From: Pseudonocardia autotrophica
GTDB taxonomy: Bacteria > Actinomycetota > Actinomycetes > Mycobacteriales > Pseudonocardiaceae
Length of the DNA stretch: 64,000 bases
Direction: 5' to 3'
NCBI RefSeq assembly: GCF_000717175.1
Contig: NZ_JNYD01000030.1
Coordinates: 5,885 to 69,884 of the forward strand
The notes below the pieces were generated by a model. The model ran no database searches and was not told where the DNA came from. It worked only from the letters and a program-made list of their open reading frames with translations. This document shows, in pieces, positions 1-64,000 of this stretch. The position numbers and the translations under genes were made by a program. Every line of letters starts with the position of its first letter. Positions within the stretch are counted from its first letter, which is position 1.

Positions 1-306
1 CGCGGCACGCTGCCGGAGGGGCGTTTCCGCCGCTACACCGTGCCGAACGGGCCGACGCTCGCGGTGCACGAGGGCGACCCGGACATGCCGTTCCTCGCGG
101 TCGCCGAGCTGTCCGACGCCCAGCTCACCGGCCTCGCCCACCGGCCCGGTCCCCCGCACCCCGGCGGCGCCACCGGCATCGTCGCGACCCGGCTGACCGG
201 GGCGGTCCCGCCGGGACCCACGCTCCCGGGTCTCTCGATCACCCCGGACGGCGCGCCCTCGCTGCGGTTGCTCCTCGACTCGGGCCCGCCGCTCGTCCTG
301 TCCTGA
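1..306 (+). CDS. C-terminal part of an unidentified protein
   Basis: An open frame runs in from the left edge and ends at a TGA at 304-306, so only the last 101 residues are present. An internal GTG at 40 could start an 88-residue product, but the frame is open upstream of it and reads as continuous protein. The segment is rich in Gly and Pro, has no membrane segment and shows no motif I recognise. It converges with the acyl-CoA dehydrogenase, whose stop lies 15 bases away. No function is proposed. Confidence 0.5.
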   Translation, partial: RGTLPEGRFRRYTVPNGPTLAVHEGDPDMPFLAVAELSDAQLTGLAHRPGPPHPGGATGIVATRLTGAVPPGPTLPGLSITPDGAPSLRLLLDSGPPLVLS

Positions 307-321
307 GCGGGACACCGCTCG

Positions 322-1500
322 TCAGTAGCTCCGCGGCAGCCCCAGGACCTGGGTGCCGACGTGGGCGAGGACCAGCTCCTCGGCCACGGGGATGTTGCGG
401 GCGATGCGGGAGTCCCGGAACAACCGCTCCACCGGGTACTCCTTCGAGTACGCCATGCCGCCGAAGGTCTGGAAGGCCTGGTTGGCCGCCTCCCACCCCA
501 CCTGCGCCCCGGTGAGCTTGGCGATGTTCGTCTCGGCGTGGCAGGGCAGGCCCCGGTCGAAGAGCCACGCGGCCTTGTAGGTCATCAGCCTGCCCAGCTC
601 GGTCTTCGCCTTGATCTGCGCGAGCGGGAACTGGATGCCCTGGTTGGCGCCGATCGGGCGGCCGAACACCTCGCGTTCCTTCGCGTACCGCACGGCGACG
701 TCGAGCGCGGCGTCGGCGGTGCCCACTCCCCCGGCCGCGGCGAGGATGCGCTCGGGGTTGAGGACGTCCCACAGCACCGAGAAGCCGCCGTCGACCTCGC
801 CGAGGACGTTCCCGGCGGGCACCCGCAGGTCGTCGAAGAAGACCTGGCTGGAGGTGACGACGTTGCTACCCAGCTTGGGGATCGGGGTGTACTGCAGCGT
901 CCCGGCGGCGACCGCCTCCTTGACGTCGACCAGGAACAGGGTGAACCCGCCGGTGCGGGGTTTCGCCTCCTCGGCGGGGATCGTGCGCGTGATCGCGATC
1001 ATCCAGTCGGCGTTCTCCAGCCCGGAGATCCAGATCTTCTGGCCGTTGATCACGAAGTCGCCGCCGTCCCGGACGGCGCGGGTGCGGATGCGGAGGGCGT
1101 CGCTGCCGGCGTCGGGCTCGGTGAGGGCCATGCAGAACTGGGTGTCGCCGGACGCGAGGCCGGGCAGCAGCCGCTTCTTCTGCTCCTCGGTGCCGTGCCG
1201 GGCGAGCGTGGTCGCGCCGAAGCCGGGGGTGAGGACGTAGAGGAAGATCCCGCCGGTGCCGCCCGAGGCGGCCAGGGTCTCGCAGGCCACGGCCAGCTCG
1301 AGCATCCCCTGCCCGCCGCCGCCGTACTCCTCCGGCACGGTCAGCCCGATCCAGCCGCCGTCGGCCAGGTCCCTCCAGACCTCCCACGGGAAGCGGTGCT
1401 CCTCCTCCAGCCTCGACCAGTAGGCGTGGTCGTAGCGGGCGCCGATCGCGCGCACGCCCTCCTGCACGGCGAGGGCGGTCTCGGGGAGTGTGAAGTCCAC
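322..1500 (-). CDS. Acyl-CoA dehydrogenase
   Basis: This is a flavoprotein of 392 residues, the usual length for the family, which oxidises an acyl-CoA to the 2,3-enoyl-CoA and passes electrons to ETF. The N-terminal helical domain is followed by the FAD and substrate signature ALTEPDAGSD at about 125-134. The C-terminal helical domain carries the family motif EYPVERLFRDSR. The usual YEGT segment that supplies the catalytic Glu in many members is not seen after that motif, so the base may sit elsewhere, as in isovaleryl-CoA dehydrogenases. It is a single gene divergent from glgX; the substrate chain cannot be told. Confidence 0.9.
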   Translation of the reverse strand: MDFTLPETALAVQEGVRAIGARYDHAYWSRLEEEHRFPWEVWRDLADGGWIGLTVPEEYGGGGQGMLELAVACETLAASGGTGGIFLYVLTPGFGATTLARHGTEEQKKRLLPGLASGDTQFCMALTEPDAGSDALRIRTRAVRDGGDFVINGQKIWISGLENADWMIAITRTIPAEEAKPRTGGFTLFLVDVKEAVAAGTLQYTPIPKLGSNVVTSSQVFFDDLRVPAGNVLGEVDGGFSVLWDVLNPERILAAAGGVGTADAALDVAVRYAKEREVFGRPIGANQGIQFPLAQIKAKTELGRLMTYKAAWLFDRGLPCHAETNIAKLTGAQVGWEAANQAFQTFGGMAYSKEYPVERLFRDSRIARNIPVAEELVLAHVGTQVLGLPRSY

Positions 1501-1688
1501 GGCGGTCCTTCCGGTCGGCGACGGTGCGCGGTGATTCCATCATCGCCGCGCGGGCGACCCGATCCCCCACCCGTCACCCCGCACCACACCCGCCCGGCCC
1601 AACGTCGGCGCCGCCGGATCGCCCGGAGTGGCCGACGTCGCCCGGGCGGGTTAGAACTGTCTCCCGCTCGTCATGCTTCGGAGGACAC

Positions 1689-3809
1689 GTGCACATCTGG
1701 CCCGGCTCGCCCTACCCGCTGGGCTCGACCTTCGACGGGGGAGGCACCAACTTCGCGATCTTCTCCGAGGTCGCCGAGCGCATCGAGCTGTGCCTCGTGC
1801 ACGACGACGGCACCGAGGAGCGCGTGGTGCTGCCCGAGCGCAACGGCCTGATCTGGCACGGCTACCTGCCGCGCGTCGGGCCGGGGCAGCGCTACGGCTA
1901 CCGGGTGCACGGCCCGTACGACCCGCACGCGGGACTGCGGTGCAACCCGTCGAAGCTGCTGCTCGACCCCTACGCGAAGGCGATCGACGGCGAGTACCGC
2001 TGGAACGAGGCGCTGTTCTCCTACCGCTTCGGCGACCCCGACTCCTACAACGACCAGGACTCGGGCCCGTACGCGATGACGTCCGTCGTGGTCAGCCCGT
2101 ACTTCGACTGGCAGGACGACCGCCCGCTGCGGATCCCGTACAACGAGACGGTCGTCTACGAGGCGCACGTGCGCGGCATGACCATGCGCCACCCCGACAT
2201 CCCGAAGGACGTCCGCGGCACCTACGCCGGCCTGGCGCACCCGGTGATGATCGACCACTTCCGCGAGCTCGGGGTCACCGCCGTCGAGCTCATGCCCGTG
2301 CACCAGTTCGTGCACGACTCCACACTCGACGACAAGGGCCTGCGCAACTACTGGGGCTACAACACCATCGGCTTCTTCGCCCCGCACAACGGCTACGCCT
2401 GCTTCGGCACCCGGGGCGAGCAGGTGGCGGAGTTCAAGTCGATGGTCCGGGCGCTGCACCGGGCGGGCGTCGAGGTGATCCTCGACGTCGTCTACAACCA
2501 CACGGCCGAGGGCAACCACCTGGGCCCGACGCTGTCCTTCCGCGGCATCGACAACCACGCCTACTACCGGCTCGTCGACGGCGACCCGATGTACTACTTC
2601 GACACCACGGGCACCGGGAACAGCCTCAACGTCCGCCACCACGAGTCGCTGCGGCTGCTCATGGACTCGCTGCGCTACTGGGTCACCGAGATGCACGTCG
2701 ACGGCTTCCGGTTCGACCTCGCCTCCTCGCTCGCCCGCGAGTTCCACGCGGTGGACCGCCTGTCCGCGTTCTTCGACCTGGTCAACCAGGACCCCGTGGT
2801 GAGCCAGGTGAAGCTGATCGCCGAGCCGTGGGACGTCGGCGACGGCGGCTACCAGGTCGGCGGGTTCCCGCCGCTGTGGACGGAGTGGAACGGGCGCTAC
2901 CGCGACACGGTCCGGGACTTCTGGCGCGGCGAACCGGCCAGCCTCGGCGAGTTCGCGGCCCGGTTCACCGGTTCCTCGGACCTCTACGAGGCGGACAACC
3001 GGCGCCCGATCGCGTCGATCAACTTCGTGACCGCGCACGACGGCTTCACCCTCGAGGACCTCGTCTCGTACAACGAGAAGCACAACGAGGCCAACGGCGA
3101 GGACAACCGGGACGGGGAGAGCCACAACCGCTCCTGGAACCACGGTGCGGAGGGCCCGACCGAGGACGTGCAGGTCCACGCGCTGCGTGAGCGGCAGAAG
3201 CGCAACATCCTCACCACGCTGCTGCTCTCGCAGGGCGTGCCGATGATCGCGCACGGCGACGAGCTGGGCCGCACCCAGCAGGGCAACAACAACGTCTACT
3301 GCCAGGACAACGAGCTGTCCTGGGTCGACTGGGAGCGCGCCCGGGAGCACGAGGTGCTCACCGAGTTCGTCGGGTGCCTCACGGCGCTGCGTGCCAAGCA
3401 CCCGATCTTCCGCCGGCAGCGCTTCTTCCAGGGCCGGCCCATCCAGGGGTCCAGCATGGACGACATCGCCTGGCTGCGGCCCGACGGCGCGTACATGACC
3501 GACGAGGACTGGCAGCGCCCGCAGACCCGGTCGCTGGCGATCTACCTCAACGGGCAGGGCATCCCGGACCGCGACCACCTCGGCGTGCGGATCGTGGACG
3601 ACTCCTTCCTGCTGCTGATCAACACCCACCACCAGCAGGTCCAGTTCACGTTGCCCGGCGAGGAGTACGGCCGGATCTGGGAGACGGCCGTCGACACCGC
3701 GGACCCCCTGCTGGCGAACACGCGCCGGCGCACCCAGAAGGCCGGGGCGCGGATGCGGATCCAGGCCCGCTCGATGGTCGTGCTGAGGTGCGCCGTCCCG
3801 CCGTCCTGA
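1689..3809 (+). CDS. glgX: Glycogen debranching enzyme GlgX (GH13)
   Basis: A 706-residue isoamylase-type debranching enzyme that cleaves alpha-1,6 branches of limit glycogen in the cytoplasm. A CBM48 domain (about 1-130) precedes the GH13 barrel. FRFDLAS gives the nucleophile Asp343, LIAEPWD the acid Glu379 and TAHDGF the third carboxylate Asp451. The loop [11 protein letters not shown] is typical of GlgX and TreX. I chose the GTG at 1689 because GGAGG at 1680-1684 lies just upstream and because CBM48 homology starts at once ([11 protein letters not shown]). The frame is open further upstream, but that part has no homology. Confidence 0.95.
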
Positions 3810-3811
3810 AC

Positions 3812-3835
3812 TGACATGTCGAACTTGACATGTCG
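3812..3835. promoter_or_regulatory. Repeated palindromic octamer before the DUF1707 gene
   Basis: The decamer TGACATGTCG occurs at 3812-3821 and again at 3826-3835, a period of 14 bases. Each copy holds the perfect palindrome GACATGTC. The pair lies between glgX and the DUF1707 gene, 50 bases before the start codon. It looks like a double operator, or a -35 element (TTGACA lies inside the second copy) overlapped by one. The binding protein is unknown. Confidence 0.4.
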
Positions 3836-3884
3836 GTCGTGACCGGAGCACACTCGTGGCGTCCGACGGGGGTGGTGGTTCGCG

Positions 3885-4322
3885 ATGACCGAGCAGGGCG
3901 GGACGGGGATCCGCATCGGCGACGACGAGCGGGAGCGCGGGGCGGCCCGGCTGGCCGCCGAGGTGGGGACGGGGCGGCTCGACCTCGCCGAGTACGAGCG
4001 CCGGGTCGACCGGGTCTACGCGGCCCGGACCCGCAGGGAGCTCGACGCGGTCTTCGCCGACCTGCCGACGCGGCAGGCGGCGCAGCCGGCTCCGGTCCGG
4101 GCCCGACGTGTCCCGCCGGCCCCGCTCGTGGCCGCGTGGGTGCCGTGGATCGTGGTGAACGCGATCTGCCTCGTGGTGTGGGTGGCGACGTCGCTCGGCG
4201 CCGGGCACCCGCTGCCCTTCTGGCCGATCTGGGTCGCCGGGCCGTGGGGCGCGATGCTCCTCCTCGGCACCCTGTCCGGGCGCCAGGTCTGCGGCAGCCG
4301 GCCCTCCGGAAGTCGGCACTAG
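3885..4322 (+). CDS. DUF1707 (SHOCT-like) membrane protein
   Basis: A 145-residue protein whose N-terminal 55 residues match the actinobacterial DUF1707 domain: IRIGDDERE, then a Leu/Arg-rich helix with RLDLAEYERRVDRVYAARTR, then the closing LFADLP-like segment (VFADLP). A basic Pro/Ala linker follows, and then two hydrophobic segments at about 83-103 and 110-130 that should span the membrane. Proteins of this type have no known enzymatic role; the domain is thought to mediate protein contacts. The start is the ATG at 3885. Confidence 0.8.
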   Translation: MTEQGGTGIRIGDDERERGAARLAAEVGTGRLDLAEYERRVDRVYAARTRRELDAVFADLPTRQAAQPAPVRARRVPPAPLVAAWVPWIVVNAICLVVWVATSLGAGHPLPFWPIWVAGPWGAMLLLGTLSGRQVCGSRPSGSRH

Positions 4323-4328
4323 AACCTC

Positions 4329-4362
4329 GGGCGCGGCGCCGCGGGGGGTGGGCGCCGCGCCC
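4329..4362. terminator. Hairpin between convergent genes
   Basis: Twelve bases GGGCGCGGCGCC at 4329-4340 are repeated as the exact reverse complement at 4351-4362 with a 10-base loop. The hairpin lies just after the DUF1707 stop and before the end of the convergent DUF5519 gene, so it could end both transcripts. There is no T-run, as is common in high-GC actinobacteria. Confidence 0.6.
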
Positions 4363-4402
4363 GGGACCGGCCCGGCACCGGGTCGGCACCGCTCGGCACC
4401 GG

Positions 4403-5041
4403 TCAGCGGGCGGCGGCCTCGAGGATCGACCGCAGATACCCGATCTCGGCGTCGGTCCGCGGCGGGTAGAGCAGCACGTAGCCCTCGGGCAGGCCCAGCA
4501 TCCGGCCCGCCAGCGGGTGGAACTCGCCCCACCGGCGGGCGACGACCACGCGGGCGTCGAGCGGGGCGAGCACGACGTGCATCGACCCGTCCGCGGGGTG
4601 GACGTGCCCGATCTCGGCGCCGCCGGTCCGCCACAGCGCGGGATGGTGCTTCTCCCAGCCGCTCGTCCGCATCTCCAGGTCGTCGCGCCCGGCGAGCTCC
4701 TCGACCACGTCCTGCAGGGCGGCGACCCGTGCCTGGTCCGCGTGCTGGGTGAGGACCCGGTGCGGGACGGGGTGCGGGCCGACCTCGGGCCGCTCCCCCG
4801 CCCGCGGGGGCAGGGTCAGCAGCCCGCGGTCGACGTCCCCGCTGCCCGCCTCCCGCCACGTGTAGGGATCGCGGGCACGCAGCCGCATCCCGCTCACCGC
4901 CAGCCACCCCACCGGGTTCGCCGGCACCCCGCCCGGGCCCAGGGCCTTCCACCGCCGGTAGTCGCGCGCGGCCCAGCCGATCCCGGCCGCCGCCGCGCCG
5001 ACCACGACCCCGGCGACGCCGCTCCGTCTCGTCGTGCTCAC
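4403..5041 (-). CDS. Membrane-anchored DUF5519 (luciferase-type domain) protein
   Basis: A 212-residue product if the GTG at 5041 is used; an in-frame ATG at 5086 would add 15 residues without homology. An N-terminal hydrophobic stretch (about 9-24) looks like an anchor. The last 90 residues match the small luciferase-type DUF5519 domain: GHVHPADGSMHV, then WGEFHPLAG, then GYVLLYPPR. The domain's biochemical role is not established. A second copy lies at 6721-7878, so two paralogous domains sit within 3 kb. The assignment is by motif memory and should be checked by HMM. Confidence 0.65.
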   Translation of the reverse strand: MSTTRRSGVAGVVVGAAAAGIGWAARDYRRWKALGPGGVPANPVGWLAVSGMRLRARDPYTWREAGSGDVDRGLLTLPPRAGERPEVGPHPVPHRVLTQHADQARVAALQDVVEELAGRDDLEMRTSGWEKHHPALWRTGGAEIGHVHPADGSMHVVLAPLDARVVVARRWGEFHPLAGRMLGLPEGYVLLYPPRTDAEIGYLRSILEAAAR

Positions 5042-5093
5042 CCGGTCCAGGGTCCCAGAGCGTCGGTACCGGTGCTCGCTCCGCACGCCCCGC

Positions 5094-5849
5094 TCAGAAG
5101 ATCGTGTAGCCGCCGTCGATCCGGACCTCGTCGCCGGTGTGGAAGGTCAACGACGGGTCGGCGAGGTAGGCGCCGACCTCCTCGAACTCCGCCGGGTCCG
5201 CCCACCGCCGCACCGGGGTGCGCTGCGTGGTCGCGGTGCGGAAGCGGTCGTCGGCGTAGCCGCCCGAGCTCAGCCCGGTCACCGTCCACCCCGGGATCAG
5301 CGCGTTCACCCGCACTCGGTGCCGGGCCAGCTCGACGGCGAGCGTGCGGCTCAGCCCGAGCAGCCCCGTCTTGCTGGCGGCGTAGGCGGACTGCCCGACG
5401 CCGCCGAAGGCCGCGATCATCGAGCTGACGACGACGATCGAGCCGCCCGAGCCCTGGTCGACGAACCGGCGGGCGGCCTCCCGGCAGGTCAGGAACGCGC
5501 CGTCGAGGTTGACGCTCATGATCCGCCGCCAGTCCTCGAGCGAGCTCTCGACCACGGTGTGCCGGCCCGAGGTCCCCGAGTTCGCGACCAGGCAGCCCAG
5601 CGGCCCGAGCTCGGACACGGTGCGCTCCATGGCGTCGGCCACCTGGGCCTCGTCGGCGACGTCGCAGGTCAGGGCCAGGGCGCGCACGCCCAGCTTCTCC
5701 AGCCCGGCGACCGCCTCCGCGCTCTTCGCCTCGTCCCGCGCCCAGATCGCGATGTTCGCGCCGGCCTTCGCCATGCCGGTCGCCATGCCCAGCCCGATGC
5801 CGCCGTTGCCACCGGTGACCACCGCGTTGAGGCCCGTCAGGTCGATCAC
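5094..5849 (-). CDS. Short-chain dehydrogenase/reductase
   Basis: A 251-residue classical SDR. TGGNGGIG at 12-19 is the dinucleotide-binding motif, and YAASK with Tyr156 and Lys160 is the catalytic pair. The segment after the second beta strand (IWARDEAKS) carries an Arg, which favours NADPH. I prefer the GTG at 5849, preceded by GGGAG, over the GTG at 5873, which would add eight residues. It is divergent from the XRE-cupin regulator, and a 26-base inverted-repeat site lies between them, so the regulator probably controls it. The substrate is unknown. Confidence 0.85.
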   Translation of the reverse strand: MIDLTGLNAVVTGGNGGIGLGMATGMAKAGANIAIWARDEAKSAEAVAGLEKLGVRALALTCDVADEAQVADAMERTVSELGPLGCLVANSGTSGRHTVVESSLEDWRRIMSVNLDGAFLTCREAARRFVDQGSGGSIVVVSSMIAAFGGVGQSAYAASKTGLLGLSRTLAVELARHRVRVNALIPGWTVTGLSSGGYADDRFRTATTQRTPVRRWADPAEFEEVGAYLADPSLTFHTGDEVRIDGGYTIF

Positions 5850-5876
5850 GCCCGCTCCCGTCCGTCGTCGCACATC

Positions 5877-5902
5877 CCGTCCTGATCGATCGTTCAGGAC
5901 GG
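5877..5902. promoter_or_regulatory. Inverted repeat between SDR and XRE-cupin genes
   Basis: CCGTCCTGA at 5877-5885 and TCAGGACGG at 5894-5902 are exact reverse complements with 8 bases between (TCGATCGT). The site lies 28 bases upstream of the SDR start and 79 bases upstream of the XRE start, in the only gap between these divergent genes. It is a good candidate operator for the XRE-cupin protein. Confidence 0.55.
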
Positions 5903-5980
5903 TTCCGATCGTGCCATCCGGAGGTGCGTCGAGGGAACGGGCGTGCGGCGGGGCGCACCCCGCCGACTAGCCTCGCCGCC

Positions 5981-6640
5981 GTGGAGGGTGCGAGCGAGCA
6001 GGTGCGGCAGGTCCCGGAGCACGGGCCGGCCGCACGCGAGGTCGACCAGCCCGCGCCGCAGGAGGGCCGGCTCGAGCGGGCGATCGCCGTGCAGGTGCGG
6101 CGGCTGCGCCAGGCCGCCGGGCTGACGCTGGCGGACATGGCCGTGCGCACCGGCATCTCGAAGCCGATGCTCTCCAAGATCGAGAACGCCCAGACCTCGT
6201 GCAGCCTGACCACGCTCGCCCGGCTGGCCGACGCCCTCGACGTGCCGGTGACCTCGCTGTTCCGCGGCGCCGACACCCCGCGCGAGGCGGTGTTCACCCC
6301 GGCCGGGTCCGGCGCCCGGATCGTCGCGCGCGGCACCCGTGTCGGCCACGACTACACCCTGCTGGGCGCCCTGCGCGGGCCGCACAAGCGGATGGAGGCC
6401 CACCTCGTCACGCTCACCGAGCGCAGCGAGGAGTTCCCGCTGTTCCAGCACCCCGGCACCGAGCTGCTCTACATGCTCGAGGGCGAGATGCTCTACGGGC
6501 ACGGCGAGTCCAGCTACACCCTGCGCCCGGGCGACGCGCTGCAGCTCGACGGCGAGGGTGTGCACGGTCCGCGCGAGCTCGTCGCCCTGCCGATCCGGTT
6601 CCTGTCCGTGGTGGCGTACGGCGACCTGCGCGAAGGGTGA
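5981..6640 (+). CDS. XRE-family regulator with C-terminal cupin
   Basis: A 219-residue transcription factor. An HTH_3 domain (about 30-85; LTLADMAVRTGISKPMLSKIE) is followed by a single cupin barrel (about 125-210; HPGTELLYMLEGEMLYG, then LRPGDALQLDGEGVHGP). In this common family the cupin binds a small effector. TAGCCT at 5968-5973 lies 7 bases before the GTG at 5981, the spacing expected of a leaderless transcript, which supports this start. An earlier GTG at 5924 would add residues with no homology. Confidence 0.85.
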   Translation: MEGASEQVRQVPEHGPAAREVDQPAPQEGRLERAIAVQVRRLRQAAGLTLADMAVRTGISKPMLSKIENAQTSCSLTTLARLADALDVPVTSLFRGADTPREAVFTPAGSGARIVARGTRVGHDYTLLGALRGPHKRMEAHLVTLTERSEEFPLFQHPGTELLYMLEGEMLYGHGESSYTLRPGDALQLDGEGVHGPRELVALPIRFLSVVAYGDLREG

Positions 6641-6720
6641 CGCGGCACGCTCCGAGAACCCCGCGGGCGGTGCGTCGAACTGAGACGGGCCCGCCCCGTC
6701 CCGCGTCCTACGGTCGCCGG

Positions 6721-7878
6721 ATGACGGTCGGCGCGCGCTCCACCGGTCCCGGCGACGAGCCGATGGTCGCGCGGTGGGGGTCGCCGCACCCGGCGGCGCC
6801 GCTGGTGCTGGTGCTGCACGGCAACGGGACCAGCGAGCACTCGATGATCGAGATCTCGCCGTGGCTGCCGCACGGCCCGGTCGCGTACGTGGCCGTCCGG
6901 GCGCCGCTGGCCGTCGAGCGCGGGTTCGCGTGGTTCGCCGAGACCGACGGGCGGCCGGACCCCACCGGGCTGGCCGACGCCGGGGACTGGCTGCTGCGCT
7001 GGCTGGACACCGAGGGCCACCCCGACCGCTGCGTGCTGCTGCTGGCCTTCCGCAGTGGCGTCGCGCTGGCCGGACACCTGATGCTGCGCGCGCCGGAGCG
7101 GTTCTCCGGCGCGGTCCTGTTGCACGGCGCCGTCCCGCTCGACCCCGAGCCGCCCCGCGGGGCGCTGCGCGGCATGCCCGTGTTCCTCGCCCACGCCGAC
7201 GCCGACCCGCGCACCCCCGCGCCGCTGCTGGACCGGACCTGGGACTGGCTGCGGCGGTGGTCGGGCGCGCCGGTCCGGGTCGCGCGCACGCCCGACGGCG
7301 GGACGCTGGCGGGGTCGGTCGTCGCGGCGGCCGGCAGCTGGCTGGGCGATCGCCTCGACTTCCTCCGCGCCCACGGCGAGAACCCCCTGCCCGACGGCGA
7401 GGAGCCCACCTGGCCCGGGCTGGGCCGGCTGCCGGAGCGGGCCGGGGAGCCGCCCGACACCACGCCCGGCCTGCCCCAGCTGCCGGTCGGGCCGCCCGGC
7501 ACGCGGCAGGCGGCGCTGTGGGAGCGGATCCGCGGACTCGGCCGGGCGGCGCCGGCCGTGATCGGCCCGGCGGGCACGCGGGCGTTGTTCCTGGACGGTC
7601 CCGCCGATTCCGCGGCCCTGGTCCACCCGGCGGAGAACGAGCTCGCGCACCTGCACCCGGACGGCAGCCTGCACCTCGCCCTCCCCGAGGCGCTGCTCTA
7701 CGACGCCCTCGGGAAGGGCTGGGCCCTCGCCCACCCGCTCGCGGGCGTCCGGCTCGCGGCCGGGCTGGTCCTCGTCCCGGCGGCGCGCGACGACGACGAG
7801 GTTGCGGTGGCGGCCGCCCTGGTCACCGCGGCGCACCGCGCCGCGACCGGCGGCGGCCCCGCGCCGCACCTAGGCTGA
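6721..7878 (+). CDS. Inactive alpha/beta-hydrolase fused to a DUF5519 domain
   Basis: A 385-residue two-domain protein. Residues 25-220 follow the phospholipase/carboxylesterase fold closely (VLHGNG; then a strand-elbow-helix running into LRAPERFSG; then HADADP). In the elbow, where the family has GFSQG, this protein has AFRSG, so the nucleophile Ser is Arg111. Where the family has GGH, it has GGT (Thr195). Only the Asp remains, so hydrolysis is unlikely. Residues 290-385 form a DUF5519 domain (AHLHPDGSLHL, then WALAHPLAG) related to the protein at 4403-5041. TACGGT at 6709-6714 lies 6 bases before the ATG, suggesting a leaderless message. Confidence 0.75.
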   Translation: MTVGARSTGPGDEPMVARWGSPHPAAPLVLVLHGNGTSEHSMIEISPWLPHGPVAYVAVRAPLAVERGFAWFAETDGRPDPTGLADAGDWLLRWLDTEGHPDRCVLLLAFRSGVALAGHLMLRAPERFSGAVLLHGAVPLDPEPPRGALRGMPVFLAHADADPRTPAPLLDRTWDWLRRWSGAPVRVARTPDGGTLAGSVVAAAGSWLGDRLDFLRAHGENPLPDGEEPTWPGLGRLPERAGEPPDTTPGLPQLPVGPPGTRQAALWERIRGLGRAAPAVIGPAGTRALFLDGPADSAALVHPAENELAHLHPDGSLHLALPEALLYDALGKGWALAHPLAGVRLAAGLVLVPAARDDDEVAVAAALVTAAHRAATGGGPAPHLG

Positions 7879-7883
7879 CCGGC

Positions 7884-8282
7884 ATGCCGGAGCCGGACGG
7901 GGAGACCATCGCCTTCGCCCACCGCATGTTCGACCTGGCCCGGAACGGGGACGCGGCCCAGCTGGCCGCCTACGTCGACGCGGGCCTGCCGGCGGACCTG
8001 ACCAACGACAAGGGCGACACCCTGCTGATCCTCGCCGCCTACCACGACCACCCGGACACGGTGCGGGCGCTGCTCGACCGCGGCGCCGACCCGGACCGCG
8101 CGAACGACCGCGGGCAGACGGCGCTGTCCGCCGCGACCTTCCGGCAGTCGGCCGAGTCGGTGCGGGCCCTGCTCGCGGCCGGCGGCGACCCCGACCTGGG
8201 CGGCCGGTCGGCGCTCGCCACCGCGGAGTTCTTCGGGCTCCCCGAGATGCAGGAGCTCCTCCGCGCCCACCGCACGGCCTAG
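7884..8282 (+). CDS. Ankyrin-repeat protein
   Basis: A 132-residue soluble protein made of about three ankyrin repeats: NGDAAQLAAYVDAGLPADL, then KGDTLLILAAYHDHPDTVRALL, then RGQTALSAATFRQSAESVRALL, with a degenerate closing repeat. Such proteins are protein-binding scaffolds; the partner cannot be guessed. TAGGCT at 7871-7876 followed by 7 bases and ATG again suggests leaderless transcription. Its TAG stop shares two bases with the stop of the convergent STAS gene. Confidence 0.85.
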   Translation: MPEPDGETIAFAHRMFDLARNGDAAQLAAYVDAGLPADLTNDKGDTLLILAAYHDHPDTVRALLDRGADPDRANDRGQTALSAATFRQSAESVRALLAAGGDPDLGGRSALATAEFFGLPEMQELLRAHRTA

Positions 8283-8668
8283 CAGCCCTCGGCCTCCAGG
8301 CCCGCGAGCGCCGCGGCGACCGTGGGGAACGAGCGGAACCGCGCGAGCGCCTGCCGGTCCACCGTGCCCAGCCGCCCGGCGAGCGCCCCCGCCCCGACGA
8401 GGTCGAGCGTGACGCCGCTGCGGTCGGCGGCGTGCTGGGCGTGGGTGAGCGCCGCGAGCGCGCCCGGGCCGATCGAGTCGACGTCCGCGACGTCGATCAG
8501 GACGTGCCGCGTGGCGGCGTGCCCGTGCCGGGCGAGCTGGAGCCGCGCGTCGACCAGCCGGAGCAGCCGGGCGCCGGTCAGGCGGTCGAGGTGCCCGCGG
8601 AGCCGGATGGTGTACGCGCCCGGCTCCGGGACGTCGATGGCCATGGGAGCGGGATGGGCGAGCGTCAT
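8279..8668 (-). CDS. STAS-domain protein (anti-anti-sigma type)
   Basis: A 129-residue protein with one STAS domain, the fold of SpoIIAA and RsbV antagonists of anti-sigma factors. The signature region reads IDVADVDSIGPGAL. Ser65, in the position of the phosphorylated Ser, is kept, while the next Ser/Thr of the usual DSSG or DSTG is Ile. GAGGAGG lies just before the ATG at 8668 and fixes the start. No anti-sigma kinase or sigma gene is next to it, so its partner must lie elsewhere. Confidence 0.75.
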   Translation of the reverse strand: MTLAHPAPMAIDVPEPGAYTIRLRGHLDRLTGARLLRLVDARLQLARHGHAATRHVLIDVADVDSIGPGALAALTHAQHAADRSGVTLDLVGAGALAGRLGTVDRQALARFRSFPTVAAALAGLEAEGC

Positions 8669-9132
8669 CGGCCGCCTCCTCTCGTCGAGGGCCGGGCGGC
8701 CTTCTTCACCCGTGCGTGGACCGTACCGCGTGGAGATCGCCTCCGCGCTCCGAACGTGGATCCCGGCCGGCGGGGAGCCGTCAGCTCGCCGGTCACGTCA
8801 CCGTCGGTGCGGGTGAGCGCGGATTCTGTGCGTCGACGGCACCGAGGAGCGCCGTCCGTGCACACAACCGCTGATCAGCGTGGTCGACCGTCGACCATGA
8901 TCGTGGTGTCCGTGCATCCAGCGCTCGGCTGTGGGCCGCTGGTGCACGCGTTCGCCGATCATGTCCCGCCTCTCCCGGCCTCGTTCGTTCGCGAGATGTC
9001 CCCATCCCGTTCACCGTCGGCGTCTCGCCATTCACCGACGATTCCGGACCGCGGCATGGACCACTCCGCGTAGTGCGTGGATACGCTCGGAGTGACCGCA
9101 ATCACTCCAACATCGGATTCGGAGTCATCCCG
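8669..9132. other. Intergenic stretch of 464 bases
   Basis: No convincing gene on either strand, and base composition is less GC-rich than the neighbouring genes. It must hold the STAS promoter on its left side. On the right it holds an inverted repeat, GGAGTGA at 9089-9095 with TCACTCC at 9102-9108 (6-base spacer), 25 bases before the small gene at 9133. Confidence 0.5.
9089..9108. promoter_or_regulatory. Inverted repeat before small gene
   Basis: GGAGTGA and TCACTCC form a perfect 7-base inverted repeat with a 6-base spacer, just upstream of a 60-codon gene. The size fits a dimeric repressor or activator site; a weak RNA hairpin is the alternative. The cognate regulator is unknown. Confidence 0.35.
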
Positions 9133-9315
9133 ATGGACGAGGAAGTCCTCGCACTCGCCCGCAGCGGAGGCCGGTCCCGGCACGCCGTCGCCGCCGTCGC
9201 GTCGGCCGACCGGCCCTCCTGGTGGCAGCCGCACCGGCCGCGCATCGGCAACCGCTCCTGGCGCGTGCTGCGGCTGCGCCGCACCCGCCCGGCGTTCACG
9301 CGAGCCGCGTGGTGA
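9133..9315 (+). CDS. Small basic protein of unknown function
   Basis: A 60-residue frame starting at the ATG at 9133, with GGAG at 9121-9124 at suitable spacing. The second half is strongly basic and Trp-rich (WWQPHRPR, then RSWRVLRLRR). There is no membrane segment and I recognise no family. The ribosome site and upstream inverted repeat argue that it is real, but the coding evidence is thin. Confidence 0.4.
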   Translation: MDEEVLALARSGGRSRHAVAAVASADRPSWWQPHRPRIGNRSWRVLRLRRTRPAFTRAAW

Positions 9316-9367
9316 CCGACAGCGGGTGCCGACCGCTCCGCCGGGCGCCGGCAGCGGGAGCGGCGGG

Positions 9368-11002
9368 TCAGGCGGCCTCGGTGGCGTGCCGGCGGCCGGC
9401 GATCGCCCCGAGCAGCTCGCGGGTGTAGTCCTCGCGGGGGTCGGTGAAGAGCTCCTCGGTGGGCCGCAGCTCCAGGAGCCGGCCCTCGCGCATCACGCCG
9501 ACCCGGTGGGCGATCCGGCGGACCACGGCGAGGTCGTGCGAGATGAACAGGTAGGCGAGGCCCTGGTCGGTCTGCAGCTCCTCGAGCAGTGCGAGGACCT
9601 GCGCCTGGACCGAGACGTCCAGGGCGGACACCGGCTCGTCGCACACCACGAGGTCCGGGGACAGGGCGAGGGCCCGCGCGACGGCGATCCGCTGCCGTTG
9701 GCCGCCGGAGAGCTCCACCGGTCTGCGGGCCAGCACCGACGCCGGCAAGGCGACGCGCCCGACCAGCTCGGCCGCCCGGGCGCGCCGCTCCGCCGGACTG
9801 CCCACGCCGAACGCCCGCAGCGGCTCGGTGACGACCTCCTCGACCGAGAAGCGCGGGTCGAGCGAGGCGTACGGGTTCTGGTAGACGAGCTGGGCACGTC
9901 GGCGCAGCTCCCGCCAGTTGCGGCCCTTCACGCGGGTGATGTCGGCGCCGTCGAACCGGATCTCGCCGGCGGTCGGGTCGGCCAGCCGCAGCACGAGCCG
10001 GGCCGTGGTCGACTTCCCGGAGCCGGACTCCCCCACCAGCGCGAGCGTCTCGCCGCGGGCGATGTCGAAGGAGACCTCGTCGACCGCGCGCAGCACGCCG
10101 CGCCTCCCCTGCAGGCGGGGCAGCGGGAAGTCCTTCGTCAGGCCGCTGACCTGCACGATCGGGCGGCCGCTCGGCTGCGGCGGGATCCGCGGCGCGGGCG
10201 GGGCGGACAGGCCGGGCGCGGCGGCGACGAGCGTGCGCGTGTACGGGTCGGCCGGGTCGGCGAGGATCCGGTCGACCGGACCCTCCTCCACGATCCGCCC
10301 GCCGGACATGACGACGACCCGGTCCGCCCGGTCCGCCGCCACCCCGAGGTCGTGCGTGATCAGCAGCATCGCCGTCCCGGTCTCGGCCCGCAGCGCGTCG
10401 AGGTGGTCGAGGATCCGGCGCTGCACGGTGGCGTCGAGGGCGCTGGTCGGCTCGTCGGCGATGATCAGTCCGGGCCGGGCGGCGATCGCGATCGCGATCA
10501 GCACGCGCTGCCGCATGCCGCCGGAGAGCTCGTGCGGGTACTGCCCCGCCCGCACCTCGGGGTCGGGCAGCCCGGCCCTGGCCAGCAGCTCCACGGCCTT
10601 CAGCCGGGCGCTGCGCTTGTCGGCGAGCCCGTGGACCCGCAGCACCTCGCCGACCTGCACGCCGACGCGCTGCACGGGGTTGAGCGAGACCGTCGGGTCC
10701 TGCGGGACCAGCCCGATCCGACGGCCGCGGACCGCGCGGAAGGCCTTCTCGGACAACGCCGTCAGCTCGGTGGTGTCCGCCGAACCGCCCAGCCGGATGC
10801 TCCCGCCCTCGATCGCGCCGTTGCCCGGCAGCAGCCCGATCACGGCCTGGGCCAGCGTGGACTTGCCGGACCCGGACTCCCCGACGACCGCGACGACCTC
10901 GCCCTCCCTCACGGTCAGCGAGGCGCCGCGCACCGCGTGGATGTGCCCGCCCGCGATCCGGTACCCGACGTCGAGGCCGGAGACCTCCAGAATGCTGTTC
11001 AC
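9368..11002 (-). CDS. ABC importer ATPase, two fused nucleotide-binding domains
   Basis: A 544-residue protein containing both ATPase domains of a dipeptide/nickel-type importer, equivalent to DppD plus DppF. Each half has Walker A (GESGSGKST near 40 and 322), the signature LSGGMRQR in the first and LSGGQRQR in the second, and Walker B ([22 protein letters not shown]). The GTG at 11002 overlaps the stop of the upstream permease as GTGA; the ATG at 11017 is an alternative. It is the last gene of the operon that begins at the leader peptide at 17269. Confidence 0.9.
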
Positions 11003-11922
11003 CGGGCCCGGCTCCATTCCCCGTCGAGCGCCCGGGAGATCCGGTTCACCGACAGCACGGTCGCGGCGATCGTCAGGCCCGGCATGGCGCAGAGCCACCA
11101 CGAGGTCGCCAGGTAGTTGCGGCCCTCGGCGATCAGCGAGCCCCATTCGGGGGCCGGCGGCGGGGCGCCGTAGCCGAGGAAGGACAGCGAGGACACGGCC
11201 AGGATCGCGAGCCCGAACTCGAGCACCGCGAGCACGAGGACGGGGCCGGCGGCGTTGGGCAGCACGTGCCGCCACAGCGTCACGTACCGGCGGGTGCCGA
11301 CGGCCCGGGCCGCCTCGACGTAGGTCGACCGGCGGATCCGCATCGTCTCCGCCCGCATGACCCGCGCGAAGCTCGCCACGCTCGCCACACCGACGGCGAT
11401 CGCCACCTTGATCGTGCCGTAGCCCAGGGCGGTGATCAGCGCCAGGGACAGCAGGATCGCGGGGATCGACAGCAGCACGTCGACCACCCGCATCAGCGCC
11501 TCGTCGACCCAGCGGCCGACGAACCCGGCGAGCAGCCCCAGCAGCCCGCCGACGACGAGCGCCACCGCCACCGCGATCACGGTGGCCTGCAGGGACAGCG
11601 ATGCCCCGTGCACCACCCGGGTGTAGACGTCCCGGCCCAGGTAGTCCGTGCCGAAGAGGTGCGCGGCGCTCGGCGGGCGCAGCTTGTCGGCCACGACGCC
11701 GACGTTCGGGTCCCCCGGCGCCAGGGCACCCGGCGCGAACGCCGCCACCAGCACGAGGAGCACCACGAGGGAGGCGACGACGAGGCCGGGCCGGCGCCCG
11801 AGGAAGCGCAGCACGCGGTGCAGGCGTTCCCGCCGGGTCGGCGGAATGGGCAGCGCGACGGACGACCCGGGCGCGGTGCCGGACGAGTCGGGAGGGCCCT
11901 CCCGGATCAGCAGCTCGGTCAC
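10999..11922 (-). CDS. ABC importer permease (DppC type)
   Basis: A 307-residue inner-membrane permease. A cytoplasmic N-terminal extension leads to the first membrane helix ([16 protein letters not shown]). The OppC-type segment [19 protein letters not shown] follows, and then five more hydrophobic helices with the EAA loop ([23 protein letters not shown]). The GTG start overlaps the stop of the partner permease as GTGA, so the two are translationally coupled. Confidence 0.9.
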
Positions 11923-12887
11923 GATGTCGCGGGCACCCCCTTGGCGATCCTCGGGTCGAGGACCGGGTAGATCAGGTCGACCAGCAGGTTCACGCCGACG
12001 AACACCAGGGACGCGAACAGCACGACGCCCTGCACCAGCGGGATGTCCTGCACGCCGACGGCCTGCACGGTGAGCCGGCCGAGACCGGGCCGGGTGAACA
12101 CCGTCTCGACGACCACGGTGCCGGCCAGCAGGTTCCCGGCGACGTAGCCGAGCACCGTCAGGGCCGGGATGGCCGCGTTCTGCAGCGCGTGCCGCACGTG
12201 GATCGCCGCCCGCCCGACGCCCTTGGCCCGCGCGGTCTGGACGTACGGCTCGTCGAGCACCGTGGTCAGGCTCTTGGCCAGCACCTGCGCGAGCAGCGCC
12301 CCCATCGGCAGCCCGAGGGTGAGCGACGGCAGCACCAGCGCCGGGAAACCCGACGCCCCGACCGACGGGAGCCAGTGCAGGCCGAACGCGAAGACCTGCA
12401 CCAGCATCAGGCCCACCCAGAACACCGGCAGCGACACCGCGAGCGACGGCAGTGCCATCAGCAGCTGCCGCAGCCAGCGCTGCGAGGTGTAGGTGGCGGC
12501 GATCGCGAGGCCGCCGCCGAGCACGACCGCGACCAGCAGCCCGCCGATCGCGATCTGCACGGTCGGCGGCAGCGCCTCGAGGATGGCGCCCCGGACGTCC
12601 TGCCCGTTCTGGATGGAGGCGCCGAGGTCGCCGTGCAGCGCCGCCCACAGCCGCGTGCCGTACTGCACGATCAGCGGCTTGTCGAAGCCGTACTGCGCCT
12701 TCAGCGCCTCGATCTGCTCCGGAGTCAGCGGTTCGCCGTCGAGCCCGCCGCTGGCCATCGTGGTGACGGGGTCACCGGGCAGCAGGTAGAGCACGACGAA
12801 GCTGACCGTGTACGCCGCCCACAGGACCGCGACCGCGGTCCCGAGGCGCCGGAGCAGGTAGCGGGGCAGGGTGCCGGGTGCGCTCAT
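11919..12887 (-). CDS. ABC importer permease (DppB type)
   Basis: A 322-residue permease that pairs with the next gene. It opens with RYLLRRLGTAVAVLW, the usual first helix of DppB proteins. It has the characteristic LPGDPV segment, a large periplasmic loop with DLGASIQNG, and the EAA motif YVQTARAKGVGRAAIHVRHALQNA. The ATG lies directly next to the stop of the binding-protein gene, with no gap. Confidence 0.9.
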   Translation of the reverse strand: MSAPGTLPRYLLRRLGTAVAVLWAAYTVSFVVLYLLPGDPVTTMASGGLDGEPLTPEQIEALKAQYGFDKPLIVQYGTRLWAALHGDLGASIQNGQDVRGAILEALPPTVQIAIGGLLVAVVLGGGLAIAATYTSQRWLRQLLMALPSLAVSLPVFWVGLMLVQVFAFGLHWLPSVGASGFPALVLPSLTLGLPMGALLAQVLAKSLTTVLDEPYVQTARAKGVGRAAIHVRHALQNAAIPALTVLGYVAGNLLAGTVVVETVFTRPGLGRLTVQAVGVQDIPLVQGVVLFASLVFVGVNLLVDLIYPVLDPRIAKGVPATS

Positions 12888-14510
12888 CTACTGCGCTCCG
12901 TCGTTCTTCCAGGCGTCGTGGAGCTGGATGCGGGAGGAGGCGTCGAAGGTCACGCCGTGCACGTCCTGCGCGACCGCGAGCACCGTCGTGAGCTCGGCGA
13001 CCGGCACGTAGAAGCCCTGCGCGAGGAGCTCCTGCTGGGCCTGCGCGACGATCTGCGTGCGCTTCGCCGGGTCCGGCTCGGCGGCCTCCTGCTGCAGCAG
13101 CGCCTCCAGCGGGCTCGGCGGCACCCGGTAGTAGTTCGCGCCGGCGGTGGAGAAGGAGCTGCGCAGGATGTCCGGGTCGGCGCGGGTCAGGTTGCCCCAG
13201 ATCGCGACGAAGTCGCCCGAGGACTGGATCGTGGGGAACTGGGCGATCGGGAACTCCTGGACCTGCAGGTCGATCCCGGCGGCCTTGGCCTGCTGCTGGA
13301 TCAGCTCGAGGCTCGGCTTGTTGGTCCCCGCGTTGTTGGCGAAGGACAGCGGGAAGCTCAGCCGCTGCCCGTCCTTGACCCGGATCCCGTCGGGGCCCGG
13401 GGCCCAGCCGGCCGCGTCGAGCGTCGCCTTGGCCTTCTCCAGGTCGAACCCGAGGCCGGCCGACTCGTCCGCGTACGACGGGGTGGTGGAGGCGAGCACG
13501 CTCGTCGCCGGCGTGGTCTGCGAGGTGTAGACCGCCCCGACGACCTCCTGCCGGTTGATCGCCAGCGACAGGGCCTGCCGCACGGCCGGGTCCGACACGA
13601 TCGGCTTGGTGAAGTTGAAGCCGATGCCGAAGGTGATGCCCGGGTTGGAGCGGGCCAGCAACTGCGCGCCGGCGTCGGAGAGCGGTGCCTCGTCCTGCTG
13701 GCCGATGCTGCCGATCGCGTCGACCTCGCCGGACTGCAGGCTGCCGGTCCGCACGCCGGACTCCGGCACGATCCGGAACTCGACGGTGTCGAGGTAGGCC
13801 TCGCCCTGGTGCGCGAAGAGCGCCGAGCCCCAGTTGTAGCCGGGCCGCTTGGCGAGCGTCAGCGACGCGTTCTTCACGTAGTTCTGCACGGTGAACGGGC
13901 CGGAGCCGATCACCGAGGCGCAGCGCTCGTCGTCGGACTTCACGACGGTCGCCGGGGACAGGATCCCCAGGCTGTGCGTCGAGGTGCCCTGCAGGAACTG
14001 CACGTTGGGCCGGCTGAAGTTCACGGTGAACTGCGTCGGGCTCGTGACGGTGGTGCCCTGGTAGCCGGCGAGGTAGCCCTTGGGGAGCGTGCCACGGGCG
14101 CCGATCTGCGGGACCCGGTCGAGGTTCGCCTTGACCGCGTTCGCGTCGAGCGGGGTGCCGTCGGAGAAGGTCACGCCGTCGCGCAGGGTGAAGGTGTAGC
14201 TCTTCGCGTCGGGCGAGGTCTGCCAGGAGGTCGCCAGCCAGGGCTCGAGCTCCCCGGTCTGCGGGTCCTGGTCGGTGAGCGAGTCGACGATCTGGCGCAG
14301 CGAGTAGATCGTGTCGTTGCTGCCGACCTGCTGCGGGTCCACGCAGCCCTGGTCGCTGGACACGGCGAAGCGCAGGGTGCCGCCGGGCCGGGGCGGTCCG
14401 GCGTCGGCGCCGGACGTGGCGCCCCCGGAGCCGCCGCAGGCGGCGAGCGCCACGGCGGCGGCGGAGAGCAGGGCCGGCAGCAGCAGGGCCCGGCGGGATC
14501 TGGCGGTCAT
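12888..14510 (-). CDS. Family-5 substrate-binding lipoprotein
   Basis: A 540-residue SBP_bac_5 protein that captures the substrate outside the membrane for the permeases that follow. Residues 1-24 are a lipoprotein signal with lipobox LAAC, which puts the modified Cys at 25. The mature protein has the family pattern TFTLRDGVTFSDGTPLDANAVKANLD. Members bind peptides, opines, nickel chelates or organosulfur compounds, so the family alone does not give the ligand. The linked monooxygenases and leader peptide favour a sulfur-containing one. It starts 63 bases after the second monooxygenase. Confidence 0.9.
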   Translation of the reverse strand: MTARSRRALLLPALLSAAAVALAACGGSGGATSGADAGPPRPGGTLRFAVSSDQGCVDPQQVGSNDTIYSLRQIVDSLTDQDPQTGELEPWLATSWQTSPDAKSYTFTLRDGVTFSDGTPLDANAVKANLDRVPQIGARGTLPKGYLAGYQGTTVTSPTQFTVNFSRPNVQFLQGTSTHSLGILSPATVVKSDDERCASVIGSGPFTVQNYVKNASLTLAKRPGYNWGSALFAHQGEAYLDTVEFRIVPESGVRTGSLQSGEVDAIGSIGQQDEAPLSDAGAQLLARSNPGITFGIGFNFTKPIVSDPAVRQALSLAINRQEVVGAVYTSQTTPATSVLASTTPSYADESAGLGFDLEKAKATLDAAGWAPGPDGIRVKDGQRLSFPLSFANNAGTNKPSLELIQQQAKAAGIDLQVQEFPIAQFPTIQSSGDFVAIWGNLTRADPDILRSSFSTAGANYYRVPPSPLEALLQQEAAEPDPAKRTQIVAQAQQELLAQGFYVPVAELTTVLAVAQDVHGVTFDASSRIQLHDAWKNDGAQ

Positions 14511-14573
14511 CGGGTCGTCCTTCGGGGAGGGCGCCCGGACCGGCGGGCGTGCCGGTCCGGGAGGGGACGGGGG

Positions 14574-15947
14574 TCAGGAGGCGGTGCGGGCGGCGGCCGG
14601 CGGCTCGCCGAGGCCCGCGGGCGGGCGCAGGCCGAGGTGCTCCCGCAGCGTGGAGCCGGTGTAGCGGTCGCGCAGGACGCCGCGGTCGCGCAGCTGCGGG
14701 ACCACCTTCTCGACGACCTCGTCGAGGCCCGCGGGGCTGACGTACGAGCCGAGGATGAAGCCGTCGACGGCGTCGTTCTGCACGTACCGGTCGATCTCGG
14801 CCGCGACCTGCGCCGGCGTGCCGACGAACTCGGCCCGGTCGAACACGTGCGTGACGACCTCGCGCAGCGACCAGCCGTGCTCGCGGCCGAGCGCGCGCCA
14901 GGCCTCGGCCGTGCCGTGGGCGTCCTGGGTCAGCGGGGCGCGCCCGCGGATCCACTTCGGCGCGTCGGGCGTGGGGTCCAGCTCCGGGACCGGCCCGTCC
15001 GGGTCGACCTGGGAGAGGTCGCGGTTCCACACCATCTCGGCCAGCACGATCGCGGTGAACGGGTCGACCTGCCGACTGCGGACGTCCCGGTGGCGGTCGC
15101 GGGCCTCGGCCTCGGTGTCACCCAGGATCACCGACGCCGACGGCAGGATCTTGACCTGGTCGGGGTCGCGGCCGACCTTCGCCACCCGCGCCTTGACGTC
15201 GGCGTAGAAGGCCCTGGCCTCGTCGAACTTCTGGTAGCGGGAGAAGATCGCGTCGGACCGCGAGGCCGCGAAGTCCCGGCCGGCCGGCGACTCCCCCGCC
15301 TGCAGCACCACGGGATGGCCCTGCGGGCTGCGCGGGGTGCTGAAGCGCCCGGCGATGTCGAACTGGGCGCCGCGGAAGGCGAAGTCGCCCACGTGCCCGT
15401 CGCGCAGGAACCGTCCGCTCGCCGGGTCCGCCACCACGGCGTCGGAGCCCCAGGAGTCCCACAGCGCCCGGACGGCGTCGAGAGTCTCCCCCGCGCGCTC
15501 GTACCGCTGGGAGTGCCCCAGGTAGCCGCCGCGCCGGAAGTTCTCGCCGGTGTCCGCGTCGGAGCTGGTCACGACGTTCCACGCGGCCCGCCCGCCGGAC
15601 AGGATGTCCAGCGTCGCGAACTTGCGGGCCAGCTCGTAGGGCTCGTTGAACGTCGAGTTGATCGTGCCGGCGAGTCCGATGTGCTCGGTCACGGCGGCCA
15701 GCGAGGCCAGGACCGTGAACGTGTCCGGCCGCCCGACGACGTCCTGGTCGAAGACCTGCCCGCCGCGGGTGCGCAGCCGCAGCCCCTCGGCGAGGAACAG
15801 CAGGTCGAACGTGCCGCGCTCGGCCGTGCGGGCCCAGTGCTCGAAGGACGCGAAGTCGATGTGGCTGCCCGACGCCGGGTCGCTCCACACGGTGTCGTGG
15901 TTGACGCCCGGGAAGTAGGCCCCGAGGATCACCTGCTTCCTGGTCAC
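14574..15947 (-). CDS. NtaA/SnaA/DszA-type flavin monooxygenase
   Basis: A 457-residue luciferase-like monooxygenase that uses FMNH2 from a separate reductase. Family features seen are ILGAYFPGVNHDTVW at the start, FDLLFLAEGLRLR, STFNEPYELARKFATLDILSGGRAAWNVVTS in pieces across 95-130, and a C-terminal VPQLRDRGVLRDRYTGSTLREHLGL. Related enzymes cleave C-N or C-S bonds of chelators and dibenzothiophene sulfone. The GTG start overlaps the stop of the first monooxygenase. No flavin reductase lies in this operon. Confidence 0.85.
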   Translation of the reverse strand: MTRKQVILGAYFPGVNHDTVWSDPASGSHIDFASFEHWARTAERGTFDLLFLAEGLRLRTRGGQVFDQDVVGRPDTFTVLASLAAVTEHIGLAGTINSTFNEPYELARKFATLDILSGGRAAWNVVTSSDADTGENFRRGGYLGHSQRYERAGETLDAVRALWDSWGSDAVVADPASGRFLRDGHVGDFAFRGAQFDIAGRFSTPRSPQGHPVVLQAGESPAGRDFAASRSDAIFSRYQKFDEARAFYADVKARVAKVGRDPDQVKILPSASVILGDTEAEARDRHRDVRSRQVDPFTAIVLAEMVWNRDLSQVDPDGPVPELDPTPDAPKWIRGRAPLTQDAHGTAEAWRALGREHGWSLREVVTHVFDRAEFVGTPAQVAAEIDRYVQNDAVDGFILGSYVSPAGLDEVVEKVVPQLRDRGVLRDRYTGSTLREHLGLRPPAGLGEPPAAARTAS

Positions 15948-17152
15948 GCGGCCACCCCCGCGTACCGGCTCGCCGGGCGTTCCAGGCCGAAGCGTTCGCG
16001 CAGCGTCCCCGGCCCGTAGGCGGTGCGGAACAGGCCGCGCTCCTGCAGCTGCGGGACCAGCCGGTCGACGATCGCGTCGAGGTCGGTGGGCAGCACGGCC
16101 GGCCGCAGCCGGGAGCCGTCGACCCCCTCGTCCCGCCAGGACTCCAGGAGGTCGGCGAGCGCGGTCGGGGTACCCGCCAGCACCGCGGCGTCGGAGCGCA
16201 GCGGGCCGTGCTCCTCCAGCCGGCGGAGCCGGGCGTGGGCCGCGTCGGCGTCGGTGTCGAGGACCACGACGAGGTCCGCGAGCACCCGCAGCGGCGGGAG
16301 CGTGCGGCCGACCGCGTGCTGGGCGGCGCGGATCTCGCCGAGGATCGCCGGGATGTCGGCCGCGCCCTGCGGGGTGGTGAACACCACGTCCGCGGCCCGG
16401 GCGGCCAGCTCGTACGCGGCCCGGGCGTGGGCGAGCGCGACGACCAGCGGTTGGCCCTGCGGGGACCGCGGCACGATCCCCGGCCCGCGGACCGAGAAGA
16501 AACGCCCCTCGAAGTCGATCGTGTGGATCTTGTCGCGGTCGAGGAAGCGGTTCGTGGCGGCGTCGCGGATCTCGGCGTCGTCCTCCCAGCTGTCCCACAG
16601 CCGCCGGACGACCTCGACGGCGTCGGCCGCCTCCTCGAACAGGTCCGCCACCGCGGCGACCGTCTCCGGCGTGTCGAGCGTCTCGCGGCGGATCTCCGGC
16701 AGCATGCGGCGGCCGAAGTGGGCCGCCTCGTCGGCGCGGGCCGAGGTCTGCACCCGCCATCCGGCCCGGCCGTGGCTGTCGTGGTCCAGCGTGGAGATCG
16801 CCGAGGCGATGTGGAAGGGCTCGGTGTGCGTGGTCGTGACGGTCGGGACGAGCCCGACGTGCCGGGTCAGCGGCGCGACGAACGCGGCGACCAGCTCGGC
16901 GTCGAGCCGCCCGCGGACCTGGTCGGTGCGGCGGTCGGCCCCGTCGATCCCAGCCGCGAGGTGGTCGCCGGACTGCAGGCCCAGGCCGTCCTCGATCGTG
17001 ACCAGGTCGAGCAGGCCGCGCTCGGCGGCGCGGGCCAGGGCCGCCCAGTAGCGGGCGGTGAAGAGCAGATCGGGGCGGGCGCCGGGCTCGCGCCAGGCGG
17101 CGGGGTGCCAGCCGGCGCCGTCGAGCGCGACGGCCAGATGGATGGGGGCCAT
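15944..17152 (-). CDS. Luciferase-like flavin monooxygenase, first gene of the operon
   Basis: A 402-residue LLM enzyme, shorter than and divergent from its neighbour but ending in the same way (LVPQLQERGLFRTAYGPGTLRERFGL). Typical pieces are LLDLVTIEDGLGLQ, TEPFHIASAISTLDHDSHGRAGWRVQTSA and GIVPRSPQGQPLVV. Two dissimilar LLM proteins in tandem could act on successive bonds or on different substrates. Its ribosome site, AGGAGAGG just before the ATG at 17152, is partly buried in a small hairpin that follows the leader peptide. Confidence 0.85.
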   Translation of the reverse strand: MAPIHLAVALDGAGWHPAAWREPGARPDLLFTARYWAALARAAERGLLDLVTIEDGLGLQSGDHLAAGIDGADRRTDQVRGRLDAELVAAFVAPLTRHVGLVPTVTTTHTEPFHIASAISTLDHDSHGRAGWRVQTSARADEAAHFGRRMLPEIRRETLDTPETVAAVADLFEEAADAVEVVRRLWDSWEDDAEIRDAATNRFLDRDKIHTIDFEGRFFSVRGPGIVPRSPQGQPLVVALAHARAAYELAARAADVVFTTPQGAADIPAILGEIRAAQHAVGRTLPPLRVLADLVVVLDTDADAAHARLRRLEEHGPLRSDAAVLAGTPTALADLLESWRDEGVDGSRLRPAVLPTDLDAIVDRLVPQLQERGLFRTAYGPGTLRERFGLERPASRYAGVAA

Positions 17153-17163
17153 GCGGGCAGACC

Positions 17164-17177
17164 TCTCCTGCGGGAGA
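17164..17177 (-). promoter_or_regulatory. Hairpin covering the ribosome site of the first monooxygenase
   Basis: On the transcribed strand TCTCC-CGCA-GGAGA forms a perfect 5-base stem with a 4-base loop, and the GGAGA arm is part of the Shine-Dalgarno sequence for the gene starting at 17152. It lies 23 bases after the leader peptide stop at 17201. That position would allow ribosome stalling or termination on the leader to change access to the ribosome site. Confidence 0.4.
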
Positions 17178-17200
17178 AGGGACGGGGGATCGGGACCTCG

Positions 17201-17269
17201 TCAGGCCCGACAGCCCGCGCTGGCCGTGCGCAGGAGATCCACGTGGCGCCGCTGCACCCCGACGAACAT
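17201..17269 (-). CDS. RRHVDL leader peptide (sulfur-type)
   Basis: A 22-residue frame from the ATG at 17269, with GGAGGAG directly upstream. It contains RRHVDL at residues 7-12, followed by LRTASAGC with Cys20. Short peptides with an R-R-H-V-D-L core and a late Cys are found ahead of sulfur-assimilation operons in many actinobacteria and are annotated as putative leader peptides. It lies 48 bases before the monooxygenase-importer operon. A role in cysteine-dependent attenuation is inferred from that family, not shown here. Confidence 0.7.
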   Translation of the reverse strand: MFVGVQRRHVDLLRTASAGCRA

Positions 17270-17537
17270 CGCTCCTCCATCGCTCCCGGCTTTAGCACCC
17301 GCACCCGTGGGACGGGGGGTTGCTGCGGCGTCGTCGAGCCAGGTCTCTCGGCCGCTCTGGATGGTGTGGCCCCGTGGGGCCGTCCTCACTGTACGGATCA
17401 GGAGGGCGCCCCCGTCAATCCTCCGGGTGACGAGTGTGACCGAGGCCGCGTTCGATTGTCCGGACAGGACACAACTGACGTTCCACCAGGGAGAACGCGG
17501 CGCCGATGCGGCCCGCGAAGGTCCGGACGAAAGGCGC
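17270..17537. other. Region upstream of the leader peptide
   Basis: This 268-base gap separates the leader peptide from the end of the GntR gene. Both are on the minus strand, so it must contain the promoter of the sulfur-type operon. I could not pick out a convincing -10/-35 pair or a riboswitch. Confidence 0.3.
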
Positions 17538-18200
17538 TCAGTGCCGCCCGAGCAGGGTGTCCGAGACGTGCTCGAGGTGGGTGCGCATGGCGTCGGCGGC
17601 GGCCCGGGAGTCCCGGTCGCGCAGCGCGTCGACGATCGCGGTGTGCTCCTCGTGGTAGCACCGCCGCAGCTCCGGGGTGGACGTCCGCCGCTTGAGGGTG
17701 CCCCAGACCGGCAGTGAGCGGGCGGTGTCGAGGACGCCGAACATGTTCATGAGCAGCCCGTTGTGCGCGGCACGGGCGATCTCGCGGTGCAGCCGCCCGT
17801 CCCAGGACTCGAAGGCCTCGAACCCCGCGGCCGCCCCGCCCCCGGCGAGGCACTCCCCGATCCGCTCTAGGTCGACCTGCGTGGCGACCCGCGCGGCGAG
17901 CGCCGCGACCTGCGGCTCCAGCAGCAGCCGCACCTGCATGATCTCCGCGGGACTGGTGTCGGCGGGCGCCCCGTCGACCCGCCGCACGGCGGTCTCGGTG
18001 AGGAAGGTTCCCCGTCCGACGTGCCGGACCACCACCCCGTCGCGTTCCAGGGCGTCCAGTGCGCGGCGGACCGCGCTGCGCGGGGCCTCGAGCCGTTCGA
18101 CGAGGTCCCGCTCGGTGGGCAGCTTCGACCCCGGCCCCCAGGTGCCCGCCTCGGCGCCCTCGGCGAGCAGGGTGCGCAGGGACTGCTCGACGGTCGTCAC
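17538..18200 (-). CDS. GntR/FadR-family regulator
   Basis: A 220-residue regulator with an N-terminal winged helix (SKLPTERDLVERLEAPRSAVRRALDALERDGVVVRHVGRGTFL) and a helical FCD effector domain from about 85 on. In the FCD domain an Asp/His set (LHREIARAAHN and the HLEHVSDTLL tail) probably holds a metal. The GTG at 18200 is preceded at 6 bases by TACGGT (18212-18207), suggesting a leaderless message. It is divergent from the FAH-hydrolase operon, with repeated TTGGTT elements between the two. Confidence 0.85.
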   Translation of the reverse strand: MTTVEQSLRTLLAEGAEAGTWGPGSKLPTERDLVERLEAPRSAVRRALDALERDGVVVRHVGRGTFLTETAVRRVDGAPADTSPAEIMQVRLLLEPQVAALAARVATQVDLERIGECLAGGGAAAGFEAFESWDGRLHREIARAAHNGLLMNMFGVLDTARSLPVWGTLKRRTSTPELRRCYHEEHTAIVDALRDRDSRAAADAMRTHLEHVSDTLLGRH

Positions 18201-18215
18201 GCGGACACCGTAGCA

Positions 18216-18313
18216 AACCAATCGAGACCAATGGAGCCGCCCTCTCGACACCGGTTCTGCGGTCCGCGTACGGTCACCGCTGGTCGAATTGGTTCAATTG
18301 GTTCAGATTGGTT
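18216..18313. promoter_or_regulatory. Cluster of (A)TTGGTT elements between GntR and the FAH operon
   Basis: ATTGGTT occurs as direct repeats at 18288-18294, 18297-18303 and 18307-18313, with periods of 9 and 10 bases. The inverted form occurs as AACCAAT at 18216-18222 and in the variant GACCAAT at 18226-18232. The first group ends 4 bases before the ATG of the FAH gene. The second lies by the GntR start. This arrangement fits a regulator that covers both promoters and may loop the 70 bases between. Confidence 0.6.
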
Positions 18314-18317
18314 GCAC

Positions 18318-19205
18318 ATGAGGCTGGTGACCTTCGCGGCGGGGTCGGAGAACCGCGTCGGTGTGGTCGACGGGGCGGACGGGGCCGAGCTCGTCCGGGA
18401 CGTCACCCCGCTGCTGCCCGCGGGCGCGGGCGTGCGGCAGGTGATCGAGCGATGGGCCGAGCTCGGCCCGGTCCTGGCGGAGCACGCGGGCGCGCTGCCC
18501 GGCGTGCCGCTCGGCGAGGTGGAGCTGCGCGCCCCGCTCGCCCCACCCCGGGACGTCTTCTGCGTCGGCAAGAACTACCGCGCCCACGTGGCCGAGTTCG
18601 GCCGCAGCGGCTACGACCGGCCGGACCGGTCGGAGGCGCTGCCCGAGCACCCGGTCGTCTTCACCAAGGCGACGACCGCGGTGACCGGCCCGCACGCCGA
18701 CGTCGAGGCGCACCGCGGCGTCACCGCGGAGCTGGACTACGAGGCCGAGCTGGGCGTGATCATCGGCCGCGGCGGGCGCGGGATCACCCGCGAGGCGGCC
18801 TGGGACCACGTCTGGGGCTACACCGTGGTCGACGACGTGACTGCCCGGGACCTGCAGCGCAGGCACAGCCAGTGGGTGATCGGGAAGTCGCTCGACACGC
18901 ACTGCCCGTTGGGGCCGTACGCCGTGTCGGCCGACGAGATCCCGGACGTCGCCGCGCTGCTGGTGGAGAGCCGGGTCAACGGCGAGCCGCGGCAGTCCGC
19001 GCCGGTCAAGGACCTGATCTTCGACATCCCCGAGCTTGTCGCGACCCTGTCGGCCGGGATGACCCTGCTGCCCGGCGACGTGATCGCCACCGGCACACCC
19101 GCGGGCGTGGGGATCGGCTTCGACCCGCCCCGCTTCCTGGCTCCCGGGGACGTCGTCGAGGTGTCCGTGACCGGGCTCGGCCGCCAGCGCAACCGGATCG
19201 TCTGA
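18318..19205 (+). CDS. Fumarylacetoacetate hydrolase-family protein
   Basis: A 295-residue FAH-fold enzyme. The metal and active-site segments are visible as FCVGKNYRAHVAEFG, LDYEAELGVIIGRGGRGI, GYTVVDDVTARDLQ and ATGTPAGVGIGFDPP. Members hydrolyse C-C bonds in acylpyruvates or act as hydratases, isomerases or decarboxylases in aromatic meta-cleavage routes. It leads a three-gene plus-strand operon with an alpha/beta-hydrolase and an amidohydrolase. No Shine-Dalgarno sequence is seen; TTGGTT repeats occupy the leader. Confidence 0.9.
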   Translation: MRLVTFAAGSENRVGVVDGADGAELVRDVTPLLPAGAGVRQVIERWAELGPVLAEHAGALPGVPLGEVELRAPLAPPRDVFCVGKNYRAHVAEFGRSGYDRPDRSEALPEHPVVFTKATTAVTGPHADVEAHRGVTAELDYEAELGVIIGRGGRGITREAAWDHVWGYTVVDDVTARDLQRRHSQWVIGKSLDTHCPLGPYAVSADEIPDVAALLVESRVNGEPRQSAPVKDLIFDIPELVATLSAGMTLLPGDVIATGTPAGVGIGFDPPRFLAPGDVVEVSVTGLGRQRNRIV

Positions 19206-19218
19206 GGAAGGAATCTCC

Positions 19219-19980
19219 GTGCACGTCAACGGGAAGGACCTCGCCGTCGAGGTCGAGGGCGAGGGCCCGGCGGTCCTGCTGGTCCACGGGCTGGGCGGGA
19301 CGTCGAACTTCTACCAGGTCCAGGCCGACGCGCTGGCCGCGTCGCACCGCGTGGTGCGGGTCGACTCCGCCGGCGCCGGCCGCTCCCCCGTCGCCGACGG
19401 GATCACCGTGGAGTCGCACGCCGACGACCTGGCCGAGGTGCTCGACGCCCTCGGGATCGAGTCGGCCGCGGTCGTCGGGCACTCGATGGGCACCCTCGTC
19501 GTGCGGGCGCTCGCCGCCCGGCACCCGTCGAAGGTCACCGCGCTCGCCCTGCTCGGGGCGGTCCGCGAGCCCGCCGAGGCCGGGCGGCAGGCCCAGCGCG
19601 ACCGGGCCGCGGTGCTGCGCGACAAGGGCACCGCCGCCGTCGCCCCCGGCGTGGTGGCCAACGCCCTGTCCGAGACCACCCGCCGGGACAAGCCCGAGGT
19701 CGCCGCGTTCGTCCGGGAGCTGGTCATGCGCCAGGACCCCGAGGGCTACGCGCGCAACTGCGAGGCGTTGGCCGCCGCGACGGACCCGGGCCCGGTGGAC
19801 CCGGCGCTCCCCCTGCTGCTGATCACGGGCGACGACGACAAGGTCGGCCCGCCCGACGCGAGCCGTGAGCTCGCCGACGCCCACGGCTCCGCCGTCGTCG
19901 AGGTGCTGCCCGGCGTCGGCCACTGGACCGCGCTCGAGGCCGCCGGCCCCGTCACCGACCACCTGCTCAAGTTCCTGTAG
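19219..19980 (+). CDS. Alpha/beta-fold hydrolase
   Basis: A 253-residue hydrolase of the type used on ring-cleavage products and lactones. The oxyanion segment is LLVHGLGGTSNFY and the nucleophile elbow is GHSMG (Ser near 93). An acid follows in LLITGDDDKVGP, and the His lies in GVGHWTALE near the C-terminus, so the triad is complete. It begins 13 bases after the FAH stop, with AGGAAGGA upstream of the GTG. Context suggests it acts before the FAH enzyme in one catabolic route. Confidence 0.9.
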   Translation: MHVNGKDLAVEVEGEGPAVLLVHGLGGTSNFYQVQADALAASHRVVRVDSAGAGRSPVADGITVESHADDLAEVLDALGIESAAVVGHSMGTLVVRALAARHPSKVTALALLGAVREPAEAGRQAQRDRAAVLRDKGTAAVAPGVVANALSETTRRDKPEVAAFVRELVMRQDPEGYARNCEALAAATDPGPVDPALPLLLITGDDDKVGPPDASRELADAHGSAVVEVLPGVGHWTALEAAGPVTDHLLKFL

Positions 19981-20003
19981 ACCCCGACCGAGGAGTGGCA
20001 ACG

Positions 20004-21293
20004 ATGCCCGCTGGATCCGTTCTGTTCCGTGACGTCTCGATCCTCGACTCCACCGGCGCCGACCCCTACCGCGGGGACGTCCTGGTCGAGGGCGACCGCA
20101 TCGCCGCGGTCGGCACCGTCGACCCGGCCCGCGCCGAGGGCGCCCGCGTGGTGGAGGGCCGCGGCCGGACCCTGATGTCCGGGCTCTGCGACGCCCACAC
20201 CCACTTCACCTGGAACAACTCCGCCGACCTCGACGGCCTGGGCACCATGCCGGTCGAGGAGCACCTGCTCTTCGCGATCGAGTCCGCCCGGACCTACATC
20301 GACTCCGGCTACACCATGTGTCTCGGCGCGGCGTCGGCGAAGGACCGGCTGGACGTGGTGTGCCGGGACGCGATCAACGCCGGCCGCATCCCCGGCCCGC
20401 GCTACCTGGCCAACGGGCCGGAGATCGCCGTGACCGGCGGCGCGCTGATCAAGTCGATCACCAAGTTCGCCGACGGGCCGGAGGGCATGCGCAAGGCCGT
20501 TCGCGAGCTGATCGACATCGGGGTCGACCAGATCAAGCTGTCCATGACCGGCGAGGAGATCACCGGCACCCAGCGCGCCGAGGACACCTACTTCTCCGAC
20601 GAGGAGGTGGCCGCCGCCGTGGCCGAGGCGCACCGGCGCGGCAAGCGGGTCTGCGCCCACGCCCGCAGCGCCGAGAGCGTGAAGATGTGCGTGCGCCACC
20701 ACGTCGACGTCATCTACCACGCCAGCTTCACCGACGCCGAGGGCATGGACATGCTCGAGGCCAACAAGGACTGGGTGTTCGTGGCGCCCGGGATCAACTG
20801 GCTCGTCGCCACCCTCTACGAGGCCGAGGCCTTCGGGTTCCCGCAGGAGGCCGCCGAGGCCGTCGGGTACAAGAAGGAACTGGAGATGGCGATCGCGGGG
20901 CTGCGCGAGATGCACCGGCGCGGCATCAAGGTGCTGCCGGGCGGCGACTACGGCTTCGCCTGGACCCCGCACGGCACCTACGCCCGCGACCTGCAGCACT
21001 TCGTGGAGCTGCTGGGCTTCACCCCGATGGAGGCGATCATCTCCGCCACCGCCCGGGGCGGCGAGATCATGCTGCGGCCCGACGAGCTGGGCAAGGTGCA
21101 GCCCGGCTACCTCGCCGACCTCCTGCTGGTCGACGGCGACCCGCTCGCCGACATCACCGTCCTGCAGGACCAGTCGAAGCTGCACTACATCATGAAGGAC
21201 GGGAAGTTCCACAAGGAGGCGAGCGTGGAGGCCGCGCCCACGCCGCCGCTGCCCGGCAACGTCGACCGCAACCGCGCCCCCGCCGGCCTCTGA
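20004..21293 (+). CDS. Metal-dependent amidohydrolase (imidazolonepropionase-like)
   Basis: A 429-residue TIM-barrel amidohydrolase. CDAHTHF gives the first metal pair, IKLSMTG a possible bridging Lys, VCAHARS and IYHASF the next two His, and GGDYGF the last Asp. The C-terminal beta domain has GKVQPGYLADLLLVDGDPL, typical of the imidazolonepropionase and prolidase branch. The ATG at 20004 has AGGAG at 19991-19995. It probably hydrolyses an amide or cyclic amide; the substrate is unknown. Confidence 0.85.
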   Translation: MPAGSVLFRDVSILDSTGADPYRGDVLVEGDRIAAVGTVDPARAEGARVVEGRGRTLMSGLCDAHTHFTWNNSADLDGLGTMPVEEHLLFAIESARTYIDSGYTMCLGAASAKDRLDVVCRDAINAGRIPGPRYLANGPEIAVTGGALIKSITKFADGPEGMRKAVRELIDIGVDQIKLSMTGEEITGTQRAEDTYFSDEEVAAAVAEAHRRGKRVCAHARSAESVKMCVRHHVDVIYHASFTDAEGMDMLEANKDWVFVAPGINWLVATLYEAEAFGFPQEAAEAVGYKKELEMAIAGLREMHRRGIKVLPGGDYGFAWTPHGTYARDLQHFVELLGFTPMEAIISATARGGEIMLRPDELGKVQPGYLADLLLVDGDPLADITVLQDQSKLHYIMKDGKFHKEASVEAAPTPPLPGNVDRNRAPAGL

Positions 21294-21302
21294 GCAGCCG
21301 GT

Positions 21303-21338
21303 ACCGGCGCCCGGGGAGGGGTCGACCCGGGCGCCGGT
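21303..21338. terminator. Bidirectional hairpin terminator
   Basis: ACCGGCGCCCGG at 21303-21314 and its exact complement at 21327-21338 form a 12-base stem with a 12-base loop. It sits between the end of the amidohydrolase and the end of the convergent CMD gene and can serve both. Confidence 0.65.
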
Positions 21339-21364
21339 CCGGGCCTACGGGGCGGCCCGCAGGC

Positions 21365-21946
21365 TCATCGGTCCCCCTCCGGGGCGACGCCGGCGGGCCA
21401 GCCCGGCAGGTCCGCCTCCTTCTGCACACCCGTCGCGTTGAGGAATCCGGCGGCCATCCGGTAGAAGCCCACCAGCACGACCAGCTCCACGAGCTGGGTC
21501 TCGGTGAAGCGCCCGGCGAGCTCCGCCCAGGTCGCGTCGGAGAGATCGGTGCGGTCCAGCACCTCGTCGGCGGCACGCAGCAAGACCTCGTCGGCCGCCG
21601 ACCACTTCGCACCGGGATGCGCGACCCGGGCGATCTCCTCGTCGGTCAGGCCCGCGCGGCGTCCGATCAGGACGTGCTGCGCCCACTCGTACTCGCAGCC
21701 GCTGCGCCAGGCCACGCGCAGGACCACGAGCTCGCGCTCGCGTGCCGGCAGGTCGCCGCGGGTCAGGAAGAACCCGCCGAGCACGTTGAACCGCTTCATC
21801 ATCCGCGGGTGCCGGGCCATCGTCCGGAAGATCGCCAACGGCACGCCCCGGTCGTCGCCGAGGGTCTTGGCCAGCATCTCCGCGACCTCGGGCTCCGGGT
21901 CCCCGACCGGGGCGACCCGCGGGTCGGCGGTGTGGGAGAACGGCAT
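21365..21946 (-). CDS. Carboxymuconolactone decarboxylase-family protein
   Basis: A 193-residue CMD/AhpD-like protein with RERELVVLRVAWRSGCEYEWAQHVLIGRRAGLT, the family core carrying Cys, Glu and His. The second Cys of the AhpD CxxC pair is absent, so a peroxidase role is unlikely. A gamma-carboxymuconolactone-type or unknown enzymatic role fits better. Its ATG overlaps the stop of the CoA-transferase gene as TGATG, so the two form one operon under the IclR-side promoter. Confidence 0.85.
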   Translation of the reverse strand: MPFSHTADPRVAPVGDPEPEVAEMLAKTLGDDRGVPLAIFRTMARHPRMMKRFNVLGGFFLTRGDLPARERELVVLRVAWRSGCEYEWAQHVLIGRRAGLTDEEIARVAHPGAKWSAADEVLLRAADEVLDRTDLSDATWAELAGRFTETQLVELVVLVGFYRMAAGFLNATGVQKEADLPGWPAGVAPEGDR

Positions 21947-23160
21947 CAGCCCACCACCTTCGCCTCACGCAGCGCCGCGATGGCCGCGTCGTCGAGTCCG
22001 AGGCGGCTGCGCAGCACCTCGTCCGTGTGCTCGCCCAGGCCGGGCAGCGCCGCGGGCTCCTGCCCGACGAGCGAGCTCGCCACCTTGATCGGGTTGCCGA
22101 CCGTGCGAATGGTGCCGAGCTCGCGGTTCGCGGTCTCCTGGCGCATCTGCCGCGCGGCGACCTGCGGGTCCTCGAGCAGGTCGTCCGTGGTGTTGACCGG
22201 TGCGGAGGGGACCCGGTGCCCCTGCAGGGCCGCCACCGCCTCGGCCCTGGTGCGGGCCCGGGTCCACTCCTCCACCGCCGGCCGGACGAGCCGCTCGTGC
22301 GCCTTCGACCGCTGGTGGCCGGTGGTGAGCTCGGGGTGCTCGGCGAGGTCGGGCCGCCCGATGCACTCGCAGAGCGCCGCCCACTCGCGCCCGTTGAGCA
22401 CGGCGATGATCACGTAGCCGTCGCTCGTCTCGAACGGGCCCCACGGCGACTGCAGCGCGTACTGCCCGCGCCCCATCGCCTCGCCGACGTGCTCCTTGTA
22501 GGCCATCGGCAGGTCGTTCATCAGCAGCGACGCGTCGAACATGCCGATGTCGACCCGGGTGCCCTCGCCGGTGCGGTCGCGGTCGCGCAGCGCCACGAGG
22601 GTGCCGGCGAAGGCGCAGGTGCCGGAGAAGATGTCCGACATCGCGAAGCCCATCCAGGCCGGCGGGCGGTCCTTCTCCCCCGCCAGGTGGGTCAGGCCGG
22701 CCATCGCCTCGGCGATGATCGCGTAGGCCGGCAGGTCGCGGTACGGGCTGGGCAGCACGTCGTCGTGCCCGAACCCGCTGATCGACGTGTAGACCAGCCG
22801 CGGGTTCAGCTCGTGCAGTCGCTCCCAGTCGAACCCGAGGCGGGCCAGCACGCCCGGGCGGAAGTTCTCCACCAGCACGTCCGCCTGCACCACGAGGTCG
22901 GCGAGGATCTGCGCGCCGCGCTCGGACTTGAGGTCCAGCTCGATGCTCTTCTTGCCGCGGGAGAACCGCAGGATGTTCAGGTTGGTCGAGCCGCCGGGAC
23001 CGTGCAGCTCGTAGCCCGCCTTGCGGTAGGTCTCCCCGCCCACGGGCTCGATCTTGATCACGTCCGCGCCGAAGTCGGCCAGCATCATGCTGGTGACAGC
23101 CCCGCTCACGATCTGCGTCAGGTCGACGACGATCACGCCGTCCAGTGCGCGAGGCGCCAC
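21946..23160 (-). CDS. Class III CoA-transferase (CaiB/BaiF)
   Basis: A 404-residue family III CoA-transferase that moves CoA between carboxylic acids. It has the opening LDGVIVVDLTQIVSGAVTSMMLADFGADVIKIEP, with the catalytic region further on (QADVLVENFRPG, then SISGFGHDDVLPSPYRDLPAY). The expected active-site Asp cannot be assigned with certainty by eye. It heads a two-gene unit with the CMD protein, divergent from the IclR regulator. Confidence 0.9.
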   Translation of the reverse strand: MAPRALDGVIVVDLTQIVSGAVTSMMLADFGADVIKIEPVGGETYRKAGYELHGPGGSTNLNILRFSRGKKSIELDLKSERGAQILADLVVQADVLVENFRPGVLARLGFDWERLHELNPRLVYTSISGFGHDDVLPSPYRDLPAYAIIAEAMAGLTHLAGEKDRPPAWMGFAMSDIFSGTCAFAGTLVALRDRDRTGEGTRVDIGMFDASLLMNDLPMAYKEHVGEAMGRGQYALQSPWGPFETSDGYVIIAVLNGREWAALCECIGRPDLAEHPELTTGHQRSKAHERLVRPAVEEWTRARTRAEAVAALQGHRVPSAPVNTTDDLLEDPQVAARQMRQETANRELGTIRTVGNPIKVASSLVGQEPAALPGLGEHTDEVLRSRLGLDDAAIAALREAKVVG

Positions 23161-23183
23161 CTGGTCTCCCGTCCGCCCTCACG

Positions 23184-23196
23184 CTCACTCAGTGAG
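23184..23196. promoter_or_regulatory. Palindrome between CoA-transferase and IclR genes
   Basis: CTCACTCAGTGAG is a perfect 6-1-6 palindrome, 24 bases upstream of the CoA-transferase start in the 133-base divergent gap. It is the best operator candidate for the IclR protein encoded alongside. Confidence 0.4.
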
Positions 23197-23293
23197 AGCT
23201 ACTCTTGCTGGATGACACAACCGTAGGAACGCCGCCGGAGCGCGTCAAGCCCGCGCCGGGCCAGTAGGCTCGCGCCGTCAGGAGGGAGTCCCG

Positions 23294-24019
23294 GTGCGGT
23301 CGATGCAACGTGTGGTCGCGATCCTCGAGGGCGTGGCCACCGCCCGCGGGCCGGCCACCGCCGCCCGGGTCAGCACCGAGATCGGGCTGTCGCTGTCCAC
23401 GGTCTCGCGGATCATGCGCGAGCTGGCCGAGGAGCAGATGCTCGACCGCCTCGACGACGGCTCCTACGTCCTGGGCTCGCGGGTGTTCCGGCTGGTCCGG
23501 GACGCGCGAGCGGGCGGCGACCCGATGGCCACCGTCCACCGCGTGCTCGCCGAGCTGCGGGACCGCACCGGCGAGACCGCATCGTTGAACGTCCGCCGGG
23601 ACGACACCCGCGTGTGCATCGCCTCCGTCGACAGCCGCCACGAGCTGCGCCGGGTCGTACCGGTGGGCGACGCGATGCCGTTGGTGGGCACCGCCACCGG
23701 GGACGTCCTGATGGCCGAGCTCGCCGCGGCGGAGCAGACCGCGCTGATCGACCGCGCCCGCGACGCCGCCGGTTCCCGGGTGGACCTGCTGGCCCGGCTG
23801 CGCGAGACCGCCGAGCGGGGCTGGGCCGTCCAGGCGGACGGGTTGATCTCGGGTGTGACCGGCGTCGCCGTCCCCGTGCGATCCGGTGGTGCGGTCGTCG
23901 CCGCCGTCACGCTGTCCGGGCCGACCACCCGGATGTCGCCGGAGATCGTGGAGAAGTGCCTGCCGGACCTCGAGGACGCTGCGCGCCGGATCGCGCCGTG
24001 GGTGCGCGAGCCGGGCTGA
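23294..24019 (+). CDS. IclR-family regulator
   Basis: A 241-residue regulator with an N-terminal winged helix (VSTEIGLSLSTVSRIMRELAEEQMLDRLDDGSYVLG) and a C-terminal GAF-like effector domain ending in VAVPVRSGGAVVAAVTLSGPTTRM. GGAGGGA at 23281-23287 supports the GTG at 23294. It probably controls the divergent CoA-transferase pair. Its stop lies 5 bases from the stop of the convergent TIM-barrel gene, so no terminator space is left. Confidence 0.9.
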   Translation: MRSMQRVVAILEGVATARGPATAARVSTEIGLSLSTVSRIMRELAEEQMLDRLDDGSYVLGSRVFRLVRDARAGGDPMATVHRVLAELRDRTGETASLNVRRDDTRVCIASVDSRHELRRVVPVGDAMPLVGTATGDVLMAELAAAEQTALIDRARDAAGSRVDLLARLRETAERGWAVQADGLISGVTGVAVPVRSGGAVVAAVTLSGPTTRMSPEIVEKCLPDLEDAARRIAPWVREPG

Positions 24020-24024
24020 TCCCG

Positions 24025-24879
24025 CTACCGGGCCGAATGACCGGTGGGCCGATCCGGCTGGTGGGCCGCGAGCTCCCGCGCCGCGGCCAGCGCGCGCCGG
24101 GCGCCCTCGGCGGCCCGGGCGGCGGCCTCCGCGAGCGGCCGGGCGTTGTGTTCCCGGGACAGGGCCTCGACGGCGATCGGCACGTCGATCCCCAGGCCGG
24201 CGAGCCCGGCCAGCCACCCCGGCAGGTCGATCGCGCCCTCGCCCGGGACCAGGCGGAACTCCAGCGCGTCCTCCGCCGGGTCCGGCCGCGGTTCCGCGAG
24301 CATGTCGTTGAGCTGCAGCGACACCACCAGGTCGGCCACCGGCGCGAGGTCCGCGAGGGTCACGCCGGCGCGGTGGAGGTGGTAGGCGTCGAGCACGATC
24401 CCGGCGTTCGCGGCACCGGAGGCCCGCACGAGCGCCGCGGCCCGTGCCGGCGTGGAGACCGGGGAGTTCGCCCGCGGCTCGAACCCGACGCCCAACCCGT
24501 GCGCCGCGGCACGCTCGCACAGCCCCGCGAACCGCTCGGCCAGCAGGTCCGCCGGCAGATCGTCGACCAGCTGGATCGTGGTCACCTGGCGCGACCCGAA
24601 CGCGTCGGCCAGCGCGAACACGGCCTCCTCGTCGCCGCGGCCTCCGGAGTCCCACCCCTTGAGCGGCTCCAGCTCGGGCACCGCGAGGCCGCCCGCAGCC
24701 GCCCGGACGGCGGTGACCCCCGCCGCGGCCTCGGCCGGGGCGAGCGCGAGACCGGTGAAGCCCGCGGCCGCCGCCGCCTCCGCCCGGGCGGCGAGCGGGT
24801 GCCGGGGCGGCAGGGTCAGGTGCGCCCCGGTGAGCGTGTAGTAGCTGGCGACGAGGTCGGTCCGGTCGAGGAGGCCCAC
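24025..24879 (-). CDS. Xylose isomerase-like TIM-barrel protein
   Basis: A 284-residue AP endonuclease 2-type TIM barrel, the fold of sugar epimerases and of IolE/IolH-like isomerases. Acidic and His positions usual for a divalent metal are present in GVGFEPRANSP, IVLDAYHLHRAG and VSLQLNDM, and the last is in IAVEALS. It follows the beta-propeller gene with a one-base gap and is the second gene of that unit. The substrate is not known; a sugar-acid or inositol-like polyol is possible. Confidence 0.75.
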   Translation of the reverse strand: MGLLDRTDLVASYYTLTGAHLTLPPRHPLAARAEAAAAAGFTGLALAPAEAAAGVTAVRAAAGGLAVPELEPLKGWDSGGRGDEEAVFALADAFGSRQVTTIQLVDDLPADLLAERFAGLCERAAAHGLGVGFEPRANSPVSTPARAAALVRASGAANAGIVLDAYHLHRAGVTLADLAPVADLVVSLQLNDMLAEPRPDPAEDALEFRLVPGEGAIDLPGWLAGLAGLGIDVPIAVEALSREHNARPLAEAAARAAEGARRALAAARELAAHQPDRPTGHSAR

Positions 24880-24880
24880 G

Positions 24881-25951
24881 TCAGCCCTCCTGCCGGGCCG
24901 GGACCAGGCACATGCCGTGCGACCCGCCGAAGGCCGGGCCGATGTTGTTGTCCAGGGTGGCCGTGACCTCGTAGGTGTCGAGGTCGATCACGCTCACCGA
25001 GCCCGTCTTGAGGTTCGCCGTGAACGCGGTGCGACCGTCGGCCGAGGAGCGGGTGGTGAAGGGGAGCTCGTCGACCTCGACCGAGGCCAGCACCTCCAGC
25101 TTGTCCGGGTCGACGACGTGCACCCGCCCGCGGACCGGCCCGGCCGGCGTGGCGCCCGGCTCCGGGAAGCGGAACTCGGTGACCAGGACCCGGCCGTCGG
25201 GCGCGACCCGCAGCGCGGACAGGTACTCCTCGAACTCCAGTCGGCCGACGACCTCGTCCGTACCGGTGTCGATCTTCACCAGTCCGGGCACCGGTGTGCC
25301 GGGCGGCGGGACCGCCTTGTTCAGCTGCCCCTGCGCCACGTTGATGACCAGGCTCATCATCGGTGTCGCGGCGAACACGAACCGCCCGTCCGGCGAGCAG
25401 TCGATCTCCTCCGCGCCCGCGGGGGCCGGGATCGTGCCGACCTGCCGGCGCACCCGCAGGTCGACGACGGACAGCACCGGCGCCTCCTTGTGGGCCACAT
25501 ACGCCTTGGCGCCGTCCGGGGTCAGGCACATCCAGTGCGCGTTGGGCGCCTCGAGCGGGATGTTCCCGACGACCTGCCGGGTGGCCGCGTCGATCACCAC
25601 GATCCCGTTGCGGCCGTCGCCCGCCTCGACGCCGGTGTAGATCAGGTCGGCCGCCGGGTCGTACTCCACGTCGTGCGGCGCCTCGTACGGGCTGACGTCG
25701 ATCACGTCGACGACCGTGCGGGCGTCGGCGTCCACGACACTGATCTCGTGCGCCTTCGGCTTGCCCTCGCCGTACGCCCCCGCGCGGTAGGTGTGCGCGA
25801 GGTAGGCGAGCCGGCGCCCGCCGTCCCACGCCATCTCGTGCGGCTGCGCGATCAGGTCCGGCACGGTGTCGAGCTTCTCCAGCGTGGTCGCGTCGAAGAA
25901 GTCCAGCTTCTGCCCGAACTGGCTGGCCACCATCAGCACGTCACCGGTCAT
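24881..25951 (-). CDS. YVTN-type beta-propeller protein
   Basis: A 356-residue protein made of about seven WD/YVTN-like blades, each with an HDVEYDPAADLIYTG or CLTPDGAKAYVAH-like strand pattern (PDGRFVFAAT, PDGRVLVTEF, ADGRTAFTAN). There is no signal peptide, so it should stay in the cytoplasm, unlike many secreted propellers. It starts a two-gene unit with the TIM-barrel protein and is divergent from the flavin monooxygenase at 26060. A lactonase-like role is possible but not demonstrable. Confidence 0.75.
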   Translation of the reverse strand: MTGDVLMVASQFGQKLDFFDATTLEKLDTVPDLIAQPHEMAWDGGRRLAYLAHTYRAGAYGEGKPKAHEISVVDADARTVVDVIDVSPYEAPHDVEYDPAADLIYTGVEAGDGRNGIVVIDAATRQVVGNIPLEAPNAHWMCLTPDGAKAYVAHKEAPVLSVVDLRVRRQVGTIPAPAGAEEIDCSPDGRFVFAATPMMSLVINVAQGQLNKAVPPPGTPVPGLVKIDTGTDEVVGRLEFEEYLSALRVAPDGRVLVTEFRFPEPGATPAGPVRGRVHVVDPDKLEVLASVEVDELPFTTRSSADGRTAFTANLKTGSVSVIDLDTYEVTATLDNNIGPAFGGSHGMCLVPARQEG

Positions 25952-26059
25952 GGGGCCGCATCATGCTCGGCGGAGCCGACGCCGTCCAGCGCTTCCCACT
26001 ACCATTGCATGATTGCTACGCTCACTGTACGAGCAAGGATGCCGAGACGAGGAGTGGGT

Positions 26060-27418
26060 GTGGCAGGCGCACCGAAGGAGATCCGCTTCAACGCCCTCGA
26101 GCAGGGCAACCCGAGCTTCCAGTCCTTCGGGCTCTGGGCGCACCCGCGGGACAAGGCCGTGGACTACACGTCCATCCGCTACTGGGCGGAGTACGCGCAG
26201 CTGCTCGAGCGCGGCCTGTTCGACAACCTCTTCATCGCCGACGTCTACGGCATGCCGGACGTCTACGAGGGCACCAAGGACGGCGCGCTGCGGAACGGCT
26301 GCCAGTCCCCCAGCGTCGACCCGGCCGTCCTGCTCCCCGCGATGGCCGCGGTGACCGAGAACCTCTGCTTCACCATGACCGGCAGCTGCACCTACGAGCA
26401 GCCGTACCAGTTCGCCCGCCGGATCTCGACGCTGGACCACCTGCTCGAGGGCAGGCTCGGCTGGAACATCGTGACCAGCTACCTGGCCAGCGGCGCCCGG
26501 GCGATGGGCCTGGACGGGCTGATCGCGCACGACAGGCGCTACGACATGGCGGACGAGTTCTGCGAGGCCGTCTACCGGCTGTGGGAGCAGAGCTGGGCGG
26601 ACGGGTCGCTGGTCAAGGACAAGGCGACCCGCGTCTACGCGGACCCGTCGAAGGTCGAGGAGATCGTCTTCGAGGGCGAGTTCCACCGGTTCCGCGCCGT
26701 GCACGCCGTGGAGCCCTCCCCGCAGCGCACCCCCGTGCTGTTCCAGGCCGGCGGCTCCGAGCGCGGCCGGCGGTTCGCGGGCACCCATGCCGAGGGCATC
26801 TACCTCAACGGCACCACCACGGAGATCGTCCGGGACAAGATCGCGACGATGGCCAAGGAGCTGGAGGCCGTCGGCCGCTCCCGGGAGTCGGCGAAGTTCT
26901 TCGCCGGGGTGTCGATCTTCGTGGACGAGACCGAGGAGCTGGCGCGCGCCCGGTACAACGACTACCTGCGGTACACGAGCTTCGAGGGCCTCATCGCCAC
27001 GATGTCCGGGATCATGGGCATCGACCTCTCGAACTACCCGGTGGACCAGCCCATCGAGTACGAGGAGAACGACGCCAACCGCTCCGCCCTCGAGATGTTC
27101 ACCCGGGGCAACAGGTGGACGCTGCGCCAGGTGCTCGAGGAGAAGGCCTTGTGCGGCACCAACATGGCGCTCGTCGGCAGCCCGGAGCAGATCGCGGACG
27201 AGCTGATCCGCTGGATGGACGAGACGGACCTCGACGGGTTCAACGTGGCCCGGATCGTGGCCCACGAGACCCTCGAGAACGTCATCGACCTGGTGATCCC
27301 GATCCTGCAGGAGCGCGGCCGCTACAAGACGGAGTACGCCCCCGGCACCTTCCGCGAGAAGCTCTTCGGCGCCGACCGCATCCCGCCGACGCACCTCGCC
27401 GGCACATTTCGGCGCTGA
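26060..27418 (+). CDS. NtaA/SnaA-type flavin monooxygenase
   Basis: A 452-residue luciferase-like monooxygenase, the third NtaA-type enzyme of the window. It has LERGLFDNLFIADVYG, TYEQPYQFARRISTLDHLLEGRLGWNIVTS (105-135 region), PSPQRTPVLFQAGGSERG and the C-terminal IPILQERGRYKTEYAPGTFREKLFG. The GTG at 26060 has GAGGAG at 26049-26054; an in-frame ATG at 26039 is possible but would swallow that site. It needs reduced FMN from elsewhere. It is transcribed alone and ends in a repeat-plus-hairpin region. Confidence 0.85.
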   Translation: MAGAPKEIRFNALEQGNPSFQSFGLWAHPRDKAVDYTSIRYWAEYAQLLERGLFDNLFIADVYGMPDVYEGTKDGALRNGCQSPSVDPAVLLPAMAAVTENLCFTMTGSCTYEQPYQFARRISTLDHLLEGRLGWNIVTSYLASGARAMGLDGLIAHDRRYDMADEFCEAVYRLWEQSWADGSLVKDKATRVYADPSKVEEIVFEGEFHRFRAVHAVEPSPQRTPVLFQAGGSERGRRFAGTHAEGIYLNGTTTEIVRDKIATMAKELEAVGRSRESAKFFAGVSIFVDETEELARARYNDYLRYTSFEGLIATMSGIMGIDLSNYPVDQPIEYEENDANRSALEMFTRGNRWTLRQVLEEKALCGTNMALVGSPEQIADELIRWMDETDLDGFNVARIVAHETLENVIDLVIPILQERGRYKTEYAPGTFREKLFGADRIPPTHLAGTFRR

Positions 27419-27461
27419 CGGCGGTGCTGACGGCGGTGCTGACGGCGGCGCTGACGGCGGC
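27414..27461. repeat. Four tandem 12-base repeats after the monooxygenase
   Basis: GCTGACGGCGGT is repeated at 27414-27425 and 27426-27437, then as GCTGACGGCGGC at 27438-27449 and 27450-27461. The first unit contains the TGA stop of the monooxygenase. The array runs straight into the terminator hairpin. It is probably a slippage-type expansion, and its unit of 12 bases would keep any reading frame. Confidence 0.85.
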
Positions 27462-27488
27462 GCGGGAGCCGGGCCATGGCTCCCGCGC
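27460..27488. terminator. Strong hairpin between convergent genes
   Basis: GCGCGGGAGCC at 27460-27470 and its exact complement at 27478-27488 give an 11-base stem with a 7-base loop. It lies between the stop of the plus-strand monooxygenase and the stop of the 12-gene minus-strand operon, so it probably ends both. Confidence 0.7.
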
Positions 27489-27492
27489 CGGG

Positions 27493-28800
27493 TCAGTCCC
27501 GCGGGAGCTTGCCGGGGTTGAGCAGGCCTGCGGGGTCGAAGCGGTCCGCGGCGGCCCAGCGCGGCGGCATGTCCTCGTGCACCACCCAGCTGTGCGGGCT
27601 GTCGACGGCGAGGCCCTCGGCACGCAGCCGCTCCATGCCCGCGTGCACCAGGGCGTCGTCGCGGTGCGGGGCGAGGATCCGGGCCATCAGGCACGGGCCC
27701 TCGGGGCCGCGGATGCCCTCGAGCTGCACGGTCGCGTCCGCGAAGGCCTCGCCGATGAGCACCCGTTTGCCCAGGATCGCGTTGCCGCGCACCAGGACGT
27801 GGTACAGCTCGGGGCGCCTGGCCTTGGCCCGCACGGTGGTGTGGTTGTTGATGAAGGTCGCGAGGAAACGCACCGCCTCGGGCCGCACACCCGAGACGCT
27901 GCCGCCGCCCCGCTCCACGATCTCCCGCACCGCCTCGGCCTGCTCGACGCCGACGACCGCCCGCAGGTTCGTCCGGCCCGGCACGAAGCCCGGGTCCTCG
28001 GGGAAGAGCGCCGCGAGCTCCGGCTCGGTCACCGCGAGGATCTGCGGCGGCGGGTCCAGCCGCAGGATCTCGAGGGCCATCGCGGCACCCGCGTCGAGGT
28101 CCGGCACGGAGGCGAACACGGCGGTCCGCTCCCGCGCCGGCACGGTCCTTAGCCCCACCCGCACGATCAGCCCGGTGGTGCCGAAGGCGTGCACATGCGG
28201 GGTGGTGTCCGGGAACCGCACCTCGACGGGCTCGGCGTCGGCGGTGACCCGCACGAGCGTCAGGGCCTGCACGAACCCCTCGTGGTTGAAGCCGTGCTCG
28301 ATCGAGCCCGGTCCCCCGGCCCCGCCGCCCACGTACCCGGCGACGGTGCTGTTCAGCGTGGTCGGGAACATCGCCGGCTCGCGGCCGGTGCCCTCGAGGA
28401 ACGCGAACAGGTCGTGCCAGCTGGTGCCGGGCAGCGCGCTGACCACGCCGTCGTCGTCGAGGACGATGTCCCCGGCGAGCTCGTGGAAGTCCACCATGAT
28501 TCCCTGCGCGAGCGGGATGATCTGCCCGTAGTTCGAGGTGCCCTTGCCGCGTGCGGTGAGCGGGATCCCGCGCTCGTGCGCGAACCGGGCCAGGGCCCGG
28601 ACGGCCTCGACCGTCCGGACCGTGACCACGGCGTCGGGCAGGGTCCGCGGGATGCTGCCGTGGATGATCGGCGAGACCCAGGAGAAGTCCTTGGTCGCGG
28701 CCTTGCAGGCGGCCTCGTCGGCGCCGACCCCGGCGGAGTCGCCGAGGAGGGCGCGCAGGTCCGCCGCGAGTGTCTCGGGGAGAACGGTCCCTGCCGCCAT
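27493..28800 (-). CDS. FAD-binding oxidase (VAO/GlcD type), last gene of the 12-gene operon
   Basis: A 435-residue flavoprotein with a PCMH-type FAD domain (PDAVVTVRTVEAVRALARFAHERGIPLTARGKGTSNYGQ, then FPTTLNSTVAGYVGGGAGG with Gly-rich FAD loop). Its C-terminal end reads DRFDPAGLLNPGKL, as in glycolate-oxidase-type enzymes. It would oxidise an alcohol, hydroxy acid or amine to carbonyl level. The ATG overlaps the stop of the amidase as TGATG. No covalent-FAD His can be assigned by eye. Confidence 0.85.
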   Translation of the reverse strand: MAAGTVLPETLAADLRALLGDSAGVGADEAACKAATKDFSWVSPIIHGSIPRTLPDAVVTVRTVEAVRALARFAHERGIPLTARGKGTSNYGQIIPLAQGIMVDFHELAGDIVLDDDGVVSALPGTSWHDLFAFLEGTGREPAMFPTTLNSTVAGYVGGGAGGPGSIEHGFNHEGFVQALTLVRVTADAEPVEVRFPDTTPHVHAFGTTGLIVRVGLRTVPARERTAVFASVPDLDAGAAMALEILRLDPPPQILAVTEPELAALFPEDPGFVPGRTNLRAVVGVEQAEAVREIVERGGGSVSGVRPEAVRFLATFINNHTTVRAKARRPELYHVLVRGNAILGKRVLIGEAFADATVQLEGIRGPEGPCLMARILAPHRDDALVHAGMERLRAEGLAVDSPHSWVVHEDMPPRWAAADRFDPAGLLNPGKLPRD

Positions 28801-30296
28801 CAGAACCCTTCCGGAGCGGTGAACCCGACGAGCCCCGCCTCCTCGGCGAGCGCGGCCACGGCGAGCGGGGTGCGGTCGTCGAGGTAGCGACCGAGCAGCT
28901 GCGCGCCGATCGGCAGGCCGGAAGCCGCCCCGGCACCCAGCGGCACCACGGTGGCGGGACCGCCACCGAGGCCGGAGATCCGGCTCCACGCGCCGACGGC
29001 GTCGCCGGCCGGGTACGGCCGCCCGTCGAGCTCCAGGGTGCGGCGGTCGTTCGGGACGTCGGAGTGCCGCGGCGCGGCACACGGTGCGGCCGGGCACAGC
29101 ACCACGTGGTGCCGCTCGTGGATCTCCGCCCAGCGCGCGGCGATCGCACGCTGCGCCTCGAAGTCGTTCAGCGCGTCGCGCAGGGACTGGACGTGCCCGC
29201 GGGCCATGTCTCCCGCTCGGCCGGTCGCCCCGGCTCCGGCGAGGTGGACGCTGCGCGCGAACGCCTCCGGGTCCAGGCCGTGCACGACCTCGCCGGCCTG
29301 CAGGCGCACGAACAGCTCGATCGCCTCCTCGCCGCGCACCGGTGGGGCGGTCAGTTCCTCGACCTGCGCCCCGGCCCGGTCCAGGGCGTCGGCGAAGGCG
29401 CGGATCGCGTCGCGGGTCTCGGAGTCGACGGGGCAGGCAGGGTCGTCGAGCCAGACCGCCACCCGGGCGCCCGCGAGCGAGGTGACCCGGGCGGGCGGCA
29501 GCTCCAGCCGCCAGGCGTGGGCGTCGAGCCCCTCGGCCCCGGCGATCGCGTCGAGGAACCGGGCCGAGTCCGCGGCCGAGCGGGTCATCGGGCCGACGGC
29601 CGAGACCATCGGCTCCAGCAGCCCGCCCTCCGGCCACGGCATGTGCCCGAGCTTGGACACGATCCCGTTCGACGGCCGGTGCCCGAACAGGCCGCACCAC
29701 GCGGCGGGGACCCGCAGCGACCCCGCGAGGTCGCTGCCGAAGTCCGCCACCGCGATCCCGGCGGCGACCGCGGCCCCGGACCCGCCGGACGACCCGCCCG
29801 GCGACCGCTCACGGTCGAACGGGTTGAGCGTGCGGCCGAGGTCCTCGTTCACCGACTGGTGGTCGGCGAGGTAGACCGGCACGTTCGTCTTGCCGACGAC
29901 GACGGCGCCGGCCTCGCGCAGCCGCCGAACCAGCGGGGAGTCCACCGTGGCCTGCCGCGCGTCGGACAGCCGGCCGTGCGAGGTGCGCATGCCGGCGGCG
30001 TCGAACGCGTCCTTGATCGTGACGGGCAGGCCGGCGAGCGGGCCGACCGGCTCGCCCGCGGCGCGGGCCGCGTCGACCGCGTCCGCGGCGGCGCGGGCGC
30101 CCTCGTCGTCCCGGTCCACGACTGCGTTCAGCTCGCCGCCCGCCCCGTCGAGCAGGGCGAGGTGCTCCTCCAGCAGCGCCCGCGCGGTGACGGCCCCGGA
30201 GTCGAGGTCCGCCAGCATCCGGGTGCCGTCGAGGGCGGCGAGCGAGGGGAGAGTGCCGGAGGCGGAGCCTGCGGAGCCGACCGTCGGTGCCGTCAC
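28800..30296 (-). CDS. Amidase (amidase signature family)
   Basis: A 498-residue amidase with the complete Ser-cisSer-Lys triad: Lys in LPVTIKDAFDAAG, the cis-Ser loop GGSSGGSGAAVAAG and the nucleophile in SDLAGSLRVPAAWCG. It hydrolyses a carboxamide to acid and ammonia or amine. It overlaps the flavin monooxygenase (GTGA) and the FAD oxidase (TGATG). It differs clearly from the AtzH-fused amidase in the same operon, so they probably act on different intermediates. Confidence 0.9.
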   Translation of the reverse strand: MTAPTVGSAGSASGTLPSLAALDGTRMLADLDSGAVTARALLEEHLALLDGAGGELNAVVDRDDEGARAAADAVDAARAAGEPVGPLAGLPVTIKDAFDAAGMRTSHGRLSDARQATVDSPLVRRLREAGAVVVGKTNVPVYLADHQSVNEDLGRTLNPFDRERSPGGSSGGSGAAVAAGIAVADFGSDLAGSLRVPAAWCGLFGHRPSNGIVSKLGHMPWPEGGLLEPMVSAVGPMTRSAADSARFLDAIAGAEGLDAHAWRLELPPARVTSLAGARVAVWLDDPACPVDSETRDAIRAFADALDRAGAQVEELTAPPVRGEEAIELFVRLQAGEVVHGLDPEAFARSVHLAGAGATGRAGDMARGHVQSLRDALNDFEAQRAIAARWAEIHERHHVVLCPAAPCAAPRHSDVPNDRRTLELDGRPYPAGDAVGAWSRISGLGGGPATVVPLGAGAASGLPIGAQLLGRYLDDRTPLAVAALAEEAGLVGFTAPEGF

Positions 30297-31498
30297 GCCA
30301 CTGCGCTTTCTGCCTCGAGCGCCTGCTGCCCGTCGGCCGACATGGCGATCCCGAGCCGCGGCGCCACCTCGGCGGCGAACATCCGCAGCTGGTCCTGCTG
30401 CTGCTCCGGGGTGAGGCCCAGGGCGTCCATCGCGACCGAGAGCCGGCGCAGGCCGAGCCGGTCGCGGTACTCCGCGATCTGCTCCGCGACCTCGTCGAAG
30501 TCACCGACGACATAGATCCGCTGGCGCATCGACTCCTCGAGGGTCGGCGCGTAGTCGAACGGGGTGGAGTCCATGCCGGCGGGCGGGTCGTAGGTGGCGA
30601 ACCGGCCGTAGGGCGAGAGCAGCTTGGTCAGCTCGTCGTGCCCGGGCCGGGCCAGCGCGACGGCCTCCTCGTGCGTCGGCGCGACGTTGACGTGCAGGAC
30701 GAGCATCTGCTCCTCCCCCACCTCCGTCGGCCGGCCGTGCTTCGCAGTGAGCTCCGCGTGCAGCGCCCAGGCCTTCTCCAGGCGCGCCGCCGACTGTCGG
30801 GTGTAGACGCCGATGTGCCCGTGCTCGGCCACGTAGTCGACGGTCCGCGGTGAGGTGCAGGCCTGGTAGATCTCGACCTCGCGGGTCACGTTCGGGACCA
30901 GCGCGAGGTCCTGCACGAACCCGCCGCGGTCCGGGATCCCGGCCGGCGGGAACTGGAAGTGCGTGCCCTGGTGGGAGAACCGCTCCTGGGTGAACGCGGC
31001 CCGGATCGCGGCCATGGCTTCGGCGAAGTGCTCGCGGTTGGCCTGCTCGGCATCCGCGTCGAGCCCGTTGTCCCCCGACTCGATCTTCGCGCCGAGGGTC
31101 TGCATCTCCCGCGGCACGGTGCCCCGGCCCACGCCGAAGCGCATCCGGCCGCCGGTGAGGATGTCCGCCGCGGCGAAGTCCTCGGCCAGCCGCAGCGGGT
31201 TCCACTGCGGGACGATGTTGAACATCTGGCCGAAGTTCAGCCGCCGCGTGACGGCCGCCGAGTACAGGCCCAGCAGGACCTGGTTCGGGACGACCTCGTA
31301 GCCCTCGTGCTGGAAGTGGTGCTCGGTGTACCAGAAGGTGTCGAAGCCGACCTCGTCCGCGACCTTCGCCAGGTCGACGAAGTCGCCGAACGCGTCCGCG
31401 TAGTCCTGGCGCCCGTATCGGCGGGAGGTGGCGGCGGGGCCGGCGGCGCCGGCGTCGGGCATCCGGACGGCGCCCAGGATGTTGGTGTCGATGCGCAT
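30293..31498 (-). CDS. Luciferase-like monooxygenase in the 12-gene operon
   Basis: A 401-residue LLM enzyme of the bacterial-luciferase branch rather than the NtaA branch: FDTFWYTEHHFQHEG holds the His pair, followed by IVPQWNPLRLAEDFAAADILTGGRMRFGVGRGTVPRE. It should bind FMN or F420; no motif decides between them. In the uracil (Rut) pathway an LLM enzyme opens the ring before a RutB hydrolase acts, and here a RutB-like hydrolase is encoded in the same operon. The start is 32 bases after the permease stop. Confidence 0.85.
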   Translation of the reverse strand: MRIDTNILGAVRMPDAGAAGPAATSRRYGRQDYADAFGDFVDLAKVADEVGFDTFWYTEHHFQHEGYEVVPNQVLLGLYSAAVTRRLNFGQMFNIVPQWNPLRLAEDFAAADILTGGRMRFGVGRGTVPREMQTLGAKIESGDNGLDADAEQANREHFAEAMAAIRAAFTQERFSHQGTHFQFPPAGIPDRGGFVQDLALVPNVTREVEIYQACTSPRTVDYVAEHGHIGVYTRQSAARLEKAWALHAELTAKHGRPTEVGEEQMLVLHVNVAPTHEEAVALARPGHDELTKLLSPYGRFATYDPPAGMDSTPFDYAPTLEESMRQRIYVVGDFDEVAEQIAEYRDRLGLRRLSVAMDALGLTPEQQQDQLRMFAAEVAPRLGIAMSADGQQALEAESAVA

Positions 31499-31530
31499 CT
31501 CAGGAACTCCAGGTCTCGGTCGTCGCCGGC

Positions 31531-32415
31531 TCAGTCGTCCGAAGACATGGCGGACTCGTGCCAGCGCCGCAGCGCGAGCACCTCCACCAGCCGGACGAGC
31601 CCGAACAGCAGCAGCGAGACGCAGCTCGCGGCGATGACGGCGAGGAACAGGCGCGGCATGAGCAGTTGCTGCGCGGTGGACGTGATGACGTAGCCGAGGC
31701 CGCCCTGGCCGCCGCCGATGCCGGCGACGAACTCGCCGACGATCGCGCCGATGACGGACGAGCCCGCGGCGATCCGCAGCCCGGTCAGCACGTAGGGCAG
31801 CGCGTACGGGATGCGCAGGACGCTCATCTCGTAGCGCTTCGAGGCTCCGGCCATGGCGAACAGCTGCACGAGGTTCCGGTCGGTGGACTTGAGGCCGGTC
31901 AGCGTGTTCGCGGTGACCGGGAAGACGGCGATCATGGCGGCGACCACGGTGTTCGTCGTGGGGCCGGGGCCGAGCCAGACGACCAGGATCGGCGCGACGG
32001 CGATGATCGGGATGGTCTGCAGCAGGACCATGTAGGGGTAGAGGCCGCGCTCGGCGACGTTCCAGCGGGCCATCACGAACGCCACCGCGAACCCGACGAC
32101 GGCGGCGAGCAGGAACCCGCCGTACGCCTCGCCCATGGTCACCAGGGTCGGCTCGACCAGGGTGCCGATCGCGGGCCCGATCTCGGCGAGGACGTCGAGC
32201 GGGGCGGGGACCAGGAACTTCGGGACCCCGAACAGGCTGATCAGCGCCTGCCACAGCGCCACGGCGATCACGAGGACCACCAGCGGCGGCAGCACGAACG
32301 ACAGCAGGGTTCGGCCGGACGGGGCCTTGCGCGGCACCGTCGGCCGGGCGGCCGCCTGCGGGGTGGCCGGGGTCTGCGCCGGGGGCGTCGCCGGAGTCTT
32401 CTCTGCGATGCTCAT
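31531..32415 (-). CDS. NitT/TauT-type ABC permease
   Basis: A 294-residue permease of the nitrate/taurine/HMP class. After a Pro/Ala-rich N-terminal tail of about 30 residues come about six hydrophobic helices, with PILVVWLGPGPTTN and the EAA-like loop (FAMAGASKRYEMSVLRIPYALPYVLTGLRIAAG). The ATG overlaps the stop of the ATPase gene as ATGA. With the ATPase and one of two linked binding proteins it makes a complete importer. Confidence 0.9.
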   Translation of the reverse strand: MSIAEKTPATPPAQTPATPQAAARPTVPRKAPSGRTLLSFVLPPLVVLVIAVALWQALISLFGVPKFLVPAPLDVLAEIGPAIGTLVEPTLVTMGEAYGGFLLAAVVGFAVAFVMARWNVAERGLYPYMVLLQTIPIIAVAPILVVWLGPGPTTNTVVAAMIAVFPVTANTLTGLKSTDRNLVQLFAMAGASKRYEMSVLRIPYALPYVLTGLRIAAGSSVIGAIVGEFVAGIGGGQGGLGYVITSTAQQLLMPRLFLAVIAASCVSLLLFGLVRLVEVLALRRWHESAMSSDD

Positions 32416-33158
32416 GCCGCCGCCAATCGCGCGCCGATGTACTTCACGGTCTCGTCGAGCGCATCGGTGTCGCGCGCCGCGTCCGGGTCCGTGCCGGGCG
32501 GGCTCGGGGACTCCACGATCTCCACGATCCGGCCGGGTCCCGAGGCCATGACGACGACCTCGTGGGCGATCTTCACGGCCTCGCGGATGGAGTGGGTGAT
32601 GAACAGGACGCCGAAGCGGCGCTCGCGCCACAGCCGGATCAGCTCGTCCGCCATGCGGTCACGGGTGAACTCGTCGAGGGCCGCGAAGGGCTCGTCCATC
32701 AGCATCAGGTCCGGCTCGGAGGCCAGCGCCCGGGCCAGCGAGACGCGCATCCTCATGCCGCCGGACAGCTCCCGCGGCAGGGACTTCTGCACGTTCTCCA
32801 GGCCGACCAGGCGCAGCGCCTCGACCGCCCGGCGGCGGGTCTCGGCCCGCGGCACCTTGCGGATCCTGGAGACGAGCTCGGTGTTGGCCAGCACGTTCCG
32901 CCAGGCCATCAGCGTCGGGTCCTGGAAGACGTAGGAGTTCTGGGTGGAGCCGATGCTCAGCTCACCGGTCGTCGGTGAGGACAGCCCGCCGGCCATCCGG
33001 AGCAGGGTGGTCTTGCCGCAGCCCGAGGGCCCGACGATGCTCACCACCTTCCCCGGGCCGATCGTCAGGTCGATCGGGGCGAGGGCGGTGAAGCCGTTCG
33101 AGTAGGTCTTGGTGACGCCGGCGAACCTGACCAGGTCCGCCTGCACGGCAGTCGTCAT
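32412..33158 (-). CDS. NitT/TauT-type ABC ATPase
   Basis: A 248-residue ATPase with Walker A GPSGCGKTTLLR, Q-loop in SYVFQDPTLMAW, signature LSGGMRMRVSLARAL, Walker B LMLMDEPFAALD and H-loop FITHSIREA. It drives import through the permease with which it overlaps. The start is the ATG at 33158, 11 bases after the binding-protein stop, with GGAG upstream. Confidence 0.92.
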   Translation of the reverse strand: MTTAVQADLVRFAGVTKTYSNGFTALAPIDLTIGPGKVVSIVGPSGCGKTTLLRMAGGLSSPTTGELSIGSTQNSYVFQDPTLMAWRNVLANTELVSRIRKVPRAETRRRAVEALRLVGLENVQKSLPRELSGGMRMRVSLARALASEPDLMLMDEPFAALDEFTRDRMADELIRLWRERRFGVLFITHSIREAVKIAHEVVVMASGPGRIVEIVESPSPPGTDPDAARDTDALDETVKYIGARLAAA

Positions 33159-33169
33159 GGGGGGTCTCC

Positions 33170-34180
33170 TCAGGGGGCCGGCGGCAGCGTCGTCGGGGCG
33201 GGGACGGTGGGCAGGGCCGAGGTGTCGAACAGGCTCGCCGGGTCGAGGCCCGGCTCGAGCGCGCCGAGCTGCGTCATCTGGTCGACGAGCGTGGACCAGC
33301 GCGCCGGGGTCATCGCGCCGAGCGCGGTGGCGCCGTCCCCGGCGGTGAGGAACTGCCGCTGGGCGTCCCACGCGAACCAGTTCGCGGCGGCGTCGAGCTG
33401 CGGGTTCTCCTGCTGGAGGGTGGCGTTGACCTTCTCCGCCAGAGCGGTGTCCGACATGTACGCGGACCAGCCGCGCATCGTCGCGTCGAGGAAGGACCTG
33501 ACCTTCTCCGGGTTGTCGCGGAGGAAGTCCTCGGTCGTGAAGATGACGTCGTTGTAGGGGTTGTAGCCCGCGCTGGCGTAGCTCAGGAAGCGCGTCTGCA
33601 CACCCTCCTTCTGCGCCGTGTACGCCTCGTTGGTCGGCCAGCCCTGCTGGACGGCGGCGTCGTCGTGCACGAAGGTGGCGATCGAGCCGTTGTACGCGGC
33701 GGTGGTGAAGTCGATGCCCTGGGAGCGCTTGACCCACTCCTGGCCGAGCTGTCCGGTCTGGACGTACCAGGTGCGGCCCGCAAGGTCCTTCCAGTCCTGG
33801 GCTCCGCTGTCCGCGTGGACCATCACGCCGACCGGGTTCTCCTGGAACAGCGCGGCCACGGCGACGATCGGGATCCCGGTCGCCTTCGCGTTGGCGACCG
33901 TGGTGGCGTCGCTCAGCCCGAAGTCGGCGCGGCCCGAGGCCACGACCTGCGTCTGCGACACCTGCGGGCCGCCGGGCTGGATGTCGACGTCCAGGCCCTG
34001 CTGCGCGAAGAGGCCCTGCTCCTCGGCGGCGTAGAAGCCGCCGGACTCGGCGGTCGGGTACCAGCCCAGCACGACGCTCACCGGCTCGGCGCCCGCGCTC
34101 GCCGGCGCCGCCGACGTGCCGCACGCCGCCAGGCCGAGCGCGAGGAGCCCGCCGAGCGCGGCGGTCAGCAGGCGCTTCAC
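33170..34180 (-). CDS. NMT1/THI5-type substrate-binding lipoprotein (operon copy)
   Basis: A 336-residue lipoprotein with a signal ending in LAAC, Cys20 being the lipid site. The NMT1 pattern is present: VLGWYPTAESGGFYAAEEQGLFAQQGLDVDI split over 40-70, GGPQVSQTQVVASGRADFG and FLSYASAGYNPYND. Relatives bind the HMP pyrimidine, riboflavin precursors or other small heterocycles. The protein at 40230 is a clear paralogue (shared SAGxNPY and the WVxRSQ segment). The GTG overlaps the creatininase stop. Confidence 0.9.
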   Translation of the reverse strand: MKRLLTAALGGLLALGLAACGTSAAPASAGAEPVSVVLGWYPTAESGGFYAAEEQGLFAQQGLDVDIQPGGPQVSQTQVVASGRADFGLSDATTVANAKATGIPIVAVAALFQENPVGVMVHADSGAQDWKDLAGRTWYVQTGQLGQEWVKRSQGIDFTTAAYNGSIATFVHDDAAVQQGWPTNEAYTAQKEGVQTRFLSYASAGYNPYNDVIFTTEDFLRDNPEKVRSFLDATMRGWSAYMSDTALAEKVNATLQQENPQLDAAANWFAWDAQRQFLTAGDGATALGAMTPARWSTLVDQMTQLGALEPGLDPASLFDTSALPTVPAPTTLPPAP

Positions 34181-34941
34181 CGCGCAGTCCGGAACTCGAA
34201 GGCGGACATCTGTGCGTAGGCCGACGCCAGCCGGCCGGTCCAGTGGGTCACGATCTCCTTGCCGATCTCGGCGGTGGCGGCCCGGGGGTCGCCGATCACG
34301 CCGTTGGTGGTGAGGTCGTCGCTGATCCACGCGGTGGGCAGCGCGCCCTCCAGGCTCAGCTCGCCGGGGAACAGTGCGGGGAGGTGGTCGCCGCCGAGGA
34401 CGAACCGGTCGGTGTGGACGGTCTCCGGCGCCAGGTGGAGCATCACCGAGGTCTCGACGTGTCCACCGTGGATGGAGAACTCGGCGTCGGGCAGGTCGAG
34501 GCCCTGGGGCACACCGAGCCTGCCGGTGGTCACGGGGAAGACCAGCAGGCCGGACTCGGTGCGGATGTCGCGGGCGGCGACGTCGAGCGAGGCGGGGTTG
34601 CCGCCGTGCCCGTTGACGAACGCGAGCCGGGTGAAGCCGGAGGCGGCGACCGAGCGACCGACGTCCTTGAGCACCGCGAGCAGGGTCTCGCTCGACAGGC
34701 TCATGGTGCCGGCCCAGCCGAGGTGCTCGGTGGACTTGCCGTAGTGCAGCGTCGGGAGGACCCAGACCTCGGCGTCCGTCTGGTCGGCGGCCAGCGCGGC
34801 GATCTGCTCGCCGACGAACGCGTCCGTCATGACGGGCAGGTGCGGGCCGTGCTGCTCGATCGCGCCGAGGGGCTGGACGACGACGGCCTTCGTCTTGTCG
34901 AGGTCCTTGATGTCCGAGGTGGACAGCTGCGCGAGCTTCAC
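34177..34941 (-). CDS. Creatininase-family amidohydrolase
   Basis: A 254-residue metal enzyme of the creatininase fold, which includes creatininase, the FAPy deformylase ArfB and mycofactocin MftE. Metal-site pieces are GAIEQHGPHLPVMTD, FVNGHGGN and IHGGHVETSVML. Family members hydrolyse cyclic or formyl amides. The GTG at 34941 overlaps the cupin stop by GTGA. In this operon it is a candidate for opening a cyclic amide. Confidence 0.88.
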   Translation of the reverse strand: MKLAQLSTSDIKDLDKTKAVVVQPLGAIEQHGPHLPVMTDAFVGEQIAALAADQTDAEVWVLPTLHYGKSTEHLGWAGTMSLSSETLLAVLKDVGRSVAASGFTRLAFVNGHGGNPASLDVAARDIRTESGLLVFPVTTGRLGVPQGLDLPDAEFSIHGGHVETSVMLHLAPETVHTDRFVLGGDHLPALFPGELSLEGALPTAWISDDLTTNGVIGDPRAATAEIGKEIVTHWTGRLASAYAQMSAFEFRTAR

Positions 34942-35375
34942 GAGAGCACCGCCCGGTCCGTGGCGTCCCACTCGGTGACGGTCCCCTTGGCCACGAGCTC
35001 GGCGAAGCCGCCGGGCAGGGCGCCGTCGTCGTCCGCCATGACCGTCACGGCGTAGAGCCGCTCGGTCCCGCTCGTGTTGACGATCCGGTGCACCGAGTTC
35101 GGCGGCAGGACGAGGGCGTCGCCCGCCCTCAGGTCCACGACGTGCTTGTCGCTGTGCGCGCGGCCGGTGCCCGACAGGATCACGAAGATCTCCGTGGACT
35201 CCGGGTGCGAGTTGTCCGGCTGGCTGCCGCCCGGCTCCCAGACCTCGAAGAACACGCTGGTCGACGAGCCGTCCGCCGGGCCGGCGAGCAGCGCCAGCTT
35301 CACGGTGTCGGAGGGCGAGATGAGCTGGGGCGCCACGTCGTCGAGGTGCCGCAGGATCGGCGGAGGGGTGGTCAC
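34938..35375 (-). CDS. Single-domain cupin protein
   Basis: A 145-residue cupin with the two metal-site motifs visible as SHPESTEIFVILSGTGRAHSD and LRAGDALVLPPNSVHRIVN. Glu and His ligands appear complete. Such small cupins act as dioxygenases, isomerases or ureidoglycolate-type lyases, and no choice can be made here. GTG start and stop both overlap neighbours as GTGA, showing tight coupling. Confidence 0.8.
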   Translation of the reverse strand: MTTPPPILRHLDDVAPQLISPSDTVKLALLAGPADGSSTSVFFEVWEPGGSQPDNSHPESTEIFVILSGTGRAHSDKHVVDLRAGDALVLPPNSVHRIVNTSGTERLYAVTVMADDDGALPGGFAELVAKGTVTEWDATDRAVLS

Positions 35376-36136
35376 GATCCGTCCTTACTGGTCGGTGCTG
35401 CGGAGAGGGCTGCGAGCAGGTCCGCGGAGTCGCAGGAGAACCCGTAGCACTGGCGGGTGTTGTAGAGCGTCGCCTCGTGGCAGAACGCGGGCGACGTGGT
35501 GGCGGAGGCGCCGTCGACCAGCACCACGTCGTAGCCCAGGCAGGCGCCGTCGACCAGTGTCGAGGAGACGCACTGGTCGGAGTTGACGCCCGCGAGGAAC
35601 AGGGTGTCCACGCGCAGGTTGCGCAGGATCGAGTCGAGCGGCGTGTCCCAGAAGCCGCTCATCCGGTACTTGTCGACGTGCAGGTCGCCGGCTTCGGCGG
35701 TGAGCCCGTCGACCAGGGCCGCGCCCCAGGAGCCCTTGGTCAGCACCTTGGAGCCGTTCGGCATCACCGCGCCGATGCCCGCACCGCGGCCCTCCGGGTC
35801 GTAGACGTGCGCGACGCCCGGCGGGACGTTGGCCTGGTCCTCGCGGTTGCCCCAGTTCAGCCAGACGATCGGCACGCCGGCGGCGCGGGCCGCCGGGACC
35901 AGGGATCGGAGGGCCTCGATCGCCGGGGCCAGCGGGGAGACGTCCACGCCGATCGAGTGCAGCCAGCCGCCCTCGGTGCAGAAGTCGTTCTGCATGTCGA
36001 CGACGACCAGGGCGCTGCGCGCGAGGTCCGCGGTGACCGGCGCGGGCAGCGCCTTGAGCTCGATCGGCCGGGGCTCGCGGTGCGGGCGGCGCAGGTCGAC
36101 CCGCCCCTCGGCGAAGGTCCAGCGGTTGGGGTTCAC
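35372..36136 (-). CDS. RutB-like cysteine hydrolase (isochorismatase fold)
   Basis: A 254-residue hydrolase with the catalytic triad Asp47 (VVVDMQND), Lys134 (VLTKGSW) and Cys189 (VNSDQCVSS). The segment KYRMSGFWDTPLDSILR strongly resembles RutB, which hydrolyses peroxyureidoacrylate in uracil breakdown. N-carbamoylsarcosine amidase and biuret hydrolase share the fold. It probably removes a carbamoyl or amide group from a ring-opened product. GTG overlaps the stop of the AtzH-amidase. Confidence 0.85.
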   Translation of the reverse strand: MNPNRWTFAEGRVDLRRPHREPRPIELKALPAPVTADLARSALVVVDMQNDFCTEGGWLHSIGVDVSPLAPAIEALRSLVPAARAAGVPIVWLNWGNREDQANVPPGVAHVYDPEGRGAGIGAVMPNGSKVLTKGSWGAALVDGLTAEAGDLHVDKYRMSGFWDTPLDSILRNLRVDTLFLAGVNSDQCVSSTLVDGACLGYDVVLVDGASATTSPAFCHEATLYNTRQCYGFSCDSADLLAALSAAPTSKDGS

Positions 36137-37758
36137 GCGGCTCCCTCCAGGGTCGCGGCGAGGCGGAGCAGGTCGAGATCCGTGCCCGGTGCGCCGACCA
36201 GGCACAACCCCGCGGGGCGGCCGTCGGCGGTGCGCAGCAGCGGGACCGAGACGGCCGGGGCGCCGGCGAGCCCGGCGAGGCAGGTCATGCGCAGGGTCCC
36301 GGCCCGCTCGGACTCGACGGCCGCGGCGCTCGCGTCCCGGGCCGGGGCGCCGCCGGCGCTGCTGGGCAGCACCAGCACCGCGCCGTCCAGCACCTCGCGG
36401 AGCCGGGCGCGGGCCTCGGCGACCGTCGCGCGGGCGGCGTCCGCCTCGGCGACCGTGACCGCGGCGGCCGCGGCGAACCGCCCGCCGACGTCCGCCCCCA
36501 GCGCGCCGGGGTGGGCGGTGATCCACTCGCCGTGCGCGGCCCAGGCCTCGTAGGCCTGCACCGTGCGGAACGCGGCGAACCACTCCTCGAGGGTCTCCGG
36601 GGCGAGGTCGACGACCTCGGCGCCCGGCAGCAGCCCCTCCCCGACCAGCGCGGCGCGGCGGTCGGCGCAGGCGGCGGCGACGTCGGGGCTCGCGTGACCC
36701 TCGGCCGTCGGCAGCACGACGGCCCGCACCGGCGGGCTGCCGGCCGGGACGGCGGAGGCGCCGGGGAGCAGCACCTCCGCCACCCGCAGAGCCGGGCCGA
36801 CCGCGCGGGCCACCCACCCGACCGTGTCGAACGACGGCGCGAGCGGCAGCACCCCGTCCGTCGAGATCGCGCCGTGCGTGGTCCGGATCCCGACCAGCCC
36901 CTGGTAGGAGGCCGGGACCCGGATCGACCCGGCGGTGTCGGTCCCGAGCCCGACCTCGACCTGGCCGAGGGCGACCGCGGAGGCGGGCCCGCTCGTCGAG
37001 CCGCCGCCGATCCCGCCGGGCACGGCCGGGTTCGGGGTGGTGCCGTAGTGGGCGTTCTGCCCGGCGAGGCTGTAGGCGAACTCGTCCGTGCGGGCGATCC
37101 CGGTGATCTCCGCACCTGCGCCGAGCAGCGCGGACACCGCGGGGGCGGTCGTGGTCCGCGGCGCTTGCTCGGCGAGCCAGGTCGGGTTGCCCGCGCCCAG
37201 CCGCTCCCCCGCCACCGCGAACAGGTCCTTCACGGCGAGCGTGACGCCGTCGAGCGGGCCGGAGACGGTCGGCGCGACCAGCGGCGCCCCGACGACCCGC
37301 CACACCGAGGGGTCGAGGGGAGGCGCGGCCGCGGCGGGGAGGGGGTGCGCCGCCGCGACCGGCCGGTCCTTCTTCGGGAGGGTCACGTGGGCGGCCGTGA
37401 CCTTCCACGTGCCGTCGAGGCGCTGCCACAGTTGGGTCTGCAGGCCCGTCGCCCCGTTCGACGGCTCCTCGGTGGACGCCATGACCAACGCGGCGTCGTC
37501 ACCGATCGGTCTGACCTGCAGCCCGGCCACCCGACGCGTGGGGATCACCACGCGGCCGGAGCGGAACCCGGCGATGGCGTCGTGCCCGACGAGCAGCGTG
37601 GTCCCGTCGCCGCGGACGGTGTCCGGGCCGGGGGCGAAGAGCGCGTCGAGGGTGGCGACGTCGTTGGCCAGCAGCGCGGTCTCGTAGGCGTCGAAGGCAC
37701 CGAGCAGGCCCTCGGGGACCGGCGCCGGCGAGACGACCCTCACGGCCTCGGCGATCAT
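36133..37758 (-). CDS. AtzH-like domain fused to an amidase
   Basis: A 541-residue fusion. Residues 1-140 are an NTF2-like AtzH/DUF3225 domain (FDAYETALLANDVATLDALF, then QLWQRLDGTWKVTAAHVTLP). Residues 150-541 are an amidase-signature enzyme with Lys in VTLAVKDLFAV, cis-Ser loop GGGSTSGPASAVA and nucleophile GTDTAGSIRVPAS. In the cyanuric acid pathway AtzH is a separate small gene near the 1-carboxybiuret hydrolase genes. The fusion hints at a carboxybiuret, allophanate or related ureide-type substrate, but this is inference. Confidence 0.85.
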   Translation of the reverse strand: MIAEAVRVVSPAPVPEGLLGAFDAYETALLANDVATLDALFAPGPDTVRGDGTTLLVGHDAIAGFRSGRVVIPTRRVAGLQVRPIGDDAALVMASTEEPSNGATGLQTQLWQRLDGTWKVTAAHVTLPKKDRPVAAAHPLPAAAAPPLDPSVWRVVGAPLVAPTVSGPLDGVTLAVKDLFAVAGERLGAGNPTWLAEQAPRTTTAPAVSALLGAGAEITGIARTDEFAYSLAGQNAHYGTTPNPAVPGGIGGGSTSGPASAVALGQVEVGLGTDTAGSIRVPASYQGLVGIRTTHGAISTDGVLPLAPSFDTVGWVARAVGPALRVAEVLLPGASAVPAGSPPVRAVVLPTAEGHASPDVAAACADRRAALVGEGLLPGAEVVDLAPETLEEWFAAFRTVQAYEAWAAHGEWITAHPGALGADVGGRFAAAAAVTVAEADAARATVAEARARLREVLDGAVLVLPSSAGGAPARDASAAAVESERAGTLRMTCLAGLAGAPAVSVPLLRTADGRPAGLCLVGAPGTDLDLLRLAATLEGAA

Positions 37759-38888
37759 CGCGGCACCTCGATCCGGTCCACGGCCGCGAAGTCGGCCAGC
37801 CGGATCCGGGCGTGGGAGCCCTTCACGATGTCGACCACCTGGGAGATCTCGAAGTCCGTCGCGGCGGACAGGTAGGCGTAGGCCAGCTCGGGGGCCATCC
37901 CGTAGACCGCGCCGAGGAGCTCGACCGCGTTGCGGCCGCACTTCTGCACGGCGACGTCGAGGTCCTCGTCGAGCCCGGTGGGCACGAGGAACTCCGCGGT
38001 GCGGACGAACGGCCCGGTCACGGCGCCGTAGCGGGCCGCGGCCTCCGCGGCGGGCACGACGTCGACGGTGAGGGTGGCGCGCAGCGGCGCCTCCAGCGCC
38101 GTCAGCGCGATTTCGCCGTTGCCCTGGGCGAAGTGCGGATCGCCGACGTAGAGGCCGGCGCCGGGCACCTGGACGGGCAGGTAGAGCGTGGTGCCGGCGA
38201 CCAGCAGCCGGATGTCGATGTTGCCGCCGTGCAGGCCGGGCGGGGTGGAGTGCCGGCGCGGGCCGGGCGTCGCCACGCCCATGACGCCGAGGAAGGGCGC
38301 CAGTGGGAAGCGGACCGGGCGGTCGGGGTCGCCGGGCTGCAGCGGGAGCGTGCCGCGCGCGGCGTCGAGGCCGAGCTCCAGGTCGTTGACCCGGCAGAAG
38401 ATGCTGGTCAGCGGGCCGTCGACGGGGAAGCTGCCGGGGAGCAGGCCCTTCCCGTGCCGGCTGGAGACCACGCCGTAGGGCACCCGGGGGACGAGCGCGT
38501 CGACCCGCACGGCGAGCAGGTCGCCGGGCTGCGCGCCGCGGACCTCGATCGGGCCGGTCACCACGTGCGGGCCGCCGGTGCGGTCGTGGTGCCCGTCGGC
38601 GGCGACGGCGATCGCGTCGAGCAGGACGTCGCGGGGCGCGACGCCGTGGGCACCGAAGAAGGCGATCGGGTCCCGGCCCTGGTCCTCGAGGATCCCCTCG
38701 TGGCTGACGGTGTCGACCACGACGGCGGCGCCGGGCTCCACCGAGAGTGCGGGGGCGTCGTCGGCGCAGGGCAGCCGGCCCCAGGTGGTGGTCGCCGGGG
38801 TGGCGGGGAGGTAGGCGCCGTCGGACGTGGCGGTGAGCGGCTGCAACACCGGAGCGGCGGCGATGGGTGCCAGCTCGGACGCGGTCAC
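37755..38888 (-). CDS. Acetamidase/formamidase-family enzyme
   Basis: A 377-residue FmdA/AmdA-type enzyme that hydrolyses short amides to acid and ammonia. The family hallmark VGDPHFAQGNGEIALTALE is present, with GGNIDIRLL and a zinc-site His early on (VSHEGIL). It is the second gene of the operon, directly after its GntR regulator, with GTGA overlap. It would suit the last deamidation, releasing formate or a short acid. Confidence 0.88.
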   Translation of the reverse strand: MTASELAPIAAAPVLQPLTATSDGAYLPATPATTTWGRLPCADDAPALSVEPGAAVVVDTVSHEGILEDQGRDPIAFFGAHGVAPRDVLLDAIAVAADGHHDRTGGPHVVTGPIEVRGAQPGDLLAVRVDALVPRVPYGVVSSRHGKGLLPGSFPVDGPLTSIFCRVNDLELGLDAARGTLPLQPGDPDRPVRFPLAPFLGVMGVATPGPRRHSTPPGLHGGNIDIRLLVAGTTLYLPVQVPGAGLYVGDPHFAQGNGEIALTALEAPLRATLTVDVVPAAEAAARYGAVTGPFVRTAEFLVPTGLDEDLDVAVQKCGRNAVELLGAVYGMAPELAYAYLSAATDFEISQVVDIVKGSHARIRLADFAAVDRIEVPR

Positions 38889-39661
38889 GGGGTCTCCCCC
38901 GTCGCGCGGTCCTCGAACCGGTCCCGGGTCAGGGCGGCGACGTCGGCGAGGTGGCGGGCCATCGCGTCCCGCGCCTCGGCGGGGTTGCCGGCCGCGACCG
39001 CGGCGAGGATCGCCCGGTGCCCGAGGTAGGAGACCTCGCGGGCGTAGCGGGTGGAGTGCGAGAGCACCCGGGTCGACGAGGTCCACGAGCAGGCGAGCGT
39101 GTTGATCGCCGACATCAGCGGGTTCTGCGCCGCGGCCGCGATGAGCATGTGGAACTCGAGGTCGAGCCGCAGCGACTCCTCGGGCGCCACCTCCGCGACC
39201 GGGTTGCGCAGCAGGTTCTCGAGCTCGACGAGGTTGGCGGCGGTGGCCCGCTCGGCGGCCAGCTCGGCCAGCCGGGGCTCGATCGCGCCGCGCAGCTCGG
39301 CAACGTCCCGCAGCTGGTGCTCCGCGTCGGAGAGCTGCGAGTACAGCGTCTGGACGTGCTCGGGCGCGGGCAGCACGGTGGTGCCGCGGCCCGGCCGGCG
39401 CTCGACGAGGTGCTTCGCCTCCAGCTCGTGCATGGCCTCGCGCAGCGACGCCCGGGACACGCCCAGGCTCGCCGCCAGCTCGCGCTCCGACGGCAGCCGG
39501 TCCCCCGGCCTGAGCTCGCCGACCGCGATCAGCTTCTCCAGGTGCGCCGAGATCTCGGTGCTCACGCTGCCGCGGAACGCGCCCGGCGCGAGCCGCGGCA
39601 GCTCGAGGGCGGAGGACGGCACCGGGCGGCGATCGCCCGGTGCTCCGGTGGTGCTGTCCAC
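38885..39661 (-). CDS. FadR-type GntR regulator, first gene of the 12-gene operon
   Basis: A 258-residue regulator. The winged helix ([48 protein letters not shown], about 55-105) is followed by an FCD effector domain with a His-rich metal site (LEFHMLIAAAAQN, HRAILAAV, MARHLADV). The GTG at 39661 has AGGAAGGA upstream; longer starts add no homology. It probably represses its own operon through the palindrome just upstream. Confidence 0.85.
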   Translation of the reverse strand: MDSTTGAPGDRRPVPSSALELPRLAPGAFRGSVSTEISAHLEKLIAVGELRPGDRLPSERELAASLGVSRASLREAMHELEAKHLVERRPGRGTTVLPAPEHVQTLYSQLSDAEHQLRDVAELRGAIEPRLAELAAERATAANLVELENLLRNPVAEVAPEESLRLDLEFHMLIAAAAQNPLMSAINTLACSWTSSTRVLSHSTRYAREVSYLGHRAILAAVAAGNPAEARDAMARHLADVAALTRDRFEDRATGETP

Positions 39662-39689
39662 ACCCGGTCCTTCCTGACTTCCGGCGCCG

Positions 39690-39720
39690 AACCACCCCGG
39701 GGGTGGTTGGCCTGACCAAT
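39690..39720. promoter_or_regulatory. Operator region of the 12-gene operon
   Basis: AACCACCCCGGGGGTGGTT at 39690-39708 is a perfect 9-1-9 palindrome. It runs into TTGGCCTGACCAA at 39707-39719, whose ends TTGG and CCAA form a second imperfect dyad. Both lie 30-60 bases upstream of the GntR start. The TTGG...CCAA spacing is typical of FadR-type GntR sites, so this is the likely autoregulatory operator. Confidence 0.5.
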
Positions 39721-40229
39721 CCGACCGTAGGCGGCGGAATGGTTCGACAACAGCGGCCCGGCGATCACGAAACCGTTTATTCACACGCGAAATACCGGCG
39801 AAACGGACGGGGGAAACGGGCCCGGCCGCAATGCCTCGGTCACCGTGTTTCGGGCAGGTGAAGTTCGACGCTCAACCGTTGACGGCGGGGGCCCCGACGC
39901 CCGATGGTCTGGGCGGTCCGCTTGGTCGGACCATCCGGCCCGGACCTCCTCCGGGACCGCGATCAGCTCGCTGAGCTGGGCCGACGTCGAGCGCACCCGC
40001 TGCGCCGCCGCTGGCCCGGGCGGCTGGGGTCGCGATCCCGGAGCTGGCCCGGCCGCCCGCTCGTCCGGACGTCGCCGTCCCCTCCCCTCCGACCGGACCC
40101 GCTCCCCGGGCCCGAGCACCGCCGTTTCCGTGAATGCGCAGAAATGGCCCGTCCCCTTTTCCCGACGACGCCGAGAATGGTTGTCCGCGCGTCGGCCGGG
40201 CGTTCCCGCCGCGAGATGTTGGAGCCCCC
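39721..40229. other. Divergent intergenic region of about 510 bases
   Basis: This stretch lies between the minus-strand operon and the plus-strand binding-protein gene. The left 120 bases are relatively AT-rich (ACGAAACCGTTTATTCAC) and probably hold one promoter. Frames on both strands exist but resemble no protein I know. It may hold an untranslated leader for the gene at 40230. Confidence 0.4.
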
Positions 40230-41339
40230 ATGTCCCTGTCCCCCACCCGCTGGGCGCGCCTGCCGCTCGCCCTCGTGGCGCTGGCGACCGCCCTCGTCCT
40301 CGCCGCGTGCGGCGGCGCCTCCGGCGGTGCGGCCGCGTCGAGCTCCGGGCCCGCCGGCGACGACAGCCTCACCGTGCAGCTGTCCTGGTTCAGCAACGCG
40401 CAGAACGGCGGCTGGACCGCCGCGCAGACCCAGGGCTACCTCGCCGACGCCGGCTTCTCCGACGTGAAGATCCTCCCCGGCGGACCCAACGTCTCCGGCA
40501 TCCAGCTGCTGGCCTCCGGCCGCGCCGACATCGCGGTGACCACCGCCGAGTCCTACCTGCAGGCCAAGGCGCAGGGCCTGCCGATCACCGCGGTCTACAA
40601 CGAGTTCGACACCCCGCCGACCGGCGTGCTGGTCAAGCAGTCCACCGGCTGGACGAAGTGGAGCGACCTCGCCGGCAAGTCCTGGACCGTCGCCCCGATC
40701 AGCCTCGGCTGGCAGTGGGTGCAGCGCAGCCAGAACATCCAGTTCCCGACCCAGAACTTCAACGGCACCTACGCCGCGTTCTTCGCCTCGCCCGACGGCG
40801 TGGTCCAGGGCTACCCGACCAACACGGTCTACGAGGCCCGCAAGCAGAACATCGACGTCAACTACTTCAGCTACGCCTCGGCCGGCTTCAACCCCTACGG
40901 CCAGATCCTCGCGGTGACCGAGGACTACGCGAAGAACCACGGCGACACGCTGAAGCGGGCGCTGGGCGCGCTGTCGAAGGGCTGGACGGCCTACCTCACG
41001 GACGTCGACGCGGCCACCAAGGCCAACGACCAGATGCTCACGGACAACAACCAGCTCGCCGCCGACACCAACTGGTTCACCTGGGCCGGCCAGCGCCCGT
41101 TCGTGATCGGCGGCCAGGGCGGCAAGCAGATGGGCGCCATGGGCGACGAGCGCTGGAACACCACGATCGACCAGATGAAGCAGATGGGCGCGCTGCCCGC
41201 CGACTGGAACCCGAGCGGCCCGCTGTACGACAACTCGTTCCTGTCGACCGAGGTCATGCCCCAGCTTGACGCGCTGCCCGACGCCCCGGCCGGCTCCTTC
41301 CAGGGCGCCGCACCGGCGATCACGGCCCCGACCAGCTGA
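40230..41339 (+). CDS. NMT1/THI5-type substrate-binding lipoprotein (divergent copy)
   Basis: A 369-residue lipoprotein with signal ending LAAC (Cys27). The mature part has LSWFSNAQNGGWTAAQTQGYLADAG, ILPGGPNVSGIQLLASGRADIAV and YASAGFNPYGQIL. It is paralogous to the protein at 33170-34180, sharing the WVQRSQ/WVKRSQ and SAGxNPY segments. It has no permease or ATPase of its own nearby and probably feeds the importer of the opposite operon. GGAG at 40221-40224 supports the ATG. Confidence 0.9.
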   Translation: MSLSPTRWARLPLALVALATALVLAACGGASGGAAASSSGPAGDDSLTVQLSWFSNAQNGGWTAAQTQGYLADAGFSDVKILPGGPNVSGIQLLASGRADIAVTTAESYLQAKAQGLPITAVYNEFDTPPTGVLVKQSTGWTKWSDLAGKSWTVAPISLGWQWVQRSQNIQFPTQNFNGTYAAFFASPDGVVQGYPTNTVYEARKQNIDVNYFSYASAGFNPYGQILAVTEDYAKNHGDTLKRALGALSKGWTAYLTDVDAATKANDQMLTDNNQLAADTNWFTWAGQRPFVIGGQGGKQMGAMGDERWNTTIDQMKQMGALPADWNPSGPLYDNSFLSTEVMPQLDALPDAPAGSFQGAAPAITAPTS

Positions 41340-41369
41340 CCGCCCCCCGCCCCGCCCCACGGAGGAACC

Positions 41370-42365
41370 ATGACCCGGTCCGCCGAGCTCGGCGCCCGCA
41401 CGGTCGAGACCAGCGCCCTGCCCGTCGTCGACATCTCCGGCCTGCGCACGGACGACCCCGCGGCGCGCGCCGCCGTCGGCCGCGCGCTGCGCGCGGCCTG
41501 CGTCGACAAGGGCTTCTTCTACGTCTCCGGGCACGGCATCGAGCCTGCGCTGCTCGAGGCCGCGTTCGCCGAGGCCCGCACCTTCTTCGCGCTGCCCGCG
41601 GCGGAGAAGCAGCGGGTCGCGATGACGAAGGACAACTACGGCCGCGGCTACGAGGACGTCGGCGGCCAGACCCTCGAGGCCGGCGCGCCGCCGGACCTCA
41701 AGGAGGGCTACTACCTGGGCCGCGAGTCGCGCTCCGACGGCACCGTGCCCGAGGGCGACGCCGGTGTGGGCTTCGGACCCAACCTGTGGCCCGCGCGCCC
41801 GGAGTTCCGCGAGGTCCTCACCGAGTACCACCGGCGGATGACCGGGGTCGCGACGCTGCTGATGGACGGCCTCGCGCTCTCGCTCGACCTGCCCGAGGAC
41901 TGGTTCCGCGACTTCTGCGCCGAGCCGACCCCGACGCTGCGGATCCTGCACTACCCGCCGCAGCCGCCGAACCCGCGGCCCGGGGAGAAGGGCGCCGGCG
42001 CGCACACCGACTGGGGCGGCATCACCCTGCTGGCCCAGGACGAGAACGGCGGCCTGCAGGTCCTCGACGAGGACGAGGGCTGGATCCACGCCGCCCCGAT
42101 CCCGGGCACGTTCGTCGTCAACCTCGGCGACCTCATGGCGCGCTGGACCGCCGACCTCTACCGCTCCACGCTGCACCGGGTCGTCAACACGTCCGGAACC
42201 GAGCGCTACTCGATGCCGTTCTTCTTCTCCGGCCGGCCGGACGCCGAGGTCACCACCATCCCGACCTGCCGCCGCCCCGGGCAGCCGGACCACTATCCGC
42301 CGACGACGCCCGCGCAGCACACGCGGGAGCGCCAGCGGGAGACGTACGAGCTGAACATGCTGTGA
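41370..42365 (+). CDS. 2-oxoglutarate/Fe(II) oxygenase (isopenicillin N synthase-like)
   Basis: A 331-residue non-heme iron oxygenase. The iron ligands are His and Asp in AHTDWGG and the distal His in STLHRVVN, followed by the Arg-x-Ser 2-oxoglutarate motif in RYSMPFFF. An N-terminal DIOX_N segment is present (LPVVDISGLRTDD, then KGFFYVSGHGI). It would hydroxylate or desaturate a small molecule. It follows the binding-protein gene by 30 bases with GGAGG upstream, so substrate capture and oxygenation are probably linked. Confidence 0.88.
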   Translation: MTRSAELGARTVETSALPVVDISGLRTDDPAARAAVGRALRAACVDKGFFYVSGHGIEPALLEAAFAEARTFFALPAAEKQRVAMTKDNYGRGYEDVGGQTLEAGAPPDLKEGYYLGRESRSDGTVPEGDAGVGFGPNLWPARPEFREVLTEYHRRMTGVATLLMDGLALSLDLPEDWFRDFCAEPTPTLRILHYPPQPPNPRPGEKGAGAHTDWGGITLLAQDENGGLQVLDEDEGWIHAAPIPGTFVVNLGDLMARWTADLYRSTLHRVVNTSGTERYSMPFFFSGRPDAEVTTIPTCRRPGQPDHYPPTTPAQHTRERQRETYELNML

Positions 42366-42469
42366 CGTGGGCGGAGATGGGCGCCGTGAAGGTGCGCACT
42401 GCGAGATGAGGCTGTGAGCTGGGCCACGGGAAGATCCGCCTGAGGGCCGCGGGAACGCAGACTCCGTTC

Positions 42470-43360
42470 GTGACCGAGCTCGAGATCGCGCCCGGAGCGA
42501 CGGCCGTCGGGACCCTGCTGGACGTCCACCCCACCGGGCCGGACCGCTACGAAGCTGCCGGCCAGGAGGGGCTGGTCGAGCGGGGGTTCGGCGGCGTCGT
42601 CGTCGGCCGGGCGCTGCGGGCCGCCGGATCGAGTGTGGGCCCCGACCGCCCCGTCCACTCGATACACGGCCACTTCCTCCGACCCGCCGACGCCGCCGCG
42701 GCCACCCGCTTCCACGTCACGCCCGTGCGCGACGGCGCCACCGTCAGCCTCCGGCAGGTCGTCGCCGAGCAGCACGGCAAGGAGATCTTCCTGCTCACCG
42801 CCTCGTTCGAGGTACCTCAGGACGGCTGGGCGCACCAGGTGCCCCGGCTGACCACCGGCGTGACCGATCCGGCAGACCTCCCGACGCCCTTGGAGCAGGT
42901 CGCCGGGGCCGACGAGACCGTGCGCAGCTGGTGGACGCGGCTCGACCGGCTGCACCCGGTCGACCTCCGGTTCGAGGGCGAGCTGCCGCGCAGCGCCGCC
43001 CACCGGGGCGAGGCGGCACCGCCCCACCACCGCTTCTGGGTGCGCACCCGCGAGCCCCTCCCCGCCGACCCGCTGTTCCACCACTGCGTGGTCGCCTACG
43101 CGTCGGACATGATGCTGCTCTCCACCGCGCTGGCCCCGCACGCGACCATGTTCGGAGCCCCGGACGTCACCGCGGCCAGCCTCGACCACGCCGTGTGGTT
43201 CCACGGCGCGGTCCGCGCCGACGACTGGCTCTGCTACGAGCAGGACAGCAGCTGGGCGGCGGACGGCCGGGCGCTGTGCCATGGGCGCTTCTTCGCGCGG
43301 TCGGGCCGGCTCGTCGCCACCGTGGCGCAGGAGGCGATCGTCCGGCGTCGCGCCGGCTGA
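42470..43360 (+). CDS. tesB: Acyl-CoA thioesterase II (TesB family)
   Basis: A 296-residue double hot-dog thioesterase that hydrolyses acyl-CoA to free acid. Seen are QEGLVERGFGGVVVGRALRAA, VHSIHGHFLRPAD and the C-terminal half with SLDHAVWFHGAVRADDWLCYEQDSSWA, whose Asp (LDHAVWFH) belongs to the catalytic set. No Shine-Dalgarno is evident before the GTG. The 105-base gap from the oxygenase leaves open whether it belongs to that operon. Confidence 0.9.
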   Translation: MTELEIAPGATAVGTLLDVHPTGPDRYEAAGQEGLVERGFGGVVVGRALRAAGSSVGPDRPVHSIHGHFLRPADAAAATRFHVTPVRDGATVSLRQVVAEQHGKEIFLLTASFEVPQDGWAHQVPRLTTGVTDPADLPTPLEQVAGADETVRSWWTRLDRLHPVDLRFEGELPRSAAHRGEAAPPHHRFWVRTREPLPADPLFHHCVVAYASDMMLLSTALAPHATMFGAPDVTAASLDHAVWFHGAVRADDWLCYEQDSSWAADGRALCHGRFFARSGRLVATVAQEAIVRRRAG

Positions 43361-43409
43361 CCCCGACAGGGCGACCCCGCGCCGCGGCACGACAGGGCAG
43401 GATGCGCCC

Positions 43410-44639
43410 ATGACCGACCGTCCGGCCGTCGCCCCCGCGATGCGGCACCGCAGCATGCGGGACCACAACCTGGGTGTGGTGCTGGGCGAGGTGGCGCGGC
43501 GGGGCACGGTCAGCCGCGCCGGGCTGGCGGTGGCGACCGGGCTGACCAAGTCCACGGTGTCGTCGCTGGTCGGCGAGCTGGTCGCGGCGCGGCTGCTGGT
43601 GGCCGAGGGCCGCACGGGCGAGGGCGAGCGGGGCCGTCCGGGCATCGGGCTGGCGCTCGACGGCGGGCACGTGGCCGGGCTCGGGTGCGAGATCGGGGCG
43701 CGCCGGCTCGCCGTGGCGGTCGTCGACCTCCGCGGCCGCACACGGGTACGGCTGGAGCAGGTGGGCACCAACCGGCGCTCGCCCGCCGCGGTGTTCGACG
43801 AACTCGCGGCGCTGGCCGCCGAGGCCGAGCGGCGGGCGACTGCGCAGGAGCTCACGCTCGTCGGCGCCGGGCTCGCGATCCCCGGCCTGCTCGACCACTC
43901 CGCCGCCGGCCGCGGCCGCTGCGTCGTCGCCGCGCCGAACCTGGGCTGGCGGGACGTGCCGCTCGACCCGTACCTCGCCGACCTCCCGCCGCGGACGGGC
44001 CTGCCGGTGGCGGTGGACAACGAGGCCAACCTGGCCGCGCTGGGCGAGCTCCGGCTCGGCGCCGGGAGCGGGCACCCGTCGTTCCTCGTGGTCACGGGCG
44101 AGGTGGGCATCGGCGCCGGGTTGGTCGTCGGGTCCGGGTTGTACTCGGGCGCCGACGGCTTCGCCGGCGAGCTGGGGCACGTGGTGGTGGCGCCCGGCGG
44201 CGCACCCTGCGCCTGCGGGGGCCGGGGCTGCCTGGAGACGGTCGCGGGGCTGCCCGCCCTGCTCCGCGCCGCCGGCCTCGACCCCGACGGCGGTCTCACG
44301 CCGCTGCTCGACGCCCTGGACCTCCCCGCGGGCGATCCCGCCGGCGACGCCGCACGGACGGCCGTCGACGAGGGGGCTGCCGGCCTGGCCCTGGCCCTGA
44401 CCGCCGCGGTGCACCTGCTCGCCCCCGGCCTGATCGTGCTCGGCGGGACGCTCGCCGCCCTCGGCCCGGTCCTGGTCCCGCGGCTCGACGCCGCCCTCGC
44501 CGCGCAGGTCGGGGCGCTGCGCGGCACCGCTCCCCCGGTCACGACCTCCGCCCTCGGGCCCGACGCAGCCGTCCTCGGTGCCGCCCTAGGCGTCGTCGAC
44601 GCGGTCCTCGCCGACCCGGTCCGGATCATGCCCGCTTGA
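43410..44639 (+). CDS. ROK-family transcriptional regulator
   Basis: A 409-residue regulator. A MarR-like winged helix (about 15-75; VSRAGLAVATGLTKSTVSSLVGELVAARLL) precedes the ROK domain. The zinc motif CACGGRGCLE is intact, but the catalytic Asp of sugar kinases (NDAN) is Glu in VDNEANLAALGE, and no DxGxT phosphate loop is seen. It should therefore bind sugar without phosphorylating it. It lies next to xylose isomerase and its operator, so xylose-type control (XylR) is likely. Confidence 0.88.
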   Translation: MTDRPAVAPAMRHRSMRDHNLGVVLGEVARRGTVSRAGLAVATGLTKSTVSSLVGELVAARLLVAEGRTGEGERGRPGIGLALDGGHVAGLGCEIGARRLAVAVVDLRGRTRVRLEQVGTNRRSPAAVFDELAALAAEAERRATAQELTLVGAGLAIPGLLDHSAAGRGRCVVAAPNLGWRDVPLDPYLADLPPRTGLPVAVDNEANLAALGELRLGAGSGHPSFLVVTGEVGIGAGLVVGSGLYSGADGFAGELGHVVVAPGGAPCACGGRGCLETVAGLPALLRAAGLDPDGGLTPLLDALDLPAGDPAGDAARTAVDEGAAGLALALTAAVHLLAPGLIVLGGTLAALGPVLVPRLDAALAAQVGALRGTAPPVTTSALGPDAAVLGAALGVVDAVLADPVRIMPA

Positions 44640-44796
44640 TCTGCGCATCCCGCCGCGCTCGTCGGTGCGGGCGGGATGATCGGAGCGAGGGTGACGATGC
44701 GGTCGTGCCGATCACTCTCCCGTCCCACTCGTCGTGATCTTCACGTGATGACGCGGTGCCCCTTGCCCCGCCCCCGCCGCAGGTCTAGCGTCCTCC

Positions 44797-44819
44797 TTTA
44801 GTTCGTGATCTGGACTAAT
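44797..44819. promoter_or_regulatory. XylR-type operator before xylA
   Basis: TTTAGTTCGTGATC at 44797-44810 leads into TGGACTAAT at 44811-44819. The arms TTAGT and ACTAA are exact reverse complements with 11 bases between. The site ends 13 bases before the ATG of xylA and directly abuts the AAGGAG ribosome site. ROK repressors of xylose genes bind sites with TTAGT-type arms, so the adjacent regulator is the likely binder. Confidence 0.6.
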
Positions 44820-44832
44820 CAAGGAGCGCCCG

Positions 44833-46023
44833 ATGACCGCACCGACGCCGTCGCAGGCCGACCGCTTCTCCTTCGGCCTCTGGACGGTCGGTTGGCAGGG
44901 CCGTGACCCCTTCGGCGAGGCCACCCGCCCCGCGCTCGACGTCGTCGAGGCCGTGGAGCGGCTGGCCGCGCTCGGCGCATGGGGCCTGACCTTCCACGAC
45001 GACGACCTGTTCGGCTTCGGCCCCGACGCCGGCACGCGGGACAAGCAGGTCACGCGGCTGCGCGAGGCGCTCGACGCCACCGGCATGACCGTCCCGATGA
45101 TCACGACGAACCTGTTCACCCACCCCGTGTTCAAGGACGGCGGGTTCACGAGCAACGACCGGTCGGTGCGCCGGTTCGCGCTGCGCAAGGTGCTGCGCAA
45201 CGTCGAGCTCGCCGCCGAGCTGGGCGCCCGGACGTTCGTGCTGTGGGGCGGCCGCGAGGGCTCGGAGTACGACTCGGCGAAGGACGTCGCGGCGGCGCTC
45301 GACCGCTACCGCGAGGCGATGGACCTGCTCTGCGGGTTCGTCCTCGACCGCGGCCACGACATCCGGTTCGCGCTCGAGCCCAAGCCCAACGAGCCCCGCG
45401 GCGACATCCTGCTGCCGACCGTCGGGCACGCGCTGGCCTTCATCGAGAAGCTCGCGCACCCCGAGCTGGTCGGCGTGAACCCCGAGGTCGGCCACGAGCA
45501 GATGGCCGGGCTGAACTACGTCCACGGCATCGCGCAGGCGCTGTGGGCGGGCAAGCTCTTCCACCTCGACCTCAACGGCCAGCGCGGGATCAAGTACGAC
45601 CAGGACCTCGTGTTCGGCCACGGCGACCTGCTCAACGCCTTCGCGCTGGTCGACCTGCTCGAACACGGCGGCCCCGGCGGCGGCCCGGCCTACGACGGCC
45701 CGCGGCACTTCGACTACAAGCCCTCGCGCACCGAGAGCTACACCGGGGTCTGGGACTCGGCCGCCGCCAACATGCGGGCGTACCTGTTGCTCAAGGAGCG
45801 GGCCGCGGCCTTCCGTGCCGACCCCGAGGTGCAGGAGGCCCTCGCCACCGCGGGCGTCCCCGAGCTCTCGACGCCGACCCTCGCGCCCGGCGAGGGCTAC
45901 GCCGAGCTCCTGGCCGACCGCTCGTCGTTCGAGGACTTCGACGCCGAGGCGGCCGGCCGGCGCGGGTACGGGTTCGTCCGGCTGCACCAGCTCGCCGTCG
46001 AGCACCTCATGGGCGCCCGGTAG
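44833..46023 (+). CDS. xylA: Xylose isomerase
   Basis: A 396-residue enzyme converting D-xylose to D-xylulose (and glucose to fructose). Family landmarks are [12 protein letters not shown] with the active His, [21 protein letters not shown] with metal-binding Glu, [16 protein letters not shown] and [20 protein letters not shown] at 44821-44826 fixes the ATG. Length matches actinobacterial XylA. No xylulokinase gene is next to it in this window. Confidence 0.95.
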
Positions 46024-46026
46024 GGG

Positions 46027-46656
46027 TCAGCCGACCGGCACCGCGCCGCGCGCCCGCCGCAGCGCGTCGGCGGCGCGGGCGCTGACCTCGTCCCATCGGC
46101 CGGCGGCGAGCAGCTCCGGGTCGACCATCCAGCTGCCGCTGATGGCCGGGACGCACGGCAGCGCGAGGTAGTCCGCCATGTTCTCCGGCTTCACCCCGCC
46201 GGAGGGCAGGAAGGTCATCCCGGGGAACGGCGCGGCCAGCGCGCGGATCCCGGCCACGCCGCCGAGCAGGTTCGCCGGGAAGAACTTCACCTCGGTGAGC
46301 CCGCGCTCGGTGGCGACCATGAGGTCCGACGCGCCGGACACCCCGGGCAGGGCCGGCACCTCGAGCTCGACGGCCCGGTCGAGCACGGACACGGACAGCC
46401 CGGGGCTCACGACGAACCGGGCCCCGGCCGCCACGACCTCGTCGACGTGCCGCGGAACCACGACCGATCCGGCCCCGACGTGCAGCTCCGGCAGCGCGCT
46501 CAGGGCGCGGATGCCGGCGAGGCCGGCCGCGGTCCGCAGGGTGATCTCGACGACGTCGACGCCCCCGGCGAGCAGGGCCTCGCCGAGCGGCAGCGCCTGC
46601 GCCGGGTCGTCGAGCACGACGACCGGGAGGACCGGGCAGCGGGCGAGCAGGGACAC
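46027..46656 (-). CDS. eda: KDPG aldolase (2-dehydro-3-deoxy-phosphogluconate aldolase)
   Basis: A 209-residue class I aldolase splitting KDPG into pyruvate and glyceraldehyde 3-phosphate. VDVVEITLRT holds the catalytic Glu and TEVKFFPAN the Schiff-base Lys. The GTG at 46656 is preferred to the one six bases upstream because AGGAG lies 5 bases before it. It is the last gene of the sugar-acid operon and lies 30 bases after the kinase. It converges with xylA with only 3 bases between stops. Confidence 0.92.
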   Translation of the reverse strand: MSLLARCPVLPVVVLDDPAQALPLGEALLAGGVDVVEITLRTAAGLAGIRALSALPELHVGAGSVVVPRHVDEVVAAGARFVVSPGLSVSVLDRAVELEVPALPGVSGASDLMVATERGLTEVKFFPANLLGGVAGIRALAAPFPGMTFLPSGGVKPENMADYLALPCVPAISGSWMVDPELLAAGRWDEVSARAADALRRARGAVPVG

Positions 46657-46687
46657 GTGCACTCCTGGGAAGGTCGACGGACGGGGA

Positions 46688-47659
46688 TCAGCGGAGGACG
46701 TCCGCGGGCGGGTCGGCCTGCAGGGCCGCGAGGTCGGCGCGGGTGGGCAGCCCCTCCCAGTCCCCCGGGACCAGGCAGACCGCGCCGCCCGCGGCGTTGC
46801 CGAGCGCGAGGGCGGCCTCGACGGGCCGGTCCGCGACGAGCTCGGCCAGGTAGCCGGCGACGAACGCGTCGCCGGCGCCGACGGCGTCGACCACCTCGAC
46901 CGGTCGGGTCGGGGCGTGGACTGCGGTGCCGCCGTCGTGCGCGACGGCACCGAGCGGGCCGAGCTTCACCACCGCGGTGGCGGGCCCGAGCTTGGCGAGC
47001 CGGGCGGCGAGATCGGCGCCTCCCTCGGCGTCGACCGGTACCGGCTCCAGGCCCAGGACCAGCGCCGCCTCCTCCGGCCCGGCGAACACCAGGTCGCAGG
47101 TGGGGATCAGGTCGCCCAGGGCCGCGCGGGCCTCGGCGTCGGGCCAGAGCGTGCGGCGGTGGTTGACGTCGAGCGAAACGAGCACCCCCGCCTCCCGGGC
47201 GATCTCGACGGCGCGGGCGACGGCGGCGCGGGGACCGGGTCCGAGGGCCGGGGTGATGCCGGTCAGGTGCAGCACCCGGGCCGCGGCGATCTCGTCCGCG
47301 ACCGCGTCGACGTGTGCGGGTGCCAGCCGCGCGGCGGCGCTCCCGGCGCGGTAGTACCGCACCCGGTGCGGCCGCCCGCCCCGCAGCTCCTTGAGCATCA
47401 TCCCGGTCGGGGCGTCCGGGTCGGTGTCGGCGAGGACCCGCACCCCCTCGGCGCGGATCTCGCGGACCACGGCGCGGCCCAGGTCGTCGTCGCCGATCCG
47501 GGAGACCCAGGTGGCGTCGACGCCGAGCCGGGCCAGCCCGATCGCGACGTTCGACTCCGCCCCGCCGATGCCGACGGTCAGGGCGGAGCCGGCGACCAGC
47601 CGGCCCTGCGGGGTCAGCAGGGCCATCGTCTCGCCGAGGGTCACCACGCGCGGGCTCAC
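46688..47659 (-). CDS. kdgK: 2-keto-3-deoxygluconate kinase (PfkB family)
   Basis: A 323-residue ribokinase-fold sugar kinase. GIGGAESNVAIGLARLGVDATWVSRIGDD is the N-terminal signature region. VVDAVGAGDAFVAGYLAEL contains the catalytic Asp and anion hole. Its place between an aldonate dehydrogenase and KDPG aldolase points to KDG as substrate. GTG start overlaps the dehydrogenase stop as GTGA. Confidence 0.88.
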   Translation of the reverse strand: MSPRVVTLGETMALLTPQGRLVAGSALTVGIGGAESNVAIGLARLGVDATWVSRIGDDDLGRAVVREIRAEGVRVLADTDPDAPTGMMLKELRGGRPHRVRYYRAGSAAARLAPAHVDAVADEIAAARVLHLTGITPALGPGPRAAVARAVEIAREAGVLVSLDVNHRRTLWPDAEARAALGDLIPTCDLVFAGPEEAALVLGLEPVPVDAEGGADLAARLAKLGPATAVVKLGPLGAVAHDGGTAVHAPTRPVEVVDAVGAGDAFVAGYLAELVADRPVEAALALGNAAGGAVCLVPGDWEGLPTRADLAALQADPPADVLR

Positions 47660-48672
47660 GACAGCTCCAGCATGACCTTGCTGCTCCCGGGCGCGGCGGC
47701 GACCGCGAGGGCGTCGGCGGCGGCGTCGATCGGGAACCGGTGGCTGATCACGGGGGTGACGTCCAGGCCCGCGGCCATGGCGGCGAGCGCGTCGGAGATC
47801 TCCTCGACGAACCGGTACGAGCCGATCCAGGTGATCTCCCGGGTGACCAGGTCGCCGAGCGCGGCGGAGACCGCCGCCCCCGGCAGGTTCCCGACCTGCA
47901 CGAGCGTGCCGCCGCGGGCGGTCGCGCGGAGCACGGAGCCCAGTGCGGCGGGTGCGCCGGAAGCCTCGAAGACGATCTCGACGTCGTCGGGCAGGGACCC
48001 CACGGAGACGTCGACGGTCTCGTCCGCGCCCATCGCGCGGGCCACGTCGAGGGACACCTCCGCGATGTCCGAGGCGACCACGGTCGCCGCCCCGGCGTGC
48101 TTCGCCGCGGCCACGACCAGCGAGCCGATCGGACCGGCGCCGTTGACCAGCACGGTGCGACCGCGCAGGTCGCCGGCCCGGAACACGGCGTGCATCGCCA
48201 CCGCGAGCGGCTCGGCGAGGGCACCCGACAGGGTGTCGACGCCCGTGGGCAGGGCCCGCAGCTGCTCGGCGCGGACCGCCCGGAGGCCGCTGAAGCCGCC
48301 GTCGGTGTGCGGGTCGAAGGCCGCCGACCCGAAGTACCGGACGTGCGGGTACAGGTTGGTGCGCCCGGCAATCCGGTCCGGCAGGTGCCCGTCGCCGACC
48401 AGCTCGGCCGGGTGGACGGTGACCGGGGTGCCGACCTCGGGGCCGGTCACCCCCGGCCCCAGCGCGGCGACCCGGCCGGCCACCTCGTGCCCGAGCACCA
48501 GCGGGTGCGTCAGCGACGCGGTGCCGGACGCGCCGTTCTTCCAGTACGCCACGTCGGAGCCGCAGATCCCGCCCCACTCCATGGCGACCAGGACCTCGCC
48601 GGGCCCGGCGACGGGCTCGGGACGCTCGTCGACCCGCAGGTCGCCCGCCCCGTGGACCACGACCGCCTTCAC
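47656..48672 (-). CDS. Zinc-type alcohol dehydrogenase, L-idonate 5-dehydrogenase-like
   Basis: A 338-residue medium-chain dehydrogenase. The catalytic zinc site is present (Cys37 in GGICGSD, His62-Glu63 in LGHEVAG, Glu in EPLAV), as is the nucleotide fold GAGPIGSL. The protein contains only one Cys, so the four Cys of the structural zinc loop are missing; the loop reads DGHLPDRIAGRTNLYPHVRYFGS. The RYFGSAA segment resembles L-idonate 5-dehydrogenase. It probably oxidises an aldonate or polyol to the 5-keto or 2-keto form. Confidence 0.8.
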   Translation of the reverse strand: MKAVVVHGAGDLRVDERPEPVAGPGEVLVAMEWGGICGSDVAYWKNGASGTASLTHPLVLGHEVAGRVAALGPGVTGPEVGTPVTVHPAELVGDGHLPDRIAGRTNLYPHVRYFGSAAFDPHTDGGFSGLRAVRAEQLRALPTGVDTLSGALAEPLAVAMHAVFRAGDLRGRTVLVNGAGPIGSLVVAAAKHAGAATVVASDIAEVSLDVARAMGADETVDVSVGSLPDDVEIVFEASGAPAALGSVLRATARGGTLVQVGNLPGAAVSAALGDLVTREITWIGSYRFVEEISDALAAMAAGLDVTPVISHRFPIDAAADALAVAAAPGSSKVMLELS

Positions 48673-50045
48673 GCCGCGTCCTCCAGCTTCACCAGGTCGC
48701 GCCCGCGGGTCTCCGGGGAGAGCAGGGTCGAGACGAGCGTGATCGCCGAGTAGACGACCAGCATCGCGGCGATCGGCCACCAGCTGCCGGTGAGCGCGGT
48801 CAGCGAGGCCGCGAGGACCGGGCCGATCGCGGTGGCGAGGATGCCGCCGATCTCCTTGGCCAGCGCGAGCTGGGTGAACCGGGTGCGGGCGCCGAACAGC
48901 TCCGCCATCGTGACGCTCTCCATCGAGAACAGCCCGAGCACGCCGATGTTCAGGGCGATGACCATGCCCAGCGTGATCGCGACGGCGCTCCCGCTGGTGA
49001 TCAGCAGCATCGCCGGGAAGGCGACCAGCATCGTCGCGATCGTCAGGCCGATGTAGACGGGGCGCCGGCCGACCTTGTCGCCCAGCAGGCCGATGAGCGG
49101 CACGGTGGCGAAGCCGAGCAGCGAGCCGTAGACGATCGCGTCCGTCGGGATCGAGCGGTCGACGAGCAGCGTGGTGGCGAGGTAGCCGACCAGGAAGGTC
49201 TGCACCAGCCCGGAGTTGCCGGCCTGGCCGAACCGCAGGCCGAGCGCGAGGAAGAACGCCTTGCCCTTGCGCTGCTTGAGACCTGCCTCCAGCACACCCT
49301 CGGACGCGGCCTCCTCCTTCGAGAGGGCGACGCCGTCGACGACGTCCGCCCGCTCCTCGAAGACCGGGCTCTCCTTGAGGTTCCGGCGCAGCCACACCGC
49401 GAAGATCATCAGGGCGAAGCTGAGCAGGAAGGGGATCCGCCAGCCCCACTCGACCAGCTGCTCCTCGGAGAGCACCGCGAGCAGGATCGCCCAGATGCCG
49501 GACGCGGCGAGCGTGCCGGAGTTGGTGCCCAGCGAGACCAGCGACGAGATCAGGCCGCGGCGCTTCGCCGGGGCGTACTCGGCCAGCATCACCGTGGCGC
49601 CCGCGATCTCCGCGCCGGCGCCGAAGCCCTGCAGCAGCCGCAGCGCGACCAGCAGGATCGGGGCGAGGATGCCGATGGTCGCGTAGGTCGGCAGGGCGCC
49701 GATCAGCGTGGTGGACACGCCCATCAGCAGGATGGTGATGAACAGGACCTTCTTGCGGCCCAGCCGGTCGCCCATCCGTCCGAAGTAGACGGCGCCGGCG
49801 AGCCGGGCGACGTACCCGACGCCGTAGGTCGCCATCGCCGCGATCAGGCCGATCGCCGGGCTGACGTCCGGGAAGAAGACCGTGTTGAAGACGATGGCGG
49901 CCGCCAGCGAGTAGAGCTGGAAGTCCATGAACTCCATCGCGGTGCCCAGCCACCCGGACACGGCGGCCTTGGTGAGGTCGCGCGTCGTGCGGGTGACCAC
50001 GCCCGGGGGCTCCGTCCTGGTGCTGTCGGTCGTGCTGTCCGTCAT
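48669..50045 (-). CDS. MFS transporter (metabolite:H+ symporter type)
   Basis: A 458-residue carrier with 12 predicted helices. It has the MHS landmarks WLGTAMEFMDFQLYSLAAAIVF at the first helix and YFGRMGDRLGRKKVLFITILLMG in the cytoplasmic loop 2-3. A long central loop (FEERADVVDGVALSKEEAASEG) separates the halves. In this operon it is the likely entry route for a sugar acid. Its stop overlaps the dehydrogenase GTG, and it begins 64 bases after the reductase. Confidence 0.88.
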   Translation of the reverse strand: MTDSTTDSTRTEPPGVVTRTTRDLTKAAVSGWLGTAMEFMDFQLYSLAAAIVFNTVFFPDVSPAIGLIAAMATYGVGYVARLAGAVYFGRMGDRLGRKKVLFITILLMGVSTTLIGALPTYATIGILAPILLVALRLLQGFGAGAEIAGATVMLAEYAPAKRRGLISSLVSLGTNSGTLAASGIWAILLAVLSEEQLVEWGWRIPFLLSFALMIFAVWLRRNLKESPVFEERADVVDGVALSKEEAASEGVLEAGLKQRKGKAFFLALGLRFGQAGNSGLVQTFLVGYLATTLLVDRSIPTDAIVYGSLLGFATVPLIGLLGDKVGRRPVYIGLTIATMLVAFPAMLLITSGSAVAITLGMVIALNIGVLGLFSMESVTMAELFGARTRFTQLALAKEIGGILATAIGPVLAASLTALTGSWWPIAAMLVVYSAITLVSTLLSPETRGRDLVKLEDAA

Positions 50046-50109
50046 CGTGAACTCCGTTGCTCAGTGACCGCTGGGTGGGGTGTCGCTCGCGGGGCCGGCC
50101 GGGCTCTGC

Positions 50110-51564
50110 TCAGAGCTCGACACGCCCCGCGGAGAGGGCGGGAAGGTGGGCGGCGACGGCGGTGACCAGGCCGTCCGTCGCCGCCAGGTCGGGGGCGCCG
50201 ATCGCGTCGAGCAGTCCCCGGACGGTCGCCACGGCGTCGGTGCGACCTCCCGGGCCGCGCCAGCAGGCGGCGAGGGCCTCGGCGGCCGGGTCGGTGGTGC
50301 CGTGGAGCTGGCCCTGCGCACCGGGCCGGGTCGCGTGCACCCAGCCCGCCAGCGCCAGCTCCAGTACCGGGGTGCGCGTCTCGCGCAGGACCGGGAGCCA
50401 GCGCTCCGGGACCTTGAGCGAACCGTCCGAGCCGATCTGCCGCAGCAGGTGCCGGATCCCCGGGTTACGGAAGCGCTCGACCAGGTCCGCGGCGTACGCG
50501 GCCGGGTCCGGGCCGTCGGCGGGCAGGGTCGGCGCGACCTCGGCGGCCAGGGTCCGGACGAGGGTCTCGCCCCAGGTCGTCGCCATCGCGTCGGCGATCG
50601 TCGTGGCCCCGGCCGCGAGGCCGAGGTAGGCCAGCGCGGAGTGGGCCCCGTTGAGCAGGCGCAGCTTGGTGAGCTGGTAGGGCACGACGTCCGGCACGAC
50701 GAGCGCGCCGTCGCGCTCCCACGGCGGGCGCGGGCCGGCGAACCGGTCCTCGAGCACCCACTGCCGGTAGGGCTCGCCGACCACCGGCAGCGCGTCGACG
50801 ACGCCGAGCGCCGCGGCGGCGGCCTCGCGGTCCGCGTCCGTGGTGGCCGGCACGATCCGGTCCACGATCGTCGACGGGAAGGTGACGGCCGTGGCCATGA
50901 GGTCGAGGACGCGGTCGCGGTCCGGCAGGCTCGACGCCTCGACGAAGCCCCGGACCACCGCCGCCAGCGCGGTGCCGTTAGCGGACATGTTGTCGCAGGA
51001 CACCACGCTGATCGGCGCGGCGCCGGCGCGCATGCGGGCGGCCAGGCCGGCGGCGAGCCGGCCGACGACCGTCCGCGCCCCGTCCGGGCCCGCGGCGAGG
51101 TCCGCCGCGATCGCCGGGTCGGCGGTGTCGAGCGTGCCGTCCGGGCGCCGGTGGTGGCCCTTCTCCGTGATCGTCAGCGTGACGACGGAGACGTCCGGGT
51201 CGGCGAGCAGCGCGTCGACGCGCGCGGCGTCGGGGCCCAGGGCGAGGGCCTCGACCACCGAGCCGACGACGAAGGTCCGGCTGCCGGCGGCGCCGCGCTC
51301 GGTCACCGAGTACAGGCAGTCCTGCGCCCGCAGCGCCGCCGCGGTGTCCGCGGACCGGGGCGCGACGACCGCGATCCCCCACGGCTCGCCGGCGGCGGCT
51401 GCGGCGCGCTCGGTGTAGACGGCCTGGTGGGCGCGGTGGAAGGCACCCAGGCCGAGGTGCAGGACCCGCGGCCGCAGCGCGCCGGGCTCGACGAGCGGGC
51501 GGGCGTCGGCGGGGATCCGGGCGAGGGTGTCGCGGCCCAGGCCGGCGCGCAGCAGCGTGCTCAC
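50110..51564 (-). CDS. uxuB: Fructuronate reductase / mannonate oxidoreductase
   Basis: A 484-residue polyol-type long-chain dehydrogenase. The N-terminal Rossmann part starts at [16 protein letters not shown]. The catalytic signature [16 protein letters not shown] has Lys, Asn and His of the mannitol dehydrogenase family. Next to a mannonate dehydratase it should reduce D-fructuronate to D-mannonate with NADH; mannitol or tagaturonate are alternatives. GTG overlaps the dehydratase stop as GTGA. Confidence 0.88.
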
Positions 51565-52769
51565 CAGTCGTGCACCGAGCCGTCGAGCCGGCGGGCGACC
51601 GGCAGGTAGCGGGCCTCGTACGGGTAGCGCTCGGCGGCCTTCTCGTCGTACTCGACGCCGAGGCCGGGCACCTCCGTCGGGTGCAGCATGCCGGCGGCGA
51701 GAGTGGGGCCGCCGCGGAAGACCTCGAGGGTCTCGTCGGCGTGCCCCATGTACTCCTGGATGCCGAAGTTCGGCACGGCGACGTCGAGATGCACCGCGGC
51801 GGCCATGCTCACCGGCGAGAGGTCGGTGGCGCCGTGCGAGCCGGTGCGGACCCCGTACAGCGCGGCGAGGTCGAAGATCCGGCGCAGGTGGGTGAGGCCG
51901 CCCGCGTGCACGACGGTGGTCCGGACGTAGTCGATCAGCTGCTCGGTGATCAGCGTCTGGACGTCCCAGATCGAGTTCAGCACCTCGCCGGTGGCTATCG
52001 GGGTGGTCGTGTGCTGCCGGATCAGCCGGAACGCCTCCTGGTTCTCGGCCGGCGTCGGGTCCTCCATCCAGTACAGCCGGCAGGGCTCGACGGCCTTGCC
52101 GAACCGGGCCGCCTCGAGGGGCGTGAGCCGGTGATGGACGTCGTGCAGCAGGTGGAAGCCGAAGCCGAAGCGCTCGCGGACCGCCTCGAGGTAGGTGGGC
52201 GCGAAGTTCAGGTACGCCTCGGTGTCCCACGGCTGCTCGTCGGGCAGCGCGGTGGCCGCGGGCTCGTACAGCTTGCCCTTGCGCACGCCGTAGGTGCCGC
52301 CGACCTCCGGCACCGCGGCCTGGGCGCGCACGGCCTTGTAGCCCAGGGACAGGAAGCGCTCGACGTCGTCGAGCAGCTCGGCGGTGTCCCGGCCGCTCGC
52401 GTGCGAGTAGACCAGGACGCCGTCCCGGGAGCGGCCGCCCAGCAGCTGGTAGACGGGCAGGCCCGCGACCTTGCCCTTGATGTCCCACAGCGCGGTGTCG
52501 ACGGCCGAGATCGCGGTCATGGTGACCGGGCCGCGGCGCCAGTAGGCCCCCTTGTAGAGGTACTGCCACATGTCCTCGATGCGGGCCGGGTCCTTGCCGA
52601 TGAGCAGCGGGACCAGGTGGTCGCGCAGGTAGCTCGCGACGGCGAGCTCGCGGCCGTTCAGCGTCGCGTCGCCGAGGCCGACGACCCCGTCGGACGTCGT
52701 GATCCGCAGCGTCACGAACGTCCGGCCCGGGGAGGCGACGAACACCTCGGCCCGCTCGATCTTGCTCAC
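51561..52769 (-). CDS. manD: D-mannonate dehydratase, enolase superfamily (ManD)
   Basis: A 402-residue enolase-type dehydratase that turns D-mannonate into KDG. Metal ligands lie in [22 protein letters not shown] and [11 protein letters not shown], and the later active-site loop is [13 protein letters not shown]. The Tyr/Arg pair region YSHASGRD is as in ManD. The GTG at 52769 has AAGGAG at fair spacing. It is the first gene of the sugar-acid operon, with a perfect palindrome 63 bases upstream. Confidence 0.92.
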
Positions 52770-52832
52770 CAGGTCCCACTCCTTCGGACGATCCGGTCCG
52801 CGCGCACCACCGGCAGGACTGGTCGCGCAGTA

Positions 52833-52844
52833 CTTGTATACAAG
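52833..52844. promoter_or_regulatory. Perfect palindrome between manD and its GntR regulator
   Basis: CTTGTATACAAG is a perfect 12-base palindrome, unusually AT-rich for this DNA, lying in the 149-base gap between the divergent manD and GntR starts. FadR/UxuR-type GntR proteins bind dyads with TTGTATACAA-like cores, so it is the likely operator for the sugar-acid operon. Confidence 0.65.
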
Positions 52845-52918
52845 CATCCGTCGCGAAGGTGTGCAAGACCGGGCCGGACGAGCGATCAGTGACCCGCCAC
52901 ACCCGATATCGTGGGCGC

Positions 52919-53629
52919 GTGACCCGGACGAACAGCCGGCGGACCAGCCGTCGCGCCGTCTACGAGACGTTGCGCCGCAAGGTCCTCACCCTCGAGCTGC
53001 CGCCCGGCGCCGCGCTGTCGGAGAACGAGCTGGCGGCCTCGCTCGGGGTGAGCCGCACGCCGGTCCGGGAGAGCCTGATCCTGCTGGTGGAGGAGGGCCT
53101 GGTCCAGGTCTTCCCGCAGGTGGGGTCGTTCGTCTCGCGCGTCGACCCGGACAAGGTCGCCGACGCCCAGTTCCTGCGCGAGGCGGTGGAGCTCGCGTCG
53201 CTGGAGGACCTGCCCGCCGAGCTCGACCCGGAGCTCGTCGGCGAGCTGCGCCGCAACCTCGACCAGCAGCACCGGCCCGGGCTCACGGTCGAGGACTTCT
53301 TCGCCCTCGACGAGGAGTTCCACCACGGCCTGCTGCAGCTGGCGGGGCACGGCAGCGCCTGGGCCACGGTGGTCTCCGCGAAGGGCCATCTGGACCGGGC
53401 GCGCCGGCTGGGGCTGCAGGAGACGCCGCCGGAGGGCTTCGCCGACCAGCACGTCGAGATCTTCGAGGCCGTGCTGTCCGGCGACGTCGCCGGTGCACGC
53501 GCCGCCATGCGCACGCACCTGCGGGCGGTGTTCGACGACGTCGAGGCGATCCGCGAGCGCTCCCCCGAGCTGTTCGCGTCGGCGTCGGGCGCGGTCCCGG
53601 TGCGCCGCAACGTGGTCGTCTGGGAGTGA
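52919..53629 (+). CDS. GntR-family regulator of the sugar-acid operon
   Basis: A 236-residue regulator with an N-terminal winged helix ([47 protein letters not shown]) and an FCD domain ([36 protein letters not shown]) with the His residues of the metal site. TATCGT at 52907-52912 lies 6 bases before the GTG at 52919, the leaderless pattern, which decides against the upstream GTG at 52889. UxuR/ExuR-like function is inferred from position. Confidence 0.85.
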
Positions 53630-53647
53630 CGACCCCGGGTGATGATG

Positions 53648-53698
53648 GTCGCCTCGGGCCTGGCGGCGCCGGCGCTCGCCACGCTGGCCCGAGGCGAC
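53648..53698. terminator. Long bidirectional hairpin
   Basis: GTCGCCTCGGGCC at 53648-53660 and its exact complement at 53686-53698 form a 13-base stem. The 25-base loop can itself fold (GGCG with CGCC). It lies between the convergent GntR and esterase genes and fits a shared terminator. Confidence 0.65.
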
Positions 53699-53703
53699 GA
53701 CGG

Positions 53704-54782
53704 TCAGCCCAGCGACCTCGCGAACCCGAGCACGTCCCGCACCGCTTCGGCGTAGACGTCGGGCATCGCCGACCGGAACATCAGCTCGCCCACGTGGCAG
53801 AGCCCGAGGTTGACCTTGCCGATCGACGGGACGCCGGCGGCGAGCAGCGCGCGGTGGTAGGCGACGCCCTCGTCCCGCAGCGGGTCCAGCTCGTTGCACG
53901 AGATCACGTGCGGCGGCAGGCCGCGGAGGTCCTCGGCCGTGGCGTGGTACGGCCAGCAGGTCGCCTCCGCGGCGTTGCCGGCCCCCGGGTCGTACACCTC
54001 GGCGAGCAGCGGGAACAGGCTGCGGTTGAGCCAGTAGCGGTCGTTCTCGACGAGCGACGGCAGCGACGCCTCGGTCCAGTCGCCGAGGATGTACGGGCAC
54101 TGCGCGTAGACGCCCGCGATCGCCTCCGCCCAGCCCTCCCGCTTCGCCTTGATCGGCAGGGCGAGCGCGAGGTTGCCGCCCCCGGAGTCCCCGGTGACCA
54201 CGATGTGCGTGCCGCCCAGCTCGCCGAGGTGGTCGGCCACCCAGCGCAGCCCGGTCGCGCAGTCCTCCAGCCCGGCCGGGAACGGGTGCGGGCCGAGCGC
54301 GCCACCGCCGTTGCGGTACTCCACCCCGACGACGACGGCCCCGGCCGCCGCGAGCTCGTCCCGCCAGCGCGTGTAGAGCGCGCCCTTCGCGGCCAGCATG
54401 ACCATGCCGCCGCCGTGCACCTGGTAGATCACCGGGAGCGGGCCCTCGACCCCCTCCGGCCGGTGCACGTGCAGGCCGATCTCGTGGCCGCCGTCGCCGG
54501 TGATCGTGCGCAGCTCCGACGTCACGCCGTGGATCGGCGGCAGGTCCTCGGCGAGCGTGGCGAAGAGCCCCTCGAACCCCTCCTCGACGGCGTCGACGAA
54601 CTGCAGCAGCGTCTCCCGCCCCACGTCGGGCGTCAGCGGGGCGCCGTCGGCGTGGTCGAGGAGCCCGAGCTTCCCCATGACCGCGCCATCCGCGGATCGG
54701 CGCGGGGGTCGGTGCCGATCGTCAGGCCGGGGTCCCCCAGCCGGCCGGGCGGGATGTGCGGCGTCGACACGTCCGTCGTCAT
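53704..54782 (-). pseudogene. HSL-type esterase with an N-terminal frameshift
   Basis: An alpha/beta-hydrolase of the hormone-sensitive lipase type with HGGGM, GDSGGGN (nucleophile Ser), CNELDPLRDEG and GLCHVGE, so the catalytic set is intact. The main frame has a possible ATG at 54678 (324 residues). However, GAGGAG and an ATG at 54782 open another frame that reads MTTDVSTPHIPPGRLGDPG and continues to TDPRADPRM, the family's usual N-terminus. It runs out of frame at about 54678-54690. One extra base there would join both into 359 residues. It is either a real frameshift or a sequencing error. Confidence 0.7.
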
Positions 54783-54831
54783 GGGCGCTCTCCTCGTCGA
54801 GATCGTCGGTCGCGGTACGAGACACGCTGAT

Positions 54832-54857
54832 GCGCTGTCGCACTGATGCGACAGCGC
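54832..54857. promoter_or_regulatory. Perfect 11-4-11 inverted repeat between esterase and TetR-type gene
   Basis: GCGCTGTCGCA at 54832-54842 and TGCGACAGCGC at 54847-54857 are exact complements with CTGA between. A further half-site, TGTCGCA, follows at about 54864-54870. It lies in the 128-base divergent gap, 50 bases from the esterase start and 53 from the regulator start. It is a strong operator candidate for the TetR/QsdR-type protein. Confidence 0.7.
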
Positions 54858-54910
54858 AGCCAGGTGTCGCAGAGTATGGTGCGCGTCACATCGGGGTCAA
54901 CGGAGGGGCC

Positions 54911-55540
54911 GTGGCCGGAACATCGACGCCGCTGCAGCGGAGCCTCGCCGGGTCCGCCGCCCGTCCCGGCGCGCTCGACGCGTTCCTGCTGGCCCGGCGC
55001 CGGTTCCAGGCCGGTGAGCGGATCGACATGCAGGCGCTCGCCGCGGAGCTCGGCGTCAACCGGGCCACGGTCTACCGCTGGGTCGGCTCCCGCGAGCTGC
55101 TGCTGTGCGAGGTCGTCTGGTCCCTCACGGAACGGACCCTTCGCCGGGAGCCGCCGGCCGCAGATGGTTCGGGGTCGCGCCTCGCCGCGGTCCTGAGCCG
55201 GTTCGTCACCGACACCCTCGCCCACCGTGGCATGCGCCGGTTCCTCGAGGAGGAGGGCGAGTGCGCCCTGCGGCTGCTCACGCTGTCGTCGGGAGGTTTC
55301 CAGCCCCGGCTGGTCGGCCTCGTCCGCGAGCTGGCCGCGGCGGAGACCGCGGCGGGCCGGCTGGCCAGCCCGATCCCGCTCGACGACCTGGCCTACACCC
55401 TGGTGCGCGTGATCGAGTCCTACGTCTACCTGCGCACGATCACCGGGGAGGAGCCGGACGGCACCCGCGCCGCCCGCGTGCTGCAGGCGCTGCTCCCCGG
55501 CCCCGCCGATCCGGGCCGCTCCCGGCCGGGACGGACGTAA
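54911..55540 (+). CDS. TetR/AcrR regulator, QsdR-like
   Basis: A 209-residue regulator with an N-terminal HTH (IDMQALAAELGVNRATVYRWVGSRELLLCEVVWSL) and a C-terminal domain like the QsdR family, which controls lactonase expression in Rhodococcus (FVTDTLAHRGMRRFLEEEGECALRLL). GGAGGGG lies directly before the GTG at 54911. Facing an esterase across a perfect inverted repeat, it probably represses that gene in response to an ester or lactone ligand. Confidence 0.82.
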   Translation: MAGTSTPLQRSLAGSAARPGALDAFLLARRRFQAGERIDMQALAAELGVNRATVYRWVGSRELLLCEVVWSLTERTLRREPPAADGSGSRLAAVLSRFVTDTLAHRGMRRFLEEEGECALRLLTLSSGGFQPRLVGLVRELAAAETAAGRLASPIPLDDLAYTLVRVIESYVYLRTITGEEPDGTRAARVLQALLPGPADPGRSRPGRT

Positions 55541-55603
55541 CGGCGGGCGTGATCGGGACGAGCGCGATCACGCCGGTCGTCCGGCGTAAGAGGGAGGAGC
55601 GGC

Positions 55604-57478
55604 GTGGCCTATCCCGACGACTATCCCCCGATCGCCGAGCACGGGCTGATCGGCGACCTGCAGACCGCGGCCCTGGTGACCACGGACGGCAGCGTCGACT
55701 GGTACTGCTGCCCGCGGTTCGACTCGCCGAGCGTGTTCGGCGCGCTGCTGGACCGCCGGCGCGGCGGGTTCTTCCGGATCGCGCCCGACACGGACGGCGA
55801 GGTCACGCGACGGCAGTGGTACTTCCACGACACCGCCGTGCTGATGACCCGGTTCATGACGGCCGACGGCGTGGGTGCGCTCTACGACTTCATGCCCGTG
55901 CGGGACGGCGCCGCGACCGACCGGCACGAGATCGTCCGGGTGCTGCGCGTGGTCCGCGGGACGATGCGGTTCACCGTGGAGTGCCGGCCGCGCTTTGACT
56001 ACGGCCGGGCCGGCCACACCACCGAGACCACCGCCGAGGGCGTCGTCTTCCACGGCCCGGAGATGGACGTGTGCCTGCACACGGTCGTCGACGGCGGCGG
56101 CGCCCTCGACTGGGAGCGCGACGGGCCGGACGTCCGGGCGTCGATCACCCTGTCCGCGGGCCAGGCGGTCGGCACGGTGCTGGAGTCCGGCTCCGGCCTG
56201 CAGCCCCGCCGCATCCCGATCGGCGAGGCCGACGAGCGGTTCGACGCGACAGTGGAGTTCTGGCGCACCTGGCTGGAGCGCTCGACCTACGTCGGCCGCT
56301 GGCGCGAGACGGTCCACCGCTCGGCCATGTCGCTCAAGCTCATGACCTACGCCCCGACCGGCGCGCTCGTCGCCGCCCCCACGGCCGGGTTGCCCGAGCA
56401 GGTCGGCGGCGAGCGGAACTGGGACTACCGCTACACCTGGATCCGCGACGCCTCGTTCTCGGTGCACGCCCTGCTCAGCCTCGGCTACACCGAGGAGGCC
56501 GCGGCGTTCGGGCGCTGGTTGGCCGACCGCGTCGGCGAGCACGACGGTCCCGACGGCAGGCCGCTGCGGATCATGTACCGGGTCGACGGCTCTGCCGACC
56601 TCACCGAGGAGTCCCTCGGCCACCTGGAGGGCTACCGGGGGTCGCGGCCCGTCCGGATCGGCAACGGCGCCGCCGACCAGATGCAGCTCGACATCGTCGG
56701 CGAGGCCCTGGACTCGCTGTACCTGGCCGACCGGCACGCCGTCCGGCTCGACCACCGCGGCTGGCAGGCCGTGCGGGACATGCTGTCGTGGCTCTGCGAG
56801 AACTGGGACCAGGTCGACGAGGGGATCTGGGAGACCCGCGGCGGGGCGAAGGACTTCGTCTACGGCCGCCTGATGTCCTGGGTCGCCTTCGACCGGGCGA
56901 CGCGGATGGCCCGCGAGCGCGCGCTCCCCGGCGACGTGCCGGGGTGGACGACCCGGCGCGACGCGATCTACGACCAGGTGATGACCAAGGGCTTCGACGC
57001 CGGGCGGCAGGCGTTCGTGCAGTACCTCGGCGGCGACGTGCTCGACGCGGCCGTGCTGATGATGCCGCGCGCCGGGTTCGTGGTCCCGAGCGACCCGCTG
57101 TGGCACTCCACGCTGGAGGCGATCGACCGGACCCTGGTGTCCGACGGGCTGGTGTTCCGCTACGACCCGTCCGCCTCGCCCGACGGCCTGACCGGCACCG
57201 AGGGCACGTTCTCGCTCTGCAGCTTCTGGTACGTCGACGCGCTGGCCCGCTCCGGCCGGCTCGGCGACGCCCGCACCGCCTTCGAGAAGATGCTGACCTA
57301 CGCCAACCACCTCGGCCTCTACTCGGAGGAGATCGGGGCGACCGGTGAGCAGCTCGGCAACTTCCCGCAGGCCTTCAGCCACCTCGCGCTGATCAGCGCG
57401 GCGGTGGACCTCGACCACCAGCTCGACCACGGGCCGGGTCGGGTCGCGCACGCCTCCGGCCCGCACCGGCTCACCTGA
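55604..57478 (+). CDS. GH15-family glucosidase (trehalase/glucoamylase type)
   Basis: A 624-residue protein with the N-terminal beta domain typical of bacterial GH15 (YPPIAEHGLIGDLQTAALVTTDGSVDWYCCPRFDSPS) and the (alpha/alpha)6 barrel. NWDYRYTWIRDASF lines the active site. WDQVDEGIWETRGG gives the general acid Glu, and the closing Glu is in GEQLGNFPQAFSH. Actinobacterial members hydrolyse trehalose or maltodextrins. There is no signal peptide, so it is cytoplasmic. GAGGAG precedes the GTG. It opens the operon with gnd and zwf. Confidence 0.9.
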   Translation: MAYPDDYPPIAEHGLIGDLQTAALVTTDGSVDWYCCPRFDSPSVFGALLDRRRGGFFRIAPDTDGEVTRRQWYFHDTAVLMTRFMTADGVGALYDFMPVRDGAATDRHEIVRVLRVVRGTMRFTVECRPRFDYGRAGHTTETTAEGVVFHGPEMDVCLHTVVDGGGALDWERDGPDVRASITLSAGQAVGTVLESGSGLQPRRIPIGEADERFDATVEFWRTWLERSTYVGRWRETVHRSAMSLKLMTYAPTGALVAAPTAGLPEQVGGERNWDYRYTWIRDASFSVHALLSLGYTEEAAAFGRWLADRVGEHDGPDGRPLRIMYRVDGSADLTEESLGHLEGYRGSRPVRIGNGAADQMQLDIVGEALDSLYLADRHAVRLDHRGWQAVRDMLSWLCENWDQVDEGIWETRGGAKDFVYGRLMSWVAFDRATRMARERALPGDVPGWTTRRDAIYDQVMTKGFDAGRQAFVQYLGGDVLDAAVLMMPRAGFVVPSDPLWHSTLEAIDRTLVSDGLVFRYDPSASPDGLTGTEGTFSLCSFWYVDALARSGRLGDARTAFEKMLTYANHLGLYSEEIGATGEQLGNFPQAFSHLALISAAVDLDHQLDHGPGRVAHASGPHRLT

Positions 57479-57497
57479 CGCACGGGAGGACGACGGG

Positions 57498-58523
57498 ATG
57501 CAGATCGCGATGATCGGGCTCGGCCGGATGGGCGCCAACATGGTGCGCAGGCTGCTGCGCGCCGGGCACGAGTGCCACGTGTACGACGTCTCCCCCGACG
57601 CCGTCGCCGCCCTGGTGGCCGAGGGGGCGCGGGGCGCCGGATCGCTCGAGGAGCTGGTCGGCGGCCTGGACGCGCCGCGGTCGGTGTGGCTGATGCTGCC
57701 GGCCGCGATCACCGGCGACACCGTGACCGCGCTGCTCGGCGCGCTCGACGCCGGCGACGCGATCGTCGACGGCGGCAACTCCTCCTACCGGGACGACATC
57801 GACCGCGCCGAGCAGGCCGCGGCCGGCGGGATCGACTACGTCGACTGCGGCACCAGCGGCGGGGTGTGGGGCCTCGACCGCGGCTACTGCCTGATGATCG
57901 GCGGCCCGGACCGGGCGGTCTCGCGGCTGCGGCCGGTGTTCTCCTCGCTCGCCCCGGGCGTCGCCACCGCCCCCCGAACCCCGGGCCGCAGCGGCGACCC
58001 GAGCCCGGCCGAGCAGGGCTGGCTGCACTGCGGCCCGCCCGGCGCCGGGCACTTCGTCAAGATGGTGCACAACGGCATCGAGTACGCCCTGATGGCCGCC
58101 TACGCCGAGGGCCTCAACGTCATCCGCAACGCGGGCGCGGGCGTGCGGCCCCCCGAGGCCGACGCGGAGACCGCCCCGCTGCGCGACCCGAAGTACTACC
58201 CCTACGACGGCATCGACCTCGCCGAGGTCGCCGAGGTGTGGCGGCGCGGCAGCGTGGTCGGGTCGTGGCTGCTCGACCTCACCGCCGAGGCGTTGCAGGC
58301 GGACCCGGGCCTCGACCAGTTCGCCGGCCGGGTGTCGGACTCCGGCGAGGGCCGGTGGACGTCGATCGCCGCGATCGAGGAGGGCGTGTCCGCGCCGCTG
58401 CTCACCGCGGCGCTCTACAGCCGCTTCGCCTCCCGCGGCAGCGAGCTGTTCGCCGACAAGGTCGAGTCCGCCCAACGGCTGGAGTTCGGCGGGCACGTCG
58501 AGAAGACGGGTGGCCCGGCGTGA
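57498..58523 (+). CDS. gnd: 6-phosphogluconate dehydrogenase, decarboxylating (GndA type)
   Basis: A 341-residue short-form 6-phosphogluconate dehydrogenase, often NAD-linked, that yields ribulose 5-phosphate and CO2. MIGLGRMGANMVRRLL is the nucleotide fold, CGTSGGVWGLDRGYCLMIGG the substrate loop and FVKMVHNGIEYALMAAYAEG holds the catalytic Lys. It starts 20 bases after the GH15 gene, with GGAGGA upstream. Its TGA overlaps the GTG of zwf, so the two pentose-phosphate enzymes are coupled. Confidence 0.93.
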   Translation: MQIAMIGLGRMGANMVRRLLRAGHECHVYDVSPDAVAALVAEGARGAGSLEELVGGLDAPRSVWLMLPAAITGDTVTALLGALDAGDAIVDGGNSSYRDDIDRAEQAAAGGIDYVDCGTSGGVWGLDRGYCLMIGGPDRAVSRLRPVFSSLAPGVATAPRTPGRSGDPSPAEQGWLHCGPPGAGHFVKMVHNGIEYALMAAYAEGLNVIRNAGAGVRPPEADAETAPLRDPKYYPYDGIDLAEVAEVWRRGSVVGSWLLDLTAEALQADPGLDQFAGRVSDSGEGRWTSIAAIEEGVSAPLLTAALYSRFASRGSELFADKVESAQRLEFGGHVEKTGGPA

Positions 58524-59995
58524 CCGCTCGGCAGGGGGACGTCCTGGTCCTCTTCGGCATCACCGGCGACCTCGCCAAGAAGATGATCATCCCGGCGCTG
58601 TACCGGCTGGTCGGACGGGGCGAGCTGACCGTGCCGGTCATCGGCGTCGCGCTGACCGACTGGGACGACGACCGGCTGCGCGCGCACATGGCCGACTGCG
58701 TCCGGGCCGCGGTGGACGAGGTCGACGAGTCCGCGCTGCAGCGCCTGCAGGGCTCGACGCGCCTGGTGGCGGGGAACTACACCGACCCGGCCGTGTTCAC
58801 CCGCCTCGCCGACGCGATCACCGCGGAGGCCGGACCGACGGCGTTCGCGGTGCACTACCTCGCGGTGCCGCCCTCGCTGTTCGGCACGGTGGCGGACGGG
58901 CTGGCCGGGGTCGGCCTGCACACCCGGTCCCGGCTCGTCGTCGAGAAGCCGTTCGGGCGGGACCTCGACTCGGCGCGGGCGCTGCAGGCCCTGCTGGCGA
59001 AGCACTACCCGGAGGACCGGATCTTCCGGGTGGACCACTTCCTCGGCAAGGAGCCGGTGGAGGACCTGCTGGTGCTGCGGTTCGCCAACACGCTGCTGGA
59101 GCCGCTGTGGAGCCGGCAGTGGATCGACCGGTTCGAGATCACCATGGCCGAGGACTTCGACGTCGCCGACCGCGGGTCGTTCTACGACGCGGTGGGCACG
59201 GTGCGGGACGTCGTCCAGAACCACCTGCTGCAGGTCATGGCCTACCTGCTCATGGACGCCCCGCTCTCCGACGCCGCGGACGACCAGCGGGACGCCAAGT
59301 TCCGGCTGCTGCGGGCCGTGCGAAGGCTCGACGCCGGCGCGGTGGTCCGCGGCCGGTACGACGGCTACCTCAAGACGCCGGGCGTCGCGCCGGACTCGAC
59401 CACCGAGACGTTCGTCGCGGCCACCTTCCACGTCGACGACTGGCGGTGGGCCGGGGTGCCGGTGCACCTGCGGGCCGGCAAGGCGCTGCCGGACACGCTG
59501 CTCGACATCGTCGCCGTGCTGCGGCCGCCGCCGCGCGCGCTGTTCTCCGGCGGGCTCGGCAGCATGCGGCCGGACCGGATCCGGCTGCGCCTGCAGCCCC
59601 GGGCCGGGATCACGATCACGCTGCTCGCCAAGCAGCCGGGGCGCGGCGACGTCCCCACCGAGATCCCCCTCTCCGTCGACTTCCGCGAGGTGCTGGGCCC
59701 GGTCCACGCACCCTACGAGCGGATCTTCGGCGACGCACTGGCCGGCGACCCGGCGCACTTCGCCCGGATGGACACCATCGAGCAGGCCTGGCGCATCGTC
59801 GAGCCGATCCTCGACCCAGCGACCCCGCCCGCGCCGTACGCCGGGGGCTCGTGGGGACCCGAGGCGGCCGAGCGGCTGCCCGGCCCCGAGGGCTGGGTGC
59901 CGCTCCCGCCCACGGCAGCCGCGACACCGTCCGCGACACCGCCCCTGCGGACCGCGGCGGAGGGGGCCGCACAGGAGGGGGCCCTCGCCCGGTGA
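58520..59995 (+). CDS. zwf: Glucose-6-phosphate 1-dehydrogenase
   Basis: A 491-residue enzyme for the first step of the pentose phosphate pathway. FGITGDLAKKMIIPALYRL is the coenzyme site, VVEKPFGRDL follows, and the active-site signature is RVDHFLGKEPVEDLLVLRFAN. The last 30 residues are a low-complexity Ala/Thr/Pro tail not usual for the family. The protein is linked by GTGA overlaps to gnd before it and to the FUSC gene after it. Confidence 0.93.
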   Translation: MTARQGDVLVLFGITGDLAKKMIIPALYRLVGRGELTVPVIGVALTDWDDDRLRAHMADCVRAAVDEVDESALQRLQGSTRLVAGNYTDPAVFTRLADAITAEAGPTAFAVHYLAVPPSLFGTVADGLAGVGLHTRSRLVVEKPFGRDLDSARALQALLAKHYPEDRIFRVDHFLGKEPVEDLLVLRFANTLLEPLWSRQWIDRFEITMAEDFDVADRGSFYDAVGTVRDVVQNHLLQVMAYLLMDAPLSDAADDQRDAKFRLLRAVRRLDAGAVVRGRYDGYLKTPGVAPDSTTETFVAATFHVDDWRWAGVPVHLRAGKALPDTLLDIVAVLRPPPRALFSGGLGSMRPDRIRLRLQPRAGITITLLAKQPGRGDVPTEIPLSVDFREVLGPVHAPYERIFGDALAGDPAHFARMDTIEQAWRIVEPILDPATPPAPYAGGSWGPEAAERLPGPEGWVPLPPTAAATPSATPPLRTAAEGAAQEGALAR

Positions 59996-62178
59996 GGCCG
60001 CCGGCCGGGCCCGCCCTGCGCCGGTCGATCCGCGTGTCGGTGCCCGCGCTCGTCGGCTTCTACGGCGGCCTCTACGGGCTGGGCGACTCCACCGTCGCGA
60101 TCTACGCGCTGTTCACCGTGATCGCGCTCGGCGCGCTGTCCGAGGTCACCGGCTCGCCCGACCGGCGGCTCCGGACGTTCCTCGGCGCCGCCGCCGCCGC
60201 GGCGGTGCTGGTCAGCCTCGGCACCCTGCTCGCCGTCTCGACCTGGGCCGCGGCGGCGGGGATGCTCGTCGTCGGGTTCGTGGTCGCCTACGCCGGAACG
60301 GGCGGGCCGCGGGTGGTGGGCGTGGCCAACGGGCTGCAGCTGCTCTACGTGCTCCCGTGCTTCCCGCCCTTCCAGCCGGACACGCTCGACCAGCGGCTGC
60401 TCGGGCTGGTGCTGGGGACCGTGCTGCTGGTCGCCTGCGACCGCTGGCTGCTGCCCGCGTCCGTGCCGACGCCGGTGCCGGACCGGATGGCGGTCCTCGC
60501 CGACGAGGTCGCGGGGTTCGCCGGCGCGCTGGCGGACTCGCTACGCCTCCCGGCGGCCACGGCCCCGGAGCTCGCCCGGCAGCGCGAGGTGCTGGAGTCG
60601 GCGGAGGACCTGCGGATCACCCGGCTCGCCCGGGAGCAACGGCCGCTCGGGCCGGGGCGCCGGGACCGCAGCCTGCTCGCGACCGCCGCCGCGATCCGGG
60701 CGGCGGCGGACCGGTCGGTCGCGCTGGCGGACCTGCTCTCCGCGCCCGGCGAGCCGCCGCACCCGCGGACCGCGGACCTCGTCGCGGAGTCCGGGCACGT
60801 CCTCCACGGGGTCGCCCGCACCCTGCGGGCCGGACGGCAGGCGCTGCCGGTCGACGTCACCGGACTCGACGCCGTGCTCGCCGCGCACGGCGCCGCCCGC
60901 ACCCCCGGACCGGCGACGACGCTGCGGGCCGGGCTCGCCGCCGTCGCCCTCGCCGAGGACGCCCGGCTCGCCGGGCTGGCCGTGTCCGGCTGGTCCGGTG
61001 CACCCCGGCCGGCGCCCGCGGACACGCCGCCGATGCTCTGGTTCCTGCACGCCGGCCGGGCGGAGCTGTGGGGGCGGCGGCTGCGGGCGCACCTCACCCC
61101 GCGCTCGGTCTACCTGCAGAACGCCGTCCGCCTCGCGCTCGGTCTTGCCGTCGCGCGGGTCGTGGCCGGGGTGTTCGACCTGCAGCACGGCTTCTGGGTC
61201 CTGCTGGCGACGCTCAGCCTGATGCGCACCTCGGCGTCGGCGGACCGGTCGGTGCTCGTCCGGGCGTTCGCCGGCACGATCGTCGGCGCGGTGCTCGCCG
61301 CCGGGGTGCTGCTCCTGGTCGGCGACCACCGCGCCGTCTACGTCTGGCTGCTCCCGGTCGTCATGATCGCGACGTTCGCCGCCGGCCCGCTGCTGGGCCT
61401 CGCCGCCGGGCAGGCGGGTTTCACGGTGCTGGTCGCGGCGCTGTTCGCCCAGCTCGCGCCGCCGACCTGGCACCTGGCCGAGGTCCGCCTCGTCGACGTG
61501 CTGGTGGGCGGGGTGATCGGCGCGGTGATCGGCGCGGCGGTGTGGCCGCGCGGTGGCGGCGGGGAGGTCCGGCAGGTGGCCGCGGACGCCCTGCGGGCGG
61601 TGGCCGACGACGCCGAGGCCGTCGCCGCGGTGCTGAGCCGGTCCCCGGTCACGGAGACCGACGAACCCGAGCGCCTGCACAGCACCGCGGTCCTGCTCGA
61701 GCACGCCTACGCCCAGTACCGGACCGAGCCGATGCCGCACGGCGCCGCGGGCCCGGACTGGCTGGCCGTCGTGCTCGTCGTGCACCGGCTCGACGCCTAC
61801 GACGGCGCCCTCCGCGAGCGCCATCCCGCACTGCTCACCGTCCGCTCCGGCCCGGCCGATCCCGACGCGGACGCGCTGCGGGCGGCGGCCGCCGACGTCG
61901 CCGGGGCCTACCGGCGGACCGCCGACGCCGTCGCGGCCGACCGGGTGCCGGAGACCCTCGCCGAGGAGTGCCGCGGCCGGTTCCCGCCGGTCCCGGCCGA
62001 GTGCGACTCCCGGCTGCTCGACGGCTGGGGCTGGCTGCACGCGCTGTGCGACAACCTCGCCCGCATCCGGCGTGCCCTCGCCGGCGACACCGGACCGCCC
62101 GTCACCAGCGATCCCCCCGGGTCCACGCCGGACGCCGGCCGATCCCGCGCGGCCTCGCGACGACCGCCGCCGGACTGA
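59992..62178 (+). CDS. FUSC-family inner-membrane protein
   Basis: A 728-residue protein with two blocks of hydrophobic helices (about 15-145 and 375-530), each followed by a long soluble helical part. This is the layout of the FUSC/AaeB-YccC group linked to efflux of aromatic acids. Second-block features are NAVRLALGLAVARVVAGVFDLQHGFWVLLATLSLM and the Gly-rich VGGVIGAVIGAAVWPRG. The GTG overlaps the zwf stop, with AGGAGGGG upstream. Why a FUSC protein is coupled to pentose-phosphate genes is not clear. Confidence 0.85.
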   Translation: MRPPAGPALRRSIRVSVPALVGFYGGLYGLGDSTVAIYALFTVIALGALSEVTGSPDRRLRTFLGAAAAAAVLVSLGTLLAVSTWAAAAGMLVVGFVVAYAGTGGPRVVGVANGLQLLYVLPCFPPFQPDTLDQRLLGLVLGTVLLVACDRWLLPASVPTPVPDRMAVLADEVAGFAGALADSLRLPAATAPELARQREVLESAEDLRITRLAREQRPLGPGRRDRSLLATAAAIRAAADRSVALADLLSAPGEPPHPRTADLVAESGHVLHGVARTLRAGRQALPVDVTGLDAVLAAHGAARTPGPATTLRAGLAAVALAEDARLAGLAVSGWSGAPRPAPADTPPMLWFLHAGRAELWGRRLRAHLTPRSVYLQNAVRLALGLAVARVVAGVFDLQHGFWVLLATLSLMRTSASADRSVLVRAFAGTIVGAVLAAGVLLLVGDHRAVYVWLLPVVMIATFAAGPLLGLAAGQAGFTVLVAALFAQLAPPTWHLAEVRLVDVLVGGVIGAVIGAAVWPRGGGGEVRQVAADALRAVADDAEAVAAVLSRSPVTETDEPERLHSTAVLLEHAYAQYRTEPMPHGAAGPDWLAVVLVVHRLDAYDGALRERHPALLTVRSGPADPDADALRAAAADVAGAYRRTADAVAADRVPETLAEECRGRFPPVPAECDSRLLDGWGWLHALCDNLARIRRALAGDTGPPVTSDPPGSTPDAGRSRAASRRPPPD

Positions 62179-62179
62179 T

Positions 62180-62410
62180 CACGACGTTGAGCAGCAGCCG
62201 GCCCCCGGAGTGCCGCTGGTAGGTCGCGGCCTGCTGGGCGGCCGGCGTCGGCGAGATCGAGCCGGGCCGGAAGGCGACCTGGGTCAGGTACGGGAGCGAC
62301 GCCGGCCGCATCGCTCCGGCGGAGCCGGCGCCGACGCCGTGGCCACCACCGACGAGCTGGCGGCCGTCGCCGTTGGTGGGCAGGAACCAGTGCAGGGTGA
62401 GCGGGGGCAT
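62180..62410 (-). pseudogene. Remnant of an SsuD-like alkanesulfonate monooxygenase
   Basis: From the ATG at 62410 the frame reads LTLHWFLPTNGDGRQL, then PASLPYLTQVA, which is the SsuD-type N-terminus. It then jumps to FRPGSISPTPAAQQAATYQ and SGGRLLLNVV, which in intact enzymes lies about 45-50 residues further on. Homology stops at NVV (62180), before the conserved Thr-Gly-Gly. So an in-frame internal deletion and loss of roughly the last two-thirds have occurred. The frame stays open beyond 62180 but reads through unrelated sequence antisense to the FUSC gene. Confidence 0.7.
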
Positions 62411-62617
62411 GCGGGGTCCTCGCTTCCTCCCTTGCCCGACATCAGCACGACCGCGGCGCCGGGGCAAGCCGTCGGCGCGTGGTGAGACCGACTCCCGTGC
62501 CGCTCCCGCCGGCGGGTGATCACGGTTCCGCATCGAAACGGCGATCCGTGGTTGGGCGCTCCGTCCTCTGCCGACTCCCCGCGTGGGGGCGCGACACTGT
62601 GGAGGAAACGGAACACA
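62411..62617. other. Intergenic region before the small membrane peptide
   Basis: A stretch of 207 bases between the SsuD remnant and the 51-residue gene. It must contain the promoter of the latter and GGAGGA at 62601-62606. No other feature was recognised. Confidence 0.4.
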
Positions 62618-62773
62618 ATGATCATTCTCGGTCTGATCCTGCTGGTGCTGGGATTCCTGCTGAAGATCTCCCTGCTGTGGATCCTCGGGATCATCCTGCT
62701 GGTCGTCGGCGCGGTGCTGGCGATCCTCGGTGCCGCCGGCCGGGCCGTCGGTGGGCGTAAGCACTATTTCTAG
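62618..62773 (+). CDS. 51-residue membrane peptide (DUF6131-like)
   Basis: A tiny protein that is almost all hydrophobic: ILGLILLVLGFLLKISLLW and ILGIILLVVGAVLAILG form two helices, followed by a basic tail GRAVGGRKHYF. Peptides of this pattern are common in actinobacteria and carry the DUF6131 label; their role is unknown. The ATG at 62618 has GGAGGA 11 bases upstream. A hairpin follows the stop. Confidence 0.75.
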   Translation: MIILGLILLVLGFLLKISLLWILGIILLVVGAVLAILGAAGRAVGGRKHYF

Positions 62774-62816
62774 GAGCCCGGCTCCTTCTCTCGGACCCGG
62801 GCTTCCGAGGTCTCCT

Positions 62817-62854
62817 CGCGGCCGTGCCGACGCTCGTGTGTCGGCACGGCCGCG
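62817..62854. terminator. 15-base hairpin after the membrane peptide
   Basis: CGCGGCCGTGCCGAC at 62817-62831 is repeated as its exact complement at 62840-62854 with an 8-base loop. A weaker stem (GAGCCCGG with CCGGGCTTC) precedes it at about 62774-62805. This is one of the strongest stems in the window and fits a terminator for the gene at 62618. Confidence 0.7.
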
Positions 62855-63058
62855 GTGTGTCCGCACCCGCTCCTCCGGCGAGCGGTCTCCTGTGGAGGGT
62901 GGTTGCCGGGACATTCTCTTCGAGGCCCCGGCCCGCATCGCCGAGGTCGAACCGGCGGGAAGCCTGACACCACGTCCTAGGATCGTCGCCGTCGCCGTGG
63001 GCCGCTGTTCGCACTCGCTGCGGTGGCCGTCGGTCTGCGACCGCGAGGGGAGACTTCG

Positions 63059-63538
63059 ATGGGCTCGTTCGACGTGCCGCTCGACGAGGAACGCACCCAA
63101 CTCGAGGCGTTCATCGAGGAGTACCGCAGCGCCGTGGAGGCCACCCTCGACGGCCTCACCGAGGAGCAGGCCCGCCGCCGGCTCGTCCCGTCGGCGACGA
63201 CGTTGCTCGGGCTGCTCAAGCACGTCACGTGGATGCAGCGGGTGTGGTTCGAGGAGTGCGTCGGCGGCACGTCCCGTCGGGAGCTCGGCCTGGTGCAGAG
63301 TCCGGACGAGTCCTTCCGGCTCGCCGACCACGACACCGTCGCCTCGGTCACGGCGGCCCACCGGGAGGCCTGCGCGACCGCTCGGGCGAAGGTCGCCGAC
63401 CTGCCGCTGGACGCCGTCGTGACCGGTCACCAGGCCGGACCGCGCACGCTGCGCTGGGTGTACCTGCAGGTCCTGCGCGAGCTGGCCCACCACTGCGGAC
63501 ACGCCGACATCCTGCGCGAACAGATACTTGCCGACTGA
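63059..63538 (+). CDS. DinB/DUF664-family protein
   Basis: A 159-residue four-helix-bundle protein of the DinB/YfiT superfamily. The start helix is TQLEAFIEEYRSAVEATLDGLTEEQARRRLVPSATTLLGLLKHVTWMQRVWFEE, with the first His in LLKHVTW. The second and third are in the C-terminal ELAHHCGHADILREQI. The three His form a metal site typical of thiol-dependent S-transferases (mycothiol in actinobacteria). GAGGGGA lies before the ATG at 63059; the frame is open upstream to 63023. Confidence 0.85.
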   Translation: MGSFDVPLDEERTQLEAFIEEYRSAVEATLDGLTEEQARRRLVPSATTLLGLLKHVTWMQRVWFEECVGGTSRRELGLVQSPDESFRLADHDTVASVTAAHREACATARAKVADLPLDAVVTGHQAGPRTLRWVYLQVLRELAHHCGHADILREQILAD

Positions 63539-63902
63539 GTTCCGAACAGGTCACTGCCGATCTCATCGCCCTCTCCGACAACCCGGGACAGCGCGATCGT
63601 GGAGTTGTCGGCGAGGTGCTCGTCGTCCCGGTCAGGGTCGGCAGCCCGTAGCGCCGCTCCCGATCTCGTACTCGTGAGGTGGGCGGGGGACGGGCCGCCG
63701 CAGACGTTGCTCCGGAACAAGTCCGCCCGGACTCCGCTGGCATCGGATGGCCGTGGTCGTGCTTTCCGCAGTCTCGAGGCTGGACGGCTCGAGGCGCCGG
63801 CGAACGTCTTGCGATCGGCGCCCCGATCTGTCGGCGTGACCCGACGAGTTCACGCCGATCTGTCGGCGTGACCCGACGAGTTCACGGTCGGACAGTCAGG
63901 GG
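63539..63902. other. Intergenic region next to the insertion element
   Basis: No gene is supported here. The stretch has broken short frames on both strands and ends in a 32-base tandem duplication and then the left end of an IS3-type element. It may hold decayed coding sequence, but nothing can be identified. Confidence 0.4.
63823..63886. repeat. Perfect tandem duplication of 32 bases
   Basis: The unit CCGATCTGTCGGCGTGACCC plus 12 more bases ending in TTCACG occupies 63823-63854 and is repeated without change at 63855-63886. It lies 16 bases before the IS3-type end. Only two copies exist and there is no spacer, so it is not a CRISPR array. It may reflect a slippage event or an insertion-associated duplication. 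Confidence 0.9.
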
Positions 63903-64000
63903 TGAACCGCCCCGGGTCTGGTGGAGGCTCTGAACCCACGGAAGGGTCGGAGCTATGGCAGCGCCGAGGAAGTACCCGGACCAGATGCGGGAGCAGTCGG
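63903..64000 (+). mobile_element. Left end of an IS3-type insertion element (truncated by window)
   Basis: TGAACCGCCCCGGG starting at 63903 looks like the terminal inverted repeat of actinobacterial IS3-type elements. It is followed 40 bases later by the start of a transposase reading frame. The right end lies outside the window, so the element cannot be measured and the target duplication cannot be read. Confidence 0.55.
63955..64000 (+). CDS. IS3-type transposase OrfA, first 15 residues
   Basis: The frame starts MAAPRKYPDQMREQS and runs off the end. The opening APRKYPD followed by a basic/acidic helix is the usual start of the helix-turn-helix OrfA of IS3-family elements. GGAAGGGTCGGAG lies just before the ATG. 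Identification rests on these few residues and the upstream terminal repeat. Confidence 0.6.
   Translation, partial: MAAPRKYPDQMREQS

Follow-up and report, generated by a model that had tools for sequence, protein, structure and literature searches.

A GntR-linked hydrolase operon of Pseudonocardia autotrophica and its proposed role in the breakdown of a small cyclic nitrogen compound

Gene content and putative control elements

The window, the whole 64,000-nucleotide stretch of Pseudonocardia autotrophica DNA analysed, carries twelve open reading frames between positions 27493 and 39661, all on the minus strand (Table 1). Eight of their 11 junctions are 4-base overlaps (GTGA or ATGA), the AS/FAD junction is a 1-base overlap (TGATG) and the other two are gaps of 11 and 32 bases. 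ORF check and junction re-count agree with a sequence-only reading of the same DNA, which had described a minus-strand operon running from a GntR regulator to an FAD oxidase with these limits, overlaps and gaps. The families that it named were recovered as Pfam matches scoring above curated cut-offs (GntR, the hydrolases, cupin, NMT1, LLM and FAD). Its "five unrelated" C-N hydrolases, however, come down to four superfamilies: the amidase carrying the AtzH domain and the later one are both members of PF01425. The functional unit is also larger than first read: beyond 39661 lies a divergent pair encoding SBP2 and a 2OG-Fe(II) oxygenase (40230-42365).

Table 1. Features of the operon, the divergent gene pair and the putative control elements
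Feature	Position	Strand	Evidence
Hairpin immediately behind the final stop codon; candidate end of transcript, lacking a T run	27458..27490	-	Folding vs shuffles
FAD_binding_4 (VAO-type) oxidase or dehydrogenase (FAD), last gene	27493..28800	-	PF01565, 80 bits
Amidase-signature hydrolase (AS)	28800..30296	-	PF01425, 276 bits
LLM (luciferase-like) flavin monooxygenase	30293..31498	-	PF00296 Bac_luciferase, 139 bits
ABC importer permease	31531..32415	-	ABC permease NCBIfam matches, all below cut-off
ABC importer ATPase	32412..33158	-	ORF and translation; BLAST matches beside permease in relatives
SBP1, NMT1-type solute-binding lipoprotein of ABC importer	33170..34180	-	PF09084 NMT1, 148 bits
Creatininase-family metal hydrolase	34177..34941	-	PF02633 Creatininase, 240 bits
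Single-domain cupin, next gene after RutB	34938..35375	-	PF07883 Cupin_2, 56 bits
RutB-like isochorismatase-fold amidohydrolase	35372..36136	-	PF00857 Isochorismatase, 126 bits
AtzH-like (NTF2/DUF3225) domain fused to amidase-signature enzyme (AtzH-amidase)	36133..37758	-	PF11533 and PF01425
AmdA, acetamidase/formamidase-family hydrolase	37755..38888	-	PF03069 (FmdA_AmdA), 100 bits
GntR-family regulator with FCD domain, first gene	38885..39661	-	PF00392 and PF07729
Divergent promoter region, 568 bases	39662..40229		Start codons, sequence
GntR/FCD-type operator-like palindrome TTGGTCAGGCCAA (minus strand)	39707..39719		Matching place in L031 and L030 too
Second operator-like palindrome ATGGTCCGACCAA (minus strand, one mismatch)	39922..39934		Shared with L031 and L030
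SBP2, second NMT1-type binding lipoprotein	40230..41339	+	43% identical to SBP1
2OG-Fe(II) oxygenase (DIOX_N type)	41370..42365	+	PF14226, PF03171

The region between the operon and the SBP2-2OG pair contains the window's only two TTGGTCNGRCCAA-like palindromes. Such palindromes recur in Amycolatopsis and Kineosporia; one single-strand match was seen in a control locus (G330). The regulator resembles NanR, LldR and PdhR, yet scores below every equivalog cut-off listed. We infer that the operon forms one transcript controlled by its own GntR protein. The hairpin behind the last gene is a strong one (z -2.78; 2 of 200 shuffles fold as well) and is not among the calls of a scan for T-run terminators; a sigma-70 promoter scan of 27300-42400 returned nothing.

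For the hydrolases, every curated cut-off for membership of the Rut, cyanurate, creatinine, formamidase, biuret and mycofactocin systems was missed. The RutB-like protein has RutB (8bkd, 137 bits) as its top sequence match among solved structures, and falls short of the equivalog models for RutB (ureidoacrylate amidohydrolase, TIGR03614, 151.3 vs 377.95) and the biuret hydrolase BiuH (NF050097, 115.6 vs 370). Its D47, K156 and C189, kept in at least 97% of 27 rows, are what we take to be the Asp-Lys-Cys catalytic triad of the fold, a match made by eye rather than by alignment to a solved RutB. The creatininase-family enzyme, a proposed cyclic-amide (ring-opening) hydrolase, conserves the putative metal ligands E29, H31, D40, H112 and E163 in 18 rows; it misses the creatininase (creatinine amidohydrolase) equivalog TIGR04448 (108.9 vs 235) and comes close to the cut-off for the mycofactocin peptidase MftE (TIGR03964, 159.4 vs 172). 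AmdA lies far below the formamidase FmdA equivalog (NF045496, 76.4 vs 500). In the AtzH-amidase both domains are recognizable (PF11533 at 83.2 bits vs a cut-off of 27; amidase at 160 bits) and K177, S254, S278, Y25 and R49 are invariant in a 30-row alignment. The HpxZ equivalog (NF033625, 71 vs 135) and the models for AtzE, 1-carboxybiuret hydrolase (TIGR02715, 153.9 vs 425.75; PRK09201, 158.4 vs 461), are missed, the nearest amidase model only narrowly (PRK08310, 381.9 vs 391). Y25 and R49 stand 24 residues apart, as do Tyr22 and Arg46, given as the catalytic residues of AtzH in PMC6219798; the comparison is one of spacing, not of an alignment with AtzH itself.

The cupin conserves H57, E62 and H96 (alignments of 19 and 7 rows), and its AlphaFold2 model (pLDDT 88) has the Mn-cupin TM1459 among its nearest folds. 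By sequence the LLM protein is neither of RutA nor of NtaA type: the NtaA/DmoA model scores 30 vs 280 bits and a model scan gave no RutA match at E 0.001. The nearest relatives of its predicted fold are luciferase-like and type II Baeyer-Villiger monooxygenases, and RutA does not appear before rank 36. For cupin and LLM alike, the fold matches are generic and do not fix a substrate. In the 2OG oxygenase, H212, D214, H269 and R279 are conserved in five rows. The two binding lipoproteins share 145 of 336 aligned residues.

Recurrence in other genomes

Found again in other genera and families, the gene set is more than a chance grouping. Among 14 non-window genomes with a RutB-like orthologue (at least 53% identity; counts within the fetched stretches), the AtzH-amidase was found in 12, cupin in 12, creatininase in 11, a Rieske oxygenase in 10, AmdA in nine, AS in eight (at 58-67%), FAD in seven, 2OG in five and LLM in three; the counts are not independent, since 10 of the 14 genomes belong to one family (f16). 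More distant RutB homologues (40-45%) served as controls: 10 were found (8 + 2), six were fetched, and none of these six loci had any cluster gene over threshold. The co-occurrence of orthologues on which the sequence-only reading depended is thus borne out. Two of the 14 genomes (G171 and G388) lack an AtzH-amidase in the fetched stretch; in 13, the fetched stretches hold neither operator-like sites nor a GntR orthologue at threshold.

Amycolatopsis acidicola (L031) keeps the window's gene order, GntR-AmdA-AtzH-amidase-RutB-cupin-creatininase-ATPase-permease-LLM-AS-FAD; the SBP2 orthologue is again divergent from GntR, SBP1 lies at the far end and the locus gave no 2OG match. K. babensis, A. 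oryziradicis and Mycobacterium AZCC_0083 have GntR, AmdA, AtzH-amidase, RutB, cupin, creatininase and the importer without LLM-AS-FAD, and Aeromicrobium has the same set minus AmdA and GntR. In T. kvetii, AmdA, AtzH-amidase, RutB and cupin are joined by weaker matches (37-46%) to creatininase, LLM and FAD, and there is no AS. Of four non-window LLM orthologues, three adjoin AS at a distance of about 11 kb from RutB. Relatives of the FAD protein at 33-39% occur beside creatininase or within the same clusters; used as an anchor, it gave one non-window match in 396 genomes of the phylum (L130). Relatives of the 2OG oxygenase at 38-41% lie near the AtzH-amidase at two loci (L033 and L053). Titles and the starts of abstracts among the literature matches listed, subscription papers and preprints aside, contain no description of the gene set.

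An apparent oxalurate branch

A sample of 80 loci was anchored on the AtzH-amidase (three match its amidase part only). AmdA is present in 66 of the 80, adjoining the anchor in 65; a PucG-like aminotransferase is present in 60, an AllC-like protein in 59 and allantoinase in 50. Against solved structures, a PucG-like representative scored 575 bits to ureidoglycine-glyoxylate aminotransferase (3nnk) and 411 to PucG (3isl). The product of this aminotransferase is oxalurate. From gene context, the AtzH-amidase/AmdA pair looks like part of an oxalurate branch within the urate catabolism of many actinobacteria, which allows a hypothesis on how the pathway ends. We consider the odds slightly better than even that the pair converts oxalurate to oxamate and oxamate to oxalate, the proposed activities being those of an oxalurate amidohydrolase (AtzH-amidase) and an oxamate hydrolase (AmdA). 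A related carboxy-urea is a possible alternative substrate for the AtzH-amidase; PMC6219798 assigns 1,3-dicarboxyurea to AtzH itself.

The same paper places an enterobacterial ggt-atzG-atzE-atzH cluster near a transaminase and an allantoate amidohydrolase, and PMC5270733 refers to HpxW as an oxamate amidohydrolase. The Hpx/Puc oxalurate branch (HpxJ/PucG, with ggt-type HpxW and AtzG/E/H-like HpxXYZ in Enterobacteriaceae) thus resembles the present case in combining an AtzH-domain protein with an amidase, in the proposed sequence from oxalurate through oxamate to oxalate, and in that relatives of the window pair adjoin a transaminase and an allantoate amidohydrolase. It differs in that the window's AtzH domain is fused to the amidase, AmdA stands at HpxW's place, and the upstream genes are LLM, 2OG, FAD, creatininase, RutB and cupin, with no aminotransferase or allantoate enzyme alongside. 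The cyanuric acid operon atzDGEHF also pairs an AtzH domain with an AtzE-type amidase, but AtzD, AtzG and AtzF are absent from the twelve genes and the AtzE cut-off is missed. If the context reading is true, the pair provides candidate actinobacterial genes for both steps, with AmdA in place of the Klebsiella-type HpxW.

RutB occurs in seven of the 80 loci and never in one locus with PucG, suggesting that the two mark alternative upstream modules (allantoate/PucG or LLM-creatininase-RutB) plugged into one downstream pair. A bridging arrangement in Curtobacterium (L099) reads CodA-ATPase-permease-SBP-FAD-creatininase, one PNPOx-like gene, then allantoinase-AmdA-AtzH-amidase-PucG-AllC; the same block lies beside uricase genes at L130 (genome G725). 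In a 50-row tree of the AtzH-amidase, taking in 20 of 59 PucG rows, the enzymes from RutB and from PucG contexts did not separate cleanly into two clades (5 and 7 label changes).

Proposed route and competing readings

Gene content, conservation, catalytic residues, the operator-like sites and the company that AtzH-amidase and AmdA keep with PucG-like genes elsewhere are the observations from which we infer every reaction, and the substrate, of the route proposed here. That the regulon is catabolic for a nitrogen compound is very probable. The tightly packed, recurring set probably imports a small nitrogen-rich ring, oxidises it, opens it and strips off ammonia, and its last two enzymes are probably common to pathways that other soil bacteria appear to use for uric acid breakdown. 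We put at about 0.5 the probability that the twelve genes and the divergent SBP2-2OG pair form a GntR-controlled catabolic regulon for a small cyclic ureide or lactam that the cell imports. That an amide-rich, ring-containing nitrogen compound is taken up and dismantled step by step stays the best reading, and the co-occurrence of orthologues speaks for it; the five unrelated families and the complete dismantling of the sequence-only reading go further than the observations. The NMT1-type ABC importer would take up the compound, and the LLM monooxygenase, the 2OG oxygenase or both would hydroxylate the ring. The FAD enzyme might then convert the alcohol to a cyclic imide (parabanate-type), which the creatininase-family hydrolase would open to an oxalurate-type acid. 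Removal of ureido or side-chain nitrogen may fall to the RutB-like hydrolase and the two amidases, the AtzH-amidase yielding oxamate and AmdA oxalate and ammonia.

An imidazolidine substrate (hydantoin- or creatinine-like) is a tentative choice, with the odds against it. Creatinine degradation (through creatininase, or deaminase and methylhydantoin) has in common with the locus a creatininase-family enzyme, a cytosine-deaminase-like gene in related clusters and, in N-carbamoylsarcosine amidohydrolase, the isochorismatase fold; unlike it, the locus misses the creatininase equivalog (109 vs 235 bits) and its twelve genes include neither creatinase nor sarcosine oxidase. An undescribed, enzyme-encoded aerobic route in full, from a hydantoin/creatinine-type ring through oxidation to a parabanate and creatininase-type opening to (methyl)oxalurate, oxamate and oxalate, with its last two enzymes common to bacterial urate catabolism, is rather unlikely as a whole. 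It would be a genetic counterpart to the mammalian sequence of 1-methylhydantoin, methylparabanic acid and methyloxaluric acid. We know of no LLM, 2OG or FAD enzymes of the window's types that oxidise hydantoins.

Several relatives suggest an N-methylated or N-alkylated heterocycle (methylated purine, pterin or triazine-like) that would be demethylated by an oxygenase, deaminated and opened: among the 14 genomes, a VanA-type Rieske oxygenase accompanies the set in 10, cytosine-deaminase-like proteins in nine, and TrzN-like and 8-oxoguanine-deaminase-like amidohydrolases in eight each. At L122, Rieske and 2OG domains are fused in one protein, and the two genomes scanned have a Fer2 reductase and a methylenetetrahydrofolate-reductase-like gene beside the importer, although the Pfam MTHFR matches are weak (26 and 35 bits vs a cut-off of 24). 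The extra genes were not found in the operon or divergent pair, where the oxygenases are LLM and 2OG, and we regard such a substrate as unlikely. A pyrimidine-type route, in which the LLM protein would open a six-membered ring (pyrimidine or barbiturate), the RutB-like enzyme cleave the ureido acid and the other amidases tidy up, could draw on the RutB match of the isochorismatase, the presence of an LLM protein with RutA among the structural matches of its model, and the cytosine-deaminase-like genes of relatives. Yet the LLM protein is not RutA-like, neither at E 0.001 nor in fold rank, the RutB equivalog is missed and the other Rut genes are absent from the twelve; LLM accompanies RutB orthologues in three of 14 genomes vs 12 for the AtzH-amidase, whose pairing with AmdA is found elsewhere with a PucG-like aminotransferase. 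Such a route is improbable.

Lastly, the genes might encode several unrelated amidases for scavenging that share a nitrogen-starvation regulator rather than a pathway. Gene order does vary between genera, creatininase and ABC genes forming a divergent unit in Kineosporia, and parts occur alone (AmdA in 66 of 80 loci vs RutB in seven). The gene overlaps, the operator-like sites between divergent units and the reappearance of the same parts together in different arrangements make this quite improbable. The oxalurate reading from gene context, if right, would bring a family of otherwise unnamed soil gene clusters within reach of a direct test that takes two simple substrates and two purified enzymes, and would leave a short list of substrates for the rest.

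In the host's draft assembly (152 contigs, 99.57% complete) the only match to the PucG/HpxJ aminotransferase is at 28% and 47 bits, while allantoinase and allantoicase are present; the host's AtzH-amidase/AmdA pair therefore needs another source of substrate. No oxalyl-CoA decarboxylase of the host exceeded the curated cut-off (best 208 vs 739 bits). The operon and divergent pair also lack the deaminases common in relatives (eight or nine of 14 per type), so that for creatinine or an amino-heterocycle as substrate an enzyme would have to come from elsewhere. A window amidohydrolase (20004-21293) considered for this part is Xaa-Pro-dipeptidase-like (below cut-off) and does not match the cluster deaminases. 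In Pseudonocardia halophobica VKM Ac-1069 (NZ_BSFQ01000039), the sequence is 100% identical to the window over the AtzH-amidase, and 15 window proteins are found at the locus, each at 100%.

Gene organization of the operon and its surroundings

The gene set is real and conserved, is built from known families and probably serves nitrogen-heterocycle catabolism; its members are probably co-regulated. An ORF check confirmed the existence of all 12 operon genes, in the order GntR/FCD regulator, acetamidase/formamidase-family hydrolase (AmdA), AtzH-like domain fused to an amidase (AtzH-amidase), RutB-like hydrolase, cupin, creatininase-family hydrolase, importer genes for an NMT1-type binding protein (SBP1), an ATPase and a permease, LLM monooxygenase, amidase-signature hydrolase (AS) and FAD oxidase. 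The tight junctions described in the sequence-only reading likewise hold: genes overlap by 4 bases at 8 of the 11 junctions and by 1 base at another, the other two being gaps of 11 and 32 bases. Five hydrolases are present as claimed, but they are not all unrelated: two of them are both amidase-signature enzymes, leaving four superfamilies. Each of the ten operon proteins scanned against NCBIfam missed every listed cut-off, and no deaminase is encoded in the operon or its divergent pair. Folding analysis places a strong hairpin directly 3' of the last operon stop codon; it is absent from the output of a T-run terminator scan. The AtzH-amidase is a 100% match to a contig of Pseudonocardia halophobica VKM Ac-1069.

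The functional unit extends past the operon, into the genes divergent from that for GntR, which encode a second binding protein (SBP2) and a 2OG-Fe(II) oxygenase (2OG). The LLM monooxygenase encoded beyond the operon's other end may also belong to the pathway, because a 38% relative of it lies between the permease and binding-protein genes of a related cluster (locus L143, genome G394). BLAST matched the neighbouring amidohydrolase to none of the cluster deaminases, and the CoA-transferase is related to formyl-CoA/oxalate CoA-transferases, below the cut-off.

Coordinates of the operon, the divergent pair and neighbouring genes
Feature	Position	Strand	Remarks
Three genes	9368-12887	-	next minus-strand genes beyond the following group
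Two NtaA/DmoA-type LLM monooxygenases, then family-5 solute-binding protein	12888-17152	-
Amidohydrolase	20004-21293	+	related to Xaa-Pro dipeptidase, 218 bits (cut-off 500)
CoA-transferase family III gene, xylose-isomerase-like TIM barrel, beta-propeller protein	21946-25951	-
LLM monooxygenase, NtaA/DmoA family	26060-27418	+	483 bits (cut-off 280); converges on operon
Twelve-gene operon	27493-39661	-
SBP2	40230-41339		divergent from GntR; 43% identical to SBP1
2OG	41370-42365		divergent from GntR

Recurrence of the gene set in other genomes

A scan of genome contigs with an alignment of 30 AtzH-amidases matched at least 596 stretches, of which at least 587 were confirmed and the best 80 examined by BLAST and gene calling. 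Amycolatopsis acidicola keeps the operon order, with SBP1 at the end instead, and neither BLAST nor gene calling found a 2OG match at its locus. Kineosporia, Actinacidiphila and Mycobacterium AZCC_0083 carry core versions of the set, as do Aeromicrobium, where AmdA and GntR have no match, and Trebonia, where AS and GntR have none. Among 24 genomes of the same genus, just 2 have a close AtzH-amidase, or the amidase part of it; the cluster is therefore accessory. At several loci (L099, L035, L130, L135-L143) a distinct binding-protein-like lipoprotein, c87, takes the NMT1 protein's place in related importers; the one member scanned had no Pfam match.

A RutB orthologue at 53% identity or more is found in 14 non-window genomes (10 from one family) of a separate sample, made up of 397 genomes from the order and 396 from the phylum. 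The co-occurrence expected from the sequence-only reading is borne out in their fetched stretches: by per-gene identity thresholds, AtzH-amidase and cupin are each present in 12/14, creatininase in 11, Rieske in 10, AmdA and a cytosine-deaminase-like gene in 9 each, AS, SDR and two other amidohydrolases in 8 each, FAD and an amine-oxidase-like gene in 7 each, 2OG in 5, LLM in 3, and the NMT1 protein and GntR in 1 each. The exceptions are G171, a short contig with Rieske, deaminase and importer genes, and G388, whose fetched stretch holds no gene of the set. None of the six loci fetched as controls, from ten RutB homologues of 40-45% identity, has any gene of the set. A search anchored on LLM found four non-window genomes among the 397; in three the gene lies about 11 kb from RutB, adjoining AS, and in the fourth (G053, 49%) on a different contig from RutB. 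Loosely similar groupings are already in print: for ammonia-oxidising archaea, PMC12625717 describes biuret hydrolase genes that adjoin an amidohydrolase, in many cases accompanied by oxalurate genes and in one case close to a creatininase-like gene.

Palindromes between the divergent genes

The start codons of GntR and SBP2 flank two palindromes that fit TTGGTCNGRCCAA with no more than one mismatch. Throughout the 64 kb, with both strands counted, the pattern matches four times, and every match belongs to one of the two sites. Shuffled sequences average 0.17 matches, and 0/100 reach four, figures that overstate the significance because the pattern was picked after inspection of the window and related loci. 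Its recurrence across other genera carries more weight. Amycolatopsis acidicola and Kineosporia babensis have the same two palindromes in the interval from GntR to the divergent gene; Actinacidiphila oryziradicis and genome G098 each have one, 5' of GntR. None was found in the fetched stretches of Mycobacterium AZCC_0083, Aeromicrobium, Trebonia or the other 13 genomes of the RutB sample; one control locus (G330) has a match on one strand. The consensus looks similar to those of FadR/PdhR-type GntR regulators.

Proposed chemistry and proposed oxalurate route

Creatininase itself opens a five-membered cyclic amide; other members of its family act differently. The putative metal ligands are conserved in the window enzyme and its relatives. 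In the proposed scheme, the window's LLM and 2OG oxygenases would hydroxylate the ring, the FAD enzyme would oxidise the resulting alcohol, and the creatininase-family hydrolase would open a parabanate-type ring to yield oxalurate. Gene content among the relatives supports such a sequence of oxidation and ring opening, with other enzymes in the roles: the oxygenases are of Rieske or 2OG type, the oxidoreductases of SDR or FAD type, and the deaminases are related to 8-oxoguanine deaminase, TrzN and cytosine deaminase. Locus L122 encodes, near cupin-AtzH-amidase-RutB, a 691-aa fusion of Rieske/VanA_C and DIOX_N/2OG-Fe(II) oxygenases (5221-7296). Curtobacterium L099 carries a deaminase-importer-FAD-creatininase-PNPOx block followed by allantoinase-AmdA-AtzH-amidase-PucG-AllC (AllC, allantoate-amidohydrolase-like), and the same block stands beside uricase genes in G725. 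The two related genomes scanned carry a ferredoxin-type reductase gene and a weak MTHFR-like one, which hint at N-demethylation in these relatives. According to a review (PMC11970497), cytosine deaminases convert creatinine to 1-methylhydantoin, whose degradation runs via 5-hydroxy-1-methylhydantoin, then methylparabanic acid, and leads to methyloxaluric acid, chemistry that would fit the gene set well.

The candidate end route through oxalurate and oxamate is testable. Of the 80 AtzH-amidase loci, three of which match in the amidase part only, 66 contain AmdA, in 65 of them right beside the AtzH-amidase; with family names taken from one representative each, a PucG-like aminotransferase is found in 60, an allantoate-amidohydrolase-like gene in 59, allantoinase in 50, and uricase and HpxO in 21 each. 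The aminotransferase representative scores 575 bits to a solved ureidoglycine-glyoxylate aminotransferase and 411 bits to PucG. PucG/HpxJ forms oxalurate. By analogy, the actinobacterial AtzH-amidase would be an oxalurate amidohydrolase and AmdA an oxamate hydrolase. RutB occurs in 7/80 loci, never together with PucG, so that this pair seems to be supplied by a second upstream module too. PucG was not found in the host genome, where allantoinase adjoins allantoicase; the pair must therefore have another feed there, most simply the operon's own enzymes.

A tree of 50 AtzH-amidases (19 RutB-type, 20 of the 59 PucG-type and 11 other) needs 5 changes of RutB label and 7 of PucG label, 3 and 6 of them, respectively, being required by well-supported branches, so that modules were gained, lost or swapped repeatedly and not separated by a single split. 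Many Microbacteriaceae and Cellulomonas loci (L038-L107) share a conserved urate cluster: AmdA-AtzH-amidase stands ahead of the PucG-like aminotransferase, and in many cases allantoinase lies on the opposite side.
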